A stretch of DNA of 64,000 nt, from positions 7,975,420-8,039,419 of the forward strand of contig NZ_JAFBCM010000001.1 of assembly GCF_016907715.1 (NCBI RefSeq), in the 5' to 3' direction. The first letter of the stretch is position 1, and each line of letters begins with the position of its first letter. This DNA is from Tenggerimyces flavus (GTDB lineage: Bacteria > Actinomycetota > Actinomycetes > Propionibacteriales > Actinopolymorphaceae). Below are positions 1 through 64,000 of this stretch, piece by piece. The translations under genes and the position numbers were made by a program. The notes beneath the pieces were generated by a model. That model saw only the letters and a program-made list of their open reading frames with translations. It was not told the origin of the DNA and did no database searches.

Positions 1-10
1 AGGCGAGCCG

Positions 11-370
11 ATGATCACCCCAGCGCCGATTCGGTTCACGGCGAACGTCGCGGCGATGCGCGAGTTCTTCGAGCTGCTTGGCTTCAAGTCCCACATCATC
101 TCCGAGGTCGGGCCGGACTGGGTCTCGATGCGCGGCGACGTCGGGATCATGTCGCTGCATGCCGCGGACTACGAGAAGAGCGACGTCGTCTTCGACACCG
201 ACGAGGATATGGAGAACCTGCAGAAGCGCCTGCACGACGCGGGATTCTCCGATGCGCGCATCGTGGACGAGGCGTTCGGGCGGCGGCTCGACGTCAGCGA
301 CCCGCAGGGCGAGAACGTCATGATCTTCGAGCGCATGAAGGACACCTACGGCTATCGCGTCGTCGAGTAG
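11..370 (+). CDS. VOC (glyoxalase/bleomycin-resistance) family protein
   Basis: A 119-residue single-domain protein of the vicinal-oxygen-chelate fold. The N-terminal segment AAMREFFELLGF followed by the beta-rich stretch with GDVGIMSLHA, and the C-terminal DPQGENVMIFER, match one complete beta-alpha-beta-beta-beta pair arrangement. Such small VOC proteins act as metal-dependent lyases or dioxygenases, or as drug-binding resistance proteins. The metal ligands cannot be assigned with confidence here, so no substrate is proposed. The ATG start lies only ten bases into the window, so upstream context is missing. The next gene on the same strand follows after 60 bp and could be cotranscribed. Confidence 0.8.
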   Translation: MITPAPIRFTANVAAMREFFELLGFKSHIISEVGPDWVSMRGDVGIMSLHAADYEKSDVVFDTDEDMENLQKRLHDAGFSDARIVDEAFGRRLDVSDPQGENVMIFERMKDTYGYRVVE

Positions 371-430
371 GGGCTCAGTCCGGGATGTCCCTAGTAGGCG
401 GGCCGAGGCCGCGCGCCTACCTTCGCGAGC

Positions 431-1426
431 ATGAAGGCGATCGTTCAGGATCGGTACGGCTCCCCTGACGTCCTGACATTCTCAGACGTCGACGAGCCGG
501 TACCCGCGGCGAACGAGGTGCTCGTGCGGGTGCGCGCGTCCTCGGTGAACGCGTACGACTGGCATCTCATGCGAGGCGATCCCGCGCTCGCGCGGCTGGC
601 GTCTCCGGCCGTGTTCGGGCTCCGCGCGCCGAAGCGACGGATCCGCGGCCGCGACGTCGCGGGGATCGTCGAGGCAGTGGGCGCGAACGTCACGCAGTGG
701 AAGCCCGGCGACGAGGTGTACTGCGACGTCGGCGACGCGAACGGAGCCTTCGCCGAGTATGTCTGCGCCCCCGAGAACCTGGTCGCGACGAAGCCGGCGA
801 ACCTGACGTTCGAGCAGGCGGCGGCCGTACCCATCGCGGCGAACACCGCGTTGATCGGGCTACGCGATGTCGCGAACGTCCAGATTGGCCAACGCCTGTT
901 GATCAACGGAGCTACCGGCGGCGTGGGAACGTACGCCGTGCAGCTCGGCAAGGCGTTCGGCGCGCACGTCACGGCGGTGTGCCGTACCCGCAACGTCGAG
1001 CTCGTCAGATCGCTCGGCGCGGACCACGTCGTCGACTACACCCACGAGGACTTCGCCAAGACCCGGCAGCGGTACGACATCGTGCTCGACCTGGTCGGCA
1101 ACCGCTCGTTGACAACACTCCGGAGCGTGGCGACACCCGAGGCCGCGGTCGTGCTGTCCGGCGGTGGCACGTCGAAGGGCGGATCGTTGGTCGGCCCGAT
1201 GGGGCTGTTCCTGTGGGCGAAGCTGTCCGCGCGGTTCGTTCCCCAACGCCTGTTGGAGATCACCGTCGCGCCGAGCGGCGAAAGCCTGGCGGAGTTGCGG
1301 GAGCTGATCGAGGCGGGCCGGGTCACGCCGGCGATCGATCGCCAGTACTCGTTGAGCGAAGTCCCGGACGCGATCCGCTACGTGGAGAACGAACACGCGC
1401 GAGCGAAGGTCGTCATCTCGGTGTGA
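431..1426 (+). CDS. Zinc-independent MDR-family NAD(P)-dependent alcohol dehydrogenase / quinone oxidoreductase
   Basis: A 331-residue medium-chain dehydrogenase/reductase. The N-terminal GroES-like domain includes the RGRDVAGIVEAVG segment (about residues 75-87), and the Rossmann domain carries INGATGGVGTYAVQLGKAFG near residues 158-177, the nucleotide-binding glycine motif. The catalytic-zinc cysteine and the structural-zinc cysteine cluster of classical alcohol dehydrogenases are not visible, so a quinone-reductase or enoyl-reductase type activity is more likely. Substrate unknown. Its 3' end overlaps the convergent formylglycine-generating enzyme gene by 14 bp. Confidence 0.85.
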   Translation: MKAIVQDRYGSPDVLTFSDVDEPVPAANEVLVRVRASSVNAYDWHLMRGDPALARLASPAVFGLRAPKRRIRGRDVAGIVEAVGANVTQWKPGDEVYCDVGDANGAFAEYVCAPENLVATKPANLTFEQAAAVPIAANTALIGLRDVANVQIGQRLLINGATGGVGTYAVQLGKAFGAHVTAVCRTRNVELVRSLGADHVVDYTHEDFAKTRQRYDIVLDLVGNRSLTTLRSVATPEAAVVLSGGGTSKGGSLVGPMGLFLWAKLSARFVPQRLLEITVAPSGESLAELRELIEAGRVTPAIDRQYSLSEVPDAIRYVENEHARAKVVISV

Positions 1427-2324
1427 ACGCGCAGCGGAAACCGAGGTTGCCCGTCGAGCTGTCCGGTGTGTTGGAGGTACGGGCGGCGACGCGGTAGCGG
1501 TTGCAGTACGACTCGTGGCAGAGATAGCTGCCGCCGCGCATCACCCGAGACGTGCCGTCAACCGGGCCTTGCGGGTCGATCCGAGTAGGCCCGCTCTCCT
1601 CCACATGCCAGTCCGCACTGAACCAGTCCATGCACCACTCCCACACGTTGCCAGCGACCTCGTAGAGGCCGAAGTCGTTGGGACCAAAGGACTTCACAGC
1701 CGCCGTGCCGACGTGTCCGTCGTCCTCGGTGTTGGACCGAGGGAACTCGCCCTGCCAGATGTTGCACCGCCACCGGCCCCGCGGCGTGAGCTCGTCGCCC
1801 CAGGCGAACCGAGCCTGGTCCAGCCCGCCGCGGGCCGCATACTCCCACTCGGCCTCGGTCGGCAGCCGCTTCCCGGCCCACGTCGCGTAGAGCAGCGCAT
1901 CGGTCCAGGACACGTGCACGACAGGGTGTTGCGGCCGGGTCGTGACCGACGAGCCCGGCCCCTCCGGCGACCACCAGGTGGCGCCACGAACGGGCCGCCA
2001 CCAGGGCGCGCCCGGCACCGATCCGTCCACCAGCGGCGCGCCCGGCTCCACGAACTGGTGGAAGACGTAAGACCAGCCGAAGCGTTCCGCTTCGGTGACA
2101 TACTCCGTCGCTTTGACGAAGGCGGCGAACTGCCGATTGGTCACCGCGGTGGCGTCGATCGCGAACGGCCGCACCGTCACCGTGCGGACGGGACCTTCCC
2201 CGTCGTCGACGAAGGCGTCGGGATCGTCGCCACCCATGCGGAACATGCCAGCCGGCAGGCGAACCATGCCGCGCAGCACGTCGGTGTCGAACCGCGCCGG
2301 CACGTCAAACGGCGTCGACACCAC
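1413..2324 (-). CDS. Formylglycine-generating enzyme (SUMF1/EgtB/PvdO family)
   Basis: Oxidises the active-site cysteine of type I sulfatases to C-alpha-formylglycine. From the GTG at 2324 the protein has 303 residues: MVRLPAGMFRMGG opens the fold, RLPTEAEWEYAARGG is the family signature, and the C-terminus holds GGSYLCHESYCNRYRVAAR with two cysteines five residues apart (about 268 and 273), the copper-binding catalytic pair known from Streptomyces coelicolor FGE. The segment up to GNLGFRC also matches that enzyme closely. A longer reading frame reaches 2489 but overlaps the upstream enolase-family gene; ATG 2267 is another possible start. No sulfatase gene is visible nearby, so the substrate lies elsewhere or the enzyme serves several sulfatases. 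Confidence 0.9.
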   Translation of the reverse strand: MVSTPFDVPARFDTDVLRGMVRLPAGMFRMGGDDPDAFVDDGEGPVRTVTVRPFAIDATAVTNRQFAAFVKATEYVTEAERFGWSYVFHQFVEPGAPLVDGSVPGAPWWRPVRGATWWSPEGPGSSVTTRPQHPVVHVSWTDALLYATWAGKRLPTEAEWEYAARGGLDQARFAWGDELTPRGRWRCNIWQGEFPRSNTEDDGHVGTAAVKSFGPNDFGLYEVAGNVWEWCMDWFSADWHVEESGPTRIDPQGPVDGTSRVMRGGSYLCHESYCNRYRVAARTSNTPDSSTGNLGFRCAFTPR

Positions 2325-2389
2325 ATAGCCCGTGGTGAAGTCGCCGACCTCATCCTCGCGCGACGGACCGCAGCAAGCCGACAATCGCC

Positions 2390-3445
2390 CTACTCCCAGG
2401 CGAATCCGGCGCCCGTGGGCGCCAGTGCGCAGCCGTCCTCGAGCAGCGGGAACGACCGCTCCGACGACCGCAGCCCGGTCTCGAGCCACGTCGCCGTCGG
2501 GACCGACATCAGCAGGCTCAGGGCGGCCGGACCGCCACCATGCGACGCGTACGGGATCCCGTACGCCCCGGCCAGCCCGCCGATCGCGCGGATCTCCGTC
2601 GGACCGCCCGCTCGGCGCAGGTCCGGCTGCACGATGTCAACCCCACGTTGCTCGAAGAGCTCGCGGAACTCCCTTGCGGAGTAGAGGTTCTCCCCTGTCG
2701 CGATCGGCGTCAGCGAACGCTGCTTCAGCTCCGCGTACCCGCGGATGTCGTCCGCCCGGAGAGGCTCTTCGAACCAGTACACGCCAAGGTCGGCGAACAC
2801 CGACGCGTAGAGCACCGCGTCGTCGAGCGTCAACACCTGGTTGGCATCGACCATCACGCGGACGCCGTCGCCGACTTCGGCTTGTACGGCGGAGATTCGC
2901 TCGACGTCCTCGTCCAACGTCGACGCCGCGACCTTCATCTTCACGCCACGGAAGCCCTGCTCGACCGCCTTCACGGCGACCTGCTTCAGCTCGTCGAGCG
3001 AGTAGTTCGACCAGCCGACCATCGCGTACGCCGGCACGCGGTCGCGGTACGGCGCCCACAGCCGGTACGTCGGCACGCCGTGCGCCTTGCCGAGCAGATC
3101 CCACAACGCGACGTCGATCGCGCTGATCCCGAACGTGGGCAGGCCGAACGTCCCGTAGTACTCGGTCTGCACCTTCAACGCTTCGATGATCGCGCCGATC
3201 TCGGCGGCGTCCTGGCCGACGACCACCGGTGCGAGCTCAGACTCGATCAGCACCGCGAGCGAACGCGGCGCACCGTCACCGCGACCGAAGCTCGAGGACG
3301 AGACGCCCACGAGCCCGTCGTCGGTCTGGATCTCGACGTGGACCGAACCACCGCCGGTCAACGTTTGCAGGGCATCGCGAATCGGGTTGGCCGCGTGCGG
3401 ACGGTTCTCGTACCGCACGCGGACTTCGGTGACCCGCATCATCAC
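2390..3445 (-). CDS. Mandelate racemase/muconate-lactonizing enzyme family protein (enolase superfamily)
   Basis: A 351-residue (alpha/beta)8-barrel enzyme that abstracts a proton alpha to a carboxylate. Visible active-site elements are the KxK motif in FRGVKMKVAAS (second Lys probably the general base), the three metal ligands in VMVDAN, WFEEPL and ATGEN, and the later PDLRRAGGPTEIRAI strand followed by YASHGGG near the C-terminus. Members include dipeptide epimerases, sugar acid dehydratases and lactonizing enzymes; the specificity loop does not let me choose. It lies downstream of icd, separated from it by a strong hairpin, and upstream of the FGE gene (65 bp gap), with which it may be cotranscribed. 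Confidence 0.85.
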   Translation of the reverse strand: MMMRVTEVRVRYENRPHAANPIRDALQTLTGGGSVHVEIQTDDGLVGVSSSSFGRGDGAPRSLAVLIESELAPVVVGQDAAEIGAIIEALKVQTEYYGTFGLPTFGISAIDVALWDLLGKAHGVPTYRLWAPYRDRVPAYAMVGWSNYSLDELKQVAVKAVEQGFRGVKMKVAASTLDEDVERISAVQAEVGDGVRVMVDANQVLTLDDAVLYASVFADLGVYWFEEPLRADDIRGYAELKQRSLTPIATGENLYSAREFRELFEQRGVDIVQPDLRRAGGPTEIRAIGGLAGAYGIPYASHGGGPAALSLLMSVPTATWLETGLRSSERSFPLLEDGCALAPTGAGFAWE

Positions 3446-3464
3446 GTCCTCTCACCTTGCAAAG

Positions 3465-3514
3465 TGTGGGGTTCTGGTAGGGACACACCGGCGTGTCCCT
3501 ACCAGAACCCCACA
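3465..3514 (-). terminator. Perfect 22-bp stem hairpin downstream of icd
   Basis: Two perfectly complementary 22-nt arms (3465-3486 and 3493-3514, beginning TGTGGGGTTCTGG) flank the six-base loop ACCGGC. The element lies 27 bp after the icd stop and 20 bp before the next minus-strand gene start. There is no U-tract, as is common for actinobacterial terminators. It could equally act as an mRNA 3'-end stabiliser. Confidence 0.7.
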
Positions 3515-3540
3515 GTTGGTGCCGTGGGGATGCGGCTGGC

Positions 3541-4758
3541 TCAGGCGGAGATCTTCGAGGCCAGCTTGGTCGCGATGGCGGACAGGAACTCGTCCGTCGT
3601 CTGCCACTGCGCGTCGCCACCGACGAGCAGCGCGAGGTCCTTGGTCATCTGGCCGTCCTCGACGGTCTCGATGCACGCGGCCTCGACCTTCGCGGCGAAG
3701 TCGATCAGCTCCTGCTGCGAGTCCAGCTTGCCGCGGTGCGCGAGGCCACGGGTCCAGGCGAAGATCGACGCGATCGGGTTCGTCGACGTCTTTTCGCCCT
3801 TCTGCCATTGGCGATAGTGCCGCGTGACCGTACCGTGCGCTGCCTCGGCCTCGACCGTCGAACCGTCTGGCGTCATCAGCACCGACGTCATCAGACCGAG
3901 CGAGCCGAAGCCCTGCGCGACCGTGTCGGACTGCACGTCACCGTCGTAGTTCTTCGCCGCCCAGACGAATCCGCCCTCCCACTTGAGAGCCTGCGCGACC
4001 ATGTCGTCGATCAGCCGGTGCTCGTACGTGATCCCAGCGGCGTCGAAGTCGGCCTTGAACTCCGCCTCGAAGACCTCCTGGAACAGGTCCTTGAAGCGGC
4101 CGTCGTACGCCTTGAGGATCGTGTTCTTCGTGGACAGGTAGACCGGGTACTTGCGCTGCAGGCCGTAGTTGAGCGAGGCCCGCGCGAAGTCGCGGATCGA
4201 GTCGTCGAAGTTGTACATCGCCAGCGCGACGCCGCCGCCGGGGAACTCGCCGACCTCGAACTCCATCGGCTCCGAGCCGTCGGCCGGAACGAACGACACC
4301 GTCAGCTTGCCCGCACCGGGAACGACGAAGTCCGTCGCCTTGTACTGGTCCGCGTGCGCGTGACGGCCGATGATGATCGGCTTCGTCCAGCCGGGCACGA
4401 GCCGCGGCACGTTGCTGATCACGATCGGCTCGCGGAAGATCACGCCGCCGAGGATGTTGCGAATGGTGCCGTTCGGCGACCGCCACATCTTCTTCAGCCC
4501 GAACTCCTCGACCCGCGCCTCGTCCGGCGTGATCGTCGCGCATTTGACGCCGACACCGTGCTGCTTGATCGCGTTCGCGGAGTCGACGGTGACCTGGTCG
4601 TCGGTCGCGTCGCGGTTCTCGATCGAGAGGTCGTAGTACTCCAGCGGAACGTCGAGATACGGAAGGATCAGCTGGTCCTTGATCTCCTTCCAGATCACGC
4701 GCGTCATCTCGTCGCCGTCGAGCTCGACGACCGGGTTCGCTACCTTGATCTTCGCCAT
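3541..4758 (-). CDS. icd: NADP-dependent isocitrate dehydrogenase
   Basis: Oxidative decarboxylation of isocitrate to 2-oxoglutarate in the TCA cycle, producing NADPH. The 405-residue length and sequence match the homodimeric eukaryote-like class (as Mycobacterium Icd1) rather than the E. coli type. Landmarks are the N-terminal [14 protein letters not shown], the substrate loop [24 protein letters not shown] with a metal-binding aspartate, [19 protein letters not shown], and [18 protein letters not shown] for NADP. The ATG at 4758 is preceded by AGAGGAGATC as ribosome binding site; a longer frame to 4833 would run into the PIN toxin gene. A toxin-antitoxin pair separates it from mdh. Confidence 0.97.
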
Positions 4759-4790
4759 CGGTACGTGGATCTCCTCTTGATCGGTGCTTG

Positions 4791-5180
4791 CTACGTCGTC
4801 ATGCCGGGCGACGCCACGGGAATGCCGCGCCACTCCGCGATCTCGACCATGCGCTTGTCATAGGTGATGAGCGCCGACAGCTCGTTGCCAAGAAGCTCCG
4901 CGGAGGCCACGTGGATCGCGTCCAGCGTCCTGAGGATAGGGAATCCAGCGGCGCGGTCGCGCACCTGCGACGTGATCTCGATCTCGTCGTAGTCCCGGAG
5001 CAGTCGGGCCATCAGCTGGGGGAAGTTCCCGTACGTGTCGCAGGTGCGCACGGTCTCGATCAAGCCGACCGTGCTCGTCGCGCCCGGCTCGCTTCGCTCC
5101 CTCAAGTAGGCGCGAAGCTCCGAGGCTGGCGGTCGGCCTGTGATCAGCACGACGAGCGCCGACGCGTCGTAGTAGATCAC
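4791..5180 (-). CDS. PIN-domain ribonuclease toxin (VapC-like)
   Basis: A 129-residue PIN domain, a Mg-dependent endoribonuclease. Acidic catalytic residues sit where expected: Asp in the opening [10 protein letters not shown], Glu in [10 protein letters not shown], Asp in [13 protein letters not shown], and Asp in ALITYDKRM. Its start overlaps the end of the upstream Phd-like antitoxin gene by 4 bp, the usual translational coupling of type II toxin-antitoxin pairs. VapC toxins generally cleave tRNA or rRNA; the target here cannot be read from sequence. The pair sits between icd and mdh. Confidence 0.88.
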
Positions 5181-5512
5181 GCGCCGTTCCCCTGACCGCG
5201 CTCGAGCTCCTCCCGGAACTCCCGCTCCCAGTCCGACTCGCTGTAACGGTCCGCGAGCAGCCTTTGGAGCGGGTCGGCGTCGTCCGGGATCTCGATCCGC
5301 GTGAACGTGTCGACGTCGGCCGACGTCTTGCCGGACGGTCGGATCGCACCACTAGCCACGAGCTCGTCGTAACGGCTGTATTCTCTTTGACCGGGAATCA
5401 GTGTCGCGATGACCTTGCCATGCCTGGTCACCTCGATGGTCTCTCCTTGCTCCGCGCGCGCGAACATCGCGCTCGGGTTGTAGGAGAACTCCCGAACAGT
5501 CACCGTCGTCAT
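5177..5512 (-). CDS. Phd/YefM-family antitoxin
   Basis: A 111-residue protein whose first 45 residues (TVTVREFSYNPSAMFARAEQ, then ETIEVTRHGKVIATLIP) match the DNA-binding, dimerising half of Phd/YefM antitoxins. The remaining acidic tail, ending [17 protein letters not shown], is the likely toxin-neutralising helix. It precedes the PIN toxin with a 4-bp overlap. These antitoxins repress their own promoter, and a candidate operator (inverted repeat 5533-5570) lies just upstream of its start. Confidence 0.85.
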   Translation of the reverse strand: MTTVTVREFSYNPSAMFARAEQGETIEVTRHGKVIATLIPGQREYSRYDELVASGAIRPSGKTSADVDTFTRIEIPDDADPLQRLLADRYSESDWEREFREELERGQGNGA

Positions 5513-5532
5513 CCGGTCACCATCCCTTCGCA

Positions 5533-5570
5533 GTTGTACCTACGTGAGGGTACCACTGTGTAGGTACAAC
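5533..5570 (-). promoter_or_regulatory. Inverted repeat between mdh stop and antitoxin start: toxin-antitoxin operator and/or mdh terminator
   Basis: Perfect 11-bp arms GTTGTACCTAC (5533-5543) and GTAGGTACAAC (5560-5570) surround a 16-base interval that itself contains GGTACC, giving three GTAC-centred sites. The position, 21-58 bp upstream of the antitoxin start, fits autoregulation by a Phd-type antitoxin. The last arm base is also the first base of the mdh stop codon, so a terminator role for mdh is possible. Confidence 0.5.
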
Positions 5571-6526
5571 TACAGGTTCTGGACGTCGGCCTGCTTCGCG
5601 CGGACGGCTTCGGCGGCTTCCTTGAGTGCGGCGAGCTCGGTGTCGGTCAGCTCGACCTCGGACACCTTGCGTACGCCCTCCTTGCCGAGCTCGGCGACGA
5701 CGCCGAGGTAGACGCCGGAGATGCCGTACTCGCCGTCGACCCAGGCGCACACCGGCATGGCCGCGCCGGAGTCCTCCGCGACGGCCTTGGCCATGCGGGC
5801 GGCCGCGGCGCTCGGGGCGTAGTACGCCGAGCCGGTCTTCAACAGCGCGACGATCTCGGCGCCGCCGTTGCGCGTACGGTCGACGAGCTCGTCGACCTTC
5901 TCCTGAGGGAGCGCCTCGGTGAGCGGCTTGCCGTCGACCGTGCTGCGGGAGGGAACGGGCACCATCGTGTCGCCGTGCGAGCCGAGCGTCAGCGTGGTGA
6001 CCGAGCCGGTGTCGACGCCGAGCTCCTCGGCGACGAAGTTCGTGAAGCGCGCCGTGTCGAGCATGCCGGCCTGGCCGAGCACGCGGTTCTTCGGGAAGCC
6101 GGTCGCGAGCTGGGCGAGCGCGGTCATCTCGTCGAGCGGGTTGGAGACGACGATCACGACGGCGTTCGGCGCGTGCTTGGCGACGTTCTCCGAGACACTG
6201 CGGACGATCTTCGCGTTGGTCTCGATCAGGTCCATGCGGCTCATGCCGGGCTTGCGCGGGAGGCCGGCGGTGATCACGACGATGTCGGATCCGGCGATCG
6301 CCTCGTACCCGCCGCCGTCGGGCGTCGTCGTGACGCCGGTGACCTTGGTCTCGTAGCCCTCGATCGACCGCGACTGGTTGATGTCGAGCGCGATGCCCGC
6401 GGGCTTGCCCTCGATGATGTCGGTGAGGACGACCTCTTCGAACAGGTCGTACTCCGCGAGTCGCTGGGCGGTCGTGGACCCGTAGAAGCCGGCTCCGACG
6501 ACGGCTACCTTGCCCTTGCGCGCCAT
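5570..6526 (-). CDS. mdh: Malate dehydrogenase (LDH-like type)
   Basis: Oxidises malate to oxaloacetate with NAD in the TCA cycle. The 318-residue protein belongs to the lactate-dehydrogenase-like malate dehydrogenases: nucleotide-binding VAVVGAGFYGSTTAQRLAE at the N-terminus, DLIETNAKIVRSVSE, the VVSNPLDEMT strand, VLGQAGMLDTARF, and the catalytic histidine in LTLGSHGDTMVP. The mobile-loop arginine expected in RKPGMSRMDL is present. The ATG at 6526 has AGGAGG about ten bases upstream. DUF3017 lies directly upstream, 57 bp away, an arrangement known in other actinomycetes. Confidence 0.96.
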   Translation of the reverse strand: MARKGKVAVVGAGFYGSTTAQRLAEYDLFEEVVLTDIIEGKPAGIALDINQSRSIEGYETKVTGVTTTPDGGGYEAIAGSDIVVITAGLPRKPGMSRMDLIETNAKIVRSVSENVAKHAPNAVVIVVSNPLDEMTALAQLATGFPKNRVLGQAGMLDTARFTNFVAEELGVDTGSVTTLTLGSHGDTMVPVPSRSTVDGKPLTEALPQEKVDELVDRTRNGGAEIVALLKTGSAYYAPSAAAARMAKAVAEDSGAAMPVCAWVDGEYGISGVYLGVVAELGKEGVRKVSEVELTDTELAALKEAAEAVRAKQADVQNL

Positions 6527-6583
6527 GGTTCTGTTCGCCTCCTGACGAAATCTCTTGGCATCAAGATAACAGCTGGGTGGTGC

Positions 6584-7108
6584 TCACCGGATGTCTGGGA
6601 CGATCAGCGCGAGCACCAGCGCGGCGACGCCCAGAACGGTGAGGGTGACGACGTCGATGGCGCGGCTGCGCAGGACGAGCAGGCCGACGATTCTCGACGG
6701 AAAGAACAGCCTGAACGCGGCCGCGAGGATCACCGCGGCGGCGAACAGGATGGCGCCGGTCCGGAAGTCGTCGACGACCACGACGACGAGTCCGACGGCG
6801 ACGACGGCGAGGACGAGCAGGAGTGGCCACTGGCGGCGGAGCCAGGAGTACTTGCCGTAGCGCCAGGCTCGCGCGCGGGCTGCTCTTCTTGCTTCGCGCG
6901 GGTCGATGGATGCCTCGTTGATCGGCGTGGGCGCGGCGTGGGTTGGTCGTCGCGGCTGCCGATGCTGGGGCTCGTTCTCCTGCTCCTGCGCCTGCTCCTG
7001 CTCCTGCTGGGCGGCGGGGACCGCGTGGACAGGACCACCGTTCGAGCGCACCTCGGCCGGCACCGACGGACGCGCCGGCGCAGCCCCCCGGACCGGCTGG
7101 TCCGACAT
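6584..7108 (-). CDS. DUF3017 membrane protein
   Basis: A 174-residue protein with a long Gln/Glu/Pro-rich cytoplasmic N-terminus (repeated QEQ) and three predicted membrane segments: LLLVLAVVAVGLVVVVV, the stretch starting TGAILFAAAVILAAAF, and VVTLTVLGVAALVLALIV. This matches DUF3017, found upstream of mdh in actinobacteria; its function is unknown. The start is placed at ATG 7108 because AGGAGG lies nine bases upstream. An in-frame extension to 7180 has no such site. The N-terminal low-complexity region may be a poorly conserved linker. Confidence 0.8.
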   Translation of the reverse strand: MSDQPVRGAAPARPSVPAEVRSNGGPVHAVPAAQQEQEQAQEQENEPQHRQPRRPTHAAPTPINEASIDPREARRAARARAWRYGKYSWLRRQWPLLLVLAVVAVGLVVVVVDDFRTGAILFAAAVILAAAFRLFFPSRIVGLLVLRSRAIDVVTLTVLGVAALVLALIVPDIR

Positions 7109-7222
7109 CGGGGTCCTCCTGGAAAGCCTCTGGGATCTGCCCCGCAGGTTACGCCATCCGCCCCGACGGCGAAGTGCCACCAGCCAGACGCCGCAGGTGG
7201 GGTTTAGCCGACGGAGTGGCTG

Positions 7223-7272
7223 GACTTGTTGGACAGATCTCGGTCTCTTTCCCGAGATCTGTCCAACAAGTC
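7223..7272 (-). terminator. Perfect 21-bp hairpin terminating the TetR gene
   Basis: Arms of 21 nt (7223-7243, starting GACTTGTTGGACAG, and 7252-7272) are fully complementary, with the loop TCTCTTTC. The structure begins 9 bp after the TetR-family stop codon and lies before DUF3017, so it insulates the two units. It lacks a clear U-tract. Confidence 0.7.
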
Positions 7273-7280
7273 AGCGCCCG

Positions 7281-7826
7281 CTAGCGATCCGGGGGCAGGC
7301 CGAGGGTGGCGCAGGCGGCTTTGACCGCGGCGGCGCGGAGGTCGTCGGCAGGGAGGTCGGGGAACATCACCGTGGTGTCCGCCATCCCGCCGATCGCCAC
7401 GATCGCGGCCACCCGCTCCTCGACGGTCGGCGTCGGACCCATGAGCAGCAGCATCATCCGGGTCCGCCACCCCTCGAACTTGTCCCGCACGAGGTGCAAC
7501 GTGCTCAGGTCCCGCAGGATGAACTGGCTGATGTGCCGGTTCCGGAACGTGAGGTCGAAGTACACCCCGATTAGCTCCCGCTTCGGCAGCGGGTCGCCCG
7601 CCTCTCGTTCGGCGAGAAACGCCTCGAACTCGTCGACCAGCGGCTGCACCAGCGATCGCACCAGGGCCTCGCGCGAGTCGAAGTGGTAGTACAGCGCCGG
7701 TTTGGTGATCCCCAGCCGGCCCGCGATGTCCTGCAGGGACGTCCGCTGCACCCCACGCTCGAGGAACAGCTCCATCGCCGCCGCCTGGATGCGGTCACGC
7801 GTGTCGGTGGATCGAGGCCTCGCCAT
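7281..7826 (-). CDS. TetR/AcrR-family transcriptional regulator
   Basis: A 181-residue repressor. The N-terminal helix-turn-helix (about residues 9-55) shows TRDRIQAAAMELFLERGVQR, TSLQDIAGRLGITKPALYYH and FDSREALVRSL, all typical of TetR. The C-terminal ligand-binding domain is helical and unassigned. It is divergent from the FAD monooxygenase gene with a 109-bp shared intergenic region holding two related palindromes, so it very probably represses both genes and responds to a substrate of the monooxygenase. Confidence 0.92.
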   Translation of the reverse strand: MARPRSTDTRDRIQAAAMELFLERGVQRTSLQDIAGRLGITKPALYYHFDSREALVRSLVQPLVDEFEAFLAEREAGDPLPKRELIGVYFDLTFRNRHISQFILRDLSTLHLVRDKFEGWRTRMMLLLMGPTPTVEERVAAIVAIGGMADTTVMFPDLPADDLRAAAVKAACATLGLPPDR

Positions 7827-7846
7827 GGCTACGCATCCTAGATCAC

Positions 7847-7864
7847 TTACTTAACGTTCAGTAA
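7847..7864. promoter_or_regulatory. Candidate TetR operator 1
   Basis: TTACTTAACGTTCAGTAA is an 18-bp near-perfect palindrome (a single mismatched base pair) 20 bp upstream of the tetR start. A related but less symmetric copy lies 45 bp away toward the monooxygenase gene. Two sites in a TetR divergent region are typical of autoregulation plus target repression. Confidence 0.6.
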
Positions 7865-7891
7865 ACCCTTGACGCAGCCAGAAACCGACGT

Positions 7892-7909
7892 TTACCTTCC
7901 GGTAAGTAA
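7892..7909. promoter_or_regulatory. Candidate TetR operator 2 overlapping the monooxygenase promoter
   Basis: TTACCTTCCGGTAAGTAA resembles the 7847-7864 palindrome, keeping TTAC and GTAA at the ends and the AAGTAA half. It lies 17 bp after a possible -35 hexamer TTGACG (7869-7874), at the place of the -10 element, and 26 bp upstream of the monooxygenase ATG. Confidence 0.5.
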
Positions 7910-7935
7910 ACGAACTCCCGGTAAGGAACCGCGCC

Positions 7936-9210
7936 ATGACCACCGTCCTGATCTCCGGCGCCAGCGTCGCCGGCCCGACCCTCGCCTACTGGCTCCACAA
8001 GTACGGCTTCCACACGACCGTCCTCGAGCGCACCCAAGAGCTCAGGGCCGGGTATGGCGGCCACGCCGTCGACCTGTTCGGCCCGGCCGTCGAGATCGCC
8101 AGCAAGATGCGCGTCCTCCCGCGAGTACAAGCCGCCAGAACGATGACCGAGCGCCTCTTCTTCGACCGCGAAGGCAAGCGCCCGCTCGAGGTCGACCTGA
8201 AGCGCATCGTCGCCGGCATCTCCGACCAGCACGTTGAGATCATGCGCGGCGAGCTCGCGACGATCCTGCACGACGCGACCAAGAACGACGTCGAGTACGT
8301 CTTCGGCGATTCCATCGCCACGCTCGACGACACAGCAAACGGCGTCCACGTCACGTTCGAGCACAGCTCGGCACGACGCACGTTCGACCTCGTCATCGGC
8401 GCCGACGGTCTGCACTCGAACGTCAGACGCCTCACGTTCGGACCAGAGAACGACTACCGCACCTTCCTCGGCGGCTACCTCGCCGCGTTCACCGTCCCCA
8501 ACTACCTCGACCTGCAAGGCGAGATGCGCGCGTACAACACGCCCGGCAAGCTCGCCGGCCTCTACGGCGTCCGCCAAACCGGCGAGGCGCGCGCCGCGTT
8601 CATCTTCCTGCGCGACGACGAACTCGACTACGACTACCGCGACACCGAGCAGCAGAAGCGCCTCGTCCAACGCGAATACGCCAACGTGGGTTGGGAAATC
8701 CCCAGACTGCTTCAAGAGCTGGAGCACGCCGACGACTTCTACCTCGACTCGATCAGCCAGATCGTCATGGACACCTGGTCGCGCGGCCGCGTCACGCTCG
8801 TCGGCGACGCCGGCTACTCCCCCGCGCCGGCGGTCGGCGGCGGTACGAGCATCGCGATGGTCGGCGCGTACGTCCTCGCCGGCGAGCTCCGCCAGGCGAA
8901 CGGCGACCACACCACAGCGTTCCCGGAGTACGAGCAAGCCATGAGGCAGATCGTCACCCGCTTCCGCACGGTCGGCCCGACGACGATGAAGACGATCGTC
9001 CCGCGCACCAAGGCCCAGATCGCCACCACCGCGGCCATGCTGCGCGTCGTTCCCAAGCTCCCCATCAGCCTCCAACGAACCCTGTCGAACTTCCAGGGCG
9101 GCGTGGCCAAGGCGATCGAGTCCATCACGTTGCGGGACTACGAGCCCGCCACACCAGCCGTCCCAGGATTTCCCGTTACGCTGCAGCGCAACACAGGGAG
9201 CCCGGAGTGA
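7936..9210 (+). CDS. FAD-dependent monooxygenase (class A flavoprotein)
   Basis: A 424-residue aromatic-hydroxylase-like flavoenzyme. The N-terminal VLISGASVAGPTLAYWLHKY is the FAD dinucleotide-binding motif, the middle strand FDLVIGADGLHSNVRRLTFG is the DG motif, and VTLVGDAGYSPAPAVGGGTS is the GD motif that contacts the FAD ribose. This set is characteristic of p-hydroxybenzoate-hydroxylase-type monooxygenases, including tetracycline-inactivating and polyketide-tailoring enzymes; the substrate is unknown. AAGGA lies ahead of the ATG. It is divergent from a TetR regulator and probably controlled by it. A CRP-like palindrome overlaps its stop codon. Confidence 0.9.
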   Translation: MTTVLISGASVAGPTLAYWLHKYGFHTTVLERTQELRAGYGGHAVDLFGPAVEIASKMRVLPRVQAARTMTERLFFDREGKRPLEVDLKRIVAGISDQHVEIMRGELATILHDATKNDVEYVFGDSIATLDDTANGVHVTFEHSSARRTFDLVIGADGLHSNVRRLTFGPENDYRTFLGGYLAAFTVPNYLDLQGEMRAYNTPGKLAGLYGVRQTGEARAAFIFLRDDELDYDYRDTEQQKRLVQREYANVGWEIPRLLQELEHADDFYLDSISQIVMDTWSRGRVTLVGDAGYSPAPAVGGGTSIAMVGAYVLAGELRQANGDHTTAFPEYEQAMRQIVTRFRTVGPTTMKTIVPRTKAQIATTAAMLRVVPKLPISLQRTLSNFQGGVAKAIESITLRDYEPATPAVPGFPVTLQRNTGSPE

Positions 9211-9221
9211 CGCAGGTCACA
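9206..9221. promoter_or_regulatory. CRP/GlxR-like palindrome
   Basis: AGTGACGCAGGTCACA matches the CRP-family pattern TGTGA-N6-TCACA at nine of the ten defined bases (first T replaced by A). It overlaps the monooxygenase stop codon and lies 26-41 bp upstream of the start of the next plus-strand gene, where it could act on that gene's promoter. A single chance match is possible. Confidence 0.35.
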
Positions 9222-9246
9222 TAACGGACTGGACAGGCTTGGGGTC

Positions 9247-11010
9247 TTGGGAGACGTGGGAACGCTGACCGCTCAATCGCCCGCCACGACAGCAGAACAG
9301 CCGAAGCGAGGCAGACGCCTGCTCGCGGACCTCGCGGCGATGGGGAGCATGGTCGCGCTCGCCTTCCTCGTCTTCGCCAGGCTGTGGGTCGATCCAACCC
9401 GCCGCTACCTGATCGACGGCGCGTCGGACCAGCAGCTGTTCGAGTGGTTCTTCGCGCAGACGGCACACGCGCTCGTGCGCGGCGACGACCTGCTGTTCTC
9501 GAACTTCATCAACTTCCCGACCGGCATCAACGTGATGGCGAACACCGCGAGCTTCGGGCTCTCCATCCCGCTCGCACCAGTGACGCTGACGCTCGGCGCC
9601 TCGGTCACGTGGGCGATCGTGCTCCTCGTCGGCCTCGCGGGTACGGCGATCGGCTGGTACTGGCTGATGTCGCGCTACCTCGTCACCTCGCGGCTCGGCG
9701 CGGCGATCGGCGCCGGCCTCGCGGGCTTCGCGCCGTCGATGATCTCGCAGGCACAGGCGCACCCGCAGATGATGGTGCTGTTCCCCGTCCCGTTCATCAT
9801 CATCCAACTGATCAAGCTGTATCGCGGCCAGCGCATCGTGCTGAACGGGATCCTGCTCGGGCTGATCGTGACGTGGCAGCTGTTCATCGGCGAAGAGGCG
9901 TTGATGATCGCGGCGATCGGGATCGCGACGTTCATCGTCGCGTGGGCCGCGATGCACTGGTCGGAGTTCCGCGCCCGATTCCGTACGACCGCACTCGGCG
10001 TCGCGATCGGCGCGGCCGTCTCGCTGGTGATCTGCGCGTACCCACTGTGGTTCCAGTTCACGGGACCACAGAGCTACAGCGCCTTGCTGCACGGGCCTTC
10101 CGGCAACCCGCTCGAGTCGTTCTGGTCGTTCTCGACCGAGTCGCTGCTCGGCCACGCGGAGATCGCGCGACAGCTGTCGATGAACCGGACCGAGGAGAAC
10201 TCGTTCTTCGGCTGGCCCCTGCTGGCGTTGACGATCGCGTTGGTCGTGTGGCTGTGGAAGCGCAAGGTCGCGCGCGTCCTGATGATCGTGATCGTCGTCG
10301 CCGCGGCGCTCTCGCTAGGCCCGAGGGTCGTGCTCAACGGCGAGGCCACCTGGATGCCCGCACCGTGGATCCTGTTCCGCCATATGCCCTTGCTGGACTC
10401 GTTGTTGGAGTCGCGGCTCGCGATGATCTGCGTGCCAGCGATGGGCATCCTCATCGCGCTCGGCATCGACCGGCTGCGCAAGTCGACCGCGCCGACACGC
10501 TATCGGGTGGTCGGGTACGCGGCGATTGCCCTTGCCCTGTTGCCGATCTTCCCCACTCCCCTGCGGGCCGCCGACCGCGAGCCGCTACCGGAGTTCTTCG
10601 CCGACGGAACGTACCGCGCGTACGTCCCGGAGGGCGGCACCGTGATCCCCGTTCCGCCAACGGTGCCGGGCGATGTGGACGCGTACGACTGGCAGGTCAA
10701 GACGGGGATGGAGTTCCACATCCCCGAGGGCTACTTCGTCGGGCCGTGGGACGAGACCGGGCGCGCGTCGTACGGCGCCTACCCGCGGCCGATGTCGTGG
10801 CTGCTGCGCCGGATCCGCGACGGCGAGGGACTGACGGTCAACGAGGCGGACAAGGCGCAGGCGAAGGCCGATCTGGAGTTCTGGAAGGCGTCCGTGGTCG
10901 TGCTCGGCGACCAACCGCACCGAGACGAGCTGAAGACCGCGGTCGACGAGCTCCTTGGCGAGGAGGGCGAGCTCGTCGGCGGGCTCTACGTGTGGAAGGT
11001 CGCGCCATGA
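9247..11010 (+). CDS. Polytopic membrane protein, GT-C glycosyltransferase-like
   Basis: A 587-residue protein with roughly ten hydrophobic segments in its first 420 residues and a soluble C-terminal part. Early features resemble GT-C membrane glycosyltransferases: a first membrane helix (GSMVALAFLVFARLW), then an extracytoplasmic loop with ASDQQLFEWFFAQTAHAL and NFPTGINVMANTAS. No donor or acceptor can be named. Starts are uncertain: TTG 9247 and GTG 9256 are both in frame. Its stop overlaps the ATG of the following hydrolase gene (ATGA), so the two are translationally coupled. Confidence 0.75.
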   Translation: MGDVGTLTAQSPATTAEQPKRGRRLLADLAAMGSMVALAFLVFARLWVDPTRRYLIDGASDQQLFEWFFAQTAHALVRGDDLLFSNFINFPTGINVMANTASFGLSIPLAPVTLTLGASVTWAIVLLVGLAGTAIGWYWLMSRYLVTSRLGAAIGAGLAGFAPSMISQAQAHPQMMVLFPVPFIIIQLIKLYRGQRIVLNGILLGLIVTWQLFIGEEALMIAAIGIATFIVAWAAMHWSEFRARFRTTALGVAIGAAVSLVICAYPLWFQFTGPQSYSALLHGPSGNPLESFWSFSTESLLGHAEIARQLSMNRTEENSFFGWPLLALTIALVVWLWKRKVARVLMIVIVVAAALSLGPRVVLNGEATWMPAPWILFRHMPLLDSLLESRLAMICVPAMGILIALGIDRLRKSTAPTRYRVVGYAAIALALLPIFPTPLRAADREPLPEFFADGTYRAYVPEGGTVIPVPPTVPGDVDAYDWQVKTGMEFHIPEGYFVGPWDETGRASYGAYPRPMSWLLRRIRDGEGLTVNEADKAQAKADLEFWKASVVVLGDQPHRDELKTAVDELLGEEGELVGGLYVWKVAP

Positions 11011-11543
11011 GCGAGCGGCACGTCGTGATCGCGCCGGGCGGGCGGTACGGCCCGTCCGCGCCGCTGCTGTTCTACCCCGGCGAGGCGGCCGAACGTCGTG
11101 GCGCGGTCGTGCATCCGATCGACTGGGAGTACCCGCTCGACACCCCGGCGGACCGGCGAGTGCCGTGGGTGCACGAACGGGTCGCGCCGGTGCTCGACGA
11201 GGCCGGGCCTGGCGCGCTGGTCGTCGGCAAGTCCCTCGGCACACTGAGCGCCCCGCTCGCCGCCGACCGGGAGCTGCCGGCGGTGTGGCTGACGCCGTTG
11301 CTGACCGAGGCGCCTTGCGTGGAGGGCCTGCGGCGCGCGACCGCACCGTTCCTGCTCGTGGGCGGTACGGCGGACAAGCTGTGGGTGGGTGACCTCGCCC
11401 GCGAGCTGACGCCGTACGTACTGGAGATCGAGGGCGCCGACCACGGCATGTTCCTGCCCGGTCCGCTGAGTGAGTCGGCGGCCGTCCTCGGTCAGGTCGT
11501 GGCCGCCGTCGAGACGTTCCTCGACGACGTCGTCTGGCCTTAA
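11007..11543 (+). CDS. Small alpha/beta-hydrolase-fold protein
   Basis: A 178-residue protein with MSERHVVIAPGGRYGPSAPL at the start, a nucleophile elbow GKSLGT near residues 74-79 in place of GxSxG, and a late ADHGMF segment supplying a histidine. This fits short dienelactone-hydrolase-like alpha/beta hydrolases. Its ATG overlaps the preceding membrane-protein stop codon by 4 bp. The stop codon TAA overlaps the convergent FG-GAP gene's stop within TTAA at 11540-11543. Substrate unknown. Confidence 0.75.
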   Translation: MSERHVVIAPGGRYGPSAPLLFYPGEAAERRGAVVHPIDWEYPLDTPADRRVPWVHERVAPVLDEAGPGALVVGKSLGTLSAPLAADRELPAVWLTPLLTEAPCVEGLRRATAPFLLVGGTADKLWVGDLARELTPYVLEIEGADHGMFLPGPLSESAAVLGQVVAAVETFLDDVVWP

Positions 11544-13153
11544 TAGAGAGCGGAACCGAAGAACTCGAAGGCGGTCGGCTTACCGCCGAGGCCGCCCGAG
11601 CCCTGGAACCACAGCTGCGCACGTGACGTGGTCTGGACGCCCTTCGCCGAGCCGTACAGGACGTTCACCACGCCGGCTGAGCTGGCGCCAGCGTCGCGCT
11701 TGTCGTTCGGTACGCCGACGACGAGGTCCGCGCGGCCGTCGCGGTCGAAGTCGTTGGCCGCGAGCGCCTCGCCGAAGCTCTCGTTCTCGCCCGCCTCGCC
11801 TGGCACCGAGCCGCTGTCCTGGCTGTCGAGCACGTTCCCGCGTACGGTCAGCCGCCCCGCGGACTCGCTGCCGTAGAACACCGTCACCGAACCCTGCGCC
11901 GTGTCCTCGTCGCTGGGCGCGCCCACCGCGAGGTCGCACGCGCCGTCGCCGTTGAAGTCCGCGGCCGCGAGCGCGGTGCCGAACACGTCGCCCGCCTCGG
12001 CGATGCCGAGCACGTTCGCCAAGTCCTGATGGAGAATCCCACCGCGCCCGACCAGGCCGACTGCCGAGCCCTCGATCACGTCCACCTCGCCGGCGCCGCG
12101 CGCGGCGCCGATGCCCTCGAACCGGGCGCCGACCGCCAGATCGTCGTGCCCGTCGGCGCCGAAGTCGCCCGCGGCGAGGCTCTCGCCGAACCGGTCGCCG
12201 TCCTCGGCGACATCGGCCACGCCATCCTCGCCCTGGCTCCAGGGGAAGGCGGAGGGACCGGCGACCAGCCCGGCTGAGGAGCCGGACAACACCTGGACGG
12301 CGCCGGCGTCGTCGATGCCGCGTACGCCCTCGCCTGGTACGCCGATCGCGAGATCCTCCGCGCCGTCGCCGTCGAAGTCGCCCGCGGCGAGGCTGCTGCC
12401 GAAGCCGTCCTCAGGCTCGGCGGCGTCGGGGACGCCCTCGCTGTTCTGGTTCCAGTACTGGCTGCGGCTGGACACGATCGGCAGGCCGTGCGGCGTTCCG
12501 TACAGAACAGTCACCGAACCCGCCTCGTCGACCGCGCCGAACATCCAGTCCACGTTGTCGTCCGGGGCACCGACCGCGAGGTCGTCGCGGCCGTCGCCGT
12601 CGAAGTCGCCGACCGCGAGCGCTGAGCCGAACTTGGCCGCCGGGTTCCAGTCCGCGCCAACGTTCAACGCACCTTGGCGAATCACGCGGGCCGGCTGGTC
12701 GCGCGAGACCTCGACGCCCGCGGACGCGCCCTCGAACACGAGCACCTCGCTGGCCCGCCCGTCCGTTCCGGGAGCGCCGACCACCAGCTCGCTGCACCCG
12801 TCGCCGTCGAAGTCACCGGCGGCGACCGAGCCGCCGAAGCTCTCGTTCGGCGCGGGGGTGCCGGGGACGCCGGGGGTGTCCCTGGTCAGGTACTGCGCGC
12901 CCTTGCCGGACAGCCCCTTGGTGCCGCCGTACAGGATCTCGACCGCCCCGCCGCCGGAGTCCTCGACGCCGTCGACCGCGTCGTACGGAACGCCGATCGC
13001 GAGGTCGGCGTAGCCGTCGCAGTTGAAGTCCGTGCTCGCGGACCTACCGACCGCGCGGTCGGGATCCGGGGAGGCGAACGCCGACCCGGCGGGCAGCACG
13101 ATGAGCACGCTCACCACCGCCAGGCACCAGCCGACCCCTCGCGTCCGCACCAA
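11540..13153 (-). CDS. Secreted FG-GAP repeat (integrin alpha-like beta-propeller) protein
   Basis: A 537-residue exported protein. A signal peptide (charged MVRTRGVG, hydrophobic core, then AFASPD cleavage region) precedes seven repeats with the calcium-binding core DFDGDG followed by DLAVGAP, beginning with DFNCDGYADLAIGVP and ending DFDRDGRADLVVGVP. Seven blades would close one complete propeller. Such proteins bind polysaccharide or protein ligands or carry phospholipase activity; no catalytic motif is visible. The start is TTG 13153 or the adjacent GTG 13150. The two flanking genes are unrelated. Confidence 0.88.
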   Translation of the reverse strand: MVRTRGVGWCLAVVSVLIVLPAGSAFASPDPDRAVGRSASTDFNCDGYADLAIGVPYDAVDGVEDSGGGAVEILYGGTKGLSGKGAQYLTRDTPGVPGTPAPNESFGGSVAAGDFDGDGCSELVVGAPGTDGRASEVLVFEGASAGVEVSRDQPARVIRQGALNVGADWNPAAKFGSALAVGDFDGDGRDDLAVGAPDDNVDWMFGAVDEAGSVTVLYGTPHGLPIVSSRSQYWNQNSEGVPDAAEPEDGFGSSLAAGDFDGDGAEDLAIGVPGEGVRGIDDAGAVQVLSGSSAGLVAGPSAFPWSQGEDGVADVAEDGDRFGESLAAGDFGADGHDDLAVGARFEGIGAARGAGEVDVIEGSAVGLVGRGGILHQDLANVLGIAEAGDVFGTALAAADFNGDGACDLAVGAPSDEDTAQGSVTVFYGSESAGRLTVRGNVLDSQDSGSVPGEAGENESFGEALAANDFDRDGRADLVVGVPNDKRDAGASSAGVVNVLYGSAKGVQTTSRAQLWFQGSGGLGGKPTAFEFFGSALY

Positions 13154-13214
13154 CGCATGATTGCAGACAGTTGTTACACGGGGAATGGTCGTCGGGTCCG
13201 GGCGCCGAGGACGG

Positions 13215-14078
13215 TCACCGCGCGCCCTTCTCCAGCAGGTACGCGGCGGCGTCGGGTTGGTCGAAGTACCGGGCCCAGCCGAGCGGCGTCGCGTGGAACG
13301 CCGGATCCTCGGCAGTCAGGTCGGCACCGGCCTCCACCAGCAGCTTCAGCGTCTCCAACTCGCCGGAGCCGGCGGCGAGCTGGACTGCCGTACGACCGAG
13401 GGCGGAGCGGGCGTCGATGGCGAAGCCGAGCGCGAGCAGGGGCGGGACCGCGTCCCAGCGCTTGGCCGCGGCCGCCTCGGCGACCAGGCTGGGGCGTTCG
13501 GTGCGGACACGGTCCAGGTCGGCCGGGCGGTCGCCGTTCAGCAGGGCGGTGACCGAGGGGTCCTCGGACTGCTGACCGCGGTAGAGGTCGCGGACCACGC
13601 CGACCTCGGCGCCGTGGTGGATGAGCTCGTCGAGGATGTGCAGGGCGAACGTGTTGCCGCTGTCCTTGCCGTATCGGCCGGCGAGCTCGCCCATCGGGCG
13701 GTCGAGGTCGTCCTGGCTGAGCGCGGCGAGCCGGCGACGCCAGACGGCGTAGGCGTGGTCGAGCCCCTCGATGGCCGCGGCGGCGGTGGTGCGCGTCGTC
13801 GGCAGCCCGTCGTCCGGCAGGGGTTGGTGGCCGAACCACGTCGCGGTCCGTTCGGCCTGCAGGACGTCCATCAGGTGGTTCAGCCGCCACGAGATCGTGG
13901 TGAACGGCGGCGGGTCGGGCGGCAGTGCGTCCCCGTCCGCCTTACCGTCGCGGATGGACCAGCAACCCGGCATGGGCTCCCAGGAGAACTCCTCGTCGGT
14001 CAGGCCCTCCACGCGGGTACGGAGGCGCTCCCAGGCGAAGTCGGACAGTCCCAACAGGTCTTCTCTGAGTTCGGTCAT
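13215..14078 (-). CDS. DinB-like four-helix protein fused to ankyrin repeats
   Basis: A 287-residue protein. Residues 1 to about 170 are a DinB/YfiT-like bundle: TELREDLLGLSDFAWERL, then WRLNHLMDVL and HILDELIHHGAEVGVVRDLY supply three histidines suited to one metal ion, the usual DinB site. The C-terminal 90 residues form about three ankyrin-type repeats (DARSALGRTAVQLAAGSGEL and ETLKLLVEAGADL, then ATPLGWARYFDQPDAAAYLL). ATG 14078 is preferred over a longer frame that would cross the inverted repeat upstream. It is divergent from a WYL-domain regulator, 53 bp away, and is its likely target. Confidence 0.82.
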   Translation of the reverse strand: MTELREDLLGLSDFAWERLRTRVEGLTDEEFSWEPMPGCWSIRDGKADGDALPPDPPPFTTISWRLNHLMDVLQAERTATWFGHQPLPDDGLPTTRTTAAAAIEGLDHAYAVWRRRLAALSQDDLDRPMGELAGRYGKDSGNTFALHILDELIHHGAEVGVVRDLYRGQQSEDPSVTALLNGDRPADLDRVRTERPSLVAEAAAAKRWDAVPPLLALGFAIDARSALGRTAVQLAAGSGELETLKLLVEAGADLTAEDPAFHATPLGWARYFDQPDAAAYLLEKGAR

Positions 14079-14095
14079 GGGCTCAACGTTAGGAC

Positions 14096-14124
14096 GCTCT
14101 GCGGACAGGATCGGTCCGCAGAGC
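14096..14124. promoter_or_regulatory. Inverted repeat between dinB-ankyrin gene and WYL regulator
   Basis: Perfect 11-bp arms GCTCTGCGGAC (14096-14106) and GTCCGCAGAGC (14114-14124) with a 7-bp spacer occupy most of the 53-bp divergent intergenic region, ending 7 bp before the regulator ATG. This is a strong candidate operator for the adjacent helix-turn-helix/WYL protein. Confidence 0.6.
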
Positions 14125-14131
14125 GGGGACA

Positions 14132-15151
14132 ATGGAGAACGTGGACACCGCCTCGCGCCTGCTCCGGCTGCTGACGCTGCTCCAGTCCCGCCCGCAATGG
14201 GACGGCGAGGAACTGGCCCACCGGCTGGAGGTCACCACGCGTACGGTCCGCCGCGACGTCACGAGGCTCCGTTCGCTCGGCTACCCGGTCTCCGCCGAGG
14301 CCGGGCTCGGCGGCGGCTACCGGCTCGGCCCAGGCGGGCGGCTGCCCCCGTTGCTGCTGGACGACGACGAGGCAGTGGCGATCGCCGTCGGGCTGCGGGT
14401 GGCGACGACCACGACGGTGTCGGGCGTCGAGGACGGTGCGATCGCGGCGCTGGCCAAGCTGCACCAGGTCCTGCCGGCGCGGCTGCGCGAACGGGTCACC
14501 GCGATCGGCGCGAGCATGGTCCAGCTGCCGCAGGGCGACCTGCCGCAGGTCGACGCCGACGTCCTCGTCACGCTCGCCGCCGGCTGCCGGCACACCGAAG
14601 GGCTGCGGTTCCGGTACCGCCGGCACAGTGGCGAGGAGTCGGAGCGGTCGGTGGAGCCGTTCCAGATCGTGCACACCGGCCGCCGCTGGTACCTGGTGGC
14701 GAGGGACCGTTCGCACGGCGAGTGGCGGACGTTCCGGATCGACCGGATCTCCGCACCGCAGCTGACCGGAATGCGGTACCGGCTCGAGGATCCCCCCGAC
14801 GCGGTCGCGCTCGTCGCGGAGGGAACGGGCGTTACGCCGTGGGAGATCAAGGCGACGCTGCGCGTGCACGTACCCGCGGAGACGGCGCGCCGGCAGATCC
14901 CGCCGGGCCGCGGCGTGGTCGAGCCGATCGACGAGTCGACCTGCCTGGTCCGCATGGCGGCGAACGAGCTCGGCCCGCTCGTCGGGGCGGTCACGATGAT
15001 TCCCTGGGAGTTCGAAGTCCTGTCACCGGACGTGCTCCGCGACGCGGTCCTCGACCTCGGCGCCCGCCTCACTCGCTCGGCAGTCGGCGGCATGCGGGCA
15101 AAAGAAAACCCGGCCCACGAGGAGCCGGGTGGTATACGTGAGGAACCCTAG
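14132..15151 (+). CDS. HTH-WYL domain transcriptional regulator (YafY/DeoR-like)
   Basis: A 339-residue regulator. The N-terminal winged helix (residues 5-60) shows RLLRLLTLLQSRPQWDGEEL, LEVTTRTVRRDVTRLRSLGY and a GGGYRLG wing. The middle and C-terminal parts hold the WYL domain, with GRRWYLVARDRSHGEWRTFR as its core, followed by a WCX-type extension. WYL proteins sense nucleic acid or small ligands and often govern stress or defence genes; here the partner is the divergent DinB-ankyrin gene. The 3' end overlaps an intrinsic terminator that works on the opposite strand. Confidence 0.92.
   Translation: MENVDTASRLLRLLTLLQSRPQWDGEELAHRLEVTTRTVRRDVTRLRSLGYPVSAEAGLGGGYRLGPGGRLPPLLLDDDEAVAIAVGLRVATTTTVSGVEDGAIAALAKLHQVLPARLRERVTAIGASMVQLPQGDLPQVDADVLVTLAAGCRHTEGLRFRYRRHSGEESERSVEPFQIVHTGRRWYLVARDRSHGEWRTFRIDRISAPQLTGMRYRLEDPPDAVALVAEGTGVTPWEIKATLRVHVPAETARRQIPPGRGVVEPIDESTCLVRMAANELGPLVGAVTMIPWEFEVLSPDVLRDAVLDLGARLTRSAVGGMRAKENPAHEEPGGIREEP
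15108..15130 (-). terminator. Intrinsic terminator for the NYN gene
   Basis: On the minus strand ACCCGGC-(9 nt)-GCCGGGT is followed directly by TTTCTTTTG, a classical stem plus U-tract. It lies 79 bp after the NYN-gene stop codon and inside the 3' end of the oppositely oriented WYL regulator gene. Confidence 0.7.
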
Positions 15152-15208
15152 CCGGTCTGGGGCTGGCCGGACAGGGACGAAACGTAAAGTTTTCAATGGA
15201 TCGAAGTT

Positions 15209-15937
15209 TCACCATCCCTCGGGGAGGGAATAGGTAGCGGCTGGGTCCGGAAGCTGGTGGTCCCGAAAGTCGTGTGCGACCAACTGTCGCCAGAAATGTC
15301 TGCCGGCGCCTTCGCGTGCCAGACCGCGCAGCGCGCCGGCGAGATAGGTCGGGCTCGGGTTGACCAGGCCGACCGGAACGCGTTGACGCGCTTCCTGCAA
15401 GGGGAATCGTAGATCGCTGTCGTTGGAGATGACCAGGGCCGCATCGATCTTTCCGCCGAGCGCGTCGACGAGCAGGTGGCTCGCGACGTTGACGTCGGAG
15501 CCCTTCTCCTCGCGATAGGCGTACGACACCATGAACATCCCGCCGCTGATCCGCTTGTGCCCGTCGTGCACGACGACCGGCCAGTCCGAACGGACGAGCA
15601 ACGGGCGGCCCTTGGCGTCCCGGGTGGCGAGCGGCGAGGTGCGTACGCGGGAGACGTAGTAGCCGTACTCGATGTGGTCGACGCTCCCGCTCGCGAGCAG
15701 GGCCTTGAGGTAGACGTCCTGGTCCTGCTGGCCCTTGGGGTTGCTCGCGCCGTCGATCACAGCCGTGCAGTAGACGACGCGCTCGACCTGCGCGTCCTCC
15801 CAGTTCCGCCGTTCGCCGATCAGGTCGCAGGCGAGCGCGCGTACGTCCAACCAACGCCAGCCGGAAGTACCCCGACCACAGGACTGCCGTGCTCCGTAGT
15901 AGAGGTTGAAGCCGTCGACGTACACACCTACGCGCAT
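15209..15937 (-). CDS. NYN-domain (LabA/DUF88-like) ribonuclease-fold protein
   Basis: A 242-residue protein of the PIN-like NYN family. The opening [18 protein letters not shown] carries the first catalytic Asp and Asn. [17 protein letters not shown] carries a second acidic site, and [19 protein letters not shown] the third, all in conserved order. These proteins are metal-dependent RNases or RNA-processing factors; the target is unknown. It is a single-gene unit between a WYL regulator (convergent) and purH, ending in a U-tract terminator. Confidence 0.88.
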
Positions 15938-16013
15938 CTTGCGACACAGTAGTAACGGGTACCGACCAAGATCGACATGAACGTCCCAGGCCGGCCAGGT
16001 GAAGCACGCCCAC

Positions 16014-17570
16014 CTAGTGGAAGAAGTGCCGCGTCCCGGTCAGGTAGAGCGTCACGCCGGCCGCCGCGGCCGCCGCGATGACCTCTTCGTCGCGGACCGA
16101 GCCACCGGGCTGGACGACCGCCTTCACGCCCGCGTCCAGCAGCACCTGCAGGCCGTCGGCGAACGGGAAGAACGCGTCCGACGCCGCGACCGAGCCGGCC
16201 GCCCGCTCCCCTGCCCGCGACACGGCGAGCCGCGCGGAGTCGACCCGGTTGACCTGGCCCATGCCGACGCCGACCGTCGCGCGACCTGAGGCGAGCAGGA
16301 TCGCGTTCGACTTCACGGCCCGAACGGCCCGCCAGGCGAACGCGAGGTCCGCCAGGGTCGCGTCGTCCACCGCCGTGCCGGTCGCGAGCTTCCATTCGGC
16401 CGGGTCGTCGCCCGGGGCATCGATGCGGTCCTGACTCTGCATGAGCACGCCGCCCGAGATCTGGCGGAACTCCAACCCGTGCGGCGCCGGCTCCGGGCAT
16501 CGCAGCAGCCGGATGTTCTTCTTCTTGGTCAGGATCTCCAACGCACCAGGCTCGAAGTCCGGCGCGCACACGACCTCGGTGAAGACGTCGGCGACCTGCG
16601 TCGCCATGTCGGTCGAGACCGGGCGGTTCGTCGCGATCACGCCGCCGAACGCCGACACCGGGTCGCACGCGTGCGCCTTGGCGTGCGCCTCCGCGACGGA
16701 GGCGCCCACCGCGATGCCGCACGGGTTGGCGTGCTTGATGATCGCCACGCACGGGTCGGTGAAGTCGTACGCCGCCCGCAGCGCCGCGTCGGTGTCGGCG
16801 TAGTTGTTGTACGACATCTCCTTGCCGTGCAGCTGTTCCGCCGTCGCCAGCCCCGGCCGCCAGTGCGTGTAGAGGGCGGCGCGCTGGTGCGGGTTCTCGC
16901 CGTACCGCAGCACCGCGCCGAGCGACCAGGTCGCGCCAGTGAACTCGGGGAAGCCGCTGTCGGACGGCGCGTACTGCGCGGAGAACCAGGCCGCCACGGC
17001 CACGTCGTACTCCGCGATCAGCGAGAACGCGTCCGCCGCGAGCCGCTTGCGCTGGTCGAACGTGAAGCCGCCCGCCTCGACCGCCGCCAGCACGTCAGCG
17101 TACCGCGACGGCGAGACGACGACCGAGACCGAGGCGTGGTTCTTCGCCGCGGAACGGACCATCGCCGGCCCGCCGATGTCGATCTGCTCGACGACCTCGT
17201 CCGGCCCGGCGCCGGAGGCGACGGTCTCGCGGAACGGATAGAGGTTGCTCACCAGCAGGTCGAACGGGGCGATGCCGAACTCGTCCAGCTGCTGCTGGTG
17301 CTCGGGCTTGCGCAGGTCGGCGAGCAGGCCGGCGTGCACGTTCGGGTGCAGCGTCTTCACGCGTCCGTCGAGGCACTCGGGGAAGCCGGTCACCTGCTCG
17401 ATCCGCGTCACCGCGAGGCCGAAGCCCTCGATCGTCGCCGCGGTCGAGCCGGTCGAGACGAGCTCGACGCCGCCCGCGGCGAGGCCGCGGGCGAGGTCCT
17501 CGAGGCCGGTCTTGTCGTACACGCTGACCAACGCCCGGCGGATCGGGCGACGGCCGTCCTGAGTACTCAA
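16014..17570 (-). CDS. purH: Bifunctional AICAR transformylase/IMP cyclohydrolase
   Basis: Carries out the last two steps of IMP synthesis. The 518-residue protein has the N-terminal cyclohydrolase ([56 protein letters not shown]) and the C-terminal transformylase ([26 protein letters not shown], whose Lys-His pair is catalytic; [12 protein letters not shown]; and the terminal GTRHFFH). The start is TTG at 17570, overlapping the purN stop as TTGA, so translation is coupled to purN. No folD gene follows it here. Confidence 0.96.
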
Positions 17571-18172
17571 GGGATGGTGACCTTTCTGCCGTTCACGGTG
17601 AAGCCTTCGCGGACCATCCGGCCCACGGTGTCGACGAGCAGCTGGCGTTCGGCCCGTTTGATCCGTTCGTGCAGGGCGTCGACGGTGTCGTCGTCCTCGA
17701 CCGGAACGGCGGCCTGCGCCACGACTGGTCCGCTGTCGACGCCCTCGTCGACCACGAACAGCGTGACGCCGCTGAGCTTCACGCCGTACTCGATCGCGTC
17801 CCGCGGCCCGTGCATGCCAGGGAACGAGGGCAGCAGTGCGGGGTGGGTGTTGACGAACCGGCCGCCGTACAGCTCGAGGAACGCCTTGCCCGCGAGCTTC
17901 ATGAACCCGGCCGACACGACGAGCTCCGGCTCGTACTCCGCGACCTTGGCCGCGAGCGCGGCGTCCCAGTCGTCGCGGGTCTCGTAGTCCTTCACGCGGA
18001 CGACGAACGTGGGGATGCCGGCGCGTTCGGCTCGGCGCAGGCCCTCGATGTCGGTACGGTCGGCGCCGACGGCAACGATGCGGGCGCCGTACGACGCGTC
18101 ACCCGTGGCGTCCAGCAGGGCCTGCAGGTTCGTGCCCGAACCGGACACGAGGACGACGAGGCGGGCGCTCAG
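17567..18172 (-). CDS. purN: Phosphoribosylglycinamide formyltransferase
   Basis: Transfers a formyl group from 10-formyl-THF to GAR in purine synthesis. The conserved N-terminus is [20 protein letters not shown]; later [20 protein letters not shown] holds the catalytic Asn-His pair and [19 protein letters not shown] the Asp. The family normally starts with one residue before SARL. The codon there is CTG (18172-18170), preceded by AAGGAG at a spacing of six, so I place the start at CTG, giving 201 residues. The alternative is GTG 18244, adding 24 residues without family similarity. The stop overlaps the purH TTG start. Confidence 0.92.
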
Positions 18173-18292
18173 CGTGGGCTCCTTGGGACTGCTCTGAAAC
18201 TTCGGCGGGACCGCGGTGCGTTGAAGTGCGGGACCGTCGGCCACGATAGCGGGAGCCGAAATCGATCACGGACACAGGATGAGGAGACCGGC

Positions 18293-18838
18293 GTGAGCGA
18301 CGAACGTGCGGGAGGCGACCCCGCACCGATCCCGTCCGAGGGCACCTCGGCGCCCCCGGACGCGAACCGGGTGTTCGGACAGGCGCCGCCGTCGCATCCA
18401 TTCAGTGCTCCGGCCGGCGGCCCTGGCGGCGACGGGCCGCCGCCAGTGAAGTTGTCGGAAGCGGACGACCGCAAGCTGCGCATCCGCGCGCGGCTGGCCG
18501 TCATCTTCGGCGCGGGCGCGTTGATCTTCGCCGTGCTCGCGTTCCCGCTCGGCCTGATCCTCGGCGTCGCGGCGATCGTGCTCGGTGCGCTGGCCCGCCG
18601 GAGCGCGCGCCCTGCTCGGGTGCGCGCTCCGGGAGCGGTGCCAGGCATCGTGCTCGGCATCGTCGCGACGGTCTTCGCCAGCTTCGTCGCGGTGACCGCC
18701 GCGGTGTTCTGGGACGAGGTGAGCGAGTACTACACCTGCATGGAGGGGGCGAACACCCGCACCTCGCAGGAGGGCTGCCAGGAGACGATGCGGAAGCGGC
18801 TCACTGAGCGCTTGGAAGCGGACGGTAGCGCAGGCTGA
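18293..18838 (+). CDS. DUF4190-like membrane protein
   Basis: A 181-residue protein. The first 60 residues are a Pro/Gly-rich disordered segment, followed by a charged stretch and two membrane helices (starting FGAGALIFAVLAFPLG and PGIVLGIVATVFASF), with the repeated GLILGVAAIVLGALARRSAR pattern typical of DUF4190. The C-terminus is short and polar with two cysteines (TCMEG, EGCQET). GTG 18293 is chosen because GAGGAG precedes it by seven bases. It lies on the strand opposite to the purine genes and overlaps the convergent DHFR-like gene by 38 bp. Function unknown. Confidence 0.75.
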   Translation: MSDERAGGDPAPIPSEGTSAPPDANRVFGQAPPSHPFSAPAGGPGGDGPPPVKLSEADDRKLRIRARLAVIFGAGALIFAVLAFPLGLILGVAAIVLGALARRSARPARVRAPGAVPGIVLGIVATVFASFVAVTAAVFWDEVSEYYTCMEGANTRTSQEGCQETMRKRLTERLEADGSAG

Positions 18839-19361
18839 CGGTCTGGTCCTGGGACGTGTAGACCCCGGTCCGCTCCCACTGGAGCCGCACCAGCTCCTCG
18901 CTCTCGAACAGCCGCACGCCGGTGCCGATCATCACCGGCAGGAGATGGATGATCAGCTCGTCGATCAGGCCTTGCCGCGCGGCCTGATGGGCGAGGTCGC
19001 CGCCGAAGATCTCGAGGTTCTTCCCGTTCGCGGCCTCCAGCCCGATCCGGACGGCCTCCTCCAGGCTGCAGTCGAGGAACGTGAGGCCCTCCTCGGGCAC
19101 GGTGTCCTCGGGATGGTGCGTGAGTACGAAGACCGGACCGTTCCAGGCGCCGCCGTATGCCTGCTTGGCCGTCTCGCCGGGGAAGAGCTTGGAGCCCCAG
19201 TCGTACGCGCGCCTGCCGCTGAGGATCGCGCCGGTCGTCGCGATCACCTCGTTGACCAGATCGGTGTCGTGCGTGTAAGTGCCCATCCAGTCCATCTCGT
19301 GGTTCGGGCCCGCGATGAAGCCGTCCAGGGACGTCGAGCGGTGCCAGAGAACCTTGCCCAT
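18801..19361 (-). CDS. Dihydrofolate reductase-like protein (RibD C-terminal family)
   Basis: A 186-residue protein related to the RibD C-terminal reductase domain. It has the opening SLDGFIAGPNHEMDWMG, the central GAILSGRRAYDWGSKLFPGE with the nucleotide loop, PVFVLTHHPED, and IFGGDLAHQAARQGLIDELI followed by PVMIGTGVRLF. These proteins are NADPH-dependent reductases of uncertain substrate; some YyaP/YwjB-type members are not true folate enzymes. The start ATG has a purine-rich leader. It separates purN from the DUF6350 gene, an insertion into an otherwise conserved block. Confidence 0.88.
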   Translation of the reverse strand: MGKVLWHRSTSLDGFIAGPNHEMDWMGTYTHDTDLVNEVIATTGAILSGRRAYDWGSKLFPGETAKQAYGGAWNGPVFVLTHHPEDTVPEEGLTFLDCSLEEAVRIGLEAANGKNLEIFGGDLAHQAARQGLIDELIIHLLPVMIGTGVRLFESEELVRLQWERTGVYTSQDQTVSLRYRPLPSAQ

Positions 19362-19372
19362 GGTCTTCTCCT

Positions 19373-20641
19373 TCAGTCCGTCGGTTCTTGCTCAGTACTG
19401 ACGGACTCGGCGGGAAAACTCATCGCTTTGGCTTCGCGCCAGAGTTTCCAGCCGGTGACAGCTGCCGCGGCGATGGCCGCGGCGAGGGCGAACGTGACGG
19501 TGACGAGCAGCGCGGTCTCGAGCGGCGGCGGGCCGACCTCGCTCAGCCTGCCGGGGCCGGCTCCCCCGCCCGCGATGGTGGCGACGGCGGCGAACGCCAA
19601 GCCGCCCGCGGCGCCCGTGAGCGCGCCGCGGATCGCCGCGCGGTCGACGGTCTGGGTGGGGAAACGGCGTACGGCGAGCGCGCCGCCGGCCAGCCCCGCG
19701 AGGAACGGGAGCGCGAGGAGCCCGTACATCCAGGTCGGCTGCGCACCCGGTGTCGGGAGCGCGGCGGTGAGCGGGAACGCGGGGATCGGGCCGAGCGTGA
19801 CGCCGGTGGTGGACACGGCCGTGTCCGTGCCGAGGGCGAAGCCGGGGCCAGCGACGAACGCGGCGGCGAAGACGACGGCGTTCGGGACGTACGCGAGGCC
19901 GACGAGCAGCAGCAGGATGCCGCCGACGAAGCCGGCGCCGAGGGCTTCGGTGAGGGACACGATGCGGCCGAAGTTGAGGACGAGGGCCGCGGTCAGGGCG
20001 ATCGCGCCCGCCGCCAGGAGGGTGGCGAGGGCGGCGGCTCCGCCGGTGACGGTCGCCCGGATCTCTTCGGGGAGCTGGGCCCAGGCTCGGCTCAGCCGGC
20101 CGCTGCCGGCGAGGATGCCGATTCCGCCGGCCACGAGCGCGGCTGCGGCGGGAGCCGCGGCGGCCCAGCCGGGGTGCGGGATGGCGCCGTGCGTACGGGC
20201 GAGGAGGCCGAGCAGCTCCGAGAGTGCGGCGTACCCGGCGGCGAGGGCGATGGCGCCGACGGCGAGGTCGGTGCGGACGCGGAAGACGCAGGTGCGGCCG
20301 ACCCACTTGCCGGCGTGGTAGAGCAGGGCGAGCGGCAGGATCGACAGCCCGAGCGGCGGGAGCGCGAGGTGCCCGTCGGTGAGCTCGAGCGGGACGCGGT
20401 GGGCCAATAGCCACGCGTCGAGGCCGAGGCGGAGCGCGGCGTGGGCCGTACCCCCGCTGGCGGTGAACCAGCCGATGACGGCGAGCGCCCCGCAGAGCAG
20501 GCTGCCGGCGAGCGCGGCCCAGCCGGCGGCGAGCAGTCCCCCGACGACCGGCGGGCGGAGCTCACGGGGACTCTGTTCCTCGCCCCGATCACCTGGGTCG
20601 CGCAGGAACGGTCGGGTGAGTACGCCGGTCATCCCCGCCAT
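19373..20641 (-). CDS. DUF6350/PerM-like polytopic membrane protein
   Basis: A 422-residue protein of about ten hydrophobic segments rich in Ala, Gly and Leu, for example GWAALAGSLLCGALAVIGWF and LALGLSILPLALLYHAGKW-like helices, with a short charged C-terminus. Its position between sucD and purN matches the actinobacterial DUF6350 family, whose mycobacterial member PerM is a cell-division-associated membrane protein. The start may be ATG 20641 or ATG 20632. A longer frame to 20719 would enter the tandem hairpin repeats and is rejected. The assignment rests on context and membrane topology more than on a catalytic motif. Confidence 0.75.
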   Translation of the reverse strand: MAGMTGVLTRPFLRDPGDRGEEQSPRELRPPVVGGLLAAGWAALAGSLLCGALAVIGWFTASGGTAHAALRLGLDAWLLAHRVPLELTDGHLALPPLGLSILPLALLYHAGKWVGRTCVFRVRTDLAVGAIALAAGYAALSELLGLLARTHGAIPHPGWAAAAPAAAALVAGGIGILAGSGRLSRAWAQLPEEIRATVTGGAAALATLLAAGAIALTAALVLNFGRIVSLTEALGAGFVGGILLLLVGLAYVPNAVVFAAAFVAGPGFALGTDTAVSTTGVTLGPIPAFPLTAALPTPGAQPTWMYGLLALPFLAGLAGGALAVRRFPTQTVDRAAIRGALTGAAGGLAFAAVATIAGGGAGPGRLSEVGPPPLETALLVTVTFALAAAIAAAAVTGWKLWREAKAMSFPAESVSTEQEPTD

Positions 20642-20706
20642 CGTCGCAGCCGAACGGGCACGTGCTCGGGACTGACACGCAGAGCCTGGGCACCCGAGCC
20701 GAGTTT

Positions 20707-20905
20707 GGGTCGGGGGCACCCTCGTCCGAACCTATGGGACCGAGGTGCCCCTCACCCAGCGGTCACCGCCACCCGAGCATGGGTCGGGGGCACCCTCGTC
20801 CGAACCTATGGGACCGGGGTGCCCCTCACCCAGCGGTCACCGCCACCCGAGCATGGGTCGGGGGCACCCTCGTCCGAACCTATGGGACGTGGGTGCCCCC
20901 GACCC
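20707..20905. repeat. Three tandem 74-bp units, each with a 51-bp AACCTAT hairpin
   Basis: Units begin at 20707, 20781 and 20855. Each has a 21-nt left arm (GGGTCGGGGGCACCC then TCGTCC), the loop GAACCTATG, and a 21-nt right arm with GGTGCCC at its centre; 23 bp spacers beginning AGCGGTCACCGCC join them. The left arm and loop are identical in all three, while the right arms differ. The copy nearest sucD pairs best (one mismatch) and starts its right arm 18-38 bp after the sucD stop, consistent with a 3'-end signal. The same hairpin family recurs at 30375 and 30460. Confidence 0.85.
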
Positions 20906-20922
20906 AACCGAGCGGGCGGTGG

Positions 20923-21813
20923 TCAGCCGAGCGACTGGACGACCTCGCGGACGAGCTGGGCGGTCGCGGACGGCGTCTTGCCGACCTTCACGCCACACGC
21001 CTCGAGCGCCTCCTGCTTGGCCGCCGCCGTACCCGACGAGCCCGACACGATCGCGCCGGCGTGGCCCATCGTCTTGCCCTCGGGTGCGGTGAAGCCCGCG
21101 ACGTAGCCGACGACCGGCTTCGTCACGTTCGCCTTGATGAAGTCGGCCGCGCGCTCCTCGGCGTCGCCGCCGATCTCGCCGATCATCACGATCACGTCGG
21201 TCTCGGGGTCCTCCTGGAACGCCGCGAGCGCGTCGATGTGCGTGGTGCCGACGATCGGGTCGCCGCCGATGCCGACCGACGTCGAGAAACCGATCTCGCG
21301 GAGCTCGTACATCATCTGGTACGTCAGCGTGCCCGACTTCGACACCAGCCCGATCCGTCCCGGGCCGGCGATCGACGCGGGGATGATGCCGGCGTAGGAC
21401 TTGCCGGGCGACGCGACACCCGGGCAGTTCGGCCCGATCACGCGCGTCTTCGAGCCCTCGACCAGCGAACGGGCCACGAACGTCGCCGAGTCGTGCACCG
21501 GGATGCCCTCGGTGATCACGATCGCCAGCCCGATCTCGGCGTCGATCGCCTCGAGGACGGCGGCCTTCGCGAACGCCGGGGGTACGAAGATCACCGACGT
21601 GTTCGCGCCGGTCTCCGACATCGCGTCCGCCACGGTGCCGAACACCGGTAGCTTCGTGCCGTCGAAGTCGACGTGCTGACCGGCCTTGCGCGGGTTCGTG
21701 CCGCCGACGATCTGCGAACCGGCCGCCAGCATCTTGCGCGTGTGGTTGGAGCCCTCGGCGCCGGTCATCCCCTGAACGATGATCCGGCTTTCCTCGTTGA
21801 GAAAGATCGCCAT
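20923..21813 (-). CDS. sucD: Succinyl-CoA ligase (ADP-forming) subunit alpha
   Basis: TCA-cycle enzyme converting succinyl-CoA to succinate with ATP formation, acting as a complex with SucC. The 296-residue protein has the CoA-binding N-terminus ([29 protein letters not shown]), [19 protein letters not shown], and the phosphohistidine loop [20 protein letters not shown], with His as the phosphorylated residue. It follows sucC by 18 bp and is cotranscribed with it. The stop codon is followed by a tandem hairpin array. Confidence 0.97.
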
Positions 21814-21831
21814 GCGAGTAAGCCAGCCCCT

Positions 21832-23013
21832 CTACTTCGCCTGCGCGGCGAGCTCGGCCGCGCGGCGCGCGGCTCCGTCCATCGTGTCGACCTGCTCCAC
21901 GAGGGAGTGGTTCGCCTCGGTGAGGATCTGCCGCCCGAGCTCGGCGTTGTTGCCGTCGAGCCGTACGACGAGCGGCTTCGTCAGGGCCTGGCCGTGCTCC
22001 TCGAGCAGCTTCAGCGCGGCGACGATGCCGTTCGCGACCGCGTCGCAGGCGGTGATTCCGCCGAACACGTTGACGAAGACGGCCCGTACGTCCGGGTCGG
22101 ACAGCACGATCTCGAGCCCGTTCGCCATCACCTCGGCGGAGGCACCGCCACCGATGTCGAGGAAGTTCGCGGGCTTGACCCCACCGAACTCCTCACCGGC
22201 GTACGCGACGACGTCCAGCGTGCTCATGACCAGCCCGGCACCGTTGCCGATGATGCCGACCTCGCCCTGCAGCTTGACGTAGTTGAGGTCCTTCTCCTTG
22301 GCCGCCTGCTCGAGCGGGTCGTTCGCGGCCTTGTCCTCGAAGGCGGCATGGTCCTCGTGCCGGAACGCGGCGTTCTCGTCCAGCGTGACCTTGCCGTCGA
22401 GCGCCTCGATGCCCCCGGCGCCGCCGAGTTTGACGAGCGGGTTGACCTCGACGAGCGTCGCGTCCTCTTCGATGAAGACCGTCCACAGCTTCTGGATCGT
22501 CGCCGCGGCGTCGTCGGCGATGTCGGCCGGGAACTTCGCGGCCGTCGCGATCTCGCGTGCCTTCGCCTCGTCGACGCCGGTGATCGGGTCGATCGACACC
22601 TTCGCGACGGCATCGGGGTTGGTCTTGGCGACCTCCTCGATCTCCACGCCACCCTCGGCGCTCGCGATCGAGAGGTAGGCACGGTTGGCGCGGTCGACGA
22701 GGAACGAGAAGTAGTACTCCTCGGCGATCTCGGCACCGGGCGAGATCAGCACGCGGTGGACGATGTGACCCTTGATGTCCATCCCGAGAATGGCGCGGGC
22801 ATGGGTCTCGGCCTCGTCGGGAGTCTTGGCGAGCTTGACGCCGCCAGCCTTCCCGCGGCCGCCGGTCTTCACCTGGGCCTTGACCACCACCAGCCCGCCG
22901 AACTCCTCAGCCGCGGCACGGGCCTCTTCCGGGGTCTGCACGACCCGGCCCAGAGTGACCGGAACGTCGTGTTTGGCGAAGAGCTCCTTCGCCTGGTACT
23001 CCATCAGGTCCAC
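21832..23013 (-). CDS. sucC: Succinyl-CoA ligase (ADP-forming) subunit beta
   Basis: Nucleotide-binding subunit of succinyl-CoA synthetase. The protein of 393 residues begins (V)[20 protein letters not shown] at GTG 23013, matching the family N-terminus; the frame upstream of that is discarded. An ATP-grasp region follows ([30 protein letters not shown] with metal ligands), then [19 protein letters not shown] and [17 protein letters not shown]. It is followed by sucD in the normal operon order. Confidence 0.97.
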
Positions 23014-23148
23014 GGATGCTCTCCCGCACTTCTTTTCGGCTCCGGCATTCGAACGCCCCAGCGAAGCGGAGCCTAACCCCGCCACCAGTGACGAAGGGCG
23101 CCGGGGTCAGAGCACGGAGCGACCGCGGCCCCGGCTCCATCCGCGCCG

Positions 23149-23661
23149 TCAGGTCAGCCGGAGGAGCAAGAACTTCTGGTTCGCCCCGCCCGTGCAGTCC
23201 AGCTCTCGCAGCACCGGCTTGTTGCCAGGCTCCGTCAAGGCCAAGCCGGCACACCGGGCGGAGTGGACGCTGATCAGCCGAGTGGTCCCATCCGTACTCA
23301 TCGTCTGGATCTCCCACTGCTGTTCGCTCGCCCCCGTGCAAGCCACGTGCTTCACCAGCGACCCAGGCCCGACGGTGATCCGCGGCACCGCCCAGCACGT
23401 GTTCGTGGACGTGTTCCGGATCTCATGGTTCCCACGAGGGTCCGACGTGATCCCCCAGGTCTGAGCCGGCAGGCCGCGGTCCAGCATCGAGACCAGAGGA
23501 TCCACCGTCTGGGTCTCGGCCGTCGCGAAGCGCCGCGTGTCGGGGTCGGAGATCAGGAACGATCCATCCACGTCCGGCACAGCCGAAGCAACAGCCGGGC
23601 CAGCGACGCAAACCAGCGCCAGAAGCGATGCACCGAAAGCGCGCAGGAACGTACGTCTCAT
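23149..23661 (-). CDS. Secreted ricin-B-like beta-trefoil protein
   Basis: A 170-residue exported protein. A signal peptide (MRRTFLRAFGASLLALVCVA, then VASAVPD) precedes one beta-trefoil-sized domain with three QxW-like motifs spaced about 40 residues apart: AQTWGI, EQQWEI and NQKFLL, with paired cysteines (TCWAVP and VACTG; ARCAG and DCTGG). Such domains bind galactose or xylan sugars and are often attached to enzymes, but here the domain stands alone. It lies between sucC and the cobalamin-binding protein, on the minus strand, with GGGGTGG before its ATG. The partner enzyme, if any, is not in the window. Confidence 0.8.
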   Translation of the reverse strand: MRRTFLRAFGASLLALVCVAGPAVASAVPDVDGSFLISDPDTRRFATAETQTVDPLVSMLDRGLPAQTWGITSDPRGNHEIRNTSTNTCWAVPRITVGPGSLVKHVACTGASEQQWEIQTMSTDGTTRLISVHSARCAGLALTEPGNKPVLRELDCTGGANQKFLLLRLT

Positions 23662-23739
23662 CGTCCACCCCCGGATCGAGTTCCGCTCGTACCCGGAAGC
23701 GTCCCAGCGCCGGCGCCCACGGAGCCAGGGATCTGGCAG

Positions 23740-24165
23740 CTAGCTGCCCGCCGAGTCCCCAAGATGCGCGCGGACCCAGGCCACGATGTCGTGCGTCGGC
23801 GTGCCCGGAGTGAAGACCTTGGCGACGCCGATCTTCTCCAGCAGGGGTACGTCGGCGTCCGGGATGATCCCGCCGCCGAACACCGCGATGTCCTCGGCGC
23901 CGCGTTCGCGCAGCAGTTCGACTGTGCGCTGGAACAGCGTCATGTGCGCGCCCGACAGGACGGACAGGCCGATGCCGTCCGCGTCCTCCTGGATCGCGGT
24001 CTCGACGATCTGCTCCGGCGTCTGGTGCAGGCCGGTGTAGATCACCTCCATGCCGGCGTCGCGCAGCGCCCGGGCGACGACCTTGGCACCGCGGTCGTGT
24101 CCGTCTAGTCCGGGTTTGGCCACCACGACCCGGATCGGGCTGGTAGCCGGCGTTCCGCCAGTCAC
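23740..24165 (-). CDS. Cobalamin-binding small subunit of an acyl-CoA mutase (IcmB-like)
   Basis: A 141-residue B12-binding domain. [20 protein letters not shown] carries the DxHxxG motif whose histidine ligates cobalt. [11 protein letters not shown] and [12 protein letters not shown] supply the other dimethylbenzimidazole-pocket motifs. Length and sequence match the small subunit of isobutyryl-CoA or 2-hydroxyisobutyryl-CoA mutase rather than a full methylmalonyl-CoA mutase. GTG 24165 starts directly before GGTPATSP, the family start region. The catalytic large subunit is not in the window. It is divergent from a lipase gene. Confidence 0.88.
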
Positions 24166-24272
24166 GAGGTGGAGCCTAACCCCACGAATCCGAGGTTGCC
24201 GTCCAGCAACCGGTTGCCGATCATGACCTGAGGGGTACTTACAGGTAACAAGCGGGATGGGTCGGAGGACGA

Positions 24273-25178
24273 GTGCTCGAACCGGTATGGAAGGTGTGCG
24301 CCGACGTGGCTGTCGGCGTACGTGCTGCCGCGATCGAGGCCACCTGGATCGGCGTGCACCTCGCCACGTACCCGCTCGGCCTGCTCCGCGAGGAGCCGTC
24401 ACCCGGCCACCCGTTCTCCATCGACCGCCTGCCACCGATCCAGCGCGGGCTGCTGGTCGGCAACATTGAGGCCGCGGGCACGCCGATCCTGCTCGTGCAC
24501 GGCATCGTCGACAACCGCTCGATCTTCGGGCCGCTGCGCGCCAGCCTGCACCGGCGCGGGTTCGGCCGGGTGCTGTCGTTCTCGTACGGACCCCTCCCGA
24601 CCGACGTACGCGAGCCTGCCGAGGCGCTCCGCGAGGCGCTCGAGGAGGTCTGCGAGGAGACCGGGTACGACAAGATCCACCTCGTCGGGCACAGCCTCGG
24701 CGGGCTGATCGCCCGCTACTGCGTCCAGAAGCTGGGCGGCCACGAACGCGTCCATACGCTCGTCACGCTCGGGACGCCGCATCTCGGCACGAACGCGGCC
24801 AAGATCCTGCCCCTCCCGTTGCTCAAGCAGCTGCGCCCGGGCAGCACGCTGCTGACCGAGCTCGCCGCGCCGGCGCCGGAGGTTGCGACCCGGTTCGTCG
24901 CCTTCTGGAGCGACCTCGACGAGGTCATCCACCCGCAGACCAACGCCCAGCTCGAGCACCCCGACCTGCACGTACGCAACGTTCCCGTGCATGGCGTCGG
25001 GCACCTGACGCTGCCGATCGACGGCCGGGTGGCACGTGAACTTGCCCGCATGCTGGCCCAACTCGACTCGGCCAGCGACACGGTGGTCACGTTCGGTAGC
25101 GAGAGAACAGGTCACGCTTCGGTCACGAGCGGCTACCCTGAGACAGATTTTTCGTCCAATTTGTCCGATATGGCGTAA
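24273..25178 (+). CDS. Alpha/beta-hydrolase (lipase-like)
   Basis: A 301-residue serine hydrolase. [15 protein letters not shown] forms the oxyanion region, [20 protein letters not shown] the nucleophile elbow with Ser141, and [14 protein letters not shown] a conserved lipase segment; a late Asp and His (GVGHLTLP) complete the triad. This resembles actinobacterial triacylglycerol lipases/esterases of the LipA-like class. No N-terminal signal peptide is obvious; the first 35 residues contain one hydrophobic stretch that could act as an anchor. GTG 24273 has GGAGG nine bases upstream. Confidence 0.88.
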
Positions 25179-25306
25179 TTCGAAGGCCGAATTCGGCACT
25201 TTCTGTGCGTGGGGATTTGGCAGCGGTAGTCCGATCCGTTATCGTCCTGCCGGTCTGGATCGGTAGATCGTCCATGGAAGATTTCCCACGGAAGGGTTTC
25301 CCGCAC

Positions 25307-26161
25307 GTGCCGGAGCAAGCGCAAGGCCGCCGGAGCCAGTCGGCCGGTCGCCACCGCAAGCCCGGCCAGCGCAAGAAACAGGTAGAACGTCGCCCCATCC
25401 GTGCCGTTCCCGCCATCGCTGGCCTCGCGACCATCGTCGCCGCCGCCACTGGAGCGATCGCCCTCCACACGAACGACTCCCTCGCCGCCGCAGCCGGCAA
25501 CCCGATCAAGCCGAAGTACAAGGCCGAGGGCGCCAGCGACGTCGCTGCCAGCCTCAACCAGCTCCGCAACTCCCGTAAGGCCGCGGCCGACCGCGCCGAC
25601 CGGGAACGCCGCCAGACGCTGGCCGACCTGCAGAAGCAAGAGGCCGAGCGGACCGCCGACCTCAAGGCCCGGGCCACCTGGGAAGCCTCGCGCAGCGCCG
25701 AGATCGCCAAGCAGGAGAAGCTCGCCGCCGGGATCGACGACCGGCCGCTCGTTCTCGACCGCTACATCAAGTGGTCCCTCCCGCTGGCGAAGTACCGGCT
25801 CACCGGCCGCTTCGGCGACGCCGGCTCGCTGTGGAAGGCCGACCACACCGGCCTGGACTTCGCCGCCCCGACCGGCACCAAGATCCGCTCGGTCGGCGAA
25901 GGCGAGATCGTCGAGGCCGGATACTCCGGGTCGTACGGCAACCGGATCAAGGTCCGCCTGGAAGACGGCACCGAGCTCTGGTACTGCCACATGTCGCGCT
26001 ACGAGCGCCGCAGCGGCCACGTCGAGGCCGGCGAGGTCATCGGGTACGTCGGGTCGACCGGCAACTCGACCGGGCCGCACATGCACCTCGAGGTACGGCC
26101 GGACGCCGACGAACCGATCGACCCGGAGCCCTGGCTCCGCGATCTCGGCCTCGACGTCTGA
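25307..26161 (+). CDS. M23-family (LytM) peptidoglycan metallopeptidase
   Basis: A 284-residue membrane-anchored or secreted cell-wall endopeptidase from GTG 25307. The order is a basic N-terminus (QRKKQVERRPIRAVP), one membrane helix (AIAGLATIVAAATGAIAL), a charged Ala/Arg/Glu coiled-coil region of about 70 residues (RKAAADRADRERRQTLADLQ), then the peptidase with HTGLDFAAPTGTKIRSVGEG and GPHMHLEVRPD, holding the zinc-binding histidines. The coiled coil suggests a regulated enzyme tied to division or elongation complexes, but that is inference. ATG 25274 is an alternative start without a ribosome binding site. No riboswitch was recognised upstream. Confidence 0.9.
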   Translation: MPEQAQGRRSQSAGRHRKPGQRKKQVERRPIRAVPAIAGLATIVAAATGAIALHTNDSLAAAAGNPIKPKYKAEGASDVAASLNQLRNSRKAAADRADRERRQTLADLQKQEAERTADLKARATWEASRSAEIAKQEKLAAGIDDRPLVLDRYIKWSLPLAKYRLTGRFGDAGSLWKADHTGLDFAAPTGTKIRSVGEGEIVEAGYSGSYGNRIKVRLEDGTELWYCHMSRYERRSGHVEAGEVIGYVGSTGNSTGPHMHLEVRPDADEPIDPEPWLRDLGLDV

Positions 26162-26171
26162 GTCCTCCCCG

Positions 26172-27023
26172 CTAGCCGAAGTCCCGTACGTGATCTCGCG
26201 CCCATTGGGCGAACGTGCGTGGTGATCTCCCGGTCAGTCCTTCGTACGTCCGCGTCGGCGGCAACGCGCCGCACCCCTCGACCGCGTCGGCGTAGAGCGC
26301 CAGTAGCCACTCGGCAGTCCCCTCGTCCAGGCCCTCCCTCTGCCACTGCGCTCTAGCCTCGTCCGGTCCGACCTCGTCGTACCTCAGCTCCCTCCCGATC
26401 GCCGCTCCGATCGCTCGCATCTGCTCGGCCTGGCTGACCTTCGCCGGCCCGGTGAGCGTGTACGCCGCACCCAGCTGGTCGTCGGTGACCAACGCGGCAA
26501 CGGCGATCTCCGCGACGTCCGCCTCGTGCACCCACGGATAGCCGGCAGCCCCGTACGGTCCGCGGACGACGCCCTCGGCGCAAATCTGCTCGGCCCAGCC
26601 GAGCGCGTTCACCGCGAGCAGGCCGGGTCGTACGTGCGTCCACTCAGCCCCTGAGGCCTCGACCGCGAGCTCGAGGTCGCGGTGGAATCCCCTTTCCTCG
26701 TTGAGATGTCTGCCGAGCGCGGTCTCCGAGTCGTGCTCCTCGAAACCAGCCGCGGCGGCGGAGTGCGTCACGAACCGCTCGACGCCAGCGCTCACCGCTG
26801 CCTCGATGAAGCCCTCGGGTGCGGCAGAGAACAGGTAGACGCGGCGCACACCGTCGAGCGCGTGCGCCCAGCTGGCGGGACGTTCGAAGTCGCCGTACCT
26901 GACCTCGACACCGGCGGCGAGCTGGGTGCGGGACATCGCCCTCACACGCTGCCCCGCGCCGACGAGTTGGCGTACGACACAGCGACCGATATTGCCGGAA
27001 GCCCCGGTTACGAGAATCGTCAT
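26172..27023 (-). CDS. NAD(P)-binding NmrA/SDR-type protein
   Basis: A 283-residue atypical short-chain dehydrogenase-like protein. The N-terminal MTILVTGASGNIGRCVVRQL is a GxxGxxG nucleotide motif, with VRAMSRTQLAAGVEVRYGDF next. The middle carries VERFVTHSAAAAGF and WTHVRPGLLAVNAL, as in NmrA-like quinone or azoreductase relatives. The classic SDR catalytic Tyr-Lys pair is not evident, so a redox-sensing or reductase role remains open. It is convergent with the M23 peptidase gene, ending 10 bp from it. ATG 27023 is chosen by family alignment. Confidence 0.82.
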   Translation of the reverse strand: MTILVTGASGNIGRCVVRQLVGAGQRVRAMSRTQLAAGVEVRYGDFERPASWAHALDGVRRVYLFSAAPEGFIEAAVSAGVERFVTHSAAAAGFEEHDSETALGRHLNEERGFHRDLELAVEASGAEWTHVRPGLLAVNALGWAEQICAEGVVRGPYGAAGYPWVHEADVAEIAVAALVTDDQLGAAYTLTGPAKVSQAEQMRAIGAAIGRELRYDEVGPDEARAQWQREGLDEGTAEWLLALYADAVEGCGALPPTRTYEGLTGRSPRTFAQWARDHVRDFG

Positions 27024-27094
27024 CCCGCGAGGGTAGGGCGGAATTTCCCCTTACGCACATGGGGATTTCCGCAGATAGCAATGCTCGGGACCTG

Positions 27095-27235
27095 TCAAGG
27101 CTTTCGGCGGAACAGTGCGAAGAAGCGGTTCGCGAGGAAGGTCGGTCGGCTGAACAGGAACAGGATCGCGCCGTCGAGATTGCCGAGAGCGAGCAGCTGC
27201 TCGACCTCTTCGGGCAGGTTTTCGTCAGCAGGCAT
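27095..27235 (-). CDS. Small hypothetical protein (46 aa)
   Basis: Possible small protein from ATG 27235: an acidic start (PADENLPEEVEQLLALGNLD) followed by an amphipathic, hydrophobic end (GAILFLFSRPTFLANRFFAL then FRRKP). The C-terminal half could be a short membrane-associated helix. The upstream minus-strand sequence has a GGAG ribosome site. I recognise no family, and the coding potential is modest. It stands alone between the NmrA-like gene and the 153-residue hypothetical protein. Confidence 0.35.
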   Translation of the reverse strand: MPADENLPEEVEQLLALGNLDGAILFLFSRPTFLANRFFALFRRKP

Positions 27236-27421
27236 GGGAGAACTCCGCGATGAGTCGATACGTGAGTACGGATGGCCGCAGCGGTCGCGCACGCGTCCAG
27301 GCGGGCGGCTGGGGGTTGGGCGAGGACCTACCGTTGCGGTGGGCTCGCCTGCCTGATCCGTAGGAGTAGTCGACTCACGCTCTCGACGGTAGCCACGTTT
27401 ACCCTTGCGGGCAAAGGGTTT

Positions 27422-27883
27422 TCAGCGCGGGCCTGCCAGGCGTCGGGGCCAGATCTGGATGCGCCACCGTTCGACGCCGTGCGCGAAGCTCCCCTCCCCG
27501 AGCGCACGGGCAGCCTCGCGGCCGCGGACCGTCACGCGGATCTCGTGCGGCCCGCCCTGCGGCAGGTGCAGGACGGGAGCATCGTGACGCGGCACGTAGG
27601 AGTCGTCGAGGATCTCGAGGACGTCGCCGCGTTCGCGGGTGAAGCTGCTGAGCCAGGACGCCTCAGCATCCGCATCCGGCGGTGGCTCCTCGTCGTGGAG
27701 CTCGAGGCACACCGCCGGGGAGTGGTCATGCGTCCCGCTGTCGAACACGATCCATCCGGATCCGTGCCCGGCGATCTCTCCGTGCAGGTCGATCTCGAAG
27801 ATGTTGGTGAGCTCGCCGGTAGTGCCGATCGACAGGAGGAAGCGCCCGTAGCTGACGGCGACCTCGGTGTCTGTGCTGCGCAT
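27422..27883 (-). CDS. Hypothetical protein (153 aa)
   Basis: A compact soluble protein without signal or membrane segment. It opens MRSTDTEVAVSYGRFLLSIG and has HGSGWIVFDSGTHDHSPAVC-type beta-strands, an acidic middle (DEEPPPDADAEASW), and a C-terminal VLHLPQGGPHEIRVTVRGRE. Predominantly beta structure is suggested; there is no known family that I can name. Its start lies only 21 bp from the pcrA stop and the two are on the same strand, so it is likely transcribed after pcrA. Confidence 0.7.
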   Translation of the reverse strand: MRSTDTEVAVSYGRFLLSIGTTGELTNIFEIDLHGEIAGHGSGWIVFDSGTHDHSPAVCLELHDEEPPPDADAEASWLSSFTRERGDVLEILDDSYVPRHDAPVLHLPQGGPHEIRVTVRGREAARALGEGSFAHGVERWRIQIWPRRLAGPR

Positions 27884-27904
27884 CCCTCAGCCTGCCCGGC
27901 GAGG

Positions 27905-30259
27905 CTAGAGCTTCTGCACCGGCGCGTACCGGAGCAGCAGCCGCTTCACGCCCTCGGAGCCGAAGTCGACCGTGGCCTCGGCGTTGTCGCCGACGCCGCG
28001 CACGGTCACCACCGAGCCCAGGCCGAACGTGTCGTGCACCACGCGGTCGCCCGGCTCCAGCGAGGGCACCGCGCCGCCGCCGGCGGTGCGGGCCGCGCGG
28101 CGTTCGGCCCGGCGGGACGAGGACGACTTCGAATGCCAGGAGGTCTGGTCGGCCTCCGTACGCCGCCACTCGATGAGGTCCTCGGGGATCTCCGGCAGGA
28201 ACCGCGACGGCGGGTTCTGCTGCGGCGCGCCCCACGAGCCACGCGAGATCGCGCGGGACACGTACAGCCGCTTCTCCGCGCGGGTGATGCCGACGTACGC
28301 GATCCGCCGCTCCTCCTCCAGCTCGGAGGGATCGTTCACCGAACGGCTGTGCGGGAAGACGCCTTCCTCCATGCCCGTAAGGAAAACGACTGGGAACTCC
28401 AGGCCCTTCGCGGTGTGCAGCGTCATCAACGTGACCACGCCGCCGTCCTCCGCGTGCTCGCCCTCCTCCTGCTCCTCGGAGTCGGGGATCTGGTCGGCGT
28501 CGGCCACCAGCGACACCTGCTCGAGGAAGTCCGACAGCAGACCCGGCGTGCCGTTCACCACCGCGGCGTCGGAGAACTCACGTGCCACCTCGATGAGCTC
28601 GCCTACGTTCTCGATCCGCGTCTTGTCCTGCGGGTCGTCGGACGCCTCGAGCTCCGCGAGGTAGCCCGTCTTCGCCATCGCCGCTTCGAGAATCTCCGCC
28701 GGCGGCACCTCGGCCTCGACCATCGCGAGCAGCTCGTCGAGCAGCGTCACGAACCCCTCGACGTTCGTCTGCGACCGGGTCGCGATGCCCGGTGCGTCGC
28801 CGGCCCTGCGCAGCGCCTGCCAGAACGTGATCCGGTCGCGCGCGGCGAGCGCCTCGATGCACGCCTCGGCGCGGTCGCCGATGCCGCGCTTGGGCACGTT
28901 CAGGATGCGCCGTAGCGAGACGGTGTCCTCGGGGTTGGACAGCAGCCGCAGGTACGCGAGCGCGTCGCGGACCTCGCGCCGCTCGTAGAAGCGCACGCCG
29001 CCGACGACCCTGTACGGCATGCCGACGCGGATGAAGATCTCCTCGAACACCCGGCTCTGCGCGTTCGTCCGGTAGAAGATCGCGACTTCCTTGGGCTTCG
29101 CTAGCTTCTCGTCGCCCAGCCGGTCGATCTCCTCCGCCACGAACTGCGCCTCGTCGTGCTCGTCGTCCGCGACGTACCCGACGATCTTGTCGCCGGCACC
29201 CGCGTCTGACCAGAGGTTCTTCGCCTTGCGGCCCTCGTTGCGGCTGATCACCGCGTTGGCGGCGGACAGGATCGTCTGGGTGGAGCGGTAGTTCTGCTCG
29301 AGCAGGATGACCTTGGCGTCCGGGAAGTCCTCCTCGAACTGGAGGATGTTGCGAATCGTCGCGCCGCGGAAGCCGTAGATCGACTGGTCCGCGTCGCCGA
29401 CCACCATCAGCTCGCCGTGCGGGACTTCCGGCGCGGTCGGGTCGACCTCGGTGAGCTCGCGGACGAGGACGTACTGCGCGTGGTTGGTGTCCTGATATTC
29501 GTCGACGAGGACGTGCGCGAACTTCTCCCGGTAGTACGTCCGGGCCTCGGGGAACGCCTGCAGCAGGTGCACGGTCGTCATGATCAGGTCGTCGAAGTCG
29601 AGCGCGCTCGACTCGCGGAGCCGCTGCTGGTAGAGCGCGTAGCACTCGGCGTACGTCTTCTCGAGGTGGTTTTGCGCGACCCGCGCGGCCTCCTCGTAGT
29701 CGACGAGCTCGTTCTTGCGGTCGGAGACCCAGTTGAGGATCGCTCTTGGGTTGTAGCGCTTGGCGTCGAGATCGAGGTCGCGGCAGACGAGGGTCATGAG
29801 GCGGCGCTGGTCGGCGGCGTCGTAGATGGAGAACGAGCTCGGGTAGCCGAACCGCTTGATCTCCCGGCGCAGGATGCGGACGCAGGCGGAGTGGAACGTG
29901 CTCACCCACATGTACGACGCGGCCTTAGGCCCGATCAGCTCGGCGACGCGTTCGCGCATCTCGCCGGCGGCCTTGTTGGTGAACGTGATCGCGAGCACCG
30001 AGCTCGGCCGGGCGTTGCGCTGGGCGAGCAGCCAGGAGATGCGCCTGGTCAGCACGCGGGTCTTGCCCGAACCCGCCCCGGCGACCACGAGCAGCGGGTG
30101 TTTCTCGTGCACGACCGCGGCTCGCTGGGCAGGATTCAGCCCCTCGAGGATCGAGTCCGGGTCGCGTCGACGCGGCGCCGGGGCAGGCCGGTCGGCGTCG
30201 TCGGCCCCCTCGACGGTGACCGCGAGGGGCAGCTGGGTTTCGGTGGGCAGCGCAGTCAT
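27905..30259 (-). CDS. pcrA: ATP-dependent DNA helicase PcrA/UvrD
   Basis: Superfamily 1A 3'-5' helicase of repair and replication restart. In the 784-residue protein from ATG 30259 the visible motifs are: Walker A VVAGAGSGKTRVLTRR; AITFTNKAAGEMRERV; STFHSACVRILRR; motif II VDEYQDTNHAQYVL; motif III VGDADQSIYGFRGA; motif IV EQNYRST; motifs V and VI including MTLHTAKGLEFPVVFLTGME and RIAYVGITRAEKRLY. The C-terminal GDRVVHDTFGLGSVVTV is the Tudor-like RNA-polymerase-binding domain of PcrA. A longer frame upstream covers the hairpin region and is discarded. Confidence 0.96.
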   Translation of the reverse strand: MTALPTETQLPLAVTVEGADDADRPAPAPRRRDPDSILEGLNPAQRAAVVHEKHPLLVVAGAGSGKTRVLTRRISWLLAQRNARPSSVLAITFTNKAAGEMRERVAELIGPKAASYMWVSTFHSACVRILRREIKRFGYPSSFSIYDAADQRRLMTLVCRDLDLDAKRYNPRAILNWVSDRKNELVDYEEAARVAQNHLEKTYAECYALYQQRLRESSALDFDDLIMTTVHLLQAFPEARTYYREKFAHVLVDEYQDTNHAQYVLVRELTEVDPTAPEVPHGELMVVGDADQSIYGFRGATIRNILQFEEDFPDAKVILLEQNYRSTQTILSAANAVISRNEGRKAKNLWSDAGAGDKIVGYVADDEHDEAQFVAEEIDRLGDEKLAKPKEVAIFYRTNAQSRVFEEIFIRVGMPYRVVGGVRFYERREVRDALAYLRLLSNPEDTVSLRRILNVPKRGIGDRAEACIEALAARDRITFWQALRRAGDAPGIATRSQTNVEGFVTLLDELLAMVEAEVPPAEILEAAMAKTGYLAELEASDDPQDKTRIENVGELIEVAREFSDAAVVNGTPGLLSDFLEQVSLVADADQIPDSEEQEEGEHAEDGGVVTLMTLHTAKGLEFPVVFLTGMEEGVFPHSRSVNDPSELEEERRIAYVGITRAEKRLYVSRAISRGSWGAPQQNPPSRFLPEIPEDLIEWRRTEADQTSWHSKSSSSRRAERRAARTAGGGAVPSLEPGDRVVHDTFGLGSVVTVRGVGDNAEATVDFGSEGVKRLLLRYAPVQKL

Positions 30260-30371
30260 CGTGCAGACCAGCCTACGGTCGAGCACCGACGAAGGCTCGG
30301 CGACTCTTCGAACGTGTGTCCAACGATCATGGAAGCTCGCGAGCGACACGTCCGCCGCCACCGCCGCTTCG

Positions 30372-30428
30372 TTTGGATGAAGGGCACCTTCATCCAAACC
30401 TATTGGATGAAGGTGCCCTTCATCCAAA
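30372..30428. repeat. AACCTAT hairpin, copy 4 (24-bp stem)
   Basis: Left arm 30375-30395 (GGATGAA, GGGCACC, TTCATCC), loop AAACCTATT (30396-30404), right arm 30405-30425 exactly complementary; TTT and AAA add three pairs. The arms are also self-palindromic (GGATGAAGG and CCTTCATCC around GCA or TGC). Core and loop match the sucD-side copies although the rest of the stem differs in sequence. Confidence 0.85.
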
Positions 30429-30459
30429 GACGTGGCGGGGGTGGGGGCGAGGTCTGGCT

Positions 30460-30510
30460 GGGTCGGGGGCACCCTGGTCCGAACCTATGGGACCGGGGTG
30501 CCCCCGACCC
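30460..30510. repeat. AACCTAT hairpin, copy 5
   Basis: Left arm 30460-30480 (GGGTCGG, GGGCACC, CTGGTCC), loop GAACCTATG (30481-30489), right arm 30490-30510 complementary except one G-U-type position. Nearly the same sequence as the copies after sucD. Confidence 0.85.
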
Positions 30511-30548
30511 AAACCACCAGGCACGGTTCATGGCCCCATGAGACGCGC

Positions 30549-30587
30549 TCGCCGGTTGGATGAAGGTGCCCTTCATCCAACCGGCGA
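30549..30587. repeat. Half-element hairpin with the GGATGAAGG arm
   Basis: Perfect 18-bp stem (TCGCCGGTTGGATGAAGG) with the loop TGC. Its 21-nt centre at 30558-30578 is identical to the right arm of the copy at 30405-30425, but the AACCTAT loop and second arm are missing. Confidence 0.75.
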
Positions 30588-30621
30588 CGCGTGGTGCGGA
30601 CGCGACAGGGCCGATGTGCCG

Positions 30622-30696
30622 GTGATCATGTACGTGATCATGAAGCGAATCTGGCGCAGGGAGCTGCAACGCCTACATGATCACGTTCATGATCAC
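30622..30696. repeat. Inverted repeat of 21-nt arms with four TGATCA sites
   Basis: Arms 30622-30642 and 30676-30696 are complementary except one base, separated by 33 bp. Each arm contains two TGATCA palindromes joined by TGTACG or CGTTCA. It lies 44 bp downstream of the gamma-CA-like stop codon (minus strand), so it may be that gene's terminator, or a protein-binding site. Confidence 0.7.
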
Positions 30697-30739
30697 GGGC
30701 GCCCGCGGACGGCGTGGGGGTTTCGAAGCGAGCCGGCGG

Positions 30740-31357
30740 TCAGAGGAGCTCGTCGTTCGCGTGCTCGCCGAACTCCGCCACCCGTGCCTCGGTCACCTGT
30801 TGGTAGCGCGCTACGCGGTCCTCGAAGCGGGTCGACACCCCGAACGCCGCCGAGGTGAAGCCGACGTTCCCGATCGCCGCGACCACCGCCTCGCGCTGGT
30901 CGGGGGCCATCACGCGCAGCGGGTCGCCGATCGCGACGGTGTTCGGGGGTACGAAGAACTCCGTCGGCACCACCGATCGGGCGTGCACCAACGCCCCAAC
31001 CGCCACACAGGCCCCAGCGCCCACAACAGCCCCGTGCAGCACGGTCGCGGAGGCCGCGAGGTAGGCGCAGCGCTCGATCACGCAGCCGAGCACGGTCGAG
31101 TGCGGGCCGACCAGGACATGGTCCCCCACCACCACTGGCCGCTCCTCGTCGCCGATCGCCGAGGCCCGCAGCACCGCGTGCTCGGCGATCACGCACGCCT
31201 CGCCGACCTCGACCCGCGAGCCCTCCGCGTCCAACACCGCGCCGTACATGATCCGCGCCCGCGGCCCCACCCGCACGGCTCCCACCAGCGTCGCGTTCGG
31301 CGCCACCCACGCCGACGGGTGGACCTCGGGCTCATGCCCTCGATGCTTGATGAACAT
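30740..31357 (-). CDS. Gamma-carbonic-anhydrase-like left-handed beta-helix protein
   Basis: A 205-residue hexapeptide-repeat protein. From EVHPSAWVAPNATLVGAVRV onward it has successive coils (PRARIMYGAVLDA, VIAEHAVLRAS, VVVGDHVLVGPHSTVLGCVI, VLHGAVVGAGACVAVGALVH). The histidines in AEHAVL and GPHSTVLG are candidate zinc ligands at trimer interfaces. It belongs with PaaY/CaiE-like and gamma-carbonic-anhydrase relatives, which act as carbonic anhydrases or thioesterases. ATG 31357 is preferred to a longer frame that overlaps the PAD gene. It is cotranscribed after the deiminase gene (29-bp gap). Confidence 0.85.
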   Translation of the reverse strand: MFIKHRGHEPEVHPSAWVAPNATLVGAVRVGPRARIMYGAVLDAEGSRVEVGEACVIAEHAVLRASAIGDEERPVVVGDHVLVGPHSTVLGCVIERCAYLAASATVLHGAVVGAGACVAVGALVHARSVVPTEFFVPPNTVAIGDPLRVMAPDQREAVVAAIGNVGFTSAAFGVSTRFEDRVARYQQVTEARVAEFGEHANDELL

Positions 31358-31386
31358 GAGCCCATGGTCCCCGTCGCCGCTGACAG

Positions 31387-33234
31387 TTAACGCGCGGCCC
31401 ACCAGCGGGCGATCGAACCGACGTCCCGCCAGGCGTTCGTCGTGCAGTGCACCTCGCCGCCGTTGAGGTGCGCCCAGAACGCGTCCTCGACCCAACGGAC
31501 GCGCACGCCATGAGCTCCCAGGGCACGCTCGGTCGCGACCTTGAACACATCGCGGCCGTGTACGCGCGGCCCGTGCGGGTCCGGCGGAGCGAACTCACGC
31601 GGCGTCAGCGACAGCCCGTTCGGGATGCCCGGCGTCACCGCGCGGAACACCGGCGCGAAGTCGAGCTGACGGAACGGCACGGGTACGGACACCAGGTCCG
31701 AACGTCGCAGCCCGGTCTCCGCAAGGATCCGAGCGATCTGCTTGTCGATCTGCTTCGCCGCGAGCTCGTTCTCCGCGAGGAACTTCGCATCGGCGAGCAA
31801 CGAGTCCACGGTCGGCTGGTCCGAAACGTTCGTCCCCTCGAACAACCGAGCCTTGCCAGCACCCGCGGCCTGCGCCGAACGCAGTAATCTGACCGCCTGC
31901 CGCGGGTCCGCGACCATCAGCGTCCAGCCGTGCTTGGTGCGCGCCGGGACCACGTGCATGGTCTCGTCGGCATGCCCGACCAGCAACCACGACGTGTCGA
32001 TCACCACCGGCTTCTGGTACCCCTGCGCGGCGAGCATGCCGACGAACGCGTGGTCCGGCTTCCGCACACCGGAGCCGTAGACGATCCGCCCTTGTGGGTA
32101 AGACTTTCCGGCGTGCGAGTACGGCGGCAACGACTCGATGTTCCCGCCCATGTTGAGCAGATCGTGCATCGGCTCGCGGTCCTCGTCGGTGAACTCCTGC
32201 ACGACGGCCACGTCAGGCCCGCGCAGGTCGCGGAACAGCAGCCGCCCAGCCGGGCGGAGCGTCGGCCGCACCACGCCGTCGGAGCCGGCGAGGTTCCACC
32301 GGTTCGCCGAACGGATCGCGACCCGCATCGTCCGCGGACCGCCCACAGCAGGCATCGTCGCCACAGCCGGCTCGTACGTGTCCTGCCACCAGACGTCCTT
32401 CCACCACCTCGCGGTGCCTTCGACGAAGCGCGGCGCGGGTACGCCAGCGGCCTTGGTCGCTGAGCGCAGACCGGCGGCGAACGGCTCCCACTCCCCCGGC
32501 CGGCCCTCGTCGTACTGCCAGGGAGCCTCGGCCGCGGTCGCCGGCCAACCAGCGCCAGGACCGGGCTTGCCGGCGAACACGGTCGTCGCACGCTGCAGGT
32601 CGTTCTGCAACAGCAGCGGGGCGACGCGCATCGCCACGGTGTCGCTCGCTCCGCCAGCGCCGGTCAGCGTCAGGCGTACGACACCGTCCCACTTCTCCGC
32701 GTCGCGAATGATGTCGCGCCCCTCGACCGCGAGCTCGACCCCGAACCGGAGCTGGCGAGCGGTGAACGTGCCGTCAGTGTCGTGGAATGCGCCGCCCTGC
32801 TTGACAAAAACCCGCACCTTGTCGGATCGGTCGATGCTGAGCGACGCGCCTGCCGCGAGGGGTTGGATCCGTACGGGCGCGAGGTCGGCTGCGTCCCGGC
32901 GCCCATTGACGACGGAGTCCGCGGCGTCGTTGCAGGCGGCCAATCGGCGGTCGATCGCCAGCCCGGGCTCGTCGAGATCGGAAGGCGCGACCTTGCAGCG
33001 CCGTTGGTCGTCGTCCAGGTTGGGCAGGAAGATCGCGCCGCGGTCCTTGGTCCACGTCGCCTCGCCGTTCTCGTCGTTCGGGCTGAGGAAGCCGTCCCGG
33101 TTGACGTCCGCCCGCAGGTCCGGCGCCGTATCCGCGTACGCGGGCACCACGCCAGCCACGCCGGCGATGAGCGCGAGCGACACGACTCCCCGTGTCAACC
33201 ACACCTTGCGGTGTCGTGTAGTCGTTCTGTTCAT
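31387..33234 (-). CDS. Secreted peptidylarginine deiminase (PAD family)
   Basis: A 615-residue exported enzyme predicted to convert protein arginine to citrulline. Signal peptide residues 1-34 (VVSLALIAGVAGVVPAYA), then an EF-hand-like DVNRDGFLSPND and other acidic loops suited to calcium, then the PAD catalytic domain: Asp285 in WWQDTYE, the GGNIESLPPYSHAGKSYPQG strand, His421 and Asp423 in LLVGHADET, and Cys597 in GEVHCTTN, followed by a C-terminal WW. These align in order with Asp350, His471, Asp473 and Cys645 of human PAD4. It is distinct from the Porphyromonas-type agmatine-deiminase-like enzyme. ATG 33234 is fixed by the signal peptide; the longer frame upstream is antisense to the acetyltransferase. 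Confidence 0.9.
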   Translation of the reverse strand: MNRTTTRHRKVWLTRGVVSLALIAGVAGVVPAYADTAPDLRADVNRDGFLSPNDENGEATWTKDRGAIFLPNLDDDQRRCKVAPSDLDEPGLAIDRRLAACNDAADSVVNGRRDAADLAPVRIQPLAAGASLSIDRSDKVRVFVKQGGAFHDTDGTFTARQLRFGVELAVEGRDIIRDAEKWDGVVRLTLTGAGGASDTVAMRVAPLLLQNDLQRATTVFAGKPGPGAGWPATAAEAPWQYDEGRPGEWEPFAAGLRSATKAAGVPAPRFVEGTARWWKDVWWQDTYEPAVATMPAVGGPRTMRVAIRSANRWNLAGSDGVVRPTLRPAGRLLFRDLRGPDVAVVQEFTDEDREPMHDLLNMGGNIESLPPYSHAGKSYPQGRIVYGSGVRKPDHAFVGMLAAQGYQKPVVIDTSWLLVGHADETMHVVPARTKHGWTLMVADPRQAVRLLRSAQAAGAGKARLFEGTNVSDQPTVDSLLADAKFLAENELAAKQIDKQIARILAETGLRRSDLVSVPVPFRQLDFAPVFRAVTPGIPNGLSLTPREFAPPDPHGPRVHGRDVFKVATERALGAHGVRVRWVEDAFWAHLNGGEVHCTTNAWRDVGSIARWWAAR

Positions 33235-33324
33235 GCCAGGGACGCTACGGACGCTGCCGCGACGCTGGCGTCCTCCGAACGATGGAGATGAGGGTGGACG
33301 TTCGTCGTCGGCTACGTTGCCCGG

Positions 33325-34257
33325 ATGCGGCTTCGTGGGTTCCAGGTTGGCGACGGTGCGGCGATCGTCGACGCGTGGCAGCAGGCGATGCCGCGCGATC
33401 CGATCACCGCCGAACGGTTCCGCGACCTCGTGCTGCTCGACCCGAACTTCGATGCGGACGGGCTGCGGGTGGCCGAGGTCGACGGGCGCGTCGTCGGCGC
33501 GGTCGCGGCCATGCGCCGCCAGGTCGCGATGGAAGGCGGCGACCTCGAACCCGAGCACGGCTGGATCACGTTCGCTTTCGTCGACCCCGCGGTGCGCCGG
33601 CGTGGAGTCGGTTCCGGGCTGCTGTCGAACGCGTTCGACTGGCTCCGCGAGCGCGGCGCGACGCAGGTGCACTTCTCGCCGTACACGCCGAACTACCTCC
33701 TCCCCGGCCTCGACGCCACCGCCTACCCGGAAGGCCGTGCACTGCTGGAGCGCTTCGGCTTCACCACCAGGTACGAAGCCGTGGCGATGGAACGCGACCT
33801 CACCGCGTACGAGCCGCCGCACCTCGAGGCCAGGAACGGCTACGACTTCGGCACCCCCGAGACCGACGAGCTCCCCGCCCTGATCGGGCTCGCGAGACAG
33901 TTCAGCGCCGACTGGGCACGCGCGATCCGAGAGAGCCTCGCCCAGGGCAGTCCACTCGAGCGCATCGTCGTGGCGAGAGGCGCCGCCCGCGAGCTCGTCG
34001 GCTGGGCCATGCACGGGACGTACGCGAACGCGATCGAGCGCTTCGGCCCGTTCGGTGTCCACCCGAGCCAACGCGGCGCCGGACTCGGCAGGATCCTGCT
34101 GCACCGCACCCTCGCACGCATGCGCGCCGCAGGCGCCACCAAGGCCTGGTTCCTCTGGACCACCGCCGACTCACCCGCCGGCCACCTCTACACGAAGGCC
34201 GGCTTTCGGGTCACCCGAAACTTCCAGGTCATGACCGCGACGTTGACCGAAACGTGA
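33325..34257 (+). CDS. Double GNAT-domain acetyltransferase
   Basis: A 310-residue protein with two N-acetyltransferase folds. The first (about residues 1-155) contains FAFVDPAVRRRGVGSGLLSN, whose RxxGxG segment binds acetyl-CoA. The second (about 165-310) contains FGVHPSQRGAGLGRILLHRT and ends with FLWTTADSPAGHLYTKAGFR. Tandem GNAT proteins include mycothiol synthase; here the sequence does not clearly match MshD, so the substrate is unassigned. It is divergent from the deiminase gene with a 90-bp shared region. Confidence 0.88.
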   Translation: MRLRGFQVGDGAAIVDAWQQAMPRDPITAERFRDLVLLDPNFDADGLRVAEVDGRVVGAVAAMRRQVAMEGGDLEPEHGWITFAFVDPAVRRRGVGSGLLSNAFDWLRERGATQVHFSPYTPNYLLPGLDATAYPEGRALLERFGFTTRYEAVAMERDLTAYEPPHLEARNGYDFGTPETDELPALIGLARQFSADWARAIRESLAQGSPLERIVVARGAARELVGWAMHGTYANAIERFGPFGVHPSQRGAGLGRILLHRTLARMRAAGATKAWFLWTTADSPAGHLYTKAGFRVTRNFQVMTATLTET

Positions 34258-34471
34258 CTCGGCCGTTTTCGGTCAGTAATCGGTATCTCGCTCCGTAGCT
34301 GAGTTATACGTGAGCAAGCGGTTTCTCGGCATCGGTCCAGGCCGCAACGGTAATTTCTTTCCGGGGTAGCGCTTTAACGTTCCACGCCCGTAAAGTCTTC
34401 GTAACTTCCCGCCAAGGCGGGCTCGGGGGTCCCGCGTGCCAGAAACCACGGATGCGAAGGGTGCGCCACTG

Positions 34472-36616
34472 ATGGCCCAGTTGCAGGGATTGACCAGACG
34501 TTCGCTTCTCTATGGCTCGGCCGTGGCGGCCGGCGGCGCCGCTCTCGCGGCGTGTTCCAGCGGCAACGGAGGGGCCGGCTCCGGCAGCGGAACCGGCAGC
34601 AGCGGAGAGCCGTCCGCGCCGACCGGAAAGGGATCGGAGGTCAAGCCGCTGCCGAAGCCCGCGAAGTACAGCGAGGCGCCCGCTCTCGCCGAGCAGGTCA
34701 AGGCCGGCAAGCTGCCCGCCGTCGAGGAACGCCTGCCGGAAAACCCGTACGTGGTGCCGCACCGCTGGCTCGTCCCCGGCAACTACGGCGGCGTGCTGCA
34801 GATGGTGCAGGGCAAGAGCGAGTCCAGCGCGGTCAAGGAGTACATGTACGGCGGCTCGCCACTGCGCTTCCTCAACGACGGCCTCGACATCGGGCCCGGT
34901 CTGGTCGAGACCTGGGAGTCGAACGCGGATGCCTCGGAGTGGACGTTCAACTTCCGCAAGGGCCTGAAGTGGTCCGACGGCAAGCCGTGGACGACCGAGT
35001 CGATCATGTACTGGTGGGAGGACCTCGTGCAGAACGAGGACCACCCGTTCACCCCGCCGGACGACGTCCGCTCGGGCAAGAACACGGTCGCGAAGCTGAC
35101 CTGTCCCGACGACACCACGATGGTGCTCACCTTCGACGCGCCAGCCCCGATCACGCCCGAGCGGATCGCGGCCTGGGTCAACCAGTACGCGGAGACCGGC
35201 ACGCTCGGCCCGCTCTGGATGCTGCCGAAGCACTACGTGCAGCAGTTCCACCCGAAGTACAACACCGCGATCAAGGCGGGGAGCGACTGGTTCTCCAACC
35301 ACGACCTCAAGTCCGACTTCCAGCGCAACCCGGACTGCCCGACGATGACCGGCTGGCGCGGCAAGGCCTATCGCGAGGCGCAGAGCCTCACGCTCGAGCG
35401 CAACCCGTTCTACTGGGTGGTCGACAAGGACGGCAAGCAGCTTCCGTACATCGACGAGGTCAACTTCAGCGTCGTGAAGGACGAGCAGGTCCAGAAGCTC
35501 AACATGACGCAGGGCAAGTACGACTACATCCACGGCGGCCACCACCCGATCGTTTTGGGTGACGTGTCAACCTTCAAGCAGGCAGAGGCGAAGACCGGTG
35601 TGCGGCTTCGCTTCTGGGACAGCGGATCGGGCACCGGCTCGATGCTGTTCTTCAACTACGACCACCCCGACGCGAAGCTGCGCGCGCTGTTCCGCAACAA
35701 CAAGTTCCAGAAGGCGTTGTCGCACGCGGTCAACCGGGCCGAGATCCGCAAGGCGATCTACTACGACACCGGCGAGGCGACGACCGGCACGCTGAGCGTC
35801 AAGGGCGTGATCTTCAACATCAACGACGAGGGCAAGAAGCTCTACGAGGAGTGGCGCGACCTCGCCGTGAAGTACGACGTGGCGCTGGCGAAGTCGATGC
35901 TCGACGAGATCGGCGTGGTCGACAAGAACGGCGACGGCAAGCGCGAGCACCCGGACGGTTCGCCGTTGAAGATCTCGCTCGACTTCCAGGCCGACACCGG
36001 CAGCGAGAACCTGCGGAAGAACGAGTTCCTCAAGCGGGACTGGGAAGCGATCGGCCTCGACGTCCAGATGAGCCCGAGCCCGCCCGAGGCGTGGGGCGAC
36101 CGATGGAAGAACTCGGAGTTCCAGACCACGACGACGTGGGAGATCGGCGACAACCAGATCCTGGTGTACCCCGGCTGGGTGATCCCGGTCGAGCCGTCGC
36201 ACTGGGCGCCGATGCACGGGCAGGCGTTCATCCTGCAGACCGGTGACCCGAAGAAGATCGAGTCCGAGGCGAACATCGATCCCTGGAAGCGCACGCCGCG
36301 GTGGATCCTCCCGGAGGAGGGCTCGCCGATCGCGAAGCTGTACGACTTCTACGCGCAGGCACGGGTCGAGTCGGACGCGATGAAGCGCAACCAGTTGCTG
36401 TGGGAGATCGTGAAGGTCCACATCAACGAGGGCCCGTTCATGCTGGGCTTCGTGTCGAACTACCCGCGGACCGTGCTGGTGCGGGACGGGCTGAAGAATG
36501 TGCCGATGAAGGAGAACCTCGCCCTCGGCGGCTTCGTCAACCCGTGGATCCAGCCCTCGCCGGCGGTGTACGACCCGGAGGCCTACTTCTGGGAGAAGCC
36601 GGAAGAGCACGCGTAG
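34472..36616 (+). CDS. Tat-exported ABC transporter solute-binding lipoprotein, family 5 (oligopeptide type)
   Basis: A 714-residue SBP_bac_5 protein. The Tat signal LTRRSLLYGSAVAAGGAAL ends in the lipobox LAAC, giving a lipid-anchored protein. A Gly/Ser linker follows, then the substrate domain with LEVGPGLVETWESNADASEW-like N-terminal motifs, WTFNFRKGLKWSDGKPWTTE, and later FNYDHPDAKLRALFRNNKFQ and ALSHAVNRAEIRKAI. It is unusually long for the family. The start at ATG 34472 is preceded by AAGGG; GTG 34436 is an alternative. No permease or ATPase gene is adjacent. It ends before a strong bidirectional terminator. Confidence 0.92.
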   Translation: MAQLQGLTRRSLLYGSAVAAGGAALAACSSGNGGAGSGSGTGSSGEPSAPTGKGSEVKPLPKPAKYSEAPALAEQVKAGKLPAVEERLPENPYVVPHRWLVPGNYGGVLQMVQGKSESSAVKEYMYGGSPLRFLNDGLDIGPGLVETWESNADASEWTFNFRKGLKWSDGKPWTTESIMYWWEDLVQNEDHPFTPPDDVRSGKNTVAKLTCPDDTTMVLTFDAPAPITPERIAAWVNQYAETGTLGPLWMLPKHYVQQFHPKYNTAIKAGSDWFSNHDLKSDFQRNPDCPTMTGWRGKAYREAQSLTLERNPFYWVVDKDGKQLPYIDEVNFSVVKDEQVQKLNMTQGKYDYIHGGHHPIVLGDVSTFKQAEAKTGVRLRFWDSGSGTGSMLFFNYDHPDAKLRALFRNNKFQKALSHAVNRAEIRKAIYYDTGEATTGTLSVKGVIFNINDEGKKLYEEWRDLAVKYDVALAKSMLDEIGVVDKNGDGKREHPDGSPLKISLDFQADTGSENLRKNEFLKRDWEAIGLDVQMSPSPPEAWGDRWKNSEFQTTTTWEIGDNQILVYPGWVIPVEPSHWAPMHGQAFILQTGDPKKIESEANIDPWKRTPRWILPEEGSPIAKLYDFYAQARVESDAMKRNQLLWEIVKVHINEGPFMLGFVSNYPRTVLVRDGLKNVPMKENLALGGFVNPWIQPSPAVYDPEAYFWEKPEEHA

Positions 36617-36626
36617 GACGAACAGA

Positions 36627-36669
36627 AGGCTCCCCGTCCCCAGGCCGAAAGCCTGGGGACGGGGAGCCT
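36627..36669 (+). terminator. Strong intrinsic terminator between convergent genes
   Basis: Perfect 19-bp stem (AGGCTCCCCGTCCCCAGGC and its complement) with the loop CGAAA, followed on the plus strand by a T-rich CTTCTTTC. It lies 10 bp after the solute-binding-protein stop and 35 bp from the convergent protease stop. Confidence 0.85.
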
Positions 36670-36704
36670 CTTCTTTCGATCGCCCCTTCTACAGAGTCAG
36701 ACTC

Positions 36705-39700
36705 CTACAGGTCCGGACGGTGCACCACGCGGATCGCGTTCACGACCGAGGGCTCGTAGCCCCGACGGTCGTGGAACCCGACCTTGAGGTTCCCGTTCGC
36801 CGGCACGTCCACCACGAACGACTTGCGGTCGGCACGCTGCCCACCGACGGCGTCCGCGATGTCGTAGTTGACCAACACGTACTGGCCGTTGACCTCCACG
36901 TCGAACGCTCGCCAGTCGACCCGCGGCGACAGCTCGAGCTCGGCGAAGTCGAGGGTGACCTCGTACCTCCCGCCCGGCAGCTTGTCGAACTGGTAAGCGT
37001 CCATGCCGATGCGCTGGTTCACGTACAGCGCGTCGTCCTCGGTCCCGCGGATGTCCGTACCAGCCGGCGCCTCGGCAGTCGTCGAAGCACCGATCCAGCC
37101 GAACGTTCCCGCCGTGTACGCCTTGTCGGCGACCCACGGGATTCCGCCGGTGTCGACACCCGCGGCACCCGCGGAGTTCACACCCTTCCAATAGCCGGAC
37201 ACGACGACCTCGACCGGCACCTTGATGACCGGCTGCCGCCCGGAGGTCGTGTGGATCTCGACGACCGCGCGGTAGACACCAGCCGCGAGCCCGGTCGTGT
37301 TGACCTTCGCGGTCACCTCGACCGAACCACCCGCCGCGACGCGTCCCTTGGCCGGCGCGAGCGTCAGCCACGGAACGTTGGTCTCCTGCGGAACGCCCGT
37401 GTCGAGCAGGTACGCGGTCTGCGTGTTCTGCGATGTCGCCCACACGTTGCCGGCCGCGTCCAGATCCGCACCCGCGAGCGCGAAGCCCTCGGGCTCGTCC
37501 AGCGAGAGGGACGAGATCGGAGCGCACGTGTCCGGGTTGTGCTGGGTGATGGTGTTGCCCTCGTCGCTGTTCGTCACCCAGAGCGTGTTGGACGCCCGGT
37601 TGTACGCCAGTCCGGCGATCCCGGAAGCCAACGGGCACTGGGAAAGCACCGCACCAGGCGTGGCATGCGACGCGCCCGCGACGTGGAACAGGACGTCCTG
37701 CACCCATCCGCCGACGTAGAACGTGTCGTCGTCGGCCTTGTACGCCAGTCCACGCTGGGCGGTCGTGCTGGCCCCACCGGCCAACGAGTAGACCTCGTTG
37801 CCGGTCGCGGGATCCCAACAGTGGATGGCGTTGTCACCGAGGACGGCGACTTGGCACATGAGGTTGCGACGCGTGTCGAACGCCATGTCGGCGTTCCACT
37901 GCGCGCTGCCGTAACCGCCCGGCCAGTCGCGCCCGGTCGCGGTGCCGTCGGGAGCGAACTCCTTGTTGCGTACCGTCTCCGGGTTCGAAACCCACACGTT
38001 CGACGTGCTCTTGCCGACACCCCACGCGACCGACAGCCCGGTCGGCCACGAGTCGAGGACGTCACCGGCGGCGAACGGCACCGCCTTCGACTTCTCGGCA
38101 GACGGGACGCTGCCAGCGGCACTGCGGGCGGCCGGGTTCTCCTTGGCCGCAAGCGCCTTCGACTGCTTGGCAGCGACGGCCGTGACCTTGGAGCCACCGA
38201 GCTCGACCGTGCTCCAGTTCATCGCGGCGCTACCGGTGTTGGAGAGCGTGAAGGTCGTCTGCTGCTTGTTGCCCTGCGGCAACACCCAGCGCAGACCCTC
38301 GGTGTCGATCTCTCCGCGACCGGTCTTGAGCACGAAGTTCTTCGCGATCCACTTGTTCGACGTGACGACGAGGTTGTTCGCCGCCGCGTTGGTGTAGTTC
38401 GGCGCCTTGACCGTTGCCTTGTAAACGCCGTTCCACAGTTGGGCGAAGTACTTGCCGTCGGCGCCGGTCGACACGGTCTGCGCCGCGCCGGTCTCCGGCG
38501 TCAGCGTCACCGCCGCGCCAGTGACGGGCAGGCCGTCGTTGGCGTCGGTGATCGTTCCGGAGACGAAGCCGTTCGGGGGCAAGGTGAACTTGACAGACTT
38601 GCTGTCGCTCAGCACACCAGAGTTGAACGAGTACTGCACCGCGACGTTGCCCGCCGAGTTCTCGACACCGACCGTGGCGGAGTCGCCTCGTTCACGGGAG
38701 TTGTTCGGGTCGAGGTTGCGGTAGTGGACGACGATGTCGCTGTTCTCGTTGATCACGATCTCGAAGTCGACGCGCGAGGTCGTGCTGCGGATCAACGCGT
38801 TCCGCCATTCGATGATGAACGAACGGTTCGGCGCGGTCCCCACGGCCTTGGTGTAGACCTTGGCGGTCGCGTCGATGACCAGGTCGTCCCAGAACGCGTA
38901 CACCGACGCGTTCGGGGCGGCCGGGGCCGGGATCGCGGTGTTGGTGAACGAGGTCGCGGGTGCCGCGAAGTTCACCAGACCGTTCGTGCTGATGTTCGCC
39001 TTCGTGTACGCCTGGCCGTACAGCACCGCCGTAAAGGGCAGGTTGACGGCCTGAACGGCGTCGTCACCAGTGAGCGCGAGACCCGTATCTGCTTGCTGGT
39101 AAGCAGGTGCGGCACTCTCACAGTGATAGCCGTACGCGTCGACGCGGTCCGCGAGCCGGAAGTTGACGATCTTCCGGGCGTTGACCACGACGTCCTTGGA
39201 GGCGTCGGCGCTGCAGCCACCCGGCGAGGTGACCGAGATGTTGTACGTGCCGACGGGCACCTGCGCGAACTCGTACACACCGTCGGCGTCGGTCGTCGCC
39301 GGAGCCAGCGGAGTGCCGTTCACCTTGACGACCGCGCCCGCGACAGGGTCGCCGCGCGAGTCGGAGACCTCGCCGAGGACCGGCCACGAGCCGACCGGGG
39401 TGAGCGCGAAGTCCTTCGTCACCGTGGCATCGGTCGCCACCGTGGCGGTTCCGGTCGCCGTTCCGTACGCGTACGCCGAGACCTCGAGGTTGTAGTCGCC
39501 GGTCGAGAGCTTCGCCGTGTACGTGCCGGTCGCGGTCGTGGTGAGCGTGCGCGAGCTGGCACCGGTGATCTTGACCTGGGCGCCGGAGATCGGCGCGCCG
39601 GTCGTGGCGTTGGTGACCGTACCGGTCAACGTGCCCGACTCGCCTCGCGGCGACGCGGTCACGGCGGCCAGGGCGTCGAGCTTGCCCTCACCCCACACGT

Positions 39701-41138
39701 TGTTGTTGGTCGGCGTTCCGCCACAGGTGGTGTCGTCGGTGTCGATCGCGGTCTGGTTCAGCAGCGTCCGCGTGGTGGCGATGTCGCCGACGAGGGCGGG
39801 AGCCGCGGACCACATCAGCGCGACCGTGCCCGCCACGTGCGGTGCGGCCATCGACGTTCCGGTGAAGTTCGCGTACGAGTTGTCCGGAATCGACGAACGG
39901 ACGCTCACCGCGGGGGCGGAGATGTTCGGCCGGATCTCGCCGTTGGCGCCAGGGCCACGGCTGGAGTTGTTGTAGACGGCACCGTTCGACTGGAAACCGC
40001 CCACGCCGTAGGCGAGTGCGGAGTCCGCCGGCGAACCCGCCGTGTCACAACCCGGTCCGGCGTTGCCGTTGGAGAAGACACCGAAGATGCCGGAGGAGGT
40101 CCAGCCGGAGATGATGTCGTCGTACCAGGGGTCCTCTTCGGGACCGTTCGGCGCGCCCCAGGAGTTGTTGACGATGTTCGGGCGCAGGTCGGTACGCGGG
40201 TTCTGGTTCTGCAGGTCGGTGGGCGCGAGCACCCACTGGCCCGAGGTCAGCAGCGCGTTCTCCGAGCAGCCGAGCGGGGAGTCGCAGCCGACGGCCGAGA
40301 CCCACTTGGCGCCGGGTGCGACACCGATCTGGTTCGCGCCACCGTCGTCGCCGACCATCGTGCCCATGGTGTGGCTGCCGTGGTCGTCGGGGTCGCACGG
40401 CGCGAGCGACGGGTTGCCGCACACGCGGGACGGGTCGAACCAGTTGTAGTTGTGGTCGAACGTTCCGCCGCCCTGGTTGCCGCGGTACTTCCCGACCAGC
40501 GCGGGGTGGGTGTACTGCACACCCGAGTCGATGTTGGCGACCGTGATGCCCTCACCCCGGACGCCGTACGTGCCCCAGACCTGGTCTGCCTTGATCGCGG
40601 CGATGCCCCACTCGACGGCGGTCGGCGCCGACGCGGCGGCCGGCTCCGGCTTGATCAGGTCGGCCGTCTGGCTGGCCGCGACGCGCTCGACTCCGGGCAG
40701 CGCGGCGAGCTTGTTCGTCTGCGCCGCCGTGGAGCTCCGTACCAGGATCCGGTTGGAGATCCAGAACGGAGTGAAGTCGGCCTTGGCCTTGGTCAGCTCT
40801 GCTCGCGCCTCGGCCTGGCTCGCGTTCGCGGTGTCCTGCAGCGCCTTCACGACGGCGTCGCCGCGCGCGGTCCAGTCCTTGATCTTCGAGGCGGCGTCGA
40901 GGTCCGCCTTGTCCTTGAAGACCAGGTAGATGTCCGTCGAGCCCTTCGCGTCGAGCGCCTTCTCGACGCTCGGTGCGATCGGTGCGGACTGCGGGTCGTC
41001 GGCCTTGCCGTCGTTCCCCGCCGCTACGGCGCCGGTGGGCGCGAGGAGGCCGCCGATGACGGCCATCGACGCGATGGCCACCGCCGCGAACGTCCGTTTG
41101 AAGGCAGCGCGTCCGCCGCCTGGGTCTAGTCGAGCCAC
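36705..41138 (-). CDS. Very large secreted multidomain S8 serine protease (subtilase)
   Basis: A 1477-residue exported protease. A signal peptide (TFAAVAIASMAVIGGLLAPT) is followed by a propeptide-like inhibitor region (about 50-165) and the peptidase with Asp204 in VANIDSGVQYTHPA, His253 in DPDDHGSHTMGTM and Ser429 in FTGTSMAAPHVAGTV. Downstream are three carboxypeptidase-regulatory-like beta domains (TGTVTNATTGAPISG, LGEVSDSRGDPVAG, SGTITDANDGLPVTG), a propeller-like region of about 1070-1300 (FDTRRNLMCQVAVL, GLAYNRASNTLWVTN), and a C-terminal malectin-like domain (about 1310-1477). GTG 41138 has GGAGGGG upstream. A receiverless winged-helix regulator is divergent. Confidence 0.92.
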   Translation of the reverse strand: MARLDPGGGRAAFKRTFAAVAIASMAVIGGLLAPTGAVAAGNDGKADDPQSAPIAPSVEKALDAKGSTDIYLVFKDKADLDAASKIKDWTARGDAVVKALQDTANASQAEARAELTKAKADFTPFWISNRILVRSSTAAQTNKLAALPGVERVAASQTADLIKPEPAAASAPTAVEWGIAAIKADQVWGTYGVRGEGITVANIDSGVQYTHPALVGKYRGNQGGGTFDHNYNWFDPSRVCGNPSLAPCDPDDHGSHTMGTMVGDDGGANQIGVAPGAKWVSAVGCDSPLGCSENALLTSGQWVLAPTDLQNQNPRTDLRPNIVNNSWGAPNGPEEDPWYDDIISGWTSSGIFGVFSNGNAGPGCDTAGSPADSALAYGVGGFQSNGAVYNNSSRGPGANGEIRPNISAPAVSVRSSIPDNSYANFTGTSMAAPHVAGTVALMWSAAPALVGDIATTRTLLNQTAIDTDDTTCGGTPTNNNVWGEGKLDALAAVTASPRGESGTLTGTVTNATTGAPISGAQVKITGASSRTLTTTATGTYTAKLSTGDYNLEVSAYAYGTATGTATVATDATVTKDFALTPVGSWPVLGEVSDSRGDPVAGAVVKVNGTPLAPATTDADGVYEFAQVPVGTYNISVTSPGGCSADASKDVVVNARKIVNFRLADRVDAYGYHCESAAPAYQQADTGLALTGDDAVQAVNLPFTAVLYGQAYTKANISTNGLVNFAAPATSFTNTAIPAPAAPNASVYAFWDDLVIDATAKVYTKAVGTAPNRSFIIEWRNALIRSTTSRVDFEIVINENSDIVVHYRNLDPNNSRERGDSATVGVENSAGNVAVQYSFNSGVLSDSKSVKFTLPPNGFVSGTITDANDGLPVTGAAVTLTPETGAAQTVSTGADGKYFAQLWNGVYKATVKAPNYTNAAANNLVVTSNKWIAKNFVLKTGRGEIDTEGLRWVLPQGNKQQTTFTLSNTGSAAMNWSTVELGGSKVTAVAAKQSKALAAKENPAARSAAGSVPSAEKSKAVPFAAGDVLDSWPTGLSVAWGVGKSTSNVWVSNPETVRNKEFAPDGTATGRDWPGGYGSAQWNADMAFDTRRNLMCQVAVLGDNAIHCWDPATGNEVYSLAGGASTTAQRGLAYKADDDTFYVGGWVQDVLFHVAGASHATPGAVLSQCPLASGIAGLAYNRASNTLWVTNSDEGNTITQHNPDTCAPISSLSLDEPEGFALAGADLDAAGNVWATSQNTQTAYLLDTGVPQETNVPWLTLAPAKGRVAAGGSVEVTAKVNTTGLAAGVYRAVVEIHTTSGRQPVIKVPVEVVVSGYWKGVNSAGAAGVDTGGIPWVADKAYTAGTFGWIGASTTAEAPAGTDIRGTEDDALYVNQRIGMDAYQFDKLPGGRYEVTLDFAELELSPRVDWRAFDVEVNGQYVLVNYDIADAVGGQRADRKSFVVDVPANGNLKVGFHDRRGYEPSVVNAIRVVHRPDL

Positions 41139-41521
41139 GATCCCCTCCCAAGGGCACCCGCATCGGACCCGCCCCGGGGGATCGGCGGCGGGTTGCAGGT
41201 GTGGGAACCGACATTGCTGCGGTGGGGTCGCTCCGGCCAGGCTCGCTGTCGGTCGTACGGCGGGCAGTTCTCGGCCGAAGGTTGCTTTGGCGAATCAATA
41301 CGCCCGGATTGCGTACGAAATAAGGGAATTCGCCCTGACCGGGGCACGACCGGATCAGGACACGACGTTTGCCCCATCTGGCTCGCGAAGTACTTACGCC
41401 CGAAACATTCTCCGTGTCAGAATCCTGCAGTCACCAAGGGGTTACGTGGCGTTGGGGATGCAGGGCATTTGGTGGAGATCCCGCCGACTTTGTCCGGCGT
41501 TCCCCCAAGGGGGAGGATCAG
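41139..41521. other. 383-bp divergent intergenic region between subtilase and winged-helix regulator
   Basis: No gene seen. It is AT-richer in the middle (about 41285-41420), as expected of promoters for both genes, and shows a small CGCCGA/TCCGGCG inverted repeat at about 41482-41499. AGGGGGAGG at 41508-41516 is the ribosome binding site of the regulator. No clear -10/-35 pair or long palindrome. Confidence 0.6.
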
Positions 41522-42064
41522 TTGTACTCCGACATCCTCGATGGTGCGGCCGAGTTCGCCGACGCCGCACCCGCGCTCATTCTGTGTGTCGGCACGACCG
41601 CCGACCAATGCACAGCTGTGTTGAGAAGTGTGGGGCCGGACGCGGTGGTGATGATGGCCGCCGACGCCGGTGCCGCTCTGCGGGTCCTGCAGAACGCGCG
41701 GTCGTCTACAGCGACGCCTGCTCCGACGGTGGTCTCGCGGCCGGTCGAGTTCGGCCCGTTGCTGATCGACTCGTCGTTGCGCGAGGCGACCTGGCGCGGG
41801 CGGGCGTTGGACCTGTCGACTCGGGACTTCGACCTGCTGGCGACGCTGGTGAGCGACGGCGGCCGGGTGTGGACGTTCGCCGACCTGACCGAAGCGGTGT
41901 GGCGGCGGCCGTACCTCGGCGACGTGGAGGCGGTGGTGTCGGCCGTCAAGCGGCTGCGGCGCCGACTCACGTCGGTGACGGGCGAGCTCGTCGTCGCGTC
42001 GATCCGCGGCGTCGGGTACCGGCTGTCGTTGCTGCCGACGCCGTTGCGCCAGTCGGCGGTGTAG
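41522..42064 (+). CDS. OmpR/PhoB-type winged-helix regulator without receiver domain
   Basis: A 180-residue DNA-binding protein. The first 75 residues form no recognisable receiver (no conserved Asp pair or phospho-site). Residues 80-175 are an OmpR/PhoB winged helix: GPLLIDSSLREATWRGRALD, LSTRDFDLLATLVSDGGRVW, DVEAVVSAVKRLRRRLTS, then VVASIRGVGYRL, the wing. TTG 41522 is chosen because the strong AGGGGGAGG lies six bases upstream; a longer frame has no such site. It is divergent from the giant protease and probably controls it. Confidence 0.8.
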   Translation: MYSDILDGAAEFADAAPALILCVGTTADQCTAVLRSVGPDAVVMMAADAGAALRVLQNARSSTATPAPTVVSRPVEFGPLLIDSSLREATWRGRALDLSTRDFDLLATLVSDGGRVWTFADLTEAVWRRPYLGDVEAVVSAVKRLRRRLTSVTGELVVASIRGVGYRLSLLPTPLRQSAV

Positions 42065-42092
42065 GGGTTCTGCAGCGGTAGGTTCTGAAGCT

Positions 42093-42839
42093 GTGAAACG
42101 TGACTCGGAACCCGCCCCTGACCTGCTGCCGGCCGACGAGGTCTCCCGCGTTCTCGTGGTGACCGCGCATCCCGACGACGTCGACTTCGGGTGTGCCGGA
42201 ACGGTGGCGACCTGGACCGCCGCGGGGATCAAGGTCGAGTACTGCGTCGTGACCGACGGCCAGGCCGGCGGCTTCGACCCCGCCCTGGACCGGGCCGAGA
42301 TCCCGCGCATCCGCCGCTTGGAGCAGGCTGCGGCCGCGAGCGTGGTGGGGGTCTCGGACCTGCACTTCCTTGGGTACGTGGACGGCGAGCTGACGCCTGC
42401 TCTTCCCCTGGTTCGGGACCTCACGCGGGTCATCCGCCAGGTGCGGCCGGACCGGATGGTGATCCAGAGCCCGGAGCGGGACTGGTCCACCGTGGGGCGC
42501 AGCCACCCCGACCACCTGGCGGCCGGCGAGGCCGCGTACCGCGCGGTCTACCCCGCCGCGCGGAACCCGTTCGCGTTCCCCGAGCTCGCCGCGGAGGGGC
42601 TGGAGCCGTGGACCGTACGGGAGGTGTGGGTGTCGGGGCATCCGACGTACAACCACGCTGTCGACGTGACGGAGACGTTCGAACTGAAGCTGGCCGCGGT
42701 GTTGGAGCACACCAGCCAACACCCCAGCCCGGATGCGATCCGCCCTCGCCTCACCGAAGCGTTCGGCCGCGTCGCCCGCTCCTTCGACCTCGGAGACGGC
42801 CACCTCGCCGAACCATTCTTCGTCGCCCGCACCGGCTGA
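42093..42839 (+). CDS. PIG-L (LmbE-like) N-acetylglucosaminyl deacetylase
   Basis: A 248-residue zinc deacetylase. RVLVVTAHPDDVDFGCAGTV holds the AHPDD metal-binding and catalytic motif, TDGQAGGFDP is the substrate loop with a bound Asp, and GRSHPDHLAAGEAAYRAVYP supplies the second zinc histidine (HPDH). Actinobacterial relatives include MshB and Mca of mycothiol metabolism, and GlcNAc-PI-like or pseudaminic deacetylases; this sequence is not clearly Mca (no mycothiol-conjugate features recognised). GTG 42093 follows the regulator stop by 28 bp on the same strand. Confidence 0.88.
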   Translation: MKRDSEPAPDLLPADEVSRVLVVTAHPDDVDFGCAGTVATWTAAGIKVEYCVVTDGQAGGFDPALDRAEIPRIRRLEQAAAASVVGVSDLHFLGYVDGELTPALPLVRDLTRVIRQVRPDRMVIQSPERDWSTVGRSHPDHLAAGEAAYRAVYPAARNPFAFPELAAEGLEPWTVREVWVSGHPTYNHAVDVTETFELKLAAVLEHTSQHPSPDAIRPRLTEAFGRVARSFDLGDGHLAEPFFVARTG

Positions 42840-42852
42840 CGCACCCCGGGGT

Positions 42853-43020
42853 CTAAGCAGAACGAACGAGCAACACCTGGTGCTCGACGGCGCGGTGGAA
42901 GATGCCGCTCGTCCACTTCCAACAGGAGCGCCGGTCCATGCTTCCGCAGCGGCCGCCGCAGCACTCGACGTCGTGCAGCTGCTCGGCCAGGTGCTCGATC
43001 TCTTCGGTCAGGTCCACCAT
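42853..43020 (-). CDS. Small cysteine-rich protein (55 aa)
   Basis: A candidate small protein starting ATG 43020 after GGGGGAGAGCG. It begins with an acidic helix (MVDLTEEIEHLAEQLHDVE) and then has four cysteines in CCGGRCGSMDRRSC, followed by WKWTSGIFHRAVEHQVLLVR. The cysteine cluster is suited to binding a metal. No family recognised. It is convergent with the deacetylase gene, 13 bp away. Confidence 0.4.
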   Translation of the reverse strand: MVDLTEEIEHLAEQLHDVECCGGRCGSMDRRSCWKWTSGIFHRAVEHQVLLVRSA

Positions 43021-43135
43021 TTCGCTCTCCCCCTCCGATTCGCCCCCGCCGCCTTGGTAGTGAGACGGATCAGACTCGGATTTGGTTACAACGAGTGAGA
43101 GGAACCGGTTCAGGGAAATCGGGCCAAACGCGAAG

Positions 43136-43186
43136 AGACCCGCATGAAGAGGCGTCAGGGGCGACCGAGCCTGTTCATGCGGGTCT
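43136..43186 (-). terminator. Terminator of the PspC operon
   Basis: 13-bp perfect arms AGACCCGCATGAA (43136-43148) and TTCATGCGGGTCT (43174-43186), 25-base loop, located 41 bp downstream of the last PspC gene's stop. Followed on the minus strand by CTTCGCGTTTGG, a weak T-rich tail. Confidence 0.6.
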
Positions 43187-43226
43187 GCTGCGGGGTGGAC
43201 TGCCGGGGCGGGTGCGCCCGACACGG

Positions 43227-43592
43227 TCAGGCGATCGGCGAGCTGGGGTCGTCGTAGATGGACGGGGCGGTCGGCGCCGGCTCGTCCTCGGGCATCAGGA
43301 TCCAGCAGGCCGCGTAGAGCAGGATCCCGGCCGCGCCGAACGCGGTGAGGATCACGAACGCGAGCCGGACCAGCACCGGGTCGACGCCCAGGTAGCGGGC
43401 GATACCGCTGGCGACACCGGCGATCAGCCGGCCGTCGCGGGTCCGCTGGAGCTTCTTGTACGTGGTGGTCGCGGGAGTCATCGTGTCGGTCATGTCTTCA
43501 GCTTGCCGTTCGGCGGTCCCGTCGGGTATCGGGAACGGTCCTGGCCCATCCCCGACTTGCCCCTGACCGCGCTCAGGTGTCTCCCCGGTCAT
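43227..43592 (-). CDS. PspC-domain membrane protein
   Basis: A 121-residue protein in which YKKLQRTRDGRLIAGVASGI, ARYLGVDPVLVRLAFVILTA and GILLYAACWILMPEDE form a complete PspC domain, with one membrane-spanning hairpin. The tail is short and acidic. ATG 43592 overlaps the upstream stop (ATGA), suggesting coupling; ATG 43493 (88 residues) begins closer to the domain. It is the last of three overlapping genes in a PspC/LiaF-like operon. Confidence 0.82.
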   Translation of the reverse strand: MTGETPERGQGQVGDGPGPFPIPDGTAERQAEDMTDTMTPATTTYKKLQRTRDGRLIAGVASGIARYLGVDPVLVRLAFVILTAFGAAGILLYAACWILMPEDEPAPTAPSIYDDPSSPIA

Positions 43593-43810
43593 CGGCGCTG
43601 TCCCTTCTTGTTCCGGCTGATCGACGCGACGACGCCCGTGATGCCGGCGCCCATCAGCAGCGTCGGCACGATCCAGGCCAGGTCGTTCGTACTCAGCACC
43701 TCGGTCGCGATCAGCATCCAGCTGAACGCGATCCCACAGAAGATCAGGCCCGCCACGAGCGACACGACGTTCGCCGTGTGCCGCCCGGCAGGAGTACGTG
43801 TCTTGCTCAT
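43589..43810 (-). CDS. Small two-helix membrane protein (73 aa)
   Basis: After the polar MSKTRTPAGRHTANV, two hydrophobic helices (VVSLVAGLIFCGIAFSWMLI and LAWIVPTLLMGAGITGVVAS) are joined by TEVLSTND, with a basic tail SRNKKGQRR. Such small proteins accompany PspC/LiaF loci in other actinomycetes, but I cannot name a family. It overlaps both neighbouring genes by 4 bp, so translation of all three is coupled. Confidence 0.8.
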   Translation of the reverse strand: MSKTRTPAGRHTANVVSLVAGLIFCGIAFSWMLIATEVLSTNDLAWIVPTLLMGAGITGVVASISRNKKGQRR

Positions 43811-45252
43811 CGGAACCCCTTCGGCGTCGGCTTGTCGGCCGGCTGCGGGGGCTCAGGGGGTACGGGTGCCTCAGGCGGCTCGATCCGGAACGCCTCGGGC
43901 GGAGCCATTGACGTCCGATACAGCTCGGCGGCGCCGAGGCCGAGGTCGAGCTGCAGGACGAGCGTCCCGCCACCGGCCCCGTCTGCTCCCAGGTTCTGGT
44001 GCGAACGGCGCAGGTCGACGCCGCCCTCCTCCACGCCGAAGAACTCCAGGCTGCCGAGCCCCACGTCACCTCTGAGCTGGACGTCGACGTCGTCGGGCAC
44101 GATCACGATCGCGTGCCCCGCACCCACGTCGAGCTTCGTCGTCAGGTTCGTCCGGTCGTCGAACGTCACGCCGGACAGGTCGAGGGTGAAGTCGCCGGCC
44201 TCGATGTCGTACCGGCTCATCACGTCCTCCGCCGTCGTCGGGCTGTGCCCGGTCGCCTGGGTGGCGAAGTCGCCGGTGTCGACGCGTTCGGCGACCGTCG
44301 CGGGGATCAGCGCGATCGTCAGCAGCACGCCGATCGCGATCAGCCCGCGGGCCCGGCCGTACCACGTCCCCACCAGCAGGCCGCCGCCCACGACCGCGAG
44401 CGCGGTGGCGATGAACGCCCCCGGCTCGAGGCTCCAGCCGTTGGCCTCCGCGACGGCCGCGAGCCCACCCATCGCGATCAGCGTCGAGGCGATCGTCACC
44501 GGAAACACAGCCGACCGGCGCTTGACCGGCAACGGCGGAGGCGGCGGGGCCTCCACCAACGCCTGGGTCGGATCGGGATCGGGGTCGGCGAGCCCCAACG
44601 GGTCGGGGTGGTTCCAGAACGAGGCGGGCGCGGGCACCGCGTCCCGCCACGAGCCGGTGCCGGCGACGACGCCGGTCACCTCGTCCACGGTGGTGGTCGG
44701 TGCGGCGGGCCAGCCGGCCAGCGGTTGGGTCGGCGCGTTCGGGTCGCCCGGGCTCGCCGGCACGCCGGGCGCGCCGGGGTCGGTCCCGCCGGCCACGACG
44801 TTGCGCCGGGCCAGCACGATCAGGCCCACGATCGCGAGCAGCAGGAGCACTGGCGCCTGCCACGGCAGGCCCCACCATGGGGTGGACAGCAGCACGATCG
44901 CCACCAGCACCACGCCGCCGATCACGACAGCGTTGTCCGGAGAACCGTTCTGCCGCCGGCCGAGGTGGTGCTCGAGGACCGAACGGTCCTTGCCCTCCTC
45001 GGGGATCAGCAGCCAGGCGGCGCCGTACAGCAGCGCGCTCACCCCACCGAAGAACGTGAGCACCGCCAGCGCGACCCGGATCACGACCGGGTCGACGCCG
45101 AGGCCCCGGCCGATGCCGGCGCACACGCCGCCGAGCACGCGGCCGTCGCGGACGCGACGCAGTTTGCGCAGGTACGCGAGGGTCGCGTCGACTCGGAAGC
45201 CCGATCCGTCGGGCGGACCCGGCGGTCTGGGCGGTGGTGTCGCGGAGCTCAT
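43807..45252 (-). CDS. PspC-domain membrane protein with LiaF-like C-terminus
   Basis: A 481-residue protein from ATG 45252. The N-terminal PspC domain (YLRKLRRVRDGRVLGGVCAG; GVDPVVIRVALAVLTFFGGV; LLYGAAWLLIPEEG) is followed by membrane helices, a Pro/Ala/Asp-rich linker (about 170-265), four more hydrophobic segments, and a soluble C-terminal beta domain (LDLSGVTFDDRTNLTTKLDV; GHAIVIVPDDVDVQLRGDVG) like the cell-envelope-stress LiaF/DUF2154 domain. LiaF-type proteins restrain a partner kinase, and a PspC-kinase gene is divergent here. Confidence 0.85.
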   Translation of the reverse strand: MSSATPPPRPPGPPDGSGFRVDATLAYLRKLRRVRDGRVLGGVCAGIGRGLGVDPVVIRVALAVLTFFGGVSALLYGAAWLLIPEEGKDRSVLEHHLGRRQNGSPDNAVVIGGVVLVAIVLLSTPWWGLPWQAPVLLLLAIVGLIVLARRNVVAGGTDPGAPGVPASPGDPNAPTQPLAGWPAAPTTTVDEVTGVVAGTGSWRDAVPAPASFWNHPDPLGLADPDPDPTQALVEAPPPPPLPVKRRSAVFPVTIASTLIAMGGLAAVAEANGWSLEPGAFIATALAVVGGGLLVGTWYGRARGLIAIGVLLTIALIPATVAERVDTGDFATQATGHSPTTAEDVMSRYDIEAGDFTLDLSGVTFDDRTNLTTKLDVGAGHAIVIVPDDVDVQLRGDVGLGSLEFFGVEEGGVDLRRSHQNLGADGAGGGTLVLQLDLGLGAAELYRTSMAPPEAFRIEPPEAPVPPEPPQPADKPTPKGFR

Positions 45253-45357
45253 GACGCCTGCCGGCTCCTTCTCGTCACGGTAAGTGGTCGATGCGGACCG
45301 CAGAGAACGGCCACGAAACCGATCCTCCGCGCTGGGGCCGGGGTCCGCCATCGGGGA

Positions 45358-45370
45358 TGTCCCTGGGACA
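45358..45370. promoter_or_regulatory. Palindrome in the PspC/kinase divergent region
   Basis: TGTCCCTGGGACA is a 13-bp perfect palindrome about a central T, about midway between the two start regions (45252 and 45439-45520). It could be the binding site of the response regulator encoded downstream, which would autoregulate both transcripts. Its short length means chance is possible. Confidence 0.3.
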
Positions 45371-45438
45371 CACCCTGGACGGACCGGGAACCGCTGGGGG
45401 AGCGTCCTGGTGGCGGGGCGCGCCCGCGCGTGTGACCC

Positions 45439-46794
45439 TTGGATCAGCATCCCACCTGCGAAGGAGCTGTCATCTTCACCGATCCGGCCGGCACCACCAC
45501 CGCTGGCACCGCGTCGACCATGGAAGCGCCGGGCGAGCTCGCCCCGCGCTGTGTTCGGCGTACGGACGGCAAGATGCTCGGCGGTGTGGCCGCCGGCCTC
45601 GCGGACCATCTGGGCCTGCAGCCCCTGCACGTACGCCTCGCGTTCATCGCCCTCACGATCATCGGCGGGTTCGGCCTGCCGCTTTACGCCGCGCTCTGGG
45701 TGTTCCTGCCCCAGGAGTCCGCGGTCAAGGGCGTGGCGGGGCCGGCGGGCTGGGCCGAACGGAAGAACTTCAGCACCACGCGGACGGGCCGCAAGCGCGA
45801 GGACACCGGGCAGCTGGTCGCTGTCGGCGTCCTGGCCGCAGGTGTCCTGCTGCTGTTCCAGCAGTGGGTGGGCATACCGGCCGGTGTGTTCTGGCCGATC
45901 GTGCTCGGCGGCGTCGGGCTGGCGCTGCTGTGGCGGCAGGCCGACGAGGCGCAGCGGGCGCGGCGCGGCGACGCGGAGCGGGTGCGCTGGTTCGGGCTGC
46001 TGACCGGCTCTGGTGGGATGTCGACGCTGGTCCGTTCGGCGTTCGGCGTCGCGCTGGTGATCGGCGCGGCCGTCCTGCTGCTCGCGGCGTCCGGCAAGAT
46101 GTCGGCGCTCGGCACGGTGCTCGCGGCCGTCGCGGTCGGCCTGCTCGGCGTCGGCCTGATCGTCGGGCCGTGGGTCTGGCGGCTCGCGGGCGACCTGACC
46201 GAGGAACGGCAGGAGCGGATCCGTTCACAGGAACGCGCCGACATGGCCGCGCACCTGCACGACTCCGTGCTGCAGACGTTGGCGTTGATCCAGAAGCAAT
46301 CGCACGACCCCAAGGCCGTGGCGCGGCTGGCCCGTTCGCAGGAGCGGGAGCTGCGCGACTGGCTGTACGGCTCGCCGAACGACGTCGACGCGACGTTGCG
46401 TTCGGAGCTGAAGAAGGCGGCCGCCGAGGTCGAGGACCTGCACGGCGTACCGGTCGAGGTCGTCGCGGTCGGCGACGCTCCCCTGGACGAGCCGCTGACG
46501 GCCGTCGTCCGCGCGGCGCGCGAGGCGATGACGAACGCGGCCAAGCACTCCGGCGCGCCGAAGATCGACGTGTTCGTCGAGGTGGAGCCAGCGCGGATCG
46601 AGGTCTTCGTACGCGACCGCGGGATGGGCTTCGACCCGAACACGGTGGCCGAGGACCGGTTGGGCGTGCGCCGCAGCATCTACGAGCGGATGGAACGCCA
46701 CGGCGGCAAGGCCGACATCCGCAGCTCGCCCGGCGAGGGCACCGAGGTCAAGCTGGTTGTGGATCGCACCGAGGGTGAGAGGATTCGACCGTGA
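45439..46794 (+). CDS. PspC-domain sensor histidine kinase (HisKA_3, NarL/LiaS class)
   Basis: A membrane kinase of up to 451 residues. It begins with a PspC domain (APRCVRRTDGKMLGGVAAGL; LGLQPLHVRLAFIALTIIGG), then four membrane helices, then the dimerisation domain with His274 in RADMAAHLHDSVLQTLALIQ and an HATPase_c domain (AAREAMTNAAKHSGAPKIDV; FVRDRGMGFDPNTVAEDRLG; GGKADIRSSPGEGTEVKLVV). The start is unclear. TTG 45439 is the track limit and ATG 45520 has no ribosome site, whereas AAGGAG (45461-45466) is placed five bases before an in-frame ATC at 45472. The stop overlaps the response-regulator GTG (GTGA). Confidence 0.9.
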   Translation: MDQHPTCEGAVIFTDPAGTTTAGTASTMEAPGELAPRCVRRTDGKMLGGVAAGLADHLGLQPLHVRLAFIALTIIGGFGLPLYAALWVFLPQESAVKGVAGPAGWAERKNFSTTRTGRKREDTGQLVAVGVLAAGVLLLFQQWVGIPAGVFWPIVLGGVGLALLWRQADEAQRARRGDAERVRWFGLLTGSGGMSTLVRSAFGVALVIGAAVLLLAASGKMSALGTVLAAVAVGLLGVGLIVGPWVWRLAGDLTEERQERIRSQERADMAAHLHDSVLQTLALIQKQSHDPKAVARLARSQERELRDWLYGSPNDVDATLRSELKKAAAEVEDLHGVPVEVVAVGDAPLDEPLTAVVRAAREAMTNAAKHSGAPKIDVFVEVEPARIEVFVRDRGMGFDPNTVAEDRLGVRRSIYERMERHGGKADIRSSPGEGTEVKLVVDRTEGERIRP

Positions 46795-47486
46795 CTACCC
46801 CGACGCCTGAGGGCGCTGCCGCTCCCGGTCCCGCTCCCGCTGCCGACGGCAAGAAGCGGGTCGTGCTGGTCGACGACCACGCGATGTTCCGTACCGGCGT
46901 GCGCACGGAGATCGGCGACCAGGTCGACATCGTGGGCGAGGCCGGCGACGTGGACAGCGCGGTGAAGGTCGTGCTGGCGACGCTGCCCGAGGTCGTGCTG
47001 CTCGACGTTCACCTGCCAGGCGGCGGTGGCGCCGAGGTCTGCCGGCAGGTGCTGGACCGCAACCCGGACATCAAGTTCCTCGCGCTGTCGGTGTCGGACC
47101 TGCCCGAGGACGTGATCGGTGTCATCCGCGCCGGGGCGCGTGGGTACGTGACGAAGACGATCACCGGCCAGGAAATCGTCGACGGCGTGCGCCGGATCGC
47201 TGAAGGGGACGCGGTCTTCTCGCCGCGGCTGGCCGGCTTCGTGCTGGACGCCTTCGCCGGAGCGGTGGACCCGGGCACGGTGGACGAGGAGTTCGACCGC
47301 CTGACCCAGCGCGAGCGCGAGGTGCTGCGGCTGATCGCGCGCGGGTACGCGTACAAGGAAGTCGCGAAGGAACTGTTCATTTCGGTCAAGACCGTCGAGA
47401 CCCACGTGTCCTCGGTGCTGCGCAAGCTCCAGCTGTCCAACCGCTACGAGCTCACCCGCTGGGCCACCGACCGCCGCCTCGTCTGA
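46791..47486 (+). CDS. NarL/LuxR-family response regulator
   Basis: A 231-residue regulator. After a Pro/Ala-rich start, the receiver has Asp28-Asp29 in KKRVVLVDDHAMFRTGVRTE, the phosphoacceptor Asp72 in VVLLDVHLPGGGGAEV and Lys in RGYVTKTITG. The C-terminal LuxR helix-turn-helix is LTQREREVLRLIARGYAYKE and LFISVKTVETHVSSVLRKLQ. The start GTG 46791 overlaps the kinase stop. Kinase and regulator form the classic translationally coupled pair, presumably sensing envelope stress through the PspC partner. Confidence 0.94.
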   Translation: MTTPTPEGAAAPGPAPAADGKKRVVLVDDHAMFRTGVRTEIGDQVDIVGEAGDVDSAVKVVLATLPEVVLLDVHLPGGGGAEVCRQVLDRNPDIKFLALSVSDLPEDVIGVIRAGARGYVTKTITGQEIVDGVRRIAEGDAVFSPRLAGFVLDAFAGAVDPGTVDEEFDRLTQREREVLRLIARGYAYKEVAKELFISVKTVETHVSSVLRKLQLSNRYELTRWATDRRLV

Positions 47487-47579
47487 GCGCGTTCACGATC
47501 TCTCCCCCGTACCGCTGCCGGGGCCATGGGCACCCCCAGATGGCCAATGCCCCGACAGCGGCGGTCACCTTCCCACCAA

Positions 47580-49373
47580 CTACTGCGTGACGAACAGCCG
47601 GGTGAAGTCCGGCCCGTTCGCGTACACGTCCAGCCGCACGCCACCCACCTTCGAGCCGTGCAGGAACGCGTTCTTCGCGTAGTAGTCCGGCACGACCGGC
47701 GCGAAGTCCTCCATCATCATCTTGTCGATCGCCGCCCAGGCCGCCGGCTGCTCCTCCGAAGGCAGGACCAGCGCCTTGTCGATCGCGTTGTCGACCTTGT
47801 CCTCGTCGAGGAACGAGCCGTTCGGTACGCCGTCGGGGTTCGCCGCGATCAGCGGGCCGTACAGGATCGCCGGGAAGATCGTCCCGCCCGACGGCCAGTC
47901 CAGGCACCAACCGCCACCGGGGTTGACGTTCGTCCGCGACTTCGGGTTGTTCGCCTCGATCCGGGCCTGCGCCTGCTGGAGCGGGATCGCGGTGACCTTG
48001 AAGCCGGCCTTCTGCATGGCCTGCTTCCGCACCTCCGAGACCTGCGGCGACACGGGGTCGTCGGAGACGAAGTTCCAGATCAGCTCGAAGTTCAGCTTGC
48101 CCGCCGCCTGGAGCATCGACTTGGCCTTCTCCGGGTCACCCTTGCCCTTGCTCTTGTACCCGGCGACGTCGAAGTTCTGCCAGCCCGGCGTGGTCGGCGG
48201 CATGATCGTGGTCGCCGGCTCCGACGTCAGCGGGCTGTTCCCCGCCGCCTGCCGCTCGGAGTCGTACGGCCAGGCCACCAGGATCGCGCGGCGCACCTCG
48301 AGCGGGATCTTCCGGACGTCCAGGTACGTGAAGAACGTGCACGTACCCGGCCCCTTCTTCATCCGCTTCTCCGGCTCCTTGCCCACGATGTTCGGCAACA
48401 GCGACGAGTCGACGTTGTCGTACGTGATCGACATCTGGTCGGGGCCCTTGTCGGCGATCAGCTGCTCCTGCAGCCGCAGCCGCTCCTGGTCGAACTTGAA
48501 GTTGTACTCGTCGGCGTACTGGTGCCGGAACGGGTCAGACGCCGGGTCCCACTGGTCGTTCTTCTCCAGCAGCAGCTGGGTCCCCTTCTTGAACTGCTTG
48601 TACTTGTAGGGACCGGTCGCGACCGGGGCGCTCTCGTAGTTCTGCTTGGTGTCCTTCGCCTGCGGGATCGGCGTGAACGCTGGGAACGTCAAGTAGTACG
48701 GCAGATCCGGGAACGGCTTGGCCATCTTCAGGACGAACGTCTGGTCGTCCGGCGTCTCGACGCCCTGGTAGTCCGCACCGCCGCCCTTCGACGCGTCCTT
48801 GAACGGACCCTTGTACTTGTCGCCGTCGAGGAAGTACGTCTGCTGGTAGACCGGCCCGTTCGGGAGCTCCTCCACCGCGAACGACCGCTTCACCGCGTAC
48901 GCGAAGTCCTTCGAGGTGACCAGCGTTCCGTCCTGGTACTTGATGCCTTCCTTGATCTTGAACGTCCACTGGGTGAAGTCCTCGTTGTGCTGGCCCAGGT
49001 CCGTCAGCAGGTCAGGAACGAGCTTGTACGAACCGTCGTCCTGCATCACCAGGGCCGTCGGCGTACGGAACACCAGCTTCGCGATCGCGAGCGAGTCGGT
49101 GTAGTACGCACGCGTCGGGTCCAGCGTGTGCGGAACCTGACGGGTGAGAACGGTGACAGTGCCGCCCTCCTTCGCGCCGGGAACGTCCAGGGCAGGGCCC
49201 TTGGCGGTGGGATCGAGCGTGACCGTGAAGTCCGCGGTCGTCCCGGAGTTGTTGGTTGGCTGCGCTGACTTGTTCTTCTCCGATGGCGTTCCGCCACCGC
49301 CGTTCGCGCCGCAAGCAGCGGCCACGACCAGACCAAAGATCATTAGAATGATTGCAAACACACGCCTGTGCAT
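47580..49373 (-). CDS. ABC transporter solute-binding lipoprotein, family 5 (peptide/nickel type)
   Basis: A 597-residue SBP_bac_5 lipoprotein. A Sec lipoprotein signal (RRVFAIILMIFGLVVAAACG, lipobox AAAC) is followed by a linker and the binding domain (GTVTVLTRQVPHTLDPTRAY; DFTQWTFKIKEGIKYQDGTL; PDDQTFVLKMAKPFPDLPYY; RRAILVAWPYDSERQ). Its substrate is unknown; oligopeptides are usual. No permease or ATPase genes flank it. GGGGAGGACC precedes the ATG at 49373. The intergenic region upstream is markedly AT-rich. Confidence 0.92.
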   Translation of the reverse strand: MHRRVFAIILMIFGLVVAAACGANGGGGTPSEKNKSAQPTNNSGTTADFTVTLDPTAKGPALDVPGAKEGGTVTVLTRQVPHTLDPTRAYYTDSLAIAKLVFRTPTALVMQDDGSYKLVPDLLTDLGQHNEDFTQWTFKIKEGIKYQDGTLVTSKDFAYAVKRSFAVEELPNGPVYQQTYFLDGDKYKGPFKDASKGGGADYQGVETPDDQTFVLKMAKPFPDLPYYLTFPAFTPIPQAKDTKQNYESAPVATGPYKYKQFKKGTQLLLEKNDQWDPASDPFRHQYADEYNFKFDQERLRLQEQLIADKGPDQMSITYDNVDSSLLPNIVGKEPEKRMKKGPGTCTFFTYLDVRKIPLEVRRAILVAWPYDSERQAAGNSPLTSEPATTIMPPTTPGWQNFDVAGYKSKGKGDPEKAKSMLQAAGKLNFELIWNFVSDDPVSPQVSEVRKQAMQKAGFKVTAIPLQQAQARIEANNPKSRTNVNPGGGWCLDWPSGGTIFPAILYGPLIAANPDGVPNGSFLDEDKVDNAIDKALVLPSEEQPAAWAAIDKMMMEDFAPVVPDYYAKNAFLHGSKVGGVRLDVYANGPDFTRLFVTQ

Positions 49374-49720
49374 AAGCGGTCCTCCCCGACGCTTACTCGC
49401 TATTTGGTCACAACCGGCCCGCGTTCGCGCCAGCCCACCCGAGCACGAAACGCCGAGTCATTCCAAAGCCGTGCCCGACGATAGAGCAGATTCAGAAATG
49501 GGCCGGTCACGATTTGGGAACGCTTGAATATGCGCCTTCGTGACCTTTCCGTGACGCTTTCGCGATGTAACCAAAACGTATTCTTATCGTGGTTCCAGAT
49601 GCTGATACGTCGCAGGTCAGAACGCACTTAGCAACGCGTCGTCAACCTCGACTTGACCTACCAGGCTGGGTAAATCTGCAGCAGGAACACCGAAACAGCG
49701 AATTCTCGGTCACAGATCGA
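49374..49720. other. 347-bp AT-enriched intergenic region upstream of the second solute-binding protein
   Basis: No gene seen. It carries the promoter and ribosome site of the solute-binding protein and the 3' end of the dimethylformamidase-like gene. GTGACCTTTCCGTGACG (about 49540-49556) is a direct repeat of GTGAC 11 bp apart. No strong terminator hairpin. Confidence 0.6.
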
Positions 49721-51298
49721 CTACGAACAAAACCGTTCGATAACGTTCTTCGACACGCGCGCGACGACCTCGTCGACGAGAACGGACGAGCTCCAGGTGA
49801 TCGATCCGACCGAGAAGACAGCGCCGCCACTTTCGGTAGTGAAGTGAACGATTTCCGCTCCGCCATCGTCCACATTCTGACCACGCGCGAGGACTTCCGC
49901 ACCACTCGGCGTGTGTGCGGTGGTCTTGTCGGTTTCGTGCCCGGAGGCGCCGCCGGGACACCGTTCGTGCAGACTCGCCTGCCCGAAGACGTCACCCTCG
50001 GACACACCCGTTCCCTCGAACGCCCAGTGCGTGGGGTCGAGCACGCGGTACGGCGCGGACGTCATCGCGCCGGCGTCGGTGAACACCACGCCGAGCAGTG
50101 CCGACGCCGGCCGGAAGCTGCGGTGCATGCGGTTCTCGTACGGTCCGCCGGCCTCGACTGCCTCGGTCCGGAACACCAAGGTGTCGCCGACGAACTCCAC
50201 CTCGCAGTCCAGCCCGTTGCCGCCGAGGTACGCCAACCGCCCGCCCCGCTCGAAGACCCAGGCGCGCACGGTCTCGTACATCTGCCGCGACCAGTACTCC
50301 GGATGCGTGCTGATCACCAACGCCTGATAGCGATCCAGCTCGAGCGTGCCGTCGTGCAGGTGCGCGTCGGCATAGAGGTCGTACCCGGTGCCGTTCCGCT
50401 CCAGCCAGCTCAGCAGCCGCCACTCCGCGGCCGCGAGGTGGCACGGCTGCCTTCCCCGGATGGGGTCATCCGGCCGTTCGCCGCGGCGGATCTGGTTCAG
50501 CGGCTCGGGCCGTTCGAACGACAGCGGCGGGTACGAGCCGTCCGGGAAACCGTGTTCCCCGAACGTGGCGTCCTGGTAGCGGGCGAGTTCCAGTCGCGGC
50601 ACGAGCAGCGGGACGTCGGGCAGGCCGGAGGCGTTGATGTAGTTCGAGCGGCCGCCGAAGTTGTTGTACGCGTTCCACGTGTTGGTGGAGGCGAGCACGG
50701 CCAGCGGCGCGGTGGGTGTCGCCGGTGCGACCACCCACGGGAACGAGAAGAACGCGCCGGACTCGGTCTCGGCGTGGAAGTAGTACAGCCCGCTCCGCTC
50801 CGGCGCGCGCACGTACTGCCGGTGCGTGGGGTCGGTGTAGCCGCTCTTGTTGAAGCTGGCGCCGGTCTGGGTGTAGTCGTCGTCCGGCGTGATCTGGACG
50901 GTCGCGCGCGGCGCGTGCTCGTCGAACCAGCCGATCAGCTTCACCTGCTCGGCCTCGGCGCCGTAACGCCACATCGACAGCCGGTACGGCTCCGGGCTGT
51001 GCACGCGGAACTCGCCGAGCTCGCCCGACCTGACCCATTTCGGCCAGACGTAGCCGTAGAGCTGGTCGGAGAGGAGCCGGAAGTGGTGAACGCCGGTGCC
51101 GAGCTCGACCTCGGAGTGCTTGGCGCCGTACCCGGCCTTGGCCAGCGTGACGCGGTACGGGCCGGGCGGCAGCTCGAGGTAGATCGCGCCGCTCGCGCTC
51201 GACCTGGTCTGCCAGACCTGGTCGCCCGCGGAGATCTCGACGGCGACGTCGGGCAGGGCGAGGAAGCGTTCGTCGCTCACGTACCCGATCGGCTCCAC
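49721..51298 (-). CDS. N,N-dimethylformamidase large-subunit-like protein
   Basis: A 525-residue protein. The N-terminal 100 residues are beta-rich (VAVEISAGDQVWQTRSSASG; TVHHF-type strands), followed by a domain with STNTWNAYNNFGGRSNYINA, LVISTHPEYWSRQMYETVRA and RGGRLAYLGGNGLDCEVEFV, which match the C-terminal part of the dimethylformamidase beta subunit. That enzyme hydrolyses formamides at a mononuclear iron site. Here the small subunit is absent and the lengths differ, so substrate is unproven; other amide or glycan hydrolysis is possible. GTG 51298 has GAGGAG upstream. A gap of 184 bp separates it from the divergent threonine synthase gene. Confidence 0.75.
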   Translation of the reverse strand: MEPIGYVSDERFLALPDVAVEISAGDQVWQTRSSASGAIYLELPPGPYRVTLAKAGYGAKHSEVELGTGVHHFRLLSDQLYGYVWPKWVRSGELGEFRVHSPEPYRLSMWRYGAEAEQVKLIGWFDEHAPRATVQITPDDDYTQTGASFNKSGYTDPTHRQYVRAPERSGLYYFHAETESGAFFSFPWVVAPATPTAPLAVLASTNTWNAYNNFGGRSNYINASGLPDVPLLVPRLELARYQDATFGEHGFPDGSYPPLSFERPEPLNQIRRGERPDDPIRGRQPCHLAAAEWRLLSWLERNGTGYDLYADAHLHDGTLELDRYQALVISTHPEYWSRQMYETVRAWVFERGGRLAYLGGNGLDCEVEFVGDTLVFRTEAVEAGGPYENRMHRSFRPASALLGVVFTDAGAMTSAPYRVLDPTHWAFEGTGVSEGDVFGQASLHERCPGGASGHETDKTTAHTPSGAEVLARGQNVDDGGAEIVHFTTESGGAVFSVGSITWSSSVLVDEVVARVSKNVIERFCS

Positions 51299-51482
51299 GT
51301 AGACTCCTCGCTCATGTCAGCCACCACGCTCGGCGGCTCCGGTTTCCGGGGGCCGAGGACGACTCGTCGGCCGAAGGCCCCTTCTGTCGCCGCAGGGCCA
51401 CCCGGAGCCGCCGAGCACCGCGACCCGAAGCCGCCAAGGCCGTCCGCGGCCGCGGCGTGCGAGTGGTCGCCATAGGCACAGC

Positions 51483-52646
51483 ATGGGCTACTCGACGCTG
51501 TCCCACCTCACGTGCGGCAAGCAAGGCCATGATCACGACGCGGACGTGGTCGCGGGCGTGTGCGACTGCGGGTCGCCGTTGTTGGCCCAGTACGACCTGT
51601 CCGGGCTGTCGCGCGACGTGATCGCGGGGCGGCCGCCGACGTTGTGGCGCTACCACGAGCTGCTGCCGGTCCGATCGCCGGAGAACGTCGTGACGCTCGG
51701 CGAGGGGATGACGCCGCTGCTGCCGATGCGCCGATTCGGCGCCGACGTCGGGGTCCCGCGGCTGCTGATGAAGGACGAGGGGTTGATCCCGACCGGCACG
51801 TTCAAGGCACGCGGGGCGGCCGTCGGGGTGTCGCGGGCGTACGAGCTCGGCGTGCGGAAGATCGCGATGCCGACGAACGGGAACGCCGGCTCGGCGTGGG
51901 CGACGTACGCCGCGCGGGCGGGCATGCAGAGCCTGATCGCGATGCCGCGGTCGGCCCCGAAGATCTGCCGGACGGAGTGCGTAGCGGTCGGTGCCGAGCT
52001 GGCTCTCGTCGACGGGTTGATCGGCGACGCCGGCGCGTACATCCGCGGCAGACTCGCCGAGGGGTACGTGGACGTGTCGACGCTGCGCGAGCCGTACCGC
52101 ATCGAGGGCAAGAAGACGATGGGCCTGGAGATCGCCGAGCAGCTGGGCTGGCGGGTGCCGGACGTGATCCTCTACCCGACCGGCGGCGGCGTGGGGCTGA
52201 TCGGGATCTGGAAGGCGCTGAACGAGCTGCGGTCGCTCGGCTGGATCGCCGCCGACCGGATGCCGCGGCTGGTCGCGGTGCAGGCGGAGGGATGCGCGCC
52301 GATCGTTCGGGCGTGGGCGAAGGGAGCGCCGGAGTCCGAGGCGTGGCCGGACGCCTCGACGGTGGCGTTCGGGATCACCGTTCCGAAGGCGCTGGGCGAC
52401 TTCCTCATCCTGCGGGCGGTGTACGAGACCGAGGGCTGCGCTGTCGCGGTGTCGGACGCCGACCTGCTGGCCGAGCAGCGCCGGGTGGCGGAGCTCGAGG
52501 GAACGTTCGTCTGCCCGGAGGGCGCAGCGGCGTTCGCGGCGGTACGTCAGCTGCGGGAGTCGGGCTGGATCGCTTCCTCGGACGAGGTGGTCGTGCTGAA
52601 CACGGGCGCGGGCTTGAAGTACCCGGAGACGATCCCTACGCCCTAG
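51483..52646 (+). CDS. thrC: Threonine synthase
   Basis: PLP-dependent conversion of O-phosphohomoserine to threonine. The 387-residue protein carries KDEGLIPTGTFKARGAAVGV, with the PLP Lys at about 108, the phosphate loop TNGNAGSAWATYAARAG, and LYPTGGGVGLIGIWKALNEL as the second phosphate loop. Cysteines near the N-terminus (LTCGK and GVCDCG) form a zinc-ribbon-like knuckle seen in many type II threonine synthases. The ATG start fits the family length. The 3' end overlaps the convergent hypothetical membrane protein gene by 11 bp. Confidence 0.9.
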   Translation: MGYSTLSHLTCGKQGHDHDADVVAGVCDCGSPLLAQYDLSGLSRDVIAGRPPTLWRYHELLPVRSPENVVTLGEGMTPLLPMRRFGADVGVPRLLMKDEGLIPTGTFKARGAAVGVSRAYELGVRKIAMPTNGNAGSAWATYAARAGMQSLIAMPRSAPKICRTECVAVGAELALVDGLIGDAGAYIRGRLAEGYVDVSTLREPYRIEGKKTMGLEIAEQLGWRVPDVILYPTGGGVGLIGIWKALNELRSLGWIAADRMPRLVAVQAEGCAPIVRAWAKGAPESEAWPDASTVAFGITVPKALGDFLILRAVYETEGCAVAVSDADLLAEQRRVAELEGTFVCPEGAAAFAAVRQLRESGWIASSDEVVVLNTGAGLKYPETIPTP

Positions 52647-53301
52647 CGGCTTTCCGCCGGCGGGCCAGGACGCGGCCGCCGAGGCCCTCGGGCGGTGGGG
52701 TGCGGTCGTCGACGAACGGCAGGTTCGGCTGGAACTCATGCACCTCGGCGACGATCTGCTCGACGGTCGCGGTCAGCCACAGCACGTGGATGCGGGTGCC
52801 GCGGATCGGCTGGTCGGACTCGGCCCGCAGCTGGAACGCCAGGTAGTCCCACGGGACGAGCGTCGGTGTCGGACCGCCGGCGGAGGGGGTGTCGCGGGTC
52901 TCGGTGAACGCGATCAGCCTCCCGACCTCTTCCCAGCGCACCGCGAACGGCCGGCGCCACCAGCGCGCCGAGGAGTAGAAGCGGATCCCGTTCTCGTCCA
53001 TCGCCAGCTGCCGCCGGCGCATCGCCAGGTTGCCGGGCCGGTCGAAGGCGAGCACCGCCACCGACAACGGGAGCGCGAAGATGATCACGGTGGCGATCAG
53101 GATCGGCACGATCGCATCCACGCCGAACGCGCGATCGAGCAGGCGAAACAGCCACCACGGCGACGAGACGACGAGGAACGCGGTCGTCAGCAGCCCGCCC
53201 ACCGTCAGCACCGCGCTGACGACACCACCGAGCCGCACCCGCTGGCTGACCACGAACTCCCCGGCCACGACTCTCCTGTTGGTCTCGACAGATCCCACCA
53301 T
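52636..53301 (-). CDS. Hypothetical two-helix membrane protein (PH-like)
   Basis: A 221-residue protein. After a short cytoplasmic start, two membrane helices (GVVSAVLTVGGLLTTAFLVV and VPILIATVIIFALPLSVAVL) are followed by a soluble basic/aromatic domain with MDENGIRFYSSARWWRRPFA and VRWEEVGRLIAFTETRD, similar in pattern to bacterial PH-like or DUF6585-type domains. I do not recognise a family with confidence. It is convergent with thrC and separated by a hairpin region from the murein-hydrolase-like gene upstream. Confidence 0.65.
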   Translation of the reverse strand: MVGSVETNRRVVAGEFVVSQRVRLGGVVSAVLTVGGLLTTAFLVVSSPWWLFRLLDRAFGVDAIVPILIATVIIFALPLSVAVLAFDRPGNLAMRRRQLAMDENGIRFYSSARWWRRPFAVRWEEVGRLIAFTETRDTPSAGGPTPTLVPWDYLAFQLRAESDQPIRGTRIHVLWLTATVEQIVAEVHEFQPNLPFVDDRTPPPEGLGGRVLARRRKAARA

Positions 53302-53325
53302 CGCAACCTATCCACAAGCGAACGC

Positions 53326-53395
53326 ACTTCCCTAGCCCAACCGGGGTTTTGCCACGTGGCAACACCCTCCAGAACCCCGTTTCGGTAAGGGAAGT
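53326..53395 (-). terminator. Imperfect 23-bp hairpin after the dapD-murein hydrolase unit
   Basis: Arms 53326-53348 (ACTTCCCTAGCCCAACCG then GGGTT) and 53373-53395 pair at 19 of 23 positions. The loop contains TTGCCACGTGGCAA, a 14-bp palindrome at 53349-53362. It starts 33 bp downstream of the gene ending at 53429 and precedes the next minus-strand start at 53301. Confidence 0.55.
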
Positions 53396-53428
53396 CGCGC
53401 AGGTTGGGGACAACTGGCGACGGGTGGG

Positions 53429-54277
53429 CTAGGCGGGTGGGGCGAAGGCGAGGCGGACGGTGCCGGTTCCCGAGCCGGCGTCCGGGGCGGTTTGCCAGCC
53501 CGAGCGCGACTCCCCCATCGTCCAACGCTGGTTGCCGAAAGTCACCGACGTGAGGCCGAACTTCTTGGCATGCGCCACCGACCACTGCGCGATCGCCCAG
53601 CCTCGTTCGGCCTGCGAAACCCGTACCGCGGTGGACGTTGCGTTGCTGCTCACCGTCAGCGAGCCGAACGACTTCCGCAGCTCCGCACGCAGCGCGGACG
53701 GCTGCGCAACGGCGGATTCATCGGGACGCACCGCACAGCTGAACGCGGCCGTCGAGTGCCCGGTCAGCGAGGACGCCAGCGCACGGGCGTCCGGTTCGTG
53801 CTGCGCGTACGCCTGGCCGGCTGCCGACTTCTGCACCCGCTGGGCCGCGTCGGTGATCTCCATCGACGTGTACCCGTCGATCTTCGCCAGCGCCGCGTAG
53901 AACTTGTTCGTCGAGTAGTACGGGTCGAGGATCTGCTCCACCGTTCCCCAACCCATGCTGGGCCGCTGCTGGAACAGCCCGACCGAGTCCAGGTGCCCGC
54001 CGGACAGGTTGCGCAGCCCAGACTCCTGAAACGCGGTCGCCAGCGCGATCGTCGCCGCGCGCGCCGGCATGCCGCGCCGGATCGACACCGCCGAGATCAG
54101 CGCGGCGTTCTCCGCCTCTTCCAGCGACAGACTGGCCGAGTGCCCGTTCACCGTGGCCTCGCAGCCCTCGGTGAACGGCAGCTCGCCGGCCAGCCGGTCG
54201 GACAGGAGGTACGCGCCGAACGTCACCAGCCCCGCGACGACGGCCAGCGACAACAGGATGACGAGGGCCTTACGCAT
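53429..54277 (-). CDS. Secreted lysozyme-like murein hydrolase/lytic transglycosylase
   Basis: A 282-residue exported protein. A signal-anchor (ALVILLSLAVVAGLVTFGAY) precedes AENAALISAVSIRRGMPARA and ALATAFQESGLRNLSGGHLD-SVGLFQQRPSMGWGT, where Glu is the likely catalytic acid of a lysozyme-fold domain. The pattern is the one often mislabelled as a heavy-metal transporter. The C-terminal part (about 190-282) is unassigned. Its ATG overlaps the dapD stop by one base (TGATG), so it is coupled to dapD, linking wall-precursor synthesis with a wall hydrolase. Confidence 0.8.
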   Translation of the reverse strand: MRKALVILLSLAVVAGLVTFGAYLLSDRLAGELPFTEGCEATVNGHSASLSLEEAENAALISAVSIRRGMPARAATIALATAFQESGLRNLSGGHLDSVGLFQQRPSMGWGTVEQILDPYYSTNKFYAALAKIDGYTSMEITDAAQRVQKSAAGQAYAQHEPDARALASSLTGHSTAAFSCAVRPDESAVAQPSALRAELRKSFGSLTVSSNATSTAVRVSQAERGWAIAQWSVAHAKKFGLTSVTFGNQRWTMGESRSGWQTAPDAGSGTGTVRLAFAPPA

Positions 54278-55221
54278 CAGGCGTTGGTGTGCAGGGCCTC
54301 GTTCAACGCGAAGCCTCCGCCCTCCCGGACGACGGCCTCCAGCGCGCCGGAGACACTGTTGCGACGGAACAGCAGGCCGGGCGACCCGGATAGCTCGACA
54401 GCCTTGACGATCTCGCCGTCCGGCATCCGGACCTTAGAGCCAGCCGTGACGTAGCAGCCCGCCTCGACGATGGAGTCGTCGCCGAGCGAGATCCCGAGGC
54501 CGGCGTTCGCACCGACGAGGCAGCGCTTGCCGACCGAGATCACCTCGCGGCCACCGCCCGACAGCGTGCCCATGATTGACGCACCACCACCGATGTCGGA
54601 GCCGTCCTCGACGACCACGCCGGCGGAGATCCGACCCTCGACCATCGACGCGCCGAGCGTTCCCGCGTTGTAGTTGACGAAGCCCTCGTGCATGACGGTC
54701 GTGCCCTCGGCGAGGTGCGCGCCGAGCCGTACGCGATCGGCGTCACCGATCCGCACGCCGGCGGGGAGAACGTAGTCGACCATCCGCGGGAACTTGTCGA
54801 TGCCGTACACCGTGACCCGATGCCCGGCGGCCATCATCCGCAGCCGGGTCTGCTCGAAGCCGTCGACCGGGCACGGACCGAGGTTGGTCCACACGACGTT
54901 GTTGAGCTCGCCGAAAATGCCGTCCAGGTTGAGCTCTCGCGGTCGCACGAGCCGGTGCGACAGCAGGTGGAGGCGCAGGTACGCGTCGCTCGCTCCCGCG
55001 ATCGGGTCGTCCAGCGAGTCGATCACCGTACGCATCACGCGACGCTCGACGCCACGCACGTCGTCGGCGCCTTCGAGGGCGGACAGGTCGGCCGGGGGCT
55101 CGTTGTCGTCCGGGGCGGGGCTCCCGAGTCGAGGCGCGGGGAACCACGTGTCGAGGACCGTCCCGTCGGGAGTGGTCGTCGCGACACCAAAGGCCCAGGC
55201 GCCAGGCCGTGTCTGGGTCAT
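54277..55221 (-). CDS. dapD: Tetrahydrodipicolinate N-succinyltransferase
   Basis: Succinyl branch of lysine and meso-diaminopimelate synthesis. The 314-residue protein from ATG 55221 ([20 protein letters not shown]) is the actinobacterial DapD type, with a left-handed beta-helix ([80 protein letters not shown]). A longer frame to 55275 crosses the divergent dapE start region and is rejected. It is divergent from dapE, sharing a 63-bp intergenic region. Confidence 0.95.
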
Positions 55222-55284
55222 ACCGGCCAGCCTGCCAGAATCCCGACGCGTCCGCAGCACGGGCCTGGGTGGCACACTTCAGGC

Positions 55285-56334
55285 GTGCTCGATCTCACAA
55301 CGGACGTCGTCAGCCTCACCACCGCACTCGTCGACATCGAGTCGGTCAGCAGGAACGAAAAGCAGCTCGCGGACGTTGTCTTCGCCGCCCTGCAGGACGT
55401 TTCGCACCTCACCGTGACGCGGTACGGCAACACCGTCGTCGCCCGAACGCACCTCGGCCGCGCCGAGCGCGTCGTCGTCGCCGGTCACCTCGACACCGTG
55501 CCGTACGCGGACAACCTGCCGGCGAAGCTCGAGGGCACCCGGCTGTATGGACTCGGGGCGTGCGACATGAAGGGTGGTGTCGCCGTCGCGCTGCGGCTCG
55601 CCGCGTCCGTCGCCGAACCCGTGCGCGATGTCACCTACGTCTTCTACGACTGCGAGGAGATCGAGGCCGAGCGCAACGGGCTCGGTCAGCTCGCCCGCAA
55701 GTCGCCCGAGGTGTTGGCGGGCGACTTCGCTGTGCTGATGGAACCGACGAGCGCGCAGGTCGAGGGCGGCTGCCAGGGCACGCTGCGCGTCGACGTTCTC
55801 GTCAGCGGCAAGCGGTCGCACAGTGCCCGGTCGTGGATGGGCGTGAACGCGATCCACGGCGCGGGGGCGGTGCTCGCGCGGCTCGCCGAGTACGAGCCGC
55901 GTCAAGTTCCGATTGACGGGCTCGTCTATCGCGAGGGACTCAACGCGGTCGGGATCTCCGGAGGCGTTGCGGGCAACGTGATTCCGGACGAGTGCCGCGT
56001 CACGCTGAACTACAGGTTCGCGCCGGACCTGTCCGAGGAGCAGGCTTTCGCCCACGTACGTGAGGTGTTCCACGACTACGAGGTCGCGCTGCTCGACTCC
56101 GCGCCGGCAGCGATGCCCGGGCTCTCGCATCCCGCGGCGGCCGCCTTCGTCGAGGCCGTCGAGGCCGAGCCGCGGCCGAAGTTCGGCTGGACCGACGTGG
56201 CCCGCTTCACCGAGCTGCGCGTCCCGGCGGTGAACTACGGCCCGGGCGACCCGATGCTCGCGCACACCAAGGACGAGTTCGTCGAGGTGGAAGAGCTCCG
56301 TCAGTGCGAGGCGCGCATGCGCCGGTGGCTCTGA
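55285..56334 (+). CDS. dapE: Succinyl-diaminopimelate desuccinylase
   Basis: Zinc-dependent M20 hydrolase releasing L,L-diaminopimelate. In the 349-residue protein from GTG 55285, the metal ligands lie in VVVAGHLDTVP (His and catalytic Asp), LGACDMKGGVAVAL, VFYDCEEIEAERN and ALMEPTS-type strand (LMEPTSAQVEGGCQGTLRV); the dimerisation domain includes SGKRSHSARSWMGVNAIHGA. The C-terminal part has FGWTDVARFTELRVPAVNYG and AHTKDEFVEV with the final His. The start region VLDLTTDVVSLTTALVDIES fits actinobacterial DapE. It is divergent from dapD. Confidence 0.95.
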   Translation: MLDLTTDVVSLTTALVDIESVSRNEKQLADVVFAALQDVSHLTVTRYGNTVVARTHLGRAERVVVAGHLDTVPYADNLPAKLEGTRLYGLGACDMKGGVAVALRLAASVAEPVRDVTYVFYDCEEIEAERNGLGQLARKSPEVLAGDFAVLMEPTSAQVEGGCQGTLRVDVLVSGKRSHSARSWMGVNAIHGAGAVLARLAEYEPRQVPIDGLVYREGLNAVGISGGVAGNVIPDECRVTLNYRFAPDLSEEQAFAHVREVFHDYEVALLDSAPAAMPGLSHPAAAAFVEAVEAEPRPKFGWTDVARFTELRVPAVNYGPGDPMLAHTKDEFVEVEELRQCEARMRRWL

Positions 56335-56335
56335 C

Positions 56336-57493
56336 ATGCGCGTGCTGTTGGCCACCACCTCGGGCATGGGGCACTACGTTCCGATGTTGCCGTTCGCCGC
56401 TGCCCTTGTGCGGGCCGGGCACGAGGTGCAGGTCGCGGCGCCGCGGTCGTTCGCGGCGGCGGTGGAACGGTCGGGCTATCCGTACTGGCCCTGCGCCGAC
56501 GTCGATCCGGCGGAGCTCGCGGCGGCACACGCGCGGATGAACGCCGCGCCGCCCGAGCAGCGGAACGCCGCGTTCGTCGAGGTCGCCGCCGACCTCGCGC
56601 CGCGGGCGATCCTCCCGGGCATGCTGACCGCGATCGACGCGTACCGCCCGGACCTCGTCCTGCGTGAGGTCGGCGAGCTGGGTTCGGCGATGGCGTCCGA
56701 GCTGCGCGGCGGGATCCCGCAGGTCCAGGTGCTGATCGGGCTCGCGAAGTTCGGCACCCTGTTGAGGGACGTGGTCGGTCCGATCCACGGCCGGGCGCGC
56801 GTGTGGGCAGGGCTGCCAGCCGAGGGAACGACGTCGGTCCCGTCGGTGTCGCTGCTGCCTCTGTCGTACGAGGAGCCCGGCACGGCCGGCTCCGAGGTGC
56901 GGCGGTACGTCGACGCGTCCGTTCTCGATGCCGCGGAGCCGTTGCCGGACTGGTCGAACGGGAACGCGGATCCGTTGGTGTACGTGACGTTCGGGACCGT
57001 GTCCGCGTCGGTGCCGCAAGCTGTTGCGACGTTCCGTGCGGTCGTGGAATCCCTTGCCTCGTTGCCGATCCGACTCCTCGCGACCGTGGGCGACGGCGGC
57101 GACCCGTCGGCGTTCGACGGGTTGCCGGCGAACGTGCGGGTCGAACGGTTCGTCCCGCAGGCCTCCGTACTGCCGCACGCTGCGGCGATGGTGTGCCACG
57201 GCGGGATGGGCACGGTGCTCGGCGGCTTGTCCGCGGGCGTGCCGATGGTGGTCGTACCGCAGTTCGCCGACCAGCCGGACAACGCCGCGCGGGTCGAGGC
57301 GCTCGGCGCCGGGCTGCAGGTACGCAACGACCACCTCGACGACCCCGTCGATCCGGCGTGGGTCGCCGAAGCGACGCGGCGCGTGCTCGCCGAGCCGTCG
57401 TTCCGGACCGGCGCGGAGAAGCTGCGCGCCGACATCCACGCGCTGCCGCCGGCCGACGAGGCCGTGGCGTTCTTCGAGGAGCTCGCTAGCTGA
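56336..57493 (+). CDS. UDP-glycosyltransferase (MGT/GT1 family)
   Basis: A 385-residue GT-B fold enzyme. The N-terminal acceptor domain begins MRVLLATTSGMGHYVPMLPF; the C-terminal donor domain has VYVTFGTVSASVPQA and the sugar-nucleotide motif HGGMGTVLGGLSAGVPMVVV followed by PQFADQPDNAARVE. This is the macrolide-glycosyltransferase-like class that modifies antibiotics and other hydrophobic acceptors. It begins one base after the dapE stop, on the same strand. Its 3' end overlaps the convergent sortase gene by 8 bp. Confidence 0.9.
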   Translation: MRVLLATTSGMGHYVPMLPFAAALVRAGHEVQVAAPRSFAAAVERSGYPYWPCADVDPAELAAAHARMNAAPPEQRNAAFVEVAADLAPRAILPGMLTAIDAYRPDLVLREVGELGSAMASELRGGIPQVQVLIGLAKFGTLLRDVVGPIHGRARVWAGLPAEGTTSVPSVSLLPLSYEEPGTAGSEVRRYVDASVLDAAEPLPDWSNGNADPLVYVTFGTVSASVPQAVATFRAVVESLASLPIRLLATVGDGGDPSAFDGLPANVRVERFVPQASVLPHAAAMVCHGGMGTVLGGLSAGVPMVVVPQFADQPDNAARVEALGAGLQVRNDHLDDPVDPAWVAEATRRVLAEPSFRTGAEKLRADIHALPPADEAVAFFEELAS

Positions 57494-58124
57494 CCAGCTC
57501 GGCGTACACGACGATGTTGTCGCGGTAGCCGCCCTCGCGTTCCCAGTCGCCGCCGCAGGTGATGAGCCGCAGTGTGGGGATCGGGGTCGGGCCGTAGACA
57601 GCCGCGGTGGGGAACTTGCGCTTCGGGTACGCCTTCACCTGCGCGACGCGGAACTTCACCGTCGACTTGTCGCTCAGCTCGACGCGCACCTCGTCGCCCG
57701 GCTGCAGGTCGCGCAGCCGCCAGAACACCGCCGGGCCGGTCTTGGAGTCGACGTGGCCGGCGATCACCGCCGGGCCGGTCGCACCGGGGACCGGGCCGCC
57801 GTCGTACCAACCGGCGCGCGCGAACTCCTTCGGCCGCTCGAGTTCGCCCGACTTGTCGAGCTTCAGCGACATCAGCGCGCTGCGCACGCCGATCGCGGGG
57901 ATCTGGACGGACTGGGGACGTACGCCCGCCAGCTCGACCTTGCCGGCCGGGTCGGAGCCGGTGACCTTGCCCCCTGGCGAGGACGACGGCGTCGGCGCGC
58001 CGGCCGTGCTGGTCGCCGGGTTCGCCAGGGTCGCCGCCGGGCTCGGGCCCACGTCGGCCGGCGCTGGCTGGTTGCACGCGCTGAGGAGGAAGAGGGTCAC
58101 CAGCGCCCCCGCGAGCCACCTCAT
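57486..58124 (-). CDS. Class F sortase
   Basis: A 212-residue membrane-anchored transpeptidase. A lipoprotein-like N-terminus (MRWLAGALVTLFLLSACNQP) is followed by a Pro/Ser/Thr-rich linker and the sortase beta-barrel: His in AVIAGHVDSKTGPAVFWRL, Cys in LRLITCGGDWEREGG and Arg in the following GGYRDNIVVY. This matches class F sortases of actinomycetes, whose substrates are mostly unknown. Its start overlaps the stop of the membrane glycosyltransferase-like gene by 4 bp, so the two are cotranslated. No LPxTG-type substrate is recognised in the window. Confidence 0.88.
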   Translation of the reverse strand: MRWLAGALVTLFLLSACNQPAPADVGPSPAATLANPATSTAGAPTPSSSPGGKVTGSDPAGKVELAGVRPQSVQIPAIGVRSALMSLKLDKSGELERPKEFARAGWYDGGPVPGATGPAVIAGHVDSKTGPAVFWRLRDLQPGDEVRVELSDKSTVKFRVAQVKAYPKRKFPTAAVYGPTPIPTLRLITCGGDWEREGGYRDNIVVYAELVS

Positions 58125-60010
58125 TTGGGCATCGCGGTGGGGCTCGGCGGGGTGTAGCGGATCTCCAGCACGTTGTATCCGTTCACGACCCGGACCTCCA
58201 TGCTGGCAGGCCGGTACGTCGGCAACTGCACCTTCAACTCCGAGATGACGGCCTTTGCTCCCTTGGAGTCGGCGCCCTCCGCGTCGACGACCGGCAGGCC
58301 GTCGACGGCCGCGATGAGCGCGGACCGGCGGAGGACGTTCGTGCCTTCCTCGCCAGGCTCGGCGGGAAACTGGTAGACGACGAGCTCGTGGGTGCCGGAG
58401 AGCAACGCGAGCACGCTGAGCAGCCGCGGGTCGACGCGTGCCTCGCTGAGCGCCGCGCGCGCGTCGCTGTCGAGGTGGAGGCGGACGTTCTTGGTGAGCT
58501 CGAGGCCGGCGCGGGCCCTGTTCTGGGCGTCCTTGTCCTGTTCGCGTTCGGCGACCTCCTTGCCCTCCGGCAGGATCCGGCGTACCTCGATCCGCTGCCC
58601 GGTGGGGCCGAACCTCGCGTGGGACTGGGAGTTCGAGGTCGCGCTCTTGAGGATCGGCGAGGACATCTGCGGGACCGCGACGAGATATTGATAGCTCTTC
58701 CAGTCGCGGGCTTTCGCGAACGTCACAAGGCGTTTCTCGTCGACGCCGCCGACAATGAGGTCGACCCACATCGCGTCGTCGACAATGAGCTTGTCCTTCG
58801 GACGTACGTTGCTCGCGATCCAGCTCGTGGCCGCGTACCTCGGCCGCTCCTGGTGCCCGGAGTAGATCGAGACAATCGACTTCGGCCAGAACGCGGCAGC
58901 GAGGGCGACGTTGCCGATCAGCAGAAGCACGGCGACGATCGCGATCGGCCGCTGCAGGAACGGCTGCCCCTCCTTCGCACCCGCCCGGATCGCCGCGTCG
59001 ATGACGCCGGCGACGAGCAGCGCGACGAGCGGAATGACGGCGACGACGTACGTCTCCGGGTGGGCGCCGGGCGCGAACCAGAACGCGACCTCGATCAGCA
59101 CCCCGACGCTGAACGGGCGGAGCCATCTGAGGCGGAGGCCGGCAATGACGCCGACCGCGCCGAACGCGGGCAGAATCGGATCGAGCCCGATCAGCCGCTG
59201 AGCATTGCCGAGCTCTTCGACGTTCCCGTACAGGCTGGTGCTGAGGTTGGCCCAGATGTTGGTCTGCTCGATGCCGGGGAGCGCTTCGCCGTACCGCCAG
59301 AGCGCGGCGAGGTAGGCGAGGCCGAGGATGCTGAGGACGATGGCGGAGATGAGTCGCGGGGTGCGGTCCTGGGTCCAGGTGAAGCCGCGCCAGAGCAGCC
59401 AGCCGAGGATGGGGAGAAGCACGATGAACGTCGGCTTGGTGACGACGGCGAGCGCGAACGCGACGATCGCGATCGGGTAGGCGAGGCCTTTGGCGAAGCG
59501 GACGCTGGCGAACAGGAACGCGATCAGCAGCCACGGAACGGCGAGGTTGTCGAGCAGGACGAGGCGGTGGTACTCGATCGCGAGCGGCGAGATCGCGTAG
59601 AAGACGACCGCACCGGTGGCGCCCAGTCTGGTGAGGCCGATGCGTCTTGCGAGGAGCCAGAGCGCGAGGCAGGCGAAGACGTGAGCCGCGACCATCGCCT
59701 CCCTACCTGCCGCGATCGCGCTGGTGGCGTGCTGGAACGCGTCGGTCAGGTCGGTCCAAGCAGCGAGCTGCCACCACCCGGCAGAAAGCTCGGCCCAGCT
59801 GGCGTTGTAGAGGAGGTGACTCGTGCGTTCGAGGTTGAACGCCTGAGCGACGTGCAGACCCTCACCGATAGTGCTGGTGGGACTACCGATCAGATTGGTG
59901 AGCTGGATGATCGCTGCGGCGGGAAGCAGAATCACCAACGCCAGCAGGGATCCAGCCCAGCCGTTCAGCCACGACAAAACCACCTGAACGGGGCGAGGTC
60001 GTGGCGACAC
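58121..60010 (-). CDS. GT-C-type polytopic membrane protein (glycosyltransferase 39-like)
   Basis: A 629-residue integral membrane protein. GTG 60010 starts MSPRPRPVQVVLSWLNGWAG, followed by about ten helices in the first 400 residues. An early extracytoplasmic loop has HVAQAFNLERTSHLLYNASW, followed by IAAGREAMVAAHVFACLALW and EYHRLVLLDNLAVPWLLIAF, a pattern of dolichyl-phosphate-mannose-type glycosyltransferases. A large soluble C-terminal part follows (about 400-629). The DxD-type acidic motif is not obvious to me. The stop overlaps the sortase start, so glycan or surface-protein assembly is a joint theme. Confidence 0.78.
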   Translation of the reverse strand: MSPRPRPVQVVLSWLNGWAGSLLALVILLPAAAIIQLTNLIGSPTSTIGEGLHVAQAFNLERTSHLLYNASWAELSAGWWQLAAWTDLTDAFQHATSAIAAGREAMVAAHVFACLALWLLARRIGLTRLGATGAVVFYAISPLAIEYHRLVLLDNLAVPWLLIAFLFASVRFAKGLAYPIAIVAFALAVVTKPTFIVLLPILGWLLWRGFTWTQDRTPRLISAIVLSILGLAYLAALWRYGEALPGIEQTNIWANLSTSLYGNVEELGNAQRLIGLDPILPAFGAVGVIAGLRLRWLRPFSVGVLIEVAFWFAPGAHPETYVVAVIPLVALLVAGVIDAAIRAGAKEGQPFLQRPIAIVAVLLLIGNVALAAAFWPKSIVSIYSGHQERPRYAATSWIASNVRPKDKLIVDDAMWVDLIVGGVDEKRLVTFAKARDWKSYQYLVAVPQMSSPILKSATSNSQSHARFGPTGQRIEVRRILPEGKEVAEREQDKDAQNRARAGLELTKNVRLHLDSDARAALSEARVDPRLLSVLALLSGTHELVVYQFPAEPGEEGTNVLRRSALIAAVDGLPVVDAEGADSKGAKAVISELKVQLPTYRPASMEVRVVNGYNVLEIRYTPPSPTAMPK

Positions 60011-60104
60011 GTCTCACTGTATCCAGCTGAGGACCATATGGACCCGCCGTTTCTCGCAGCCGAAGTCGTTGTCCAGAAGGGAAATCGGACGTTATAGGAG
60101 TCTT

Positions 60105-60120
60105 CCACGACAAACGCCCC
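60105..60120. repeat. 16-bp direct repeat, copy 1
   Basis: CCACGACAAACGCCCC, identical to 62490-62505, which belongs to the gltA terminator region. This copy lies 30 bp outside the HNH-gene stop codon. The two copies bracket 2.37 kb carrying the HNH gene, a long hairpin, tandem repeats and a small hypothetical gene. Confidence 0.7.
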
Positions 60121-60135
60121 ACGCGCGCCGCAGCC

Positions 60136-60160
60136 ACCCGGCCGCCGCTTTAGGCGGCCG
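60136..60160 (-). terminator. Hairpin enclosing the HNH stop codon
   Basis: CACCCGGCCGCC and GGCGGCCGGGGTG pair with one bulged base around the loop GCTTTA that contains the TAA stop of the HNH gene. No U-tract. It may end the HNH transcript or define the end of the inserted segment. Confidence 0.45.
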
Positions 60161-61406
60161 GGGTGAGGCGGTGATGGCGAAGTGGTCTTCGCTGAAGGTC
60201 GATCCAGTCCGGGGGTAAGAACTCCGGTAATCCATCGAGTGCGATGCGGACCTGCCAGGCGCCTTGGTGGATCAGGCGGTGGTGGTAGCCGCAGAGCAGA
60301 ACCCCGTTGTCCCGAGTGGTGGGTCCGCCTTTGCTCCACGGGACCACGTGGTGGGCGTGACACCAGCCGGGTGGACGGTCACAGCCGGGGAACGCGCAGC
60401 CACCGTCACGGAGTTCGAGCAACCGGCGGAGTTTGCCTTGGAAGAGTCGTTGTTGGGTGTCGGTCAAGAGGCTGACGCGGCCGGGCTGGTCCTCGGGCTT
60501 CACGAGGTAGGTGAGGTCGGCCTCACACATCAACTGCTCGACGAGTTTGCGGGACAGTTCGATCCCGGTGTGCAGGGTCCGCCCACCGGTCCGGGTGACG
60601 GTGACGACCAACTGGGTGGGGTTCCCGCCGTGGGAGGGCACGAGCTGGTCGGCCAACAGCCGGCGGCAGGCTTCGCCGATTGCGTCGGCGTAGCGCTGTT
60701 CGGGGGTACGGGTGTCGCGTCCGTCGGGGCCGGACTGCGGCGCGGCCAACGGGTCGAGGACGAGTTTGAGGCGTTCCCCGACCACCTTCGGCAACCGGCC
60801 GGCGACCCGCCAGGTGCCGGTGGTCTCGTCCCAGCCCATCCGGAAGAACCTGTCCCGGTGCGCCCGCGCCTCTTCCCGCTTCAGTTTCTTCTCCAACACG
60901 TGGTCGGCGAGGTCGGGGTCGATGTTGTCCAGGACATGGTTGCCGACCGTGTGGAGAGTTTTGGCGTCGAAGGTCTTCGCCTCCTCGGCAAGAGTCGCGT
61001 CCACCCGGGCCCGCAGCTCGGGGGTGGAGACCTCCGACGGCAGCAGGTGCACGGTCTTGGAGACGACCCGGGCATGGTCGAGAGAGATCTCCCCCGCTTG
61101 TAGAGCCGCGGTCGTGGCGGGAAGGTCGGCATCGAGGTGCCGGGCCAGCTTCACCAGGCCACCCGCCTCCGCGGTGGTCACGTGCAGGAGGCCGGCGACC
61201 CACTGCTGGGTGTTCGCCGCACCAGCCGCGACGCCGACGTTGCGAGCGTCGGCTTCGCGGATGAGCTCGACCCGGCGGCCCTGAAGCTGGTTCAGCTGGG
61301 TGGCGTTGTCGAGGAGCGCGGTGGTGAGTTCGGAGTCGGTCATCGACCACGCCGACACACCACCAGTAGCGGTGCCGGTGGTGTTCGAGCAGGTGGTCGA
61401 TTCCAT
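60150..61406 (-). CDS. DUF222-HNH endonuclease (13E12 repeat family)
   Basis: A 418-residue protein. Residues about 15-330 are the helical DUF222 region (ELTTALLDNATQLNQLQGRR; VKLARHLDADLPATTAALQA; ISLDHARVVSKTVHLLPSEV). The C-terminal HNH domain is CAFPGCDRPPGWCHAHHVVP, then WSKGGPTTRDNGVLLCGYHH, with cysteines for zinc and the catalytic HH. These proteins occur in many copies in actinobacterial genomes (REP13E12 in mycobacteria) and behave as repeated, possibly mobile, units of unknown biological role. Here the gene lies in an island between two 16-bp direct repeats. Confidence 0.92.
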   Translation of the reverse strand: MESTTCSNTTGTATGGVSAWSMTDSELTTALLDNATQLNQLQGRRVELIREADARNVGVAAGAANTQQWVAGLLHVTTAEAGGLVKLARHLDADLPATTAALQAGEISLDHARVVSKTVHLLPSEVSTPELRARVDATLAEEAKTFDAKTLHTVGNHVLDNIDPDLADHVLEKKLKREEARAHRDRFFRMGWDETTGTWRVAGRLPKVVGERLKLVLDPLAAPQSGPDGRDTRTPEQRYADAIGEACRRLLADQLVPSHGGNPTQLVVTVTRTGGRTLHTGIELSRKLVEQLMCEADLTYLVKPEDQPGRVSLLTDTQQRLFQGKLRRLLELRDGGCAFPGCDRPPGWCHAHHVVPWSKGGPTTRDNGVLLCGYHHRLIHQGAWQVRIALDGLPEFLPPDWIDLQRRPLRHHRLTPAA

Positions 61407-61587
61407 AGCAGAATTCTACCAAGAGAATCGGCTTAATGCCCAACATCGTAAGGGGAATCCCCGACATCACCGCCACCACAAACAACGGCGGGCCCCACAA
61501 GCAGCCGCAACACGGCAACAAACCCAAGGCGCAGGCAGGCCTGTCCCGGGGAACTGTTCCGGGGGGCGGAGGCGGCGCGTGAAAATC

Positions 61588-61695
61588 TGGTGGCCGGGCC
61601 GGGGCGAGTCAAGGGCTGCGTAGCAGTCGCGTAGCGACGCTGCCCGACTGCGAAGCCCGTCGCAGCGCCCTTGACGCGCCCCGGACCGGCCACCA
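61588..61695. repeat. Long imperfect hairpin (33-35 nt arms)
   Basis: Left arm 61588-61620 (TGGTGGCCGGGCCGGGGCGA, ending GTCAAGGGCTGCG) pairs with 61661-61695 with two mismatches and one 2-nt bulge. The 40-bp interval contains a second, inner 7-bp pair GCAGTCG/CGACTGC (61623-61629 with 61645-61651). The whole is about 108 bp of cruciform-like sequence upstream of the DUF222-HNH start. Confidence 0.8.
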
Positions 61696-61980
61696 CACTC
61701 GACCGCCGCCACAGCCCGACCAGCTACTCCGCCCAAGCACAGTTGAGCAAAGCAACAGCATGAGCGGGCCCAAAGGGGGCGATGACAAAGGGGATGGGGA
61801 GCGGCGCCCAGGGTGGCCTTCGTGAAGGATGAGGACTGCGGCACGAGCGGCGTGGGACTGCCCGGCGTGGAGTGGGAGCGCACCTGGCGGAGCGAAGGGG
61901 CGGAGTGATGGCCGCGCGGCGCGCAAGATGGCGAGCCGCGCAAGGTCGCGCGCAGCGCAAGATGACGAGGCACGCAAGAT

Positions 61981-62076
61981 GACGGGCACGCAAGATGACG
62001 GGCACGCAAGATGACGGGCACGCAAGATGACGGGCACGCAAGATGACGGGCACGCAAGATGACGGGCACGCGAGGC
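61981..62076. repeat. Tandem repeat of 16-bp GACGGGCACGCAAGAT units
   Basis: Five perfect head-to-tail copies (61981-62060) followed by one degenerate copy; related degenerate units (GCGCAAGATG, GCGCAAGGTC, GACGAGGCACGCAAGAT) extend upstream to about 61920. There are no spacers or leader, so it is not a CRISPR array. Unit length 16 is not a multiple of three, so it is unlikely to encode repeats. Confidence 0.9.
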
Positions 62077-62201
62077 ACAGAGGCGGTGGGTGAAGTGACA
62101 GCCCAGTGGGTAAAGCGGCCCGGGTGATCGACGAGGGGTGCGGGGGGTGAGCCCCGCCTGCCAGTCGCCACAACACGGCCAGGACGACTTGATTGTCGAG
62201 C

Positions 62202-62477
62202 TCAACCCGACGAGTGTTCCAGCCAATCCTGATAGTCCTCGAGCATGCTCATCGCACCCATTCGATCCTCACGGTCCAGGTTGTCAGCGGCAAGGATGGC
62301 CTCCATGCCCTTCACCAACAGCTCGACGGCCGCGCGGTCATACCCCCGCAACATCGATTTCGAAGGATCGATCAGCAGGACGCCAAACGGCGAGTCCGGC
62401 AGCAGAAGCTCCCGAATGCGGACCGCCCGCTCATAGGACAGCCCAGGGATGTCGATGTACCAATAATCGTCGCTCAC
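62202..62477 (-). CDS. Small hypothetical protein (91 aa)
   Basis: From GTG 62477 the protein begins SDDYWYIDIPGLSYERAVRI and continues with two more helical, acidic stretches (AAVELLVKGMEAILAADNLD; MGAMSMLEDYQDWLEHSSG). It is soluble, with no signal, and I recognise no family. A longer frame to 62510 would cross the gltA terminator hairpin. It lies inside the segment bounded by the 16-bp direct repeats. Confidence 0.6.
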   Translation of the reverse strand: MSDDYWYIDIPGLSYERAVRIRELLLPDSPFGVLLIDPSKSMLRGYDRAAVELLVKGMEAILAADNLDREDRMGAMSMLEDYQDWLEHSSG

Positions 62478-62489
62478 ACACAGACGATC

Positions 62490-62505
62490 CCACGACAAAC
62501 GCCCC
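62490..62505. repeat. 16-bp direct repeat, copy 2 (within gltA terminator)
   Basis: CCACGACAAACGCCCC. Its right half forms part of the gltA terminator stem (62498-62508). The identical copy is at 60105-60120. Confidence 0.7.
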
Positions 62506-62523
62506 CTCAAGCGAGGGGGCGTT
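62498..62523 (-). terminator. gltA intrinsic terminator
   Basis: Perfect 11-bp stem AACGCCCCCTC/GAGGGGGCGTT with the loop AAGC (plus strand), followed on the minus strand by TGTCGTGGG. It begins 20 bp after the citrate synthase stop codon. Confidence 0.75.
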
Positions 62524-62543
62524 CGGCGATGATGCGAAAGAAA

Positions 62544-63833
<1,290 letters not shown>

Positions 63834-64000
63834 GCTCTGTCCTCCGTCCTGCCTAGTCCGGGTCCCAGGGTTGAGGGGTTACCACCCCCAGACACACGCA
63901 CCGCACTCGTGATGTGGCGGCGTGTCAGGCACCTCTCACACATGCGTACACAACTGATCCGAAGCGATGACAAACCATTACTTCAGGCGTTCCGCTGCCG

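Follow-up and report, generated by a model that had tools for sequence, protein, structure and literature searches.

The locus described here raises the question of what a protein-arginine deiminase (PAD) would do outside the cell of an actinomycete. That actinomycetes carry the PAD family is already known, with 136 actinobacterial species described by Cummings et al. (PMC8826395). An earlier note on this DNA, a 64,000-nucleotide stretch of the Tenggerimyces flavus genome (hereinafter the window), had called such extracellular citrullination novel biology. The claim needs tempering, because both the enzyme class and citrullination by a PAD in vivo are known from actinobacteria (PMC8826395, PMC9266682), but it retains some force in that a 2022 review describes bacterial and fungal PADI enzymes as catalytically active yet of completely unknown function (PMC9174705).

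The gene that the earlier note placed at 31387..33234 (minus strand) is confirmed. Its open reading frame runs from an ATG at 33234 to a stop codon at 31387-31389, included in these coordinates, and encodes 615 residues. There is no other ATG upstream in the open frame; the remaining in-frame starts are GTG or TTG codons at 33558 and beyond, inside a divergent GNAT gene. The GC content is 0.70, compared with 0.69 for the whole window, and the GC3 of 0.87 is slightly under the 0.89-0.93 of five other in-frame genes. The evidence presented below leads us to regard the product, with considerable confidence, as a calcium-dependent protein-arginine deiminase that is exported and belongs to the two-domain kind of bacteria.

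Family, fold and active site

The window protein belongs to the PAD family and has the PAD fold. Residues 197-612 (31399..32646, minus strand) form the catalytic PAD_C domain, which matches the PF03068 profile with an E-value of 3.6e-71 (bit score 240.7, cut-off 25) over profile positions 4-394 of 395, and a single-sequence phmmer comparison matches human PAD4 with an E-value of 1.2e-36. No other PF03068 match exists in the 8.5-Mb genome, and the same search of 14 control genomes gave zero matches. Among the matches listed, the solved structures found by sequence are PAD1-4 and PAD6, with no other amidinotransferases; the listed PDB rows hold only PADs or chains of cytoplasmic lattices that contain PAD6, and no Pfam match of the PPAD or agmatine deiminase kind appears at E-values up to 1, though a missing entry in such lists is not proof of separateness.

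An AlphaFold model built on 92 sequences (pLDDT 95.5, pTM 0.94) matches residues 113-662 of human PAD4 with a Z score of 50.0 and an rmsd of 2.0 Å over 499 residues, and Foldseek pairs the two with an E-value of 1.2e-46; identity over the structural alignment is 28-29%. Within this global fold match the catalytic residues were paired by sequence alignment. A model made earlier from 12 sequences (pLDDT 61.9), with poor active-site surroundings, was set aside. The mature chain starts where PAD4 has residue 113 and PAD_N is absent, while residues from about 36 to 195 (32650..33129, minus strand) make up a middle, PAD_M-like domain, recognized by the likeness of its fold to that of PAD4, which sets in at this residue. 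Pfam yields no PAD_M match in the window protein, and the sequence alignments of this domain to PAD4 are not significant alone (i-Evalues 1.6e3 and 2.3e2); the middle domain of two-domain PADIs is described as missed by Pfam (PMC8826395). The suggestion that the other N-terminal domains of animal PADs are lacking is thus correct for PAD_N but not for the middle domain, which is present by fold.

As had been proposed from the sequence, the four PAD4 catalytic residues occur in order. They align as Asp285 (PAD4 Asp350; 32380..32382), His421 (PAD4 His471; 31972..31974), Asp423 (PAD4 Asp473; 31966..31968) and the catalytic nucleophile Cys597 (PAD4 Cys645; 31444..31446), all on the minus strand, and the motifs WWQD, GHADE and GGEVHC and a C-terminal WW match the PAD4 surroundings. 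The quartet is complete in 91 of the 92 aligned bacterial rows, the only exception being L042, in which a frame break leaves the cysteine position empty. Equivalents of PAD4 W347 and R374 are found in 91 and 87 of the 92 rows, respectively; that of R639 is not kept and is N591 in the window protein. By analogy with PAD4, the window protein would be expected to perform deimination: Asp285 and Asp423 would hold an arginine side chain of a peptide or protein, Cys597 would attack its guanidinium carbon and His421 would serve as acid/base, so that ammonia would leave and citrulline remain.

The 92 rows comprise 107 loci and the window's own copy (L001) minus 16, namely fragments and split or truncated genes (L011 and L015-L023, of which L019 and L021-L023 all come from a single divergent PAD within an 863-residue frame of G017), a broken copy (L061), a tandem pair (L064), a truncated gene (L079) and rows identical to others (L029, L031, L060); loci L109-L137 are not part of the set. 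The genome scan confirmed 497 relatives and kept the best 80, so that the sample leans towards sequences near the query, and group labels come from the first tree.

Calcium-type motifs, cysteine pair and predicted export signal

The acidic calcium-type loops that had been claimed for the protein were found. An EF-hand-like loop, D43-x-N45-x-D47-G48...D54 (33073..33108, minus strand), aligns at the calcium-6 site, and the D43 position is a gap in 20 of the 92 rows, 17 of them from the window protein's own subclade. The middle domain contains an acidic ligand cluster (N72, D74, D76, D103, D106, D114 and D117; 32884..33021, minus strand), each member of which is found in 86 to 92 of the 92 rows. 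The spacing of this cluster is the same as in PAD4, given the PAD4 ligand numbers that we assume for the comparison; the equivalent of PAD4 E170 is V108 and is not kept. Calcium-1 ligands Q349, E353 and E411 have equivalents in 88, 87 and 85 of the 92 rows, respectively. The calcium-2 ligands of animal PADs, which we take to be E351, D369 and N373 in PAD4 numbering, are not kept and correspond to T286, R308 and L326. The D388 position is aspartate in 71, glycine in 19 and asparagine in two of the 92 rows.

Compared with human PAD4 and the other three-domain animal PADs, the window protein shares the fold over residues 113-662, the catalytic residues and part of the calcium ligands, but lacks PAD_N, is changed at the calcium-2 ligands, E170 and R639, and carries a signal peptide and an extra cysteine pair. 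PAD_N and the calcium-2 ligands are described as marks of the animal/cyanobacterial PADI clade, and the two-domain PADI type (Cummings et al. 2021) as keeping calcium 1 and 3, likely keeping 5 and 6, and having lost 2 and 4 (PMC8826395). The window protein resembles these two-domain PADIs of actinobacteria, proteobacteria and fungi in its middle domain and PAD_C without PAD_N, in its catalytic quartet, and in retaining calcium-1 but not calcium-2 ligands. The earlier reading thus stands in that the protein is a PAD homologue whose quartet is full and which has calcium-type motifs and an export signal, but the label "animal PAD type" fits only in part, as PAD_N and the calcium-2 ligands are missing.

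The cysteines of the mature protein are C80, C101 and C597 only. Cys80 (32995..32997) and Cys101 (32932..32934), both on the minus strand and both present in 90 of the 92 rows, probably form a disulfide. Residues 1-35 (33130..33234, minus strand) constitute a Sec-type signal peptide that is plain by inspection (RHRK..GVVSLALIAGVAGVVPAYA), as the earlier note had it, and is picked up by a heuristic scan, with predicted cleavage after AYA. Under a home-made rule, in which PAD frames had more scanning room than control genes, signal-peptide-like starts are found in 80 of 92 bacterial PADs versus 121 of 494 control genes, and a lipobox in 14 of the 17 rows from Myxococcota versus 20 of the same 494 control genes. 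This rule was corrected and partly loosened after a first version (63/91; lipobox in 11/17 Myxococcota), whose limit on the scanned stretch was faulty and which had no control set. The high share of export signals among bacterial PADs is less expected; the literature listings and passages searched, including a term look-up in PMC8826395, contained no mention of export of two-domain PADs.

The window PAD is therefore predicted to be exported: its signal peptide, in line with the family-wide pattern, would take the chain out of the cell, where, to judge from conservation, the fold may be held by the C80-C101 disulfide and by calcium ions, some bound within the middle domain and some next to the active site. 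Extracellular arginine-rich peptides or proteins would then lose charge. The PPAD of Porphyromonas gingivalis, which is not known to depend on calcium, is likewise bacterial. It is a secreted protein-citrullinating enzyme (PMC6212822), described as phyletically distinct from PADIs (PMC8826395) and as an extended agmatine deiminase (PMC9174705).

Subclade, distribution and gene neighbourhood

In the tree, the window protein is one of 36 rows that form a supported subclade (hereinafter the K clade). The triple-histidine block between the domains is found in none of these 36 rows, compared with 21 of 25 rows of the main Streptomyces (S) type, and the window protein has QND in its place. The block is given for the actinobacterial/fungal PADI type, with six sequences compared per group (PMC8826395), so its absence marks a subclade and does not exclude the window protein from the two-domain type. 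The K clade further differs from that type by loop insertions beside the active site and at the calcium-switch aspartate, which is reported to be glycine in actinobacterial and fungal sequences (PMC8826395), contrary to which the D388 equivalent is kept in 27 of the 36 K-clade rows; the discrepancy may stem from the alignment or from the few sequences compared in that paper.

In a tree with PAD4 as the sole animal row and with no fungal or cyanobacterial sequences, the window PAD groups with actinobacterial rows, weakly (89/82 and 88/94) with Pseudonocardiaceae and Nonomuraea and not with Kribbella, a genus of its own order; horizontal transfer is only suggested. Besides its own genome, the gene is present in 10 of 56 relatives, including none of seven from the same family, and in three of 395 others of a phylum sample. 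No PAD match was found in 50,697 phage records, and none of 19 pattern hits in viral contigs was confirmed. Four of 72,556 plasmid records have a PAD match, and the three of these that were inspected are linear (0.58, 0.85 and 5.7 Mb); the size of the last would suit a chromosome.

Split, truncated or fragmentary PADs occur in four of the 11 matching genomes in the relatives' scan (G009, G014, G033, G050) and broken copies in four of 49 genomes of a second set (G462, G551, G574, G733), with further ones at L042 and L061. Such remains would fit a decaying or inactive PAD, but the window copy has its full length and every catalytic residue, and dN/dS is 0.14-0.23 (NG86) in seven hand-chosen close K-clade pairs, none of which includes the window gene; we consider decay very improbable. 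The broken copies, together with the patchy presence (10/56, 0/7, 3/395), speak instead for an accessory trait and against a role in shielding the cell's own secreted or surface proteins from trypsin-like proteases through removal of arginine sites, or in altering its own surface during development.

Near the window PAD lie genes for a family-5 solute-binding protein (34436-36613) and for a subtilase with a malectin domain (36708-41138), the latter 3.5 kb away. In 81 sources, the window and 80 loci, 797 genes were predicted; clustering them by BLAST gave 111 non-PAD clusters and no widely shared PAD neighbour. Gene prediction was crude, however, and overlooked some genes, including the GNAT neighbour, so that failure to find a partner gene is not proof of its absence. 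Fifteen of the 111 clusters are represented within 3 kb of a PAD under at least two genus labels, none of them in more than three such loci. Some of the pairings involve doubtful labels (L036 'Rhodococcus' with L055 Kibdelosporangium; L059 'Streptosporangium' with L047 Streptomyces). Among the recurrent neighbours, the closest is a gene that matches no Pfam family and immediately precedes the PAD in both L037 and L055; two clusters flank the PAD in nine loci each, exclusively in Kribbella, and clusters containing other window genes lie at least 13.5 kb from the window PAD.

The nearby subtilase gene and the export signals across most of the family (by the home-made rule) would suit the self-protective role; no gene near the window PAD was found to recur near other PADs, however, and with the patchy distribution we judge it rather unlikely. 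The PAD reaction releases ammonia, and an exported enzyme close to a solute-binding protein gene could scavenge nitrogen from extracellular peptidyl arginine. Against this, no neighbour of any kind is widely shared near PADs and the substrate-holding residues of protein deiminases are retained, which makes scavenging a distinctly improbable role.

Possible targets and role outside the cell

Of the 33 genomes whose PADs belong to the K clade or are K-like, 24 contain a match to Transglut_core3, a family that is not exclusive to lasso proteases. Such a match would accord with a tailoring enzyme that deiminates one arginine of a particular secreted RiPP of the same cell, as does the Streptomyces PAD that citrullinates citrulassin lasso peptides, citrulassin D among them, in vivo and is encoded apart from the peptide cluster (PMC9266682, PMC8498205, PMC12971885). 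The citrulassin PAD (WP_064069847.1; Harris et al. 2020, known through later papers) and the window PAD are both actinobacterial stand-alone genes. In vivo peptidyl-arginine deimination is, however, a property of the citrulassin PAD, whose substrate is a lasso peptide, whereas the single marker used for lasso proteases (PF13471) has no match in the window's own genome, where a standard lasso peptide is thus not seen; eight other genomes of the 33 likewise have no match. The citrulassin PAD probably belongs to the S type and not the K clade, since PAD-positive S. aureocirculatus (PMC12971885) has an S-type gene here (L078), in another strain. Amycolatopsis xylanica is listed with a citrulassin-like core and a PAD (PMC12971885), and its genome, under another strain name, holds two PADs, one of them in the K clade (L038) and neither with an S-type score. 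Given also the lack of a widely shared neighbour near PADs, dedicated RiPP tailoring appears unlikely for the window PAD.

The most likely targets, to which we give about an even chance, are foreign or own secreted peptides more generally, so that the exported deiminase would blunt cationic antimicrobial peptides or toxins, or tailor secreted peptides.

We tentatively extend this reading, with more doubt than confidence, to the family: bacterial two-domain PADs may form a system for citrullination outside the cell, which actinomycetes would release and Myxococcota would tether as lipoproteins. The enzymes would be disulfide-bonded and activated by extracellular calcium, and would act on neighbours' arginine-rich peptides and proteins as well as on own secreted peptides. 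The K clade would then be one specialised branch. Citrulassins would be citrullinated after export, as finished lassos, a matter of timing that two reviews leave open (PMC9266682, PMC8498205). Should export and disulfide bonding hold for the majority of two-domain PADs, as suggested by the rows studied here, the question of their role moves outside the cell. Animal PADs have a very high calcium demand, and family-wide export offers a possible reason for it: their calcium dependence would be left over from enzymes that formerly acted in the extracellular space.

PAD4 fold, domain make-up and active site

The PAD gene lies on the minus strand as one open frame of 615 codons plus stop (31387-33234; ATG at 33234). 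PF03068 (PAD) covers residues 197-612 of its product (E 3.6e-71) as the single Pfam family at E up to 1, no NCBIfam profile matches the protein, and the 8,519,422-base Tenggerimyces flavus genome holds no other PF03068 match. Two sequence searches against solved structures, with 27 distinct sequences apiece, found PADs throughout: PAD4, PAD1, PAD2, PAD3 and PAD6.

Structure prediction, which the earlier note had proposed as a check, returned the PAD4 fold. The model, built from an alignment of 92 bacterial PAD rows, has a mean pLDDT of 95.5 and a pTM of 0.94. Human PAD4 complexes are its top PDB matches (Foldseek E 1.2e-46), and each of the 50 rows displayed per comparison is either a PAD structure or a chain from a mouse cytoplasmic lattice, an assembly containing PAD6 (12dl chain AC is PAD6 by sequence search). 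VIA-align matches 499 residues to PAD4 (Z 50.0, rmsd 2.0 Å). Because model residues 1-580 align to PAD4 113-662, the mature protein is, as modelled, a middle domain followed by a catalytic domain, with PAD_N alone absent. The earlier suggestion that the other N-terminal domains of animal PADs are missing thus holds for PAD_N and fails for the middle domain, which is present by fold.

An alignment with the PAD4 catalytic fragment and alignment A2 of the 92 bacterial rows place D285, H421, D423 and C597 at PAD4 D350, H471, D473 and C645, as the earlier note had read them. All four residues occur together in 91 of 92 rows; in the remaining row, L042, the frame is broken. W282 (PAD4 W347) is kept in 91 rows and R327 (R374) in 87, while PAD4 R639 is replaced by N591. 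Of the calcium-1 ligands, Q284 is kept in 88 of 92 rows, E288 in 87 and E367 in 85; T286, R308 and L326 stand at the calcium-2 places, so those ligands are not kept in this protein.

The acidic calcium-type loops noted before were also found. In the middle domain, N72, D74, D76, D103, D106, D114 and D117 are each kept in 86 to 92 of the 92 rows, with the spacing of PAD4 N153, D155, D157, D165, D168, D176 and D179; E170 is not kept, V108 standing in its place. Middle-domain sequence alignments to PAD4 are not significant alone and are backed by the fold match. An EF-hand-like loop (D43-x-N-x-D-G-x5-D54) occupies the calcium-6 place by sequence. Twenty of the 92 rows have a gap at D43, and 17 of these fall among the 36 rows of the clade containing the window protein (K clade), so not all of these PADs share the calcium-6 site. 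Cummings et al. 2021 (PMC8826395) describe the two-domain PAD type as keeping calcium sites 1 and 3, likely keeping 5 and 6, and losing 2 and 4. At the published calcium-switch position (D341; PAD4 D388), 71 of the 92 bacterial rows have aspartate; the same source gives this position as glycine in actinobacterial and fungal PADs.

Relatives and published PADs

In the species-genome scan, 497 of the 581 pattern matches listed encode a relative, and the best 80 of these 497, which were kept, include Kribbella, Streptomyces, Pseudonocardiaceae, Nonomuraea, Actinomadura and Myxococcota. A tree of 93 rows including PAD4 places the window PAD inside the K clade (support 96/92). Its closest neighbours there are Amycolatopsis, Actinosynnema, Actinophytocola and Kibdelosporangium and not Kribbella, although the inner branches concerned are weak (89/82, 88/94). 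The type to which most Streptomyces PADs belong (S; 25 rows, support 99/90) stands apart. Against PF03068, scores of intact K-clade rows run from about 181 to 242 bits versus 390-411 for the four S rows with placeable scores (L024, L073, L084 and L096). Several genomes, e.g. S. lasiicapitis and Kibdelosporangium aridum, carry both types. Two genus labels look doubtful: 'Rhodococcus rhodnii' for L036, a 12.4 Mb genome whose nearby genes are common to Kibdelosporangium aridum, and 'Streptosporangium' for L059, a row inside Streptomyces in the tree.

PADs have been divided (PMC8826395) into a three-domain type of animals and late-branching cyanobacteria and a two-domain type of fungi, actinobacteria and other bacteria. 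By domain make-up and the lost calcium-2 site, the window protein is of the two-domain kind, not of the animal type to which it had been assigned. It adds a member to this known kind, and its subclade differs in one published marker: the triple-histidine block described for actinobacterial and fungal PADs (PMC8826395) occurs in 21 of 25 S rows but in none of the 36 K-clade rows. PADs of bacteria, actinobacteria included, are not new, since the literature already reports PADs from 136 actinobacterial species (PMC8826395) and citrulassin lasso peptides citrullinated in vivo by a PAD that Streptomyces encodes outside the peptide's cluster (PMC9266682, PMC8498205, PMC12971885). Citrulassin-like tailoring is unlikely as the task of the window PAD, because a profile search of its own genome gave no match to the lasso-protease family PF13471; among 33 genomes carrying a K-clade or K-like PAD, the 24 with such a match decide nothing on role.

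Distribution, apparent gain and loss, and neighbourhood

PADs are patchily distributed: 11 of 57 genomes and 2 of 11 genera in a sample of relatives, and 4 of 396 genomes phylum-wide (own genome counted in both), with none found in seven other genomes of the T. flavus family. In the genus of genome G184, 49 of 295 genomes have PADs; the position of the G184 PAD (L024) among Streptomyces rows is the ground for taking this genus as Streptomyces. Copies that are split, truncated, stop-bearing or fragmentary (L016/L020, L015/L079, L017, L011/L018, L042 and L061; genomes G462, G551, G574 and G733) point to rapid gain and loss; four of those 11 PAD-positive genomes and four of those 49 have such copies. 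In seven closely related K-clade pairs, selected by us, dN/dS is 0.14-0.23 by NG86 and 0.04-0.15 by YN00.

No gene within 3 kb of the PAD is common to more than three loci across genus labels, and none of five window neighbours reads as an operon with it: a UvrD helicase (27908-30472), a hexapeptide-repeat protein (ORF 30743-31495, probably with an internal true start), a divergent GNAT protein (33325-34254) that has two acetyltransferase stretches, a solute-binding protein of family 5 (34436-36613) and, 3.5 kb away on the minus strand, a large subtilase (36708-41138) carrying a malectin domain and three carboxypeptidase-regulatory stretches. The picture is of a stand-alone gene, readily gained and lost, under selection.

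Individual loci show further arrangements. L037 (Actinosynnema) and L055 (Kibdelosporangium) each have, immediately upstream of the PAD and on the same strand, a gene without a Pfam family (7131-7823 and 7198-7836, respectively); these two loci are the sole members of its cluster. Pseudonocardiaceae bacterium YIM PH 21723 (L064; genome G744, four PAD matches) has tandem PAD genes (7910-9646 and 9655-11391). Genome G017 carries, beside two ordinary PADs, a divergent PAD over one 863-residue open frame with insertions (L019, L021-L023). L139 (5932-10000) places a PAD among two-component system genes, with transposases near, on a mobilizable Streptomyces linear plasmid.

Probable export and proposed role

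The protein begins with a clear Sec-type signal by sequence, MNRTTTRHRKVWLTR-GVVSLALIAGVAGVVPAYA-DT, in agreement with the earlier claim of a signal peptide. Under a home-made rule (start codon, positive n-region and 12-residue hydrophobic core), which was corrected and, in part, relaxed following an initial run (63/91; lipobox in 11 of 17 Myxococcota rows) and which scanned PAD frames with more room than control genes, signal-like starts occur in 80 of 92 PADs versus 121 of 494 controls (other genes of at least 250 aa in the same loci). By group the counts are K 34/36, S 19/25, Myxococcota 14/17 and, in the further groups of the set, K2 4/4, Acm 4/5, f24 4/4 and L058 1/1. By the same rule, the signal is followed by a lipobox in Myxococcota (14 of 17 rows), K (2 of 36) and Acm (2 of 5), versus 20 of 494 controls. 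Besides the catalytic C597, the mature window protein has just two cysteines, a C80/C101 pair shared by 90 of 92 rows; in 78 rows the aligned part contains three cysteines and no more. The natural reading is that the pair would form a disulfide, which would fit export as a second hint beside the signal-like starts.

Sec would most likely export the enzyme, calcium and the disulfide would hold its fold outside the cell, and it would convert arginine in extracellular peptides or proteins to citrulline by hydrolysis of the side chain. We favour, as a guess, foreign or own secreted arginine-rich peptides as substrate, because the one relative with an in vivo substrate in the papers cited here acts on a secreted peptide and because PADs are patchy and often lost. 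Patchiness with frequent loss is typical of competition traits.

A 2022 review calls the functions of bacterial and fungal PADs completely unknown (PMC9174705), and the main text of Cummings et al. (PMC8826395) has no mention of 'signal peptide' or 'secret-'. What most deserves following up is the export pattern of the family as a whole. Across the bacterial rows compared, it suggests, speculatively, a reason for the high calcium need of PADs; it predicts that citrulassins are citrullinated after export, and it makes bacterial PAD function testable outside the cell.
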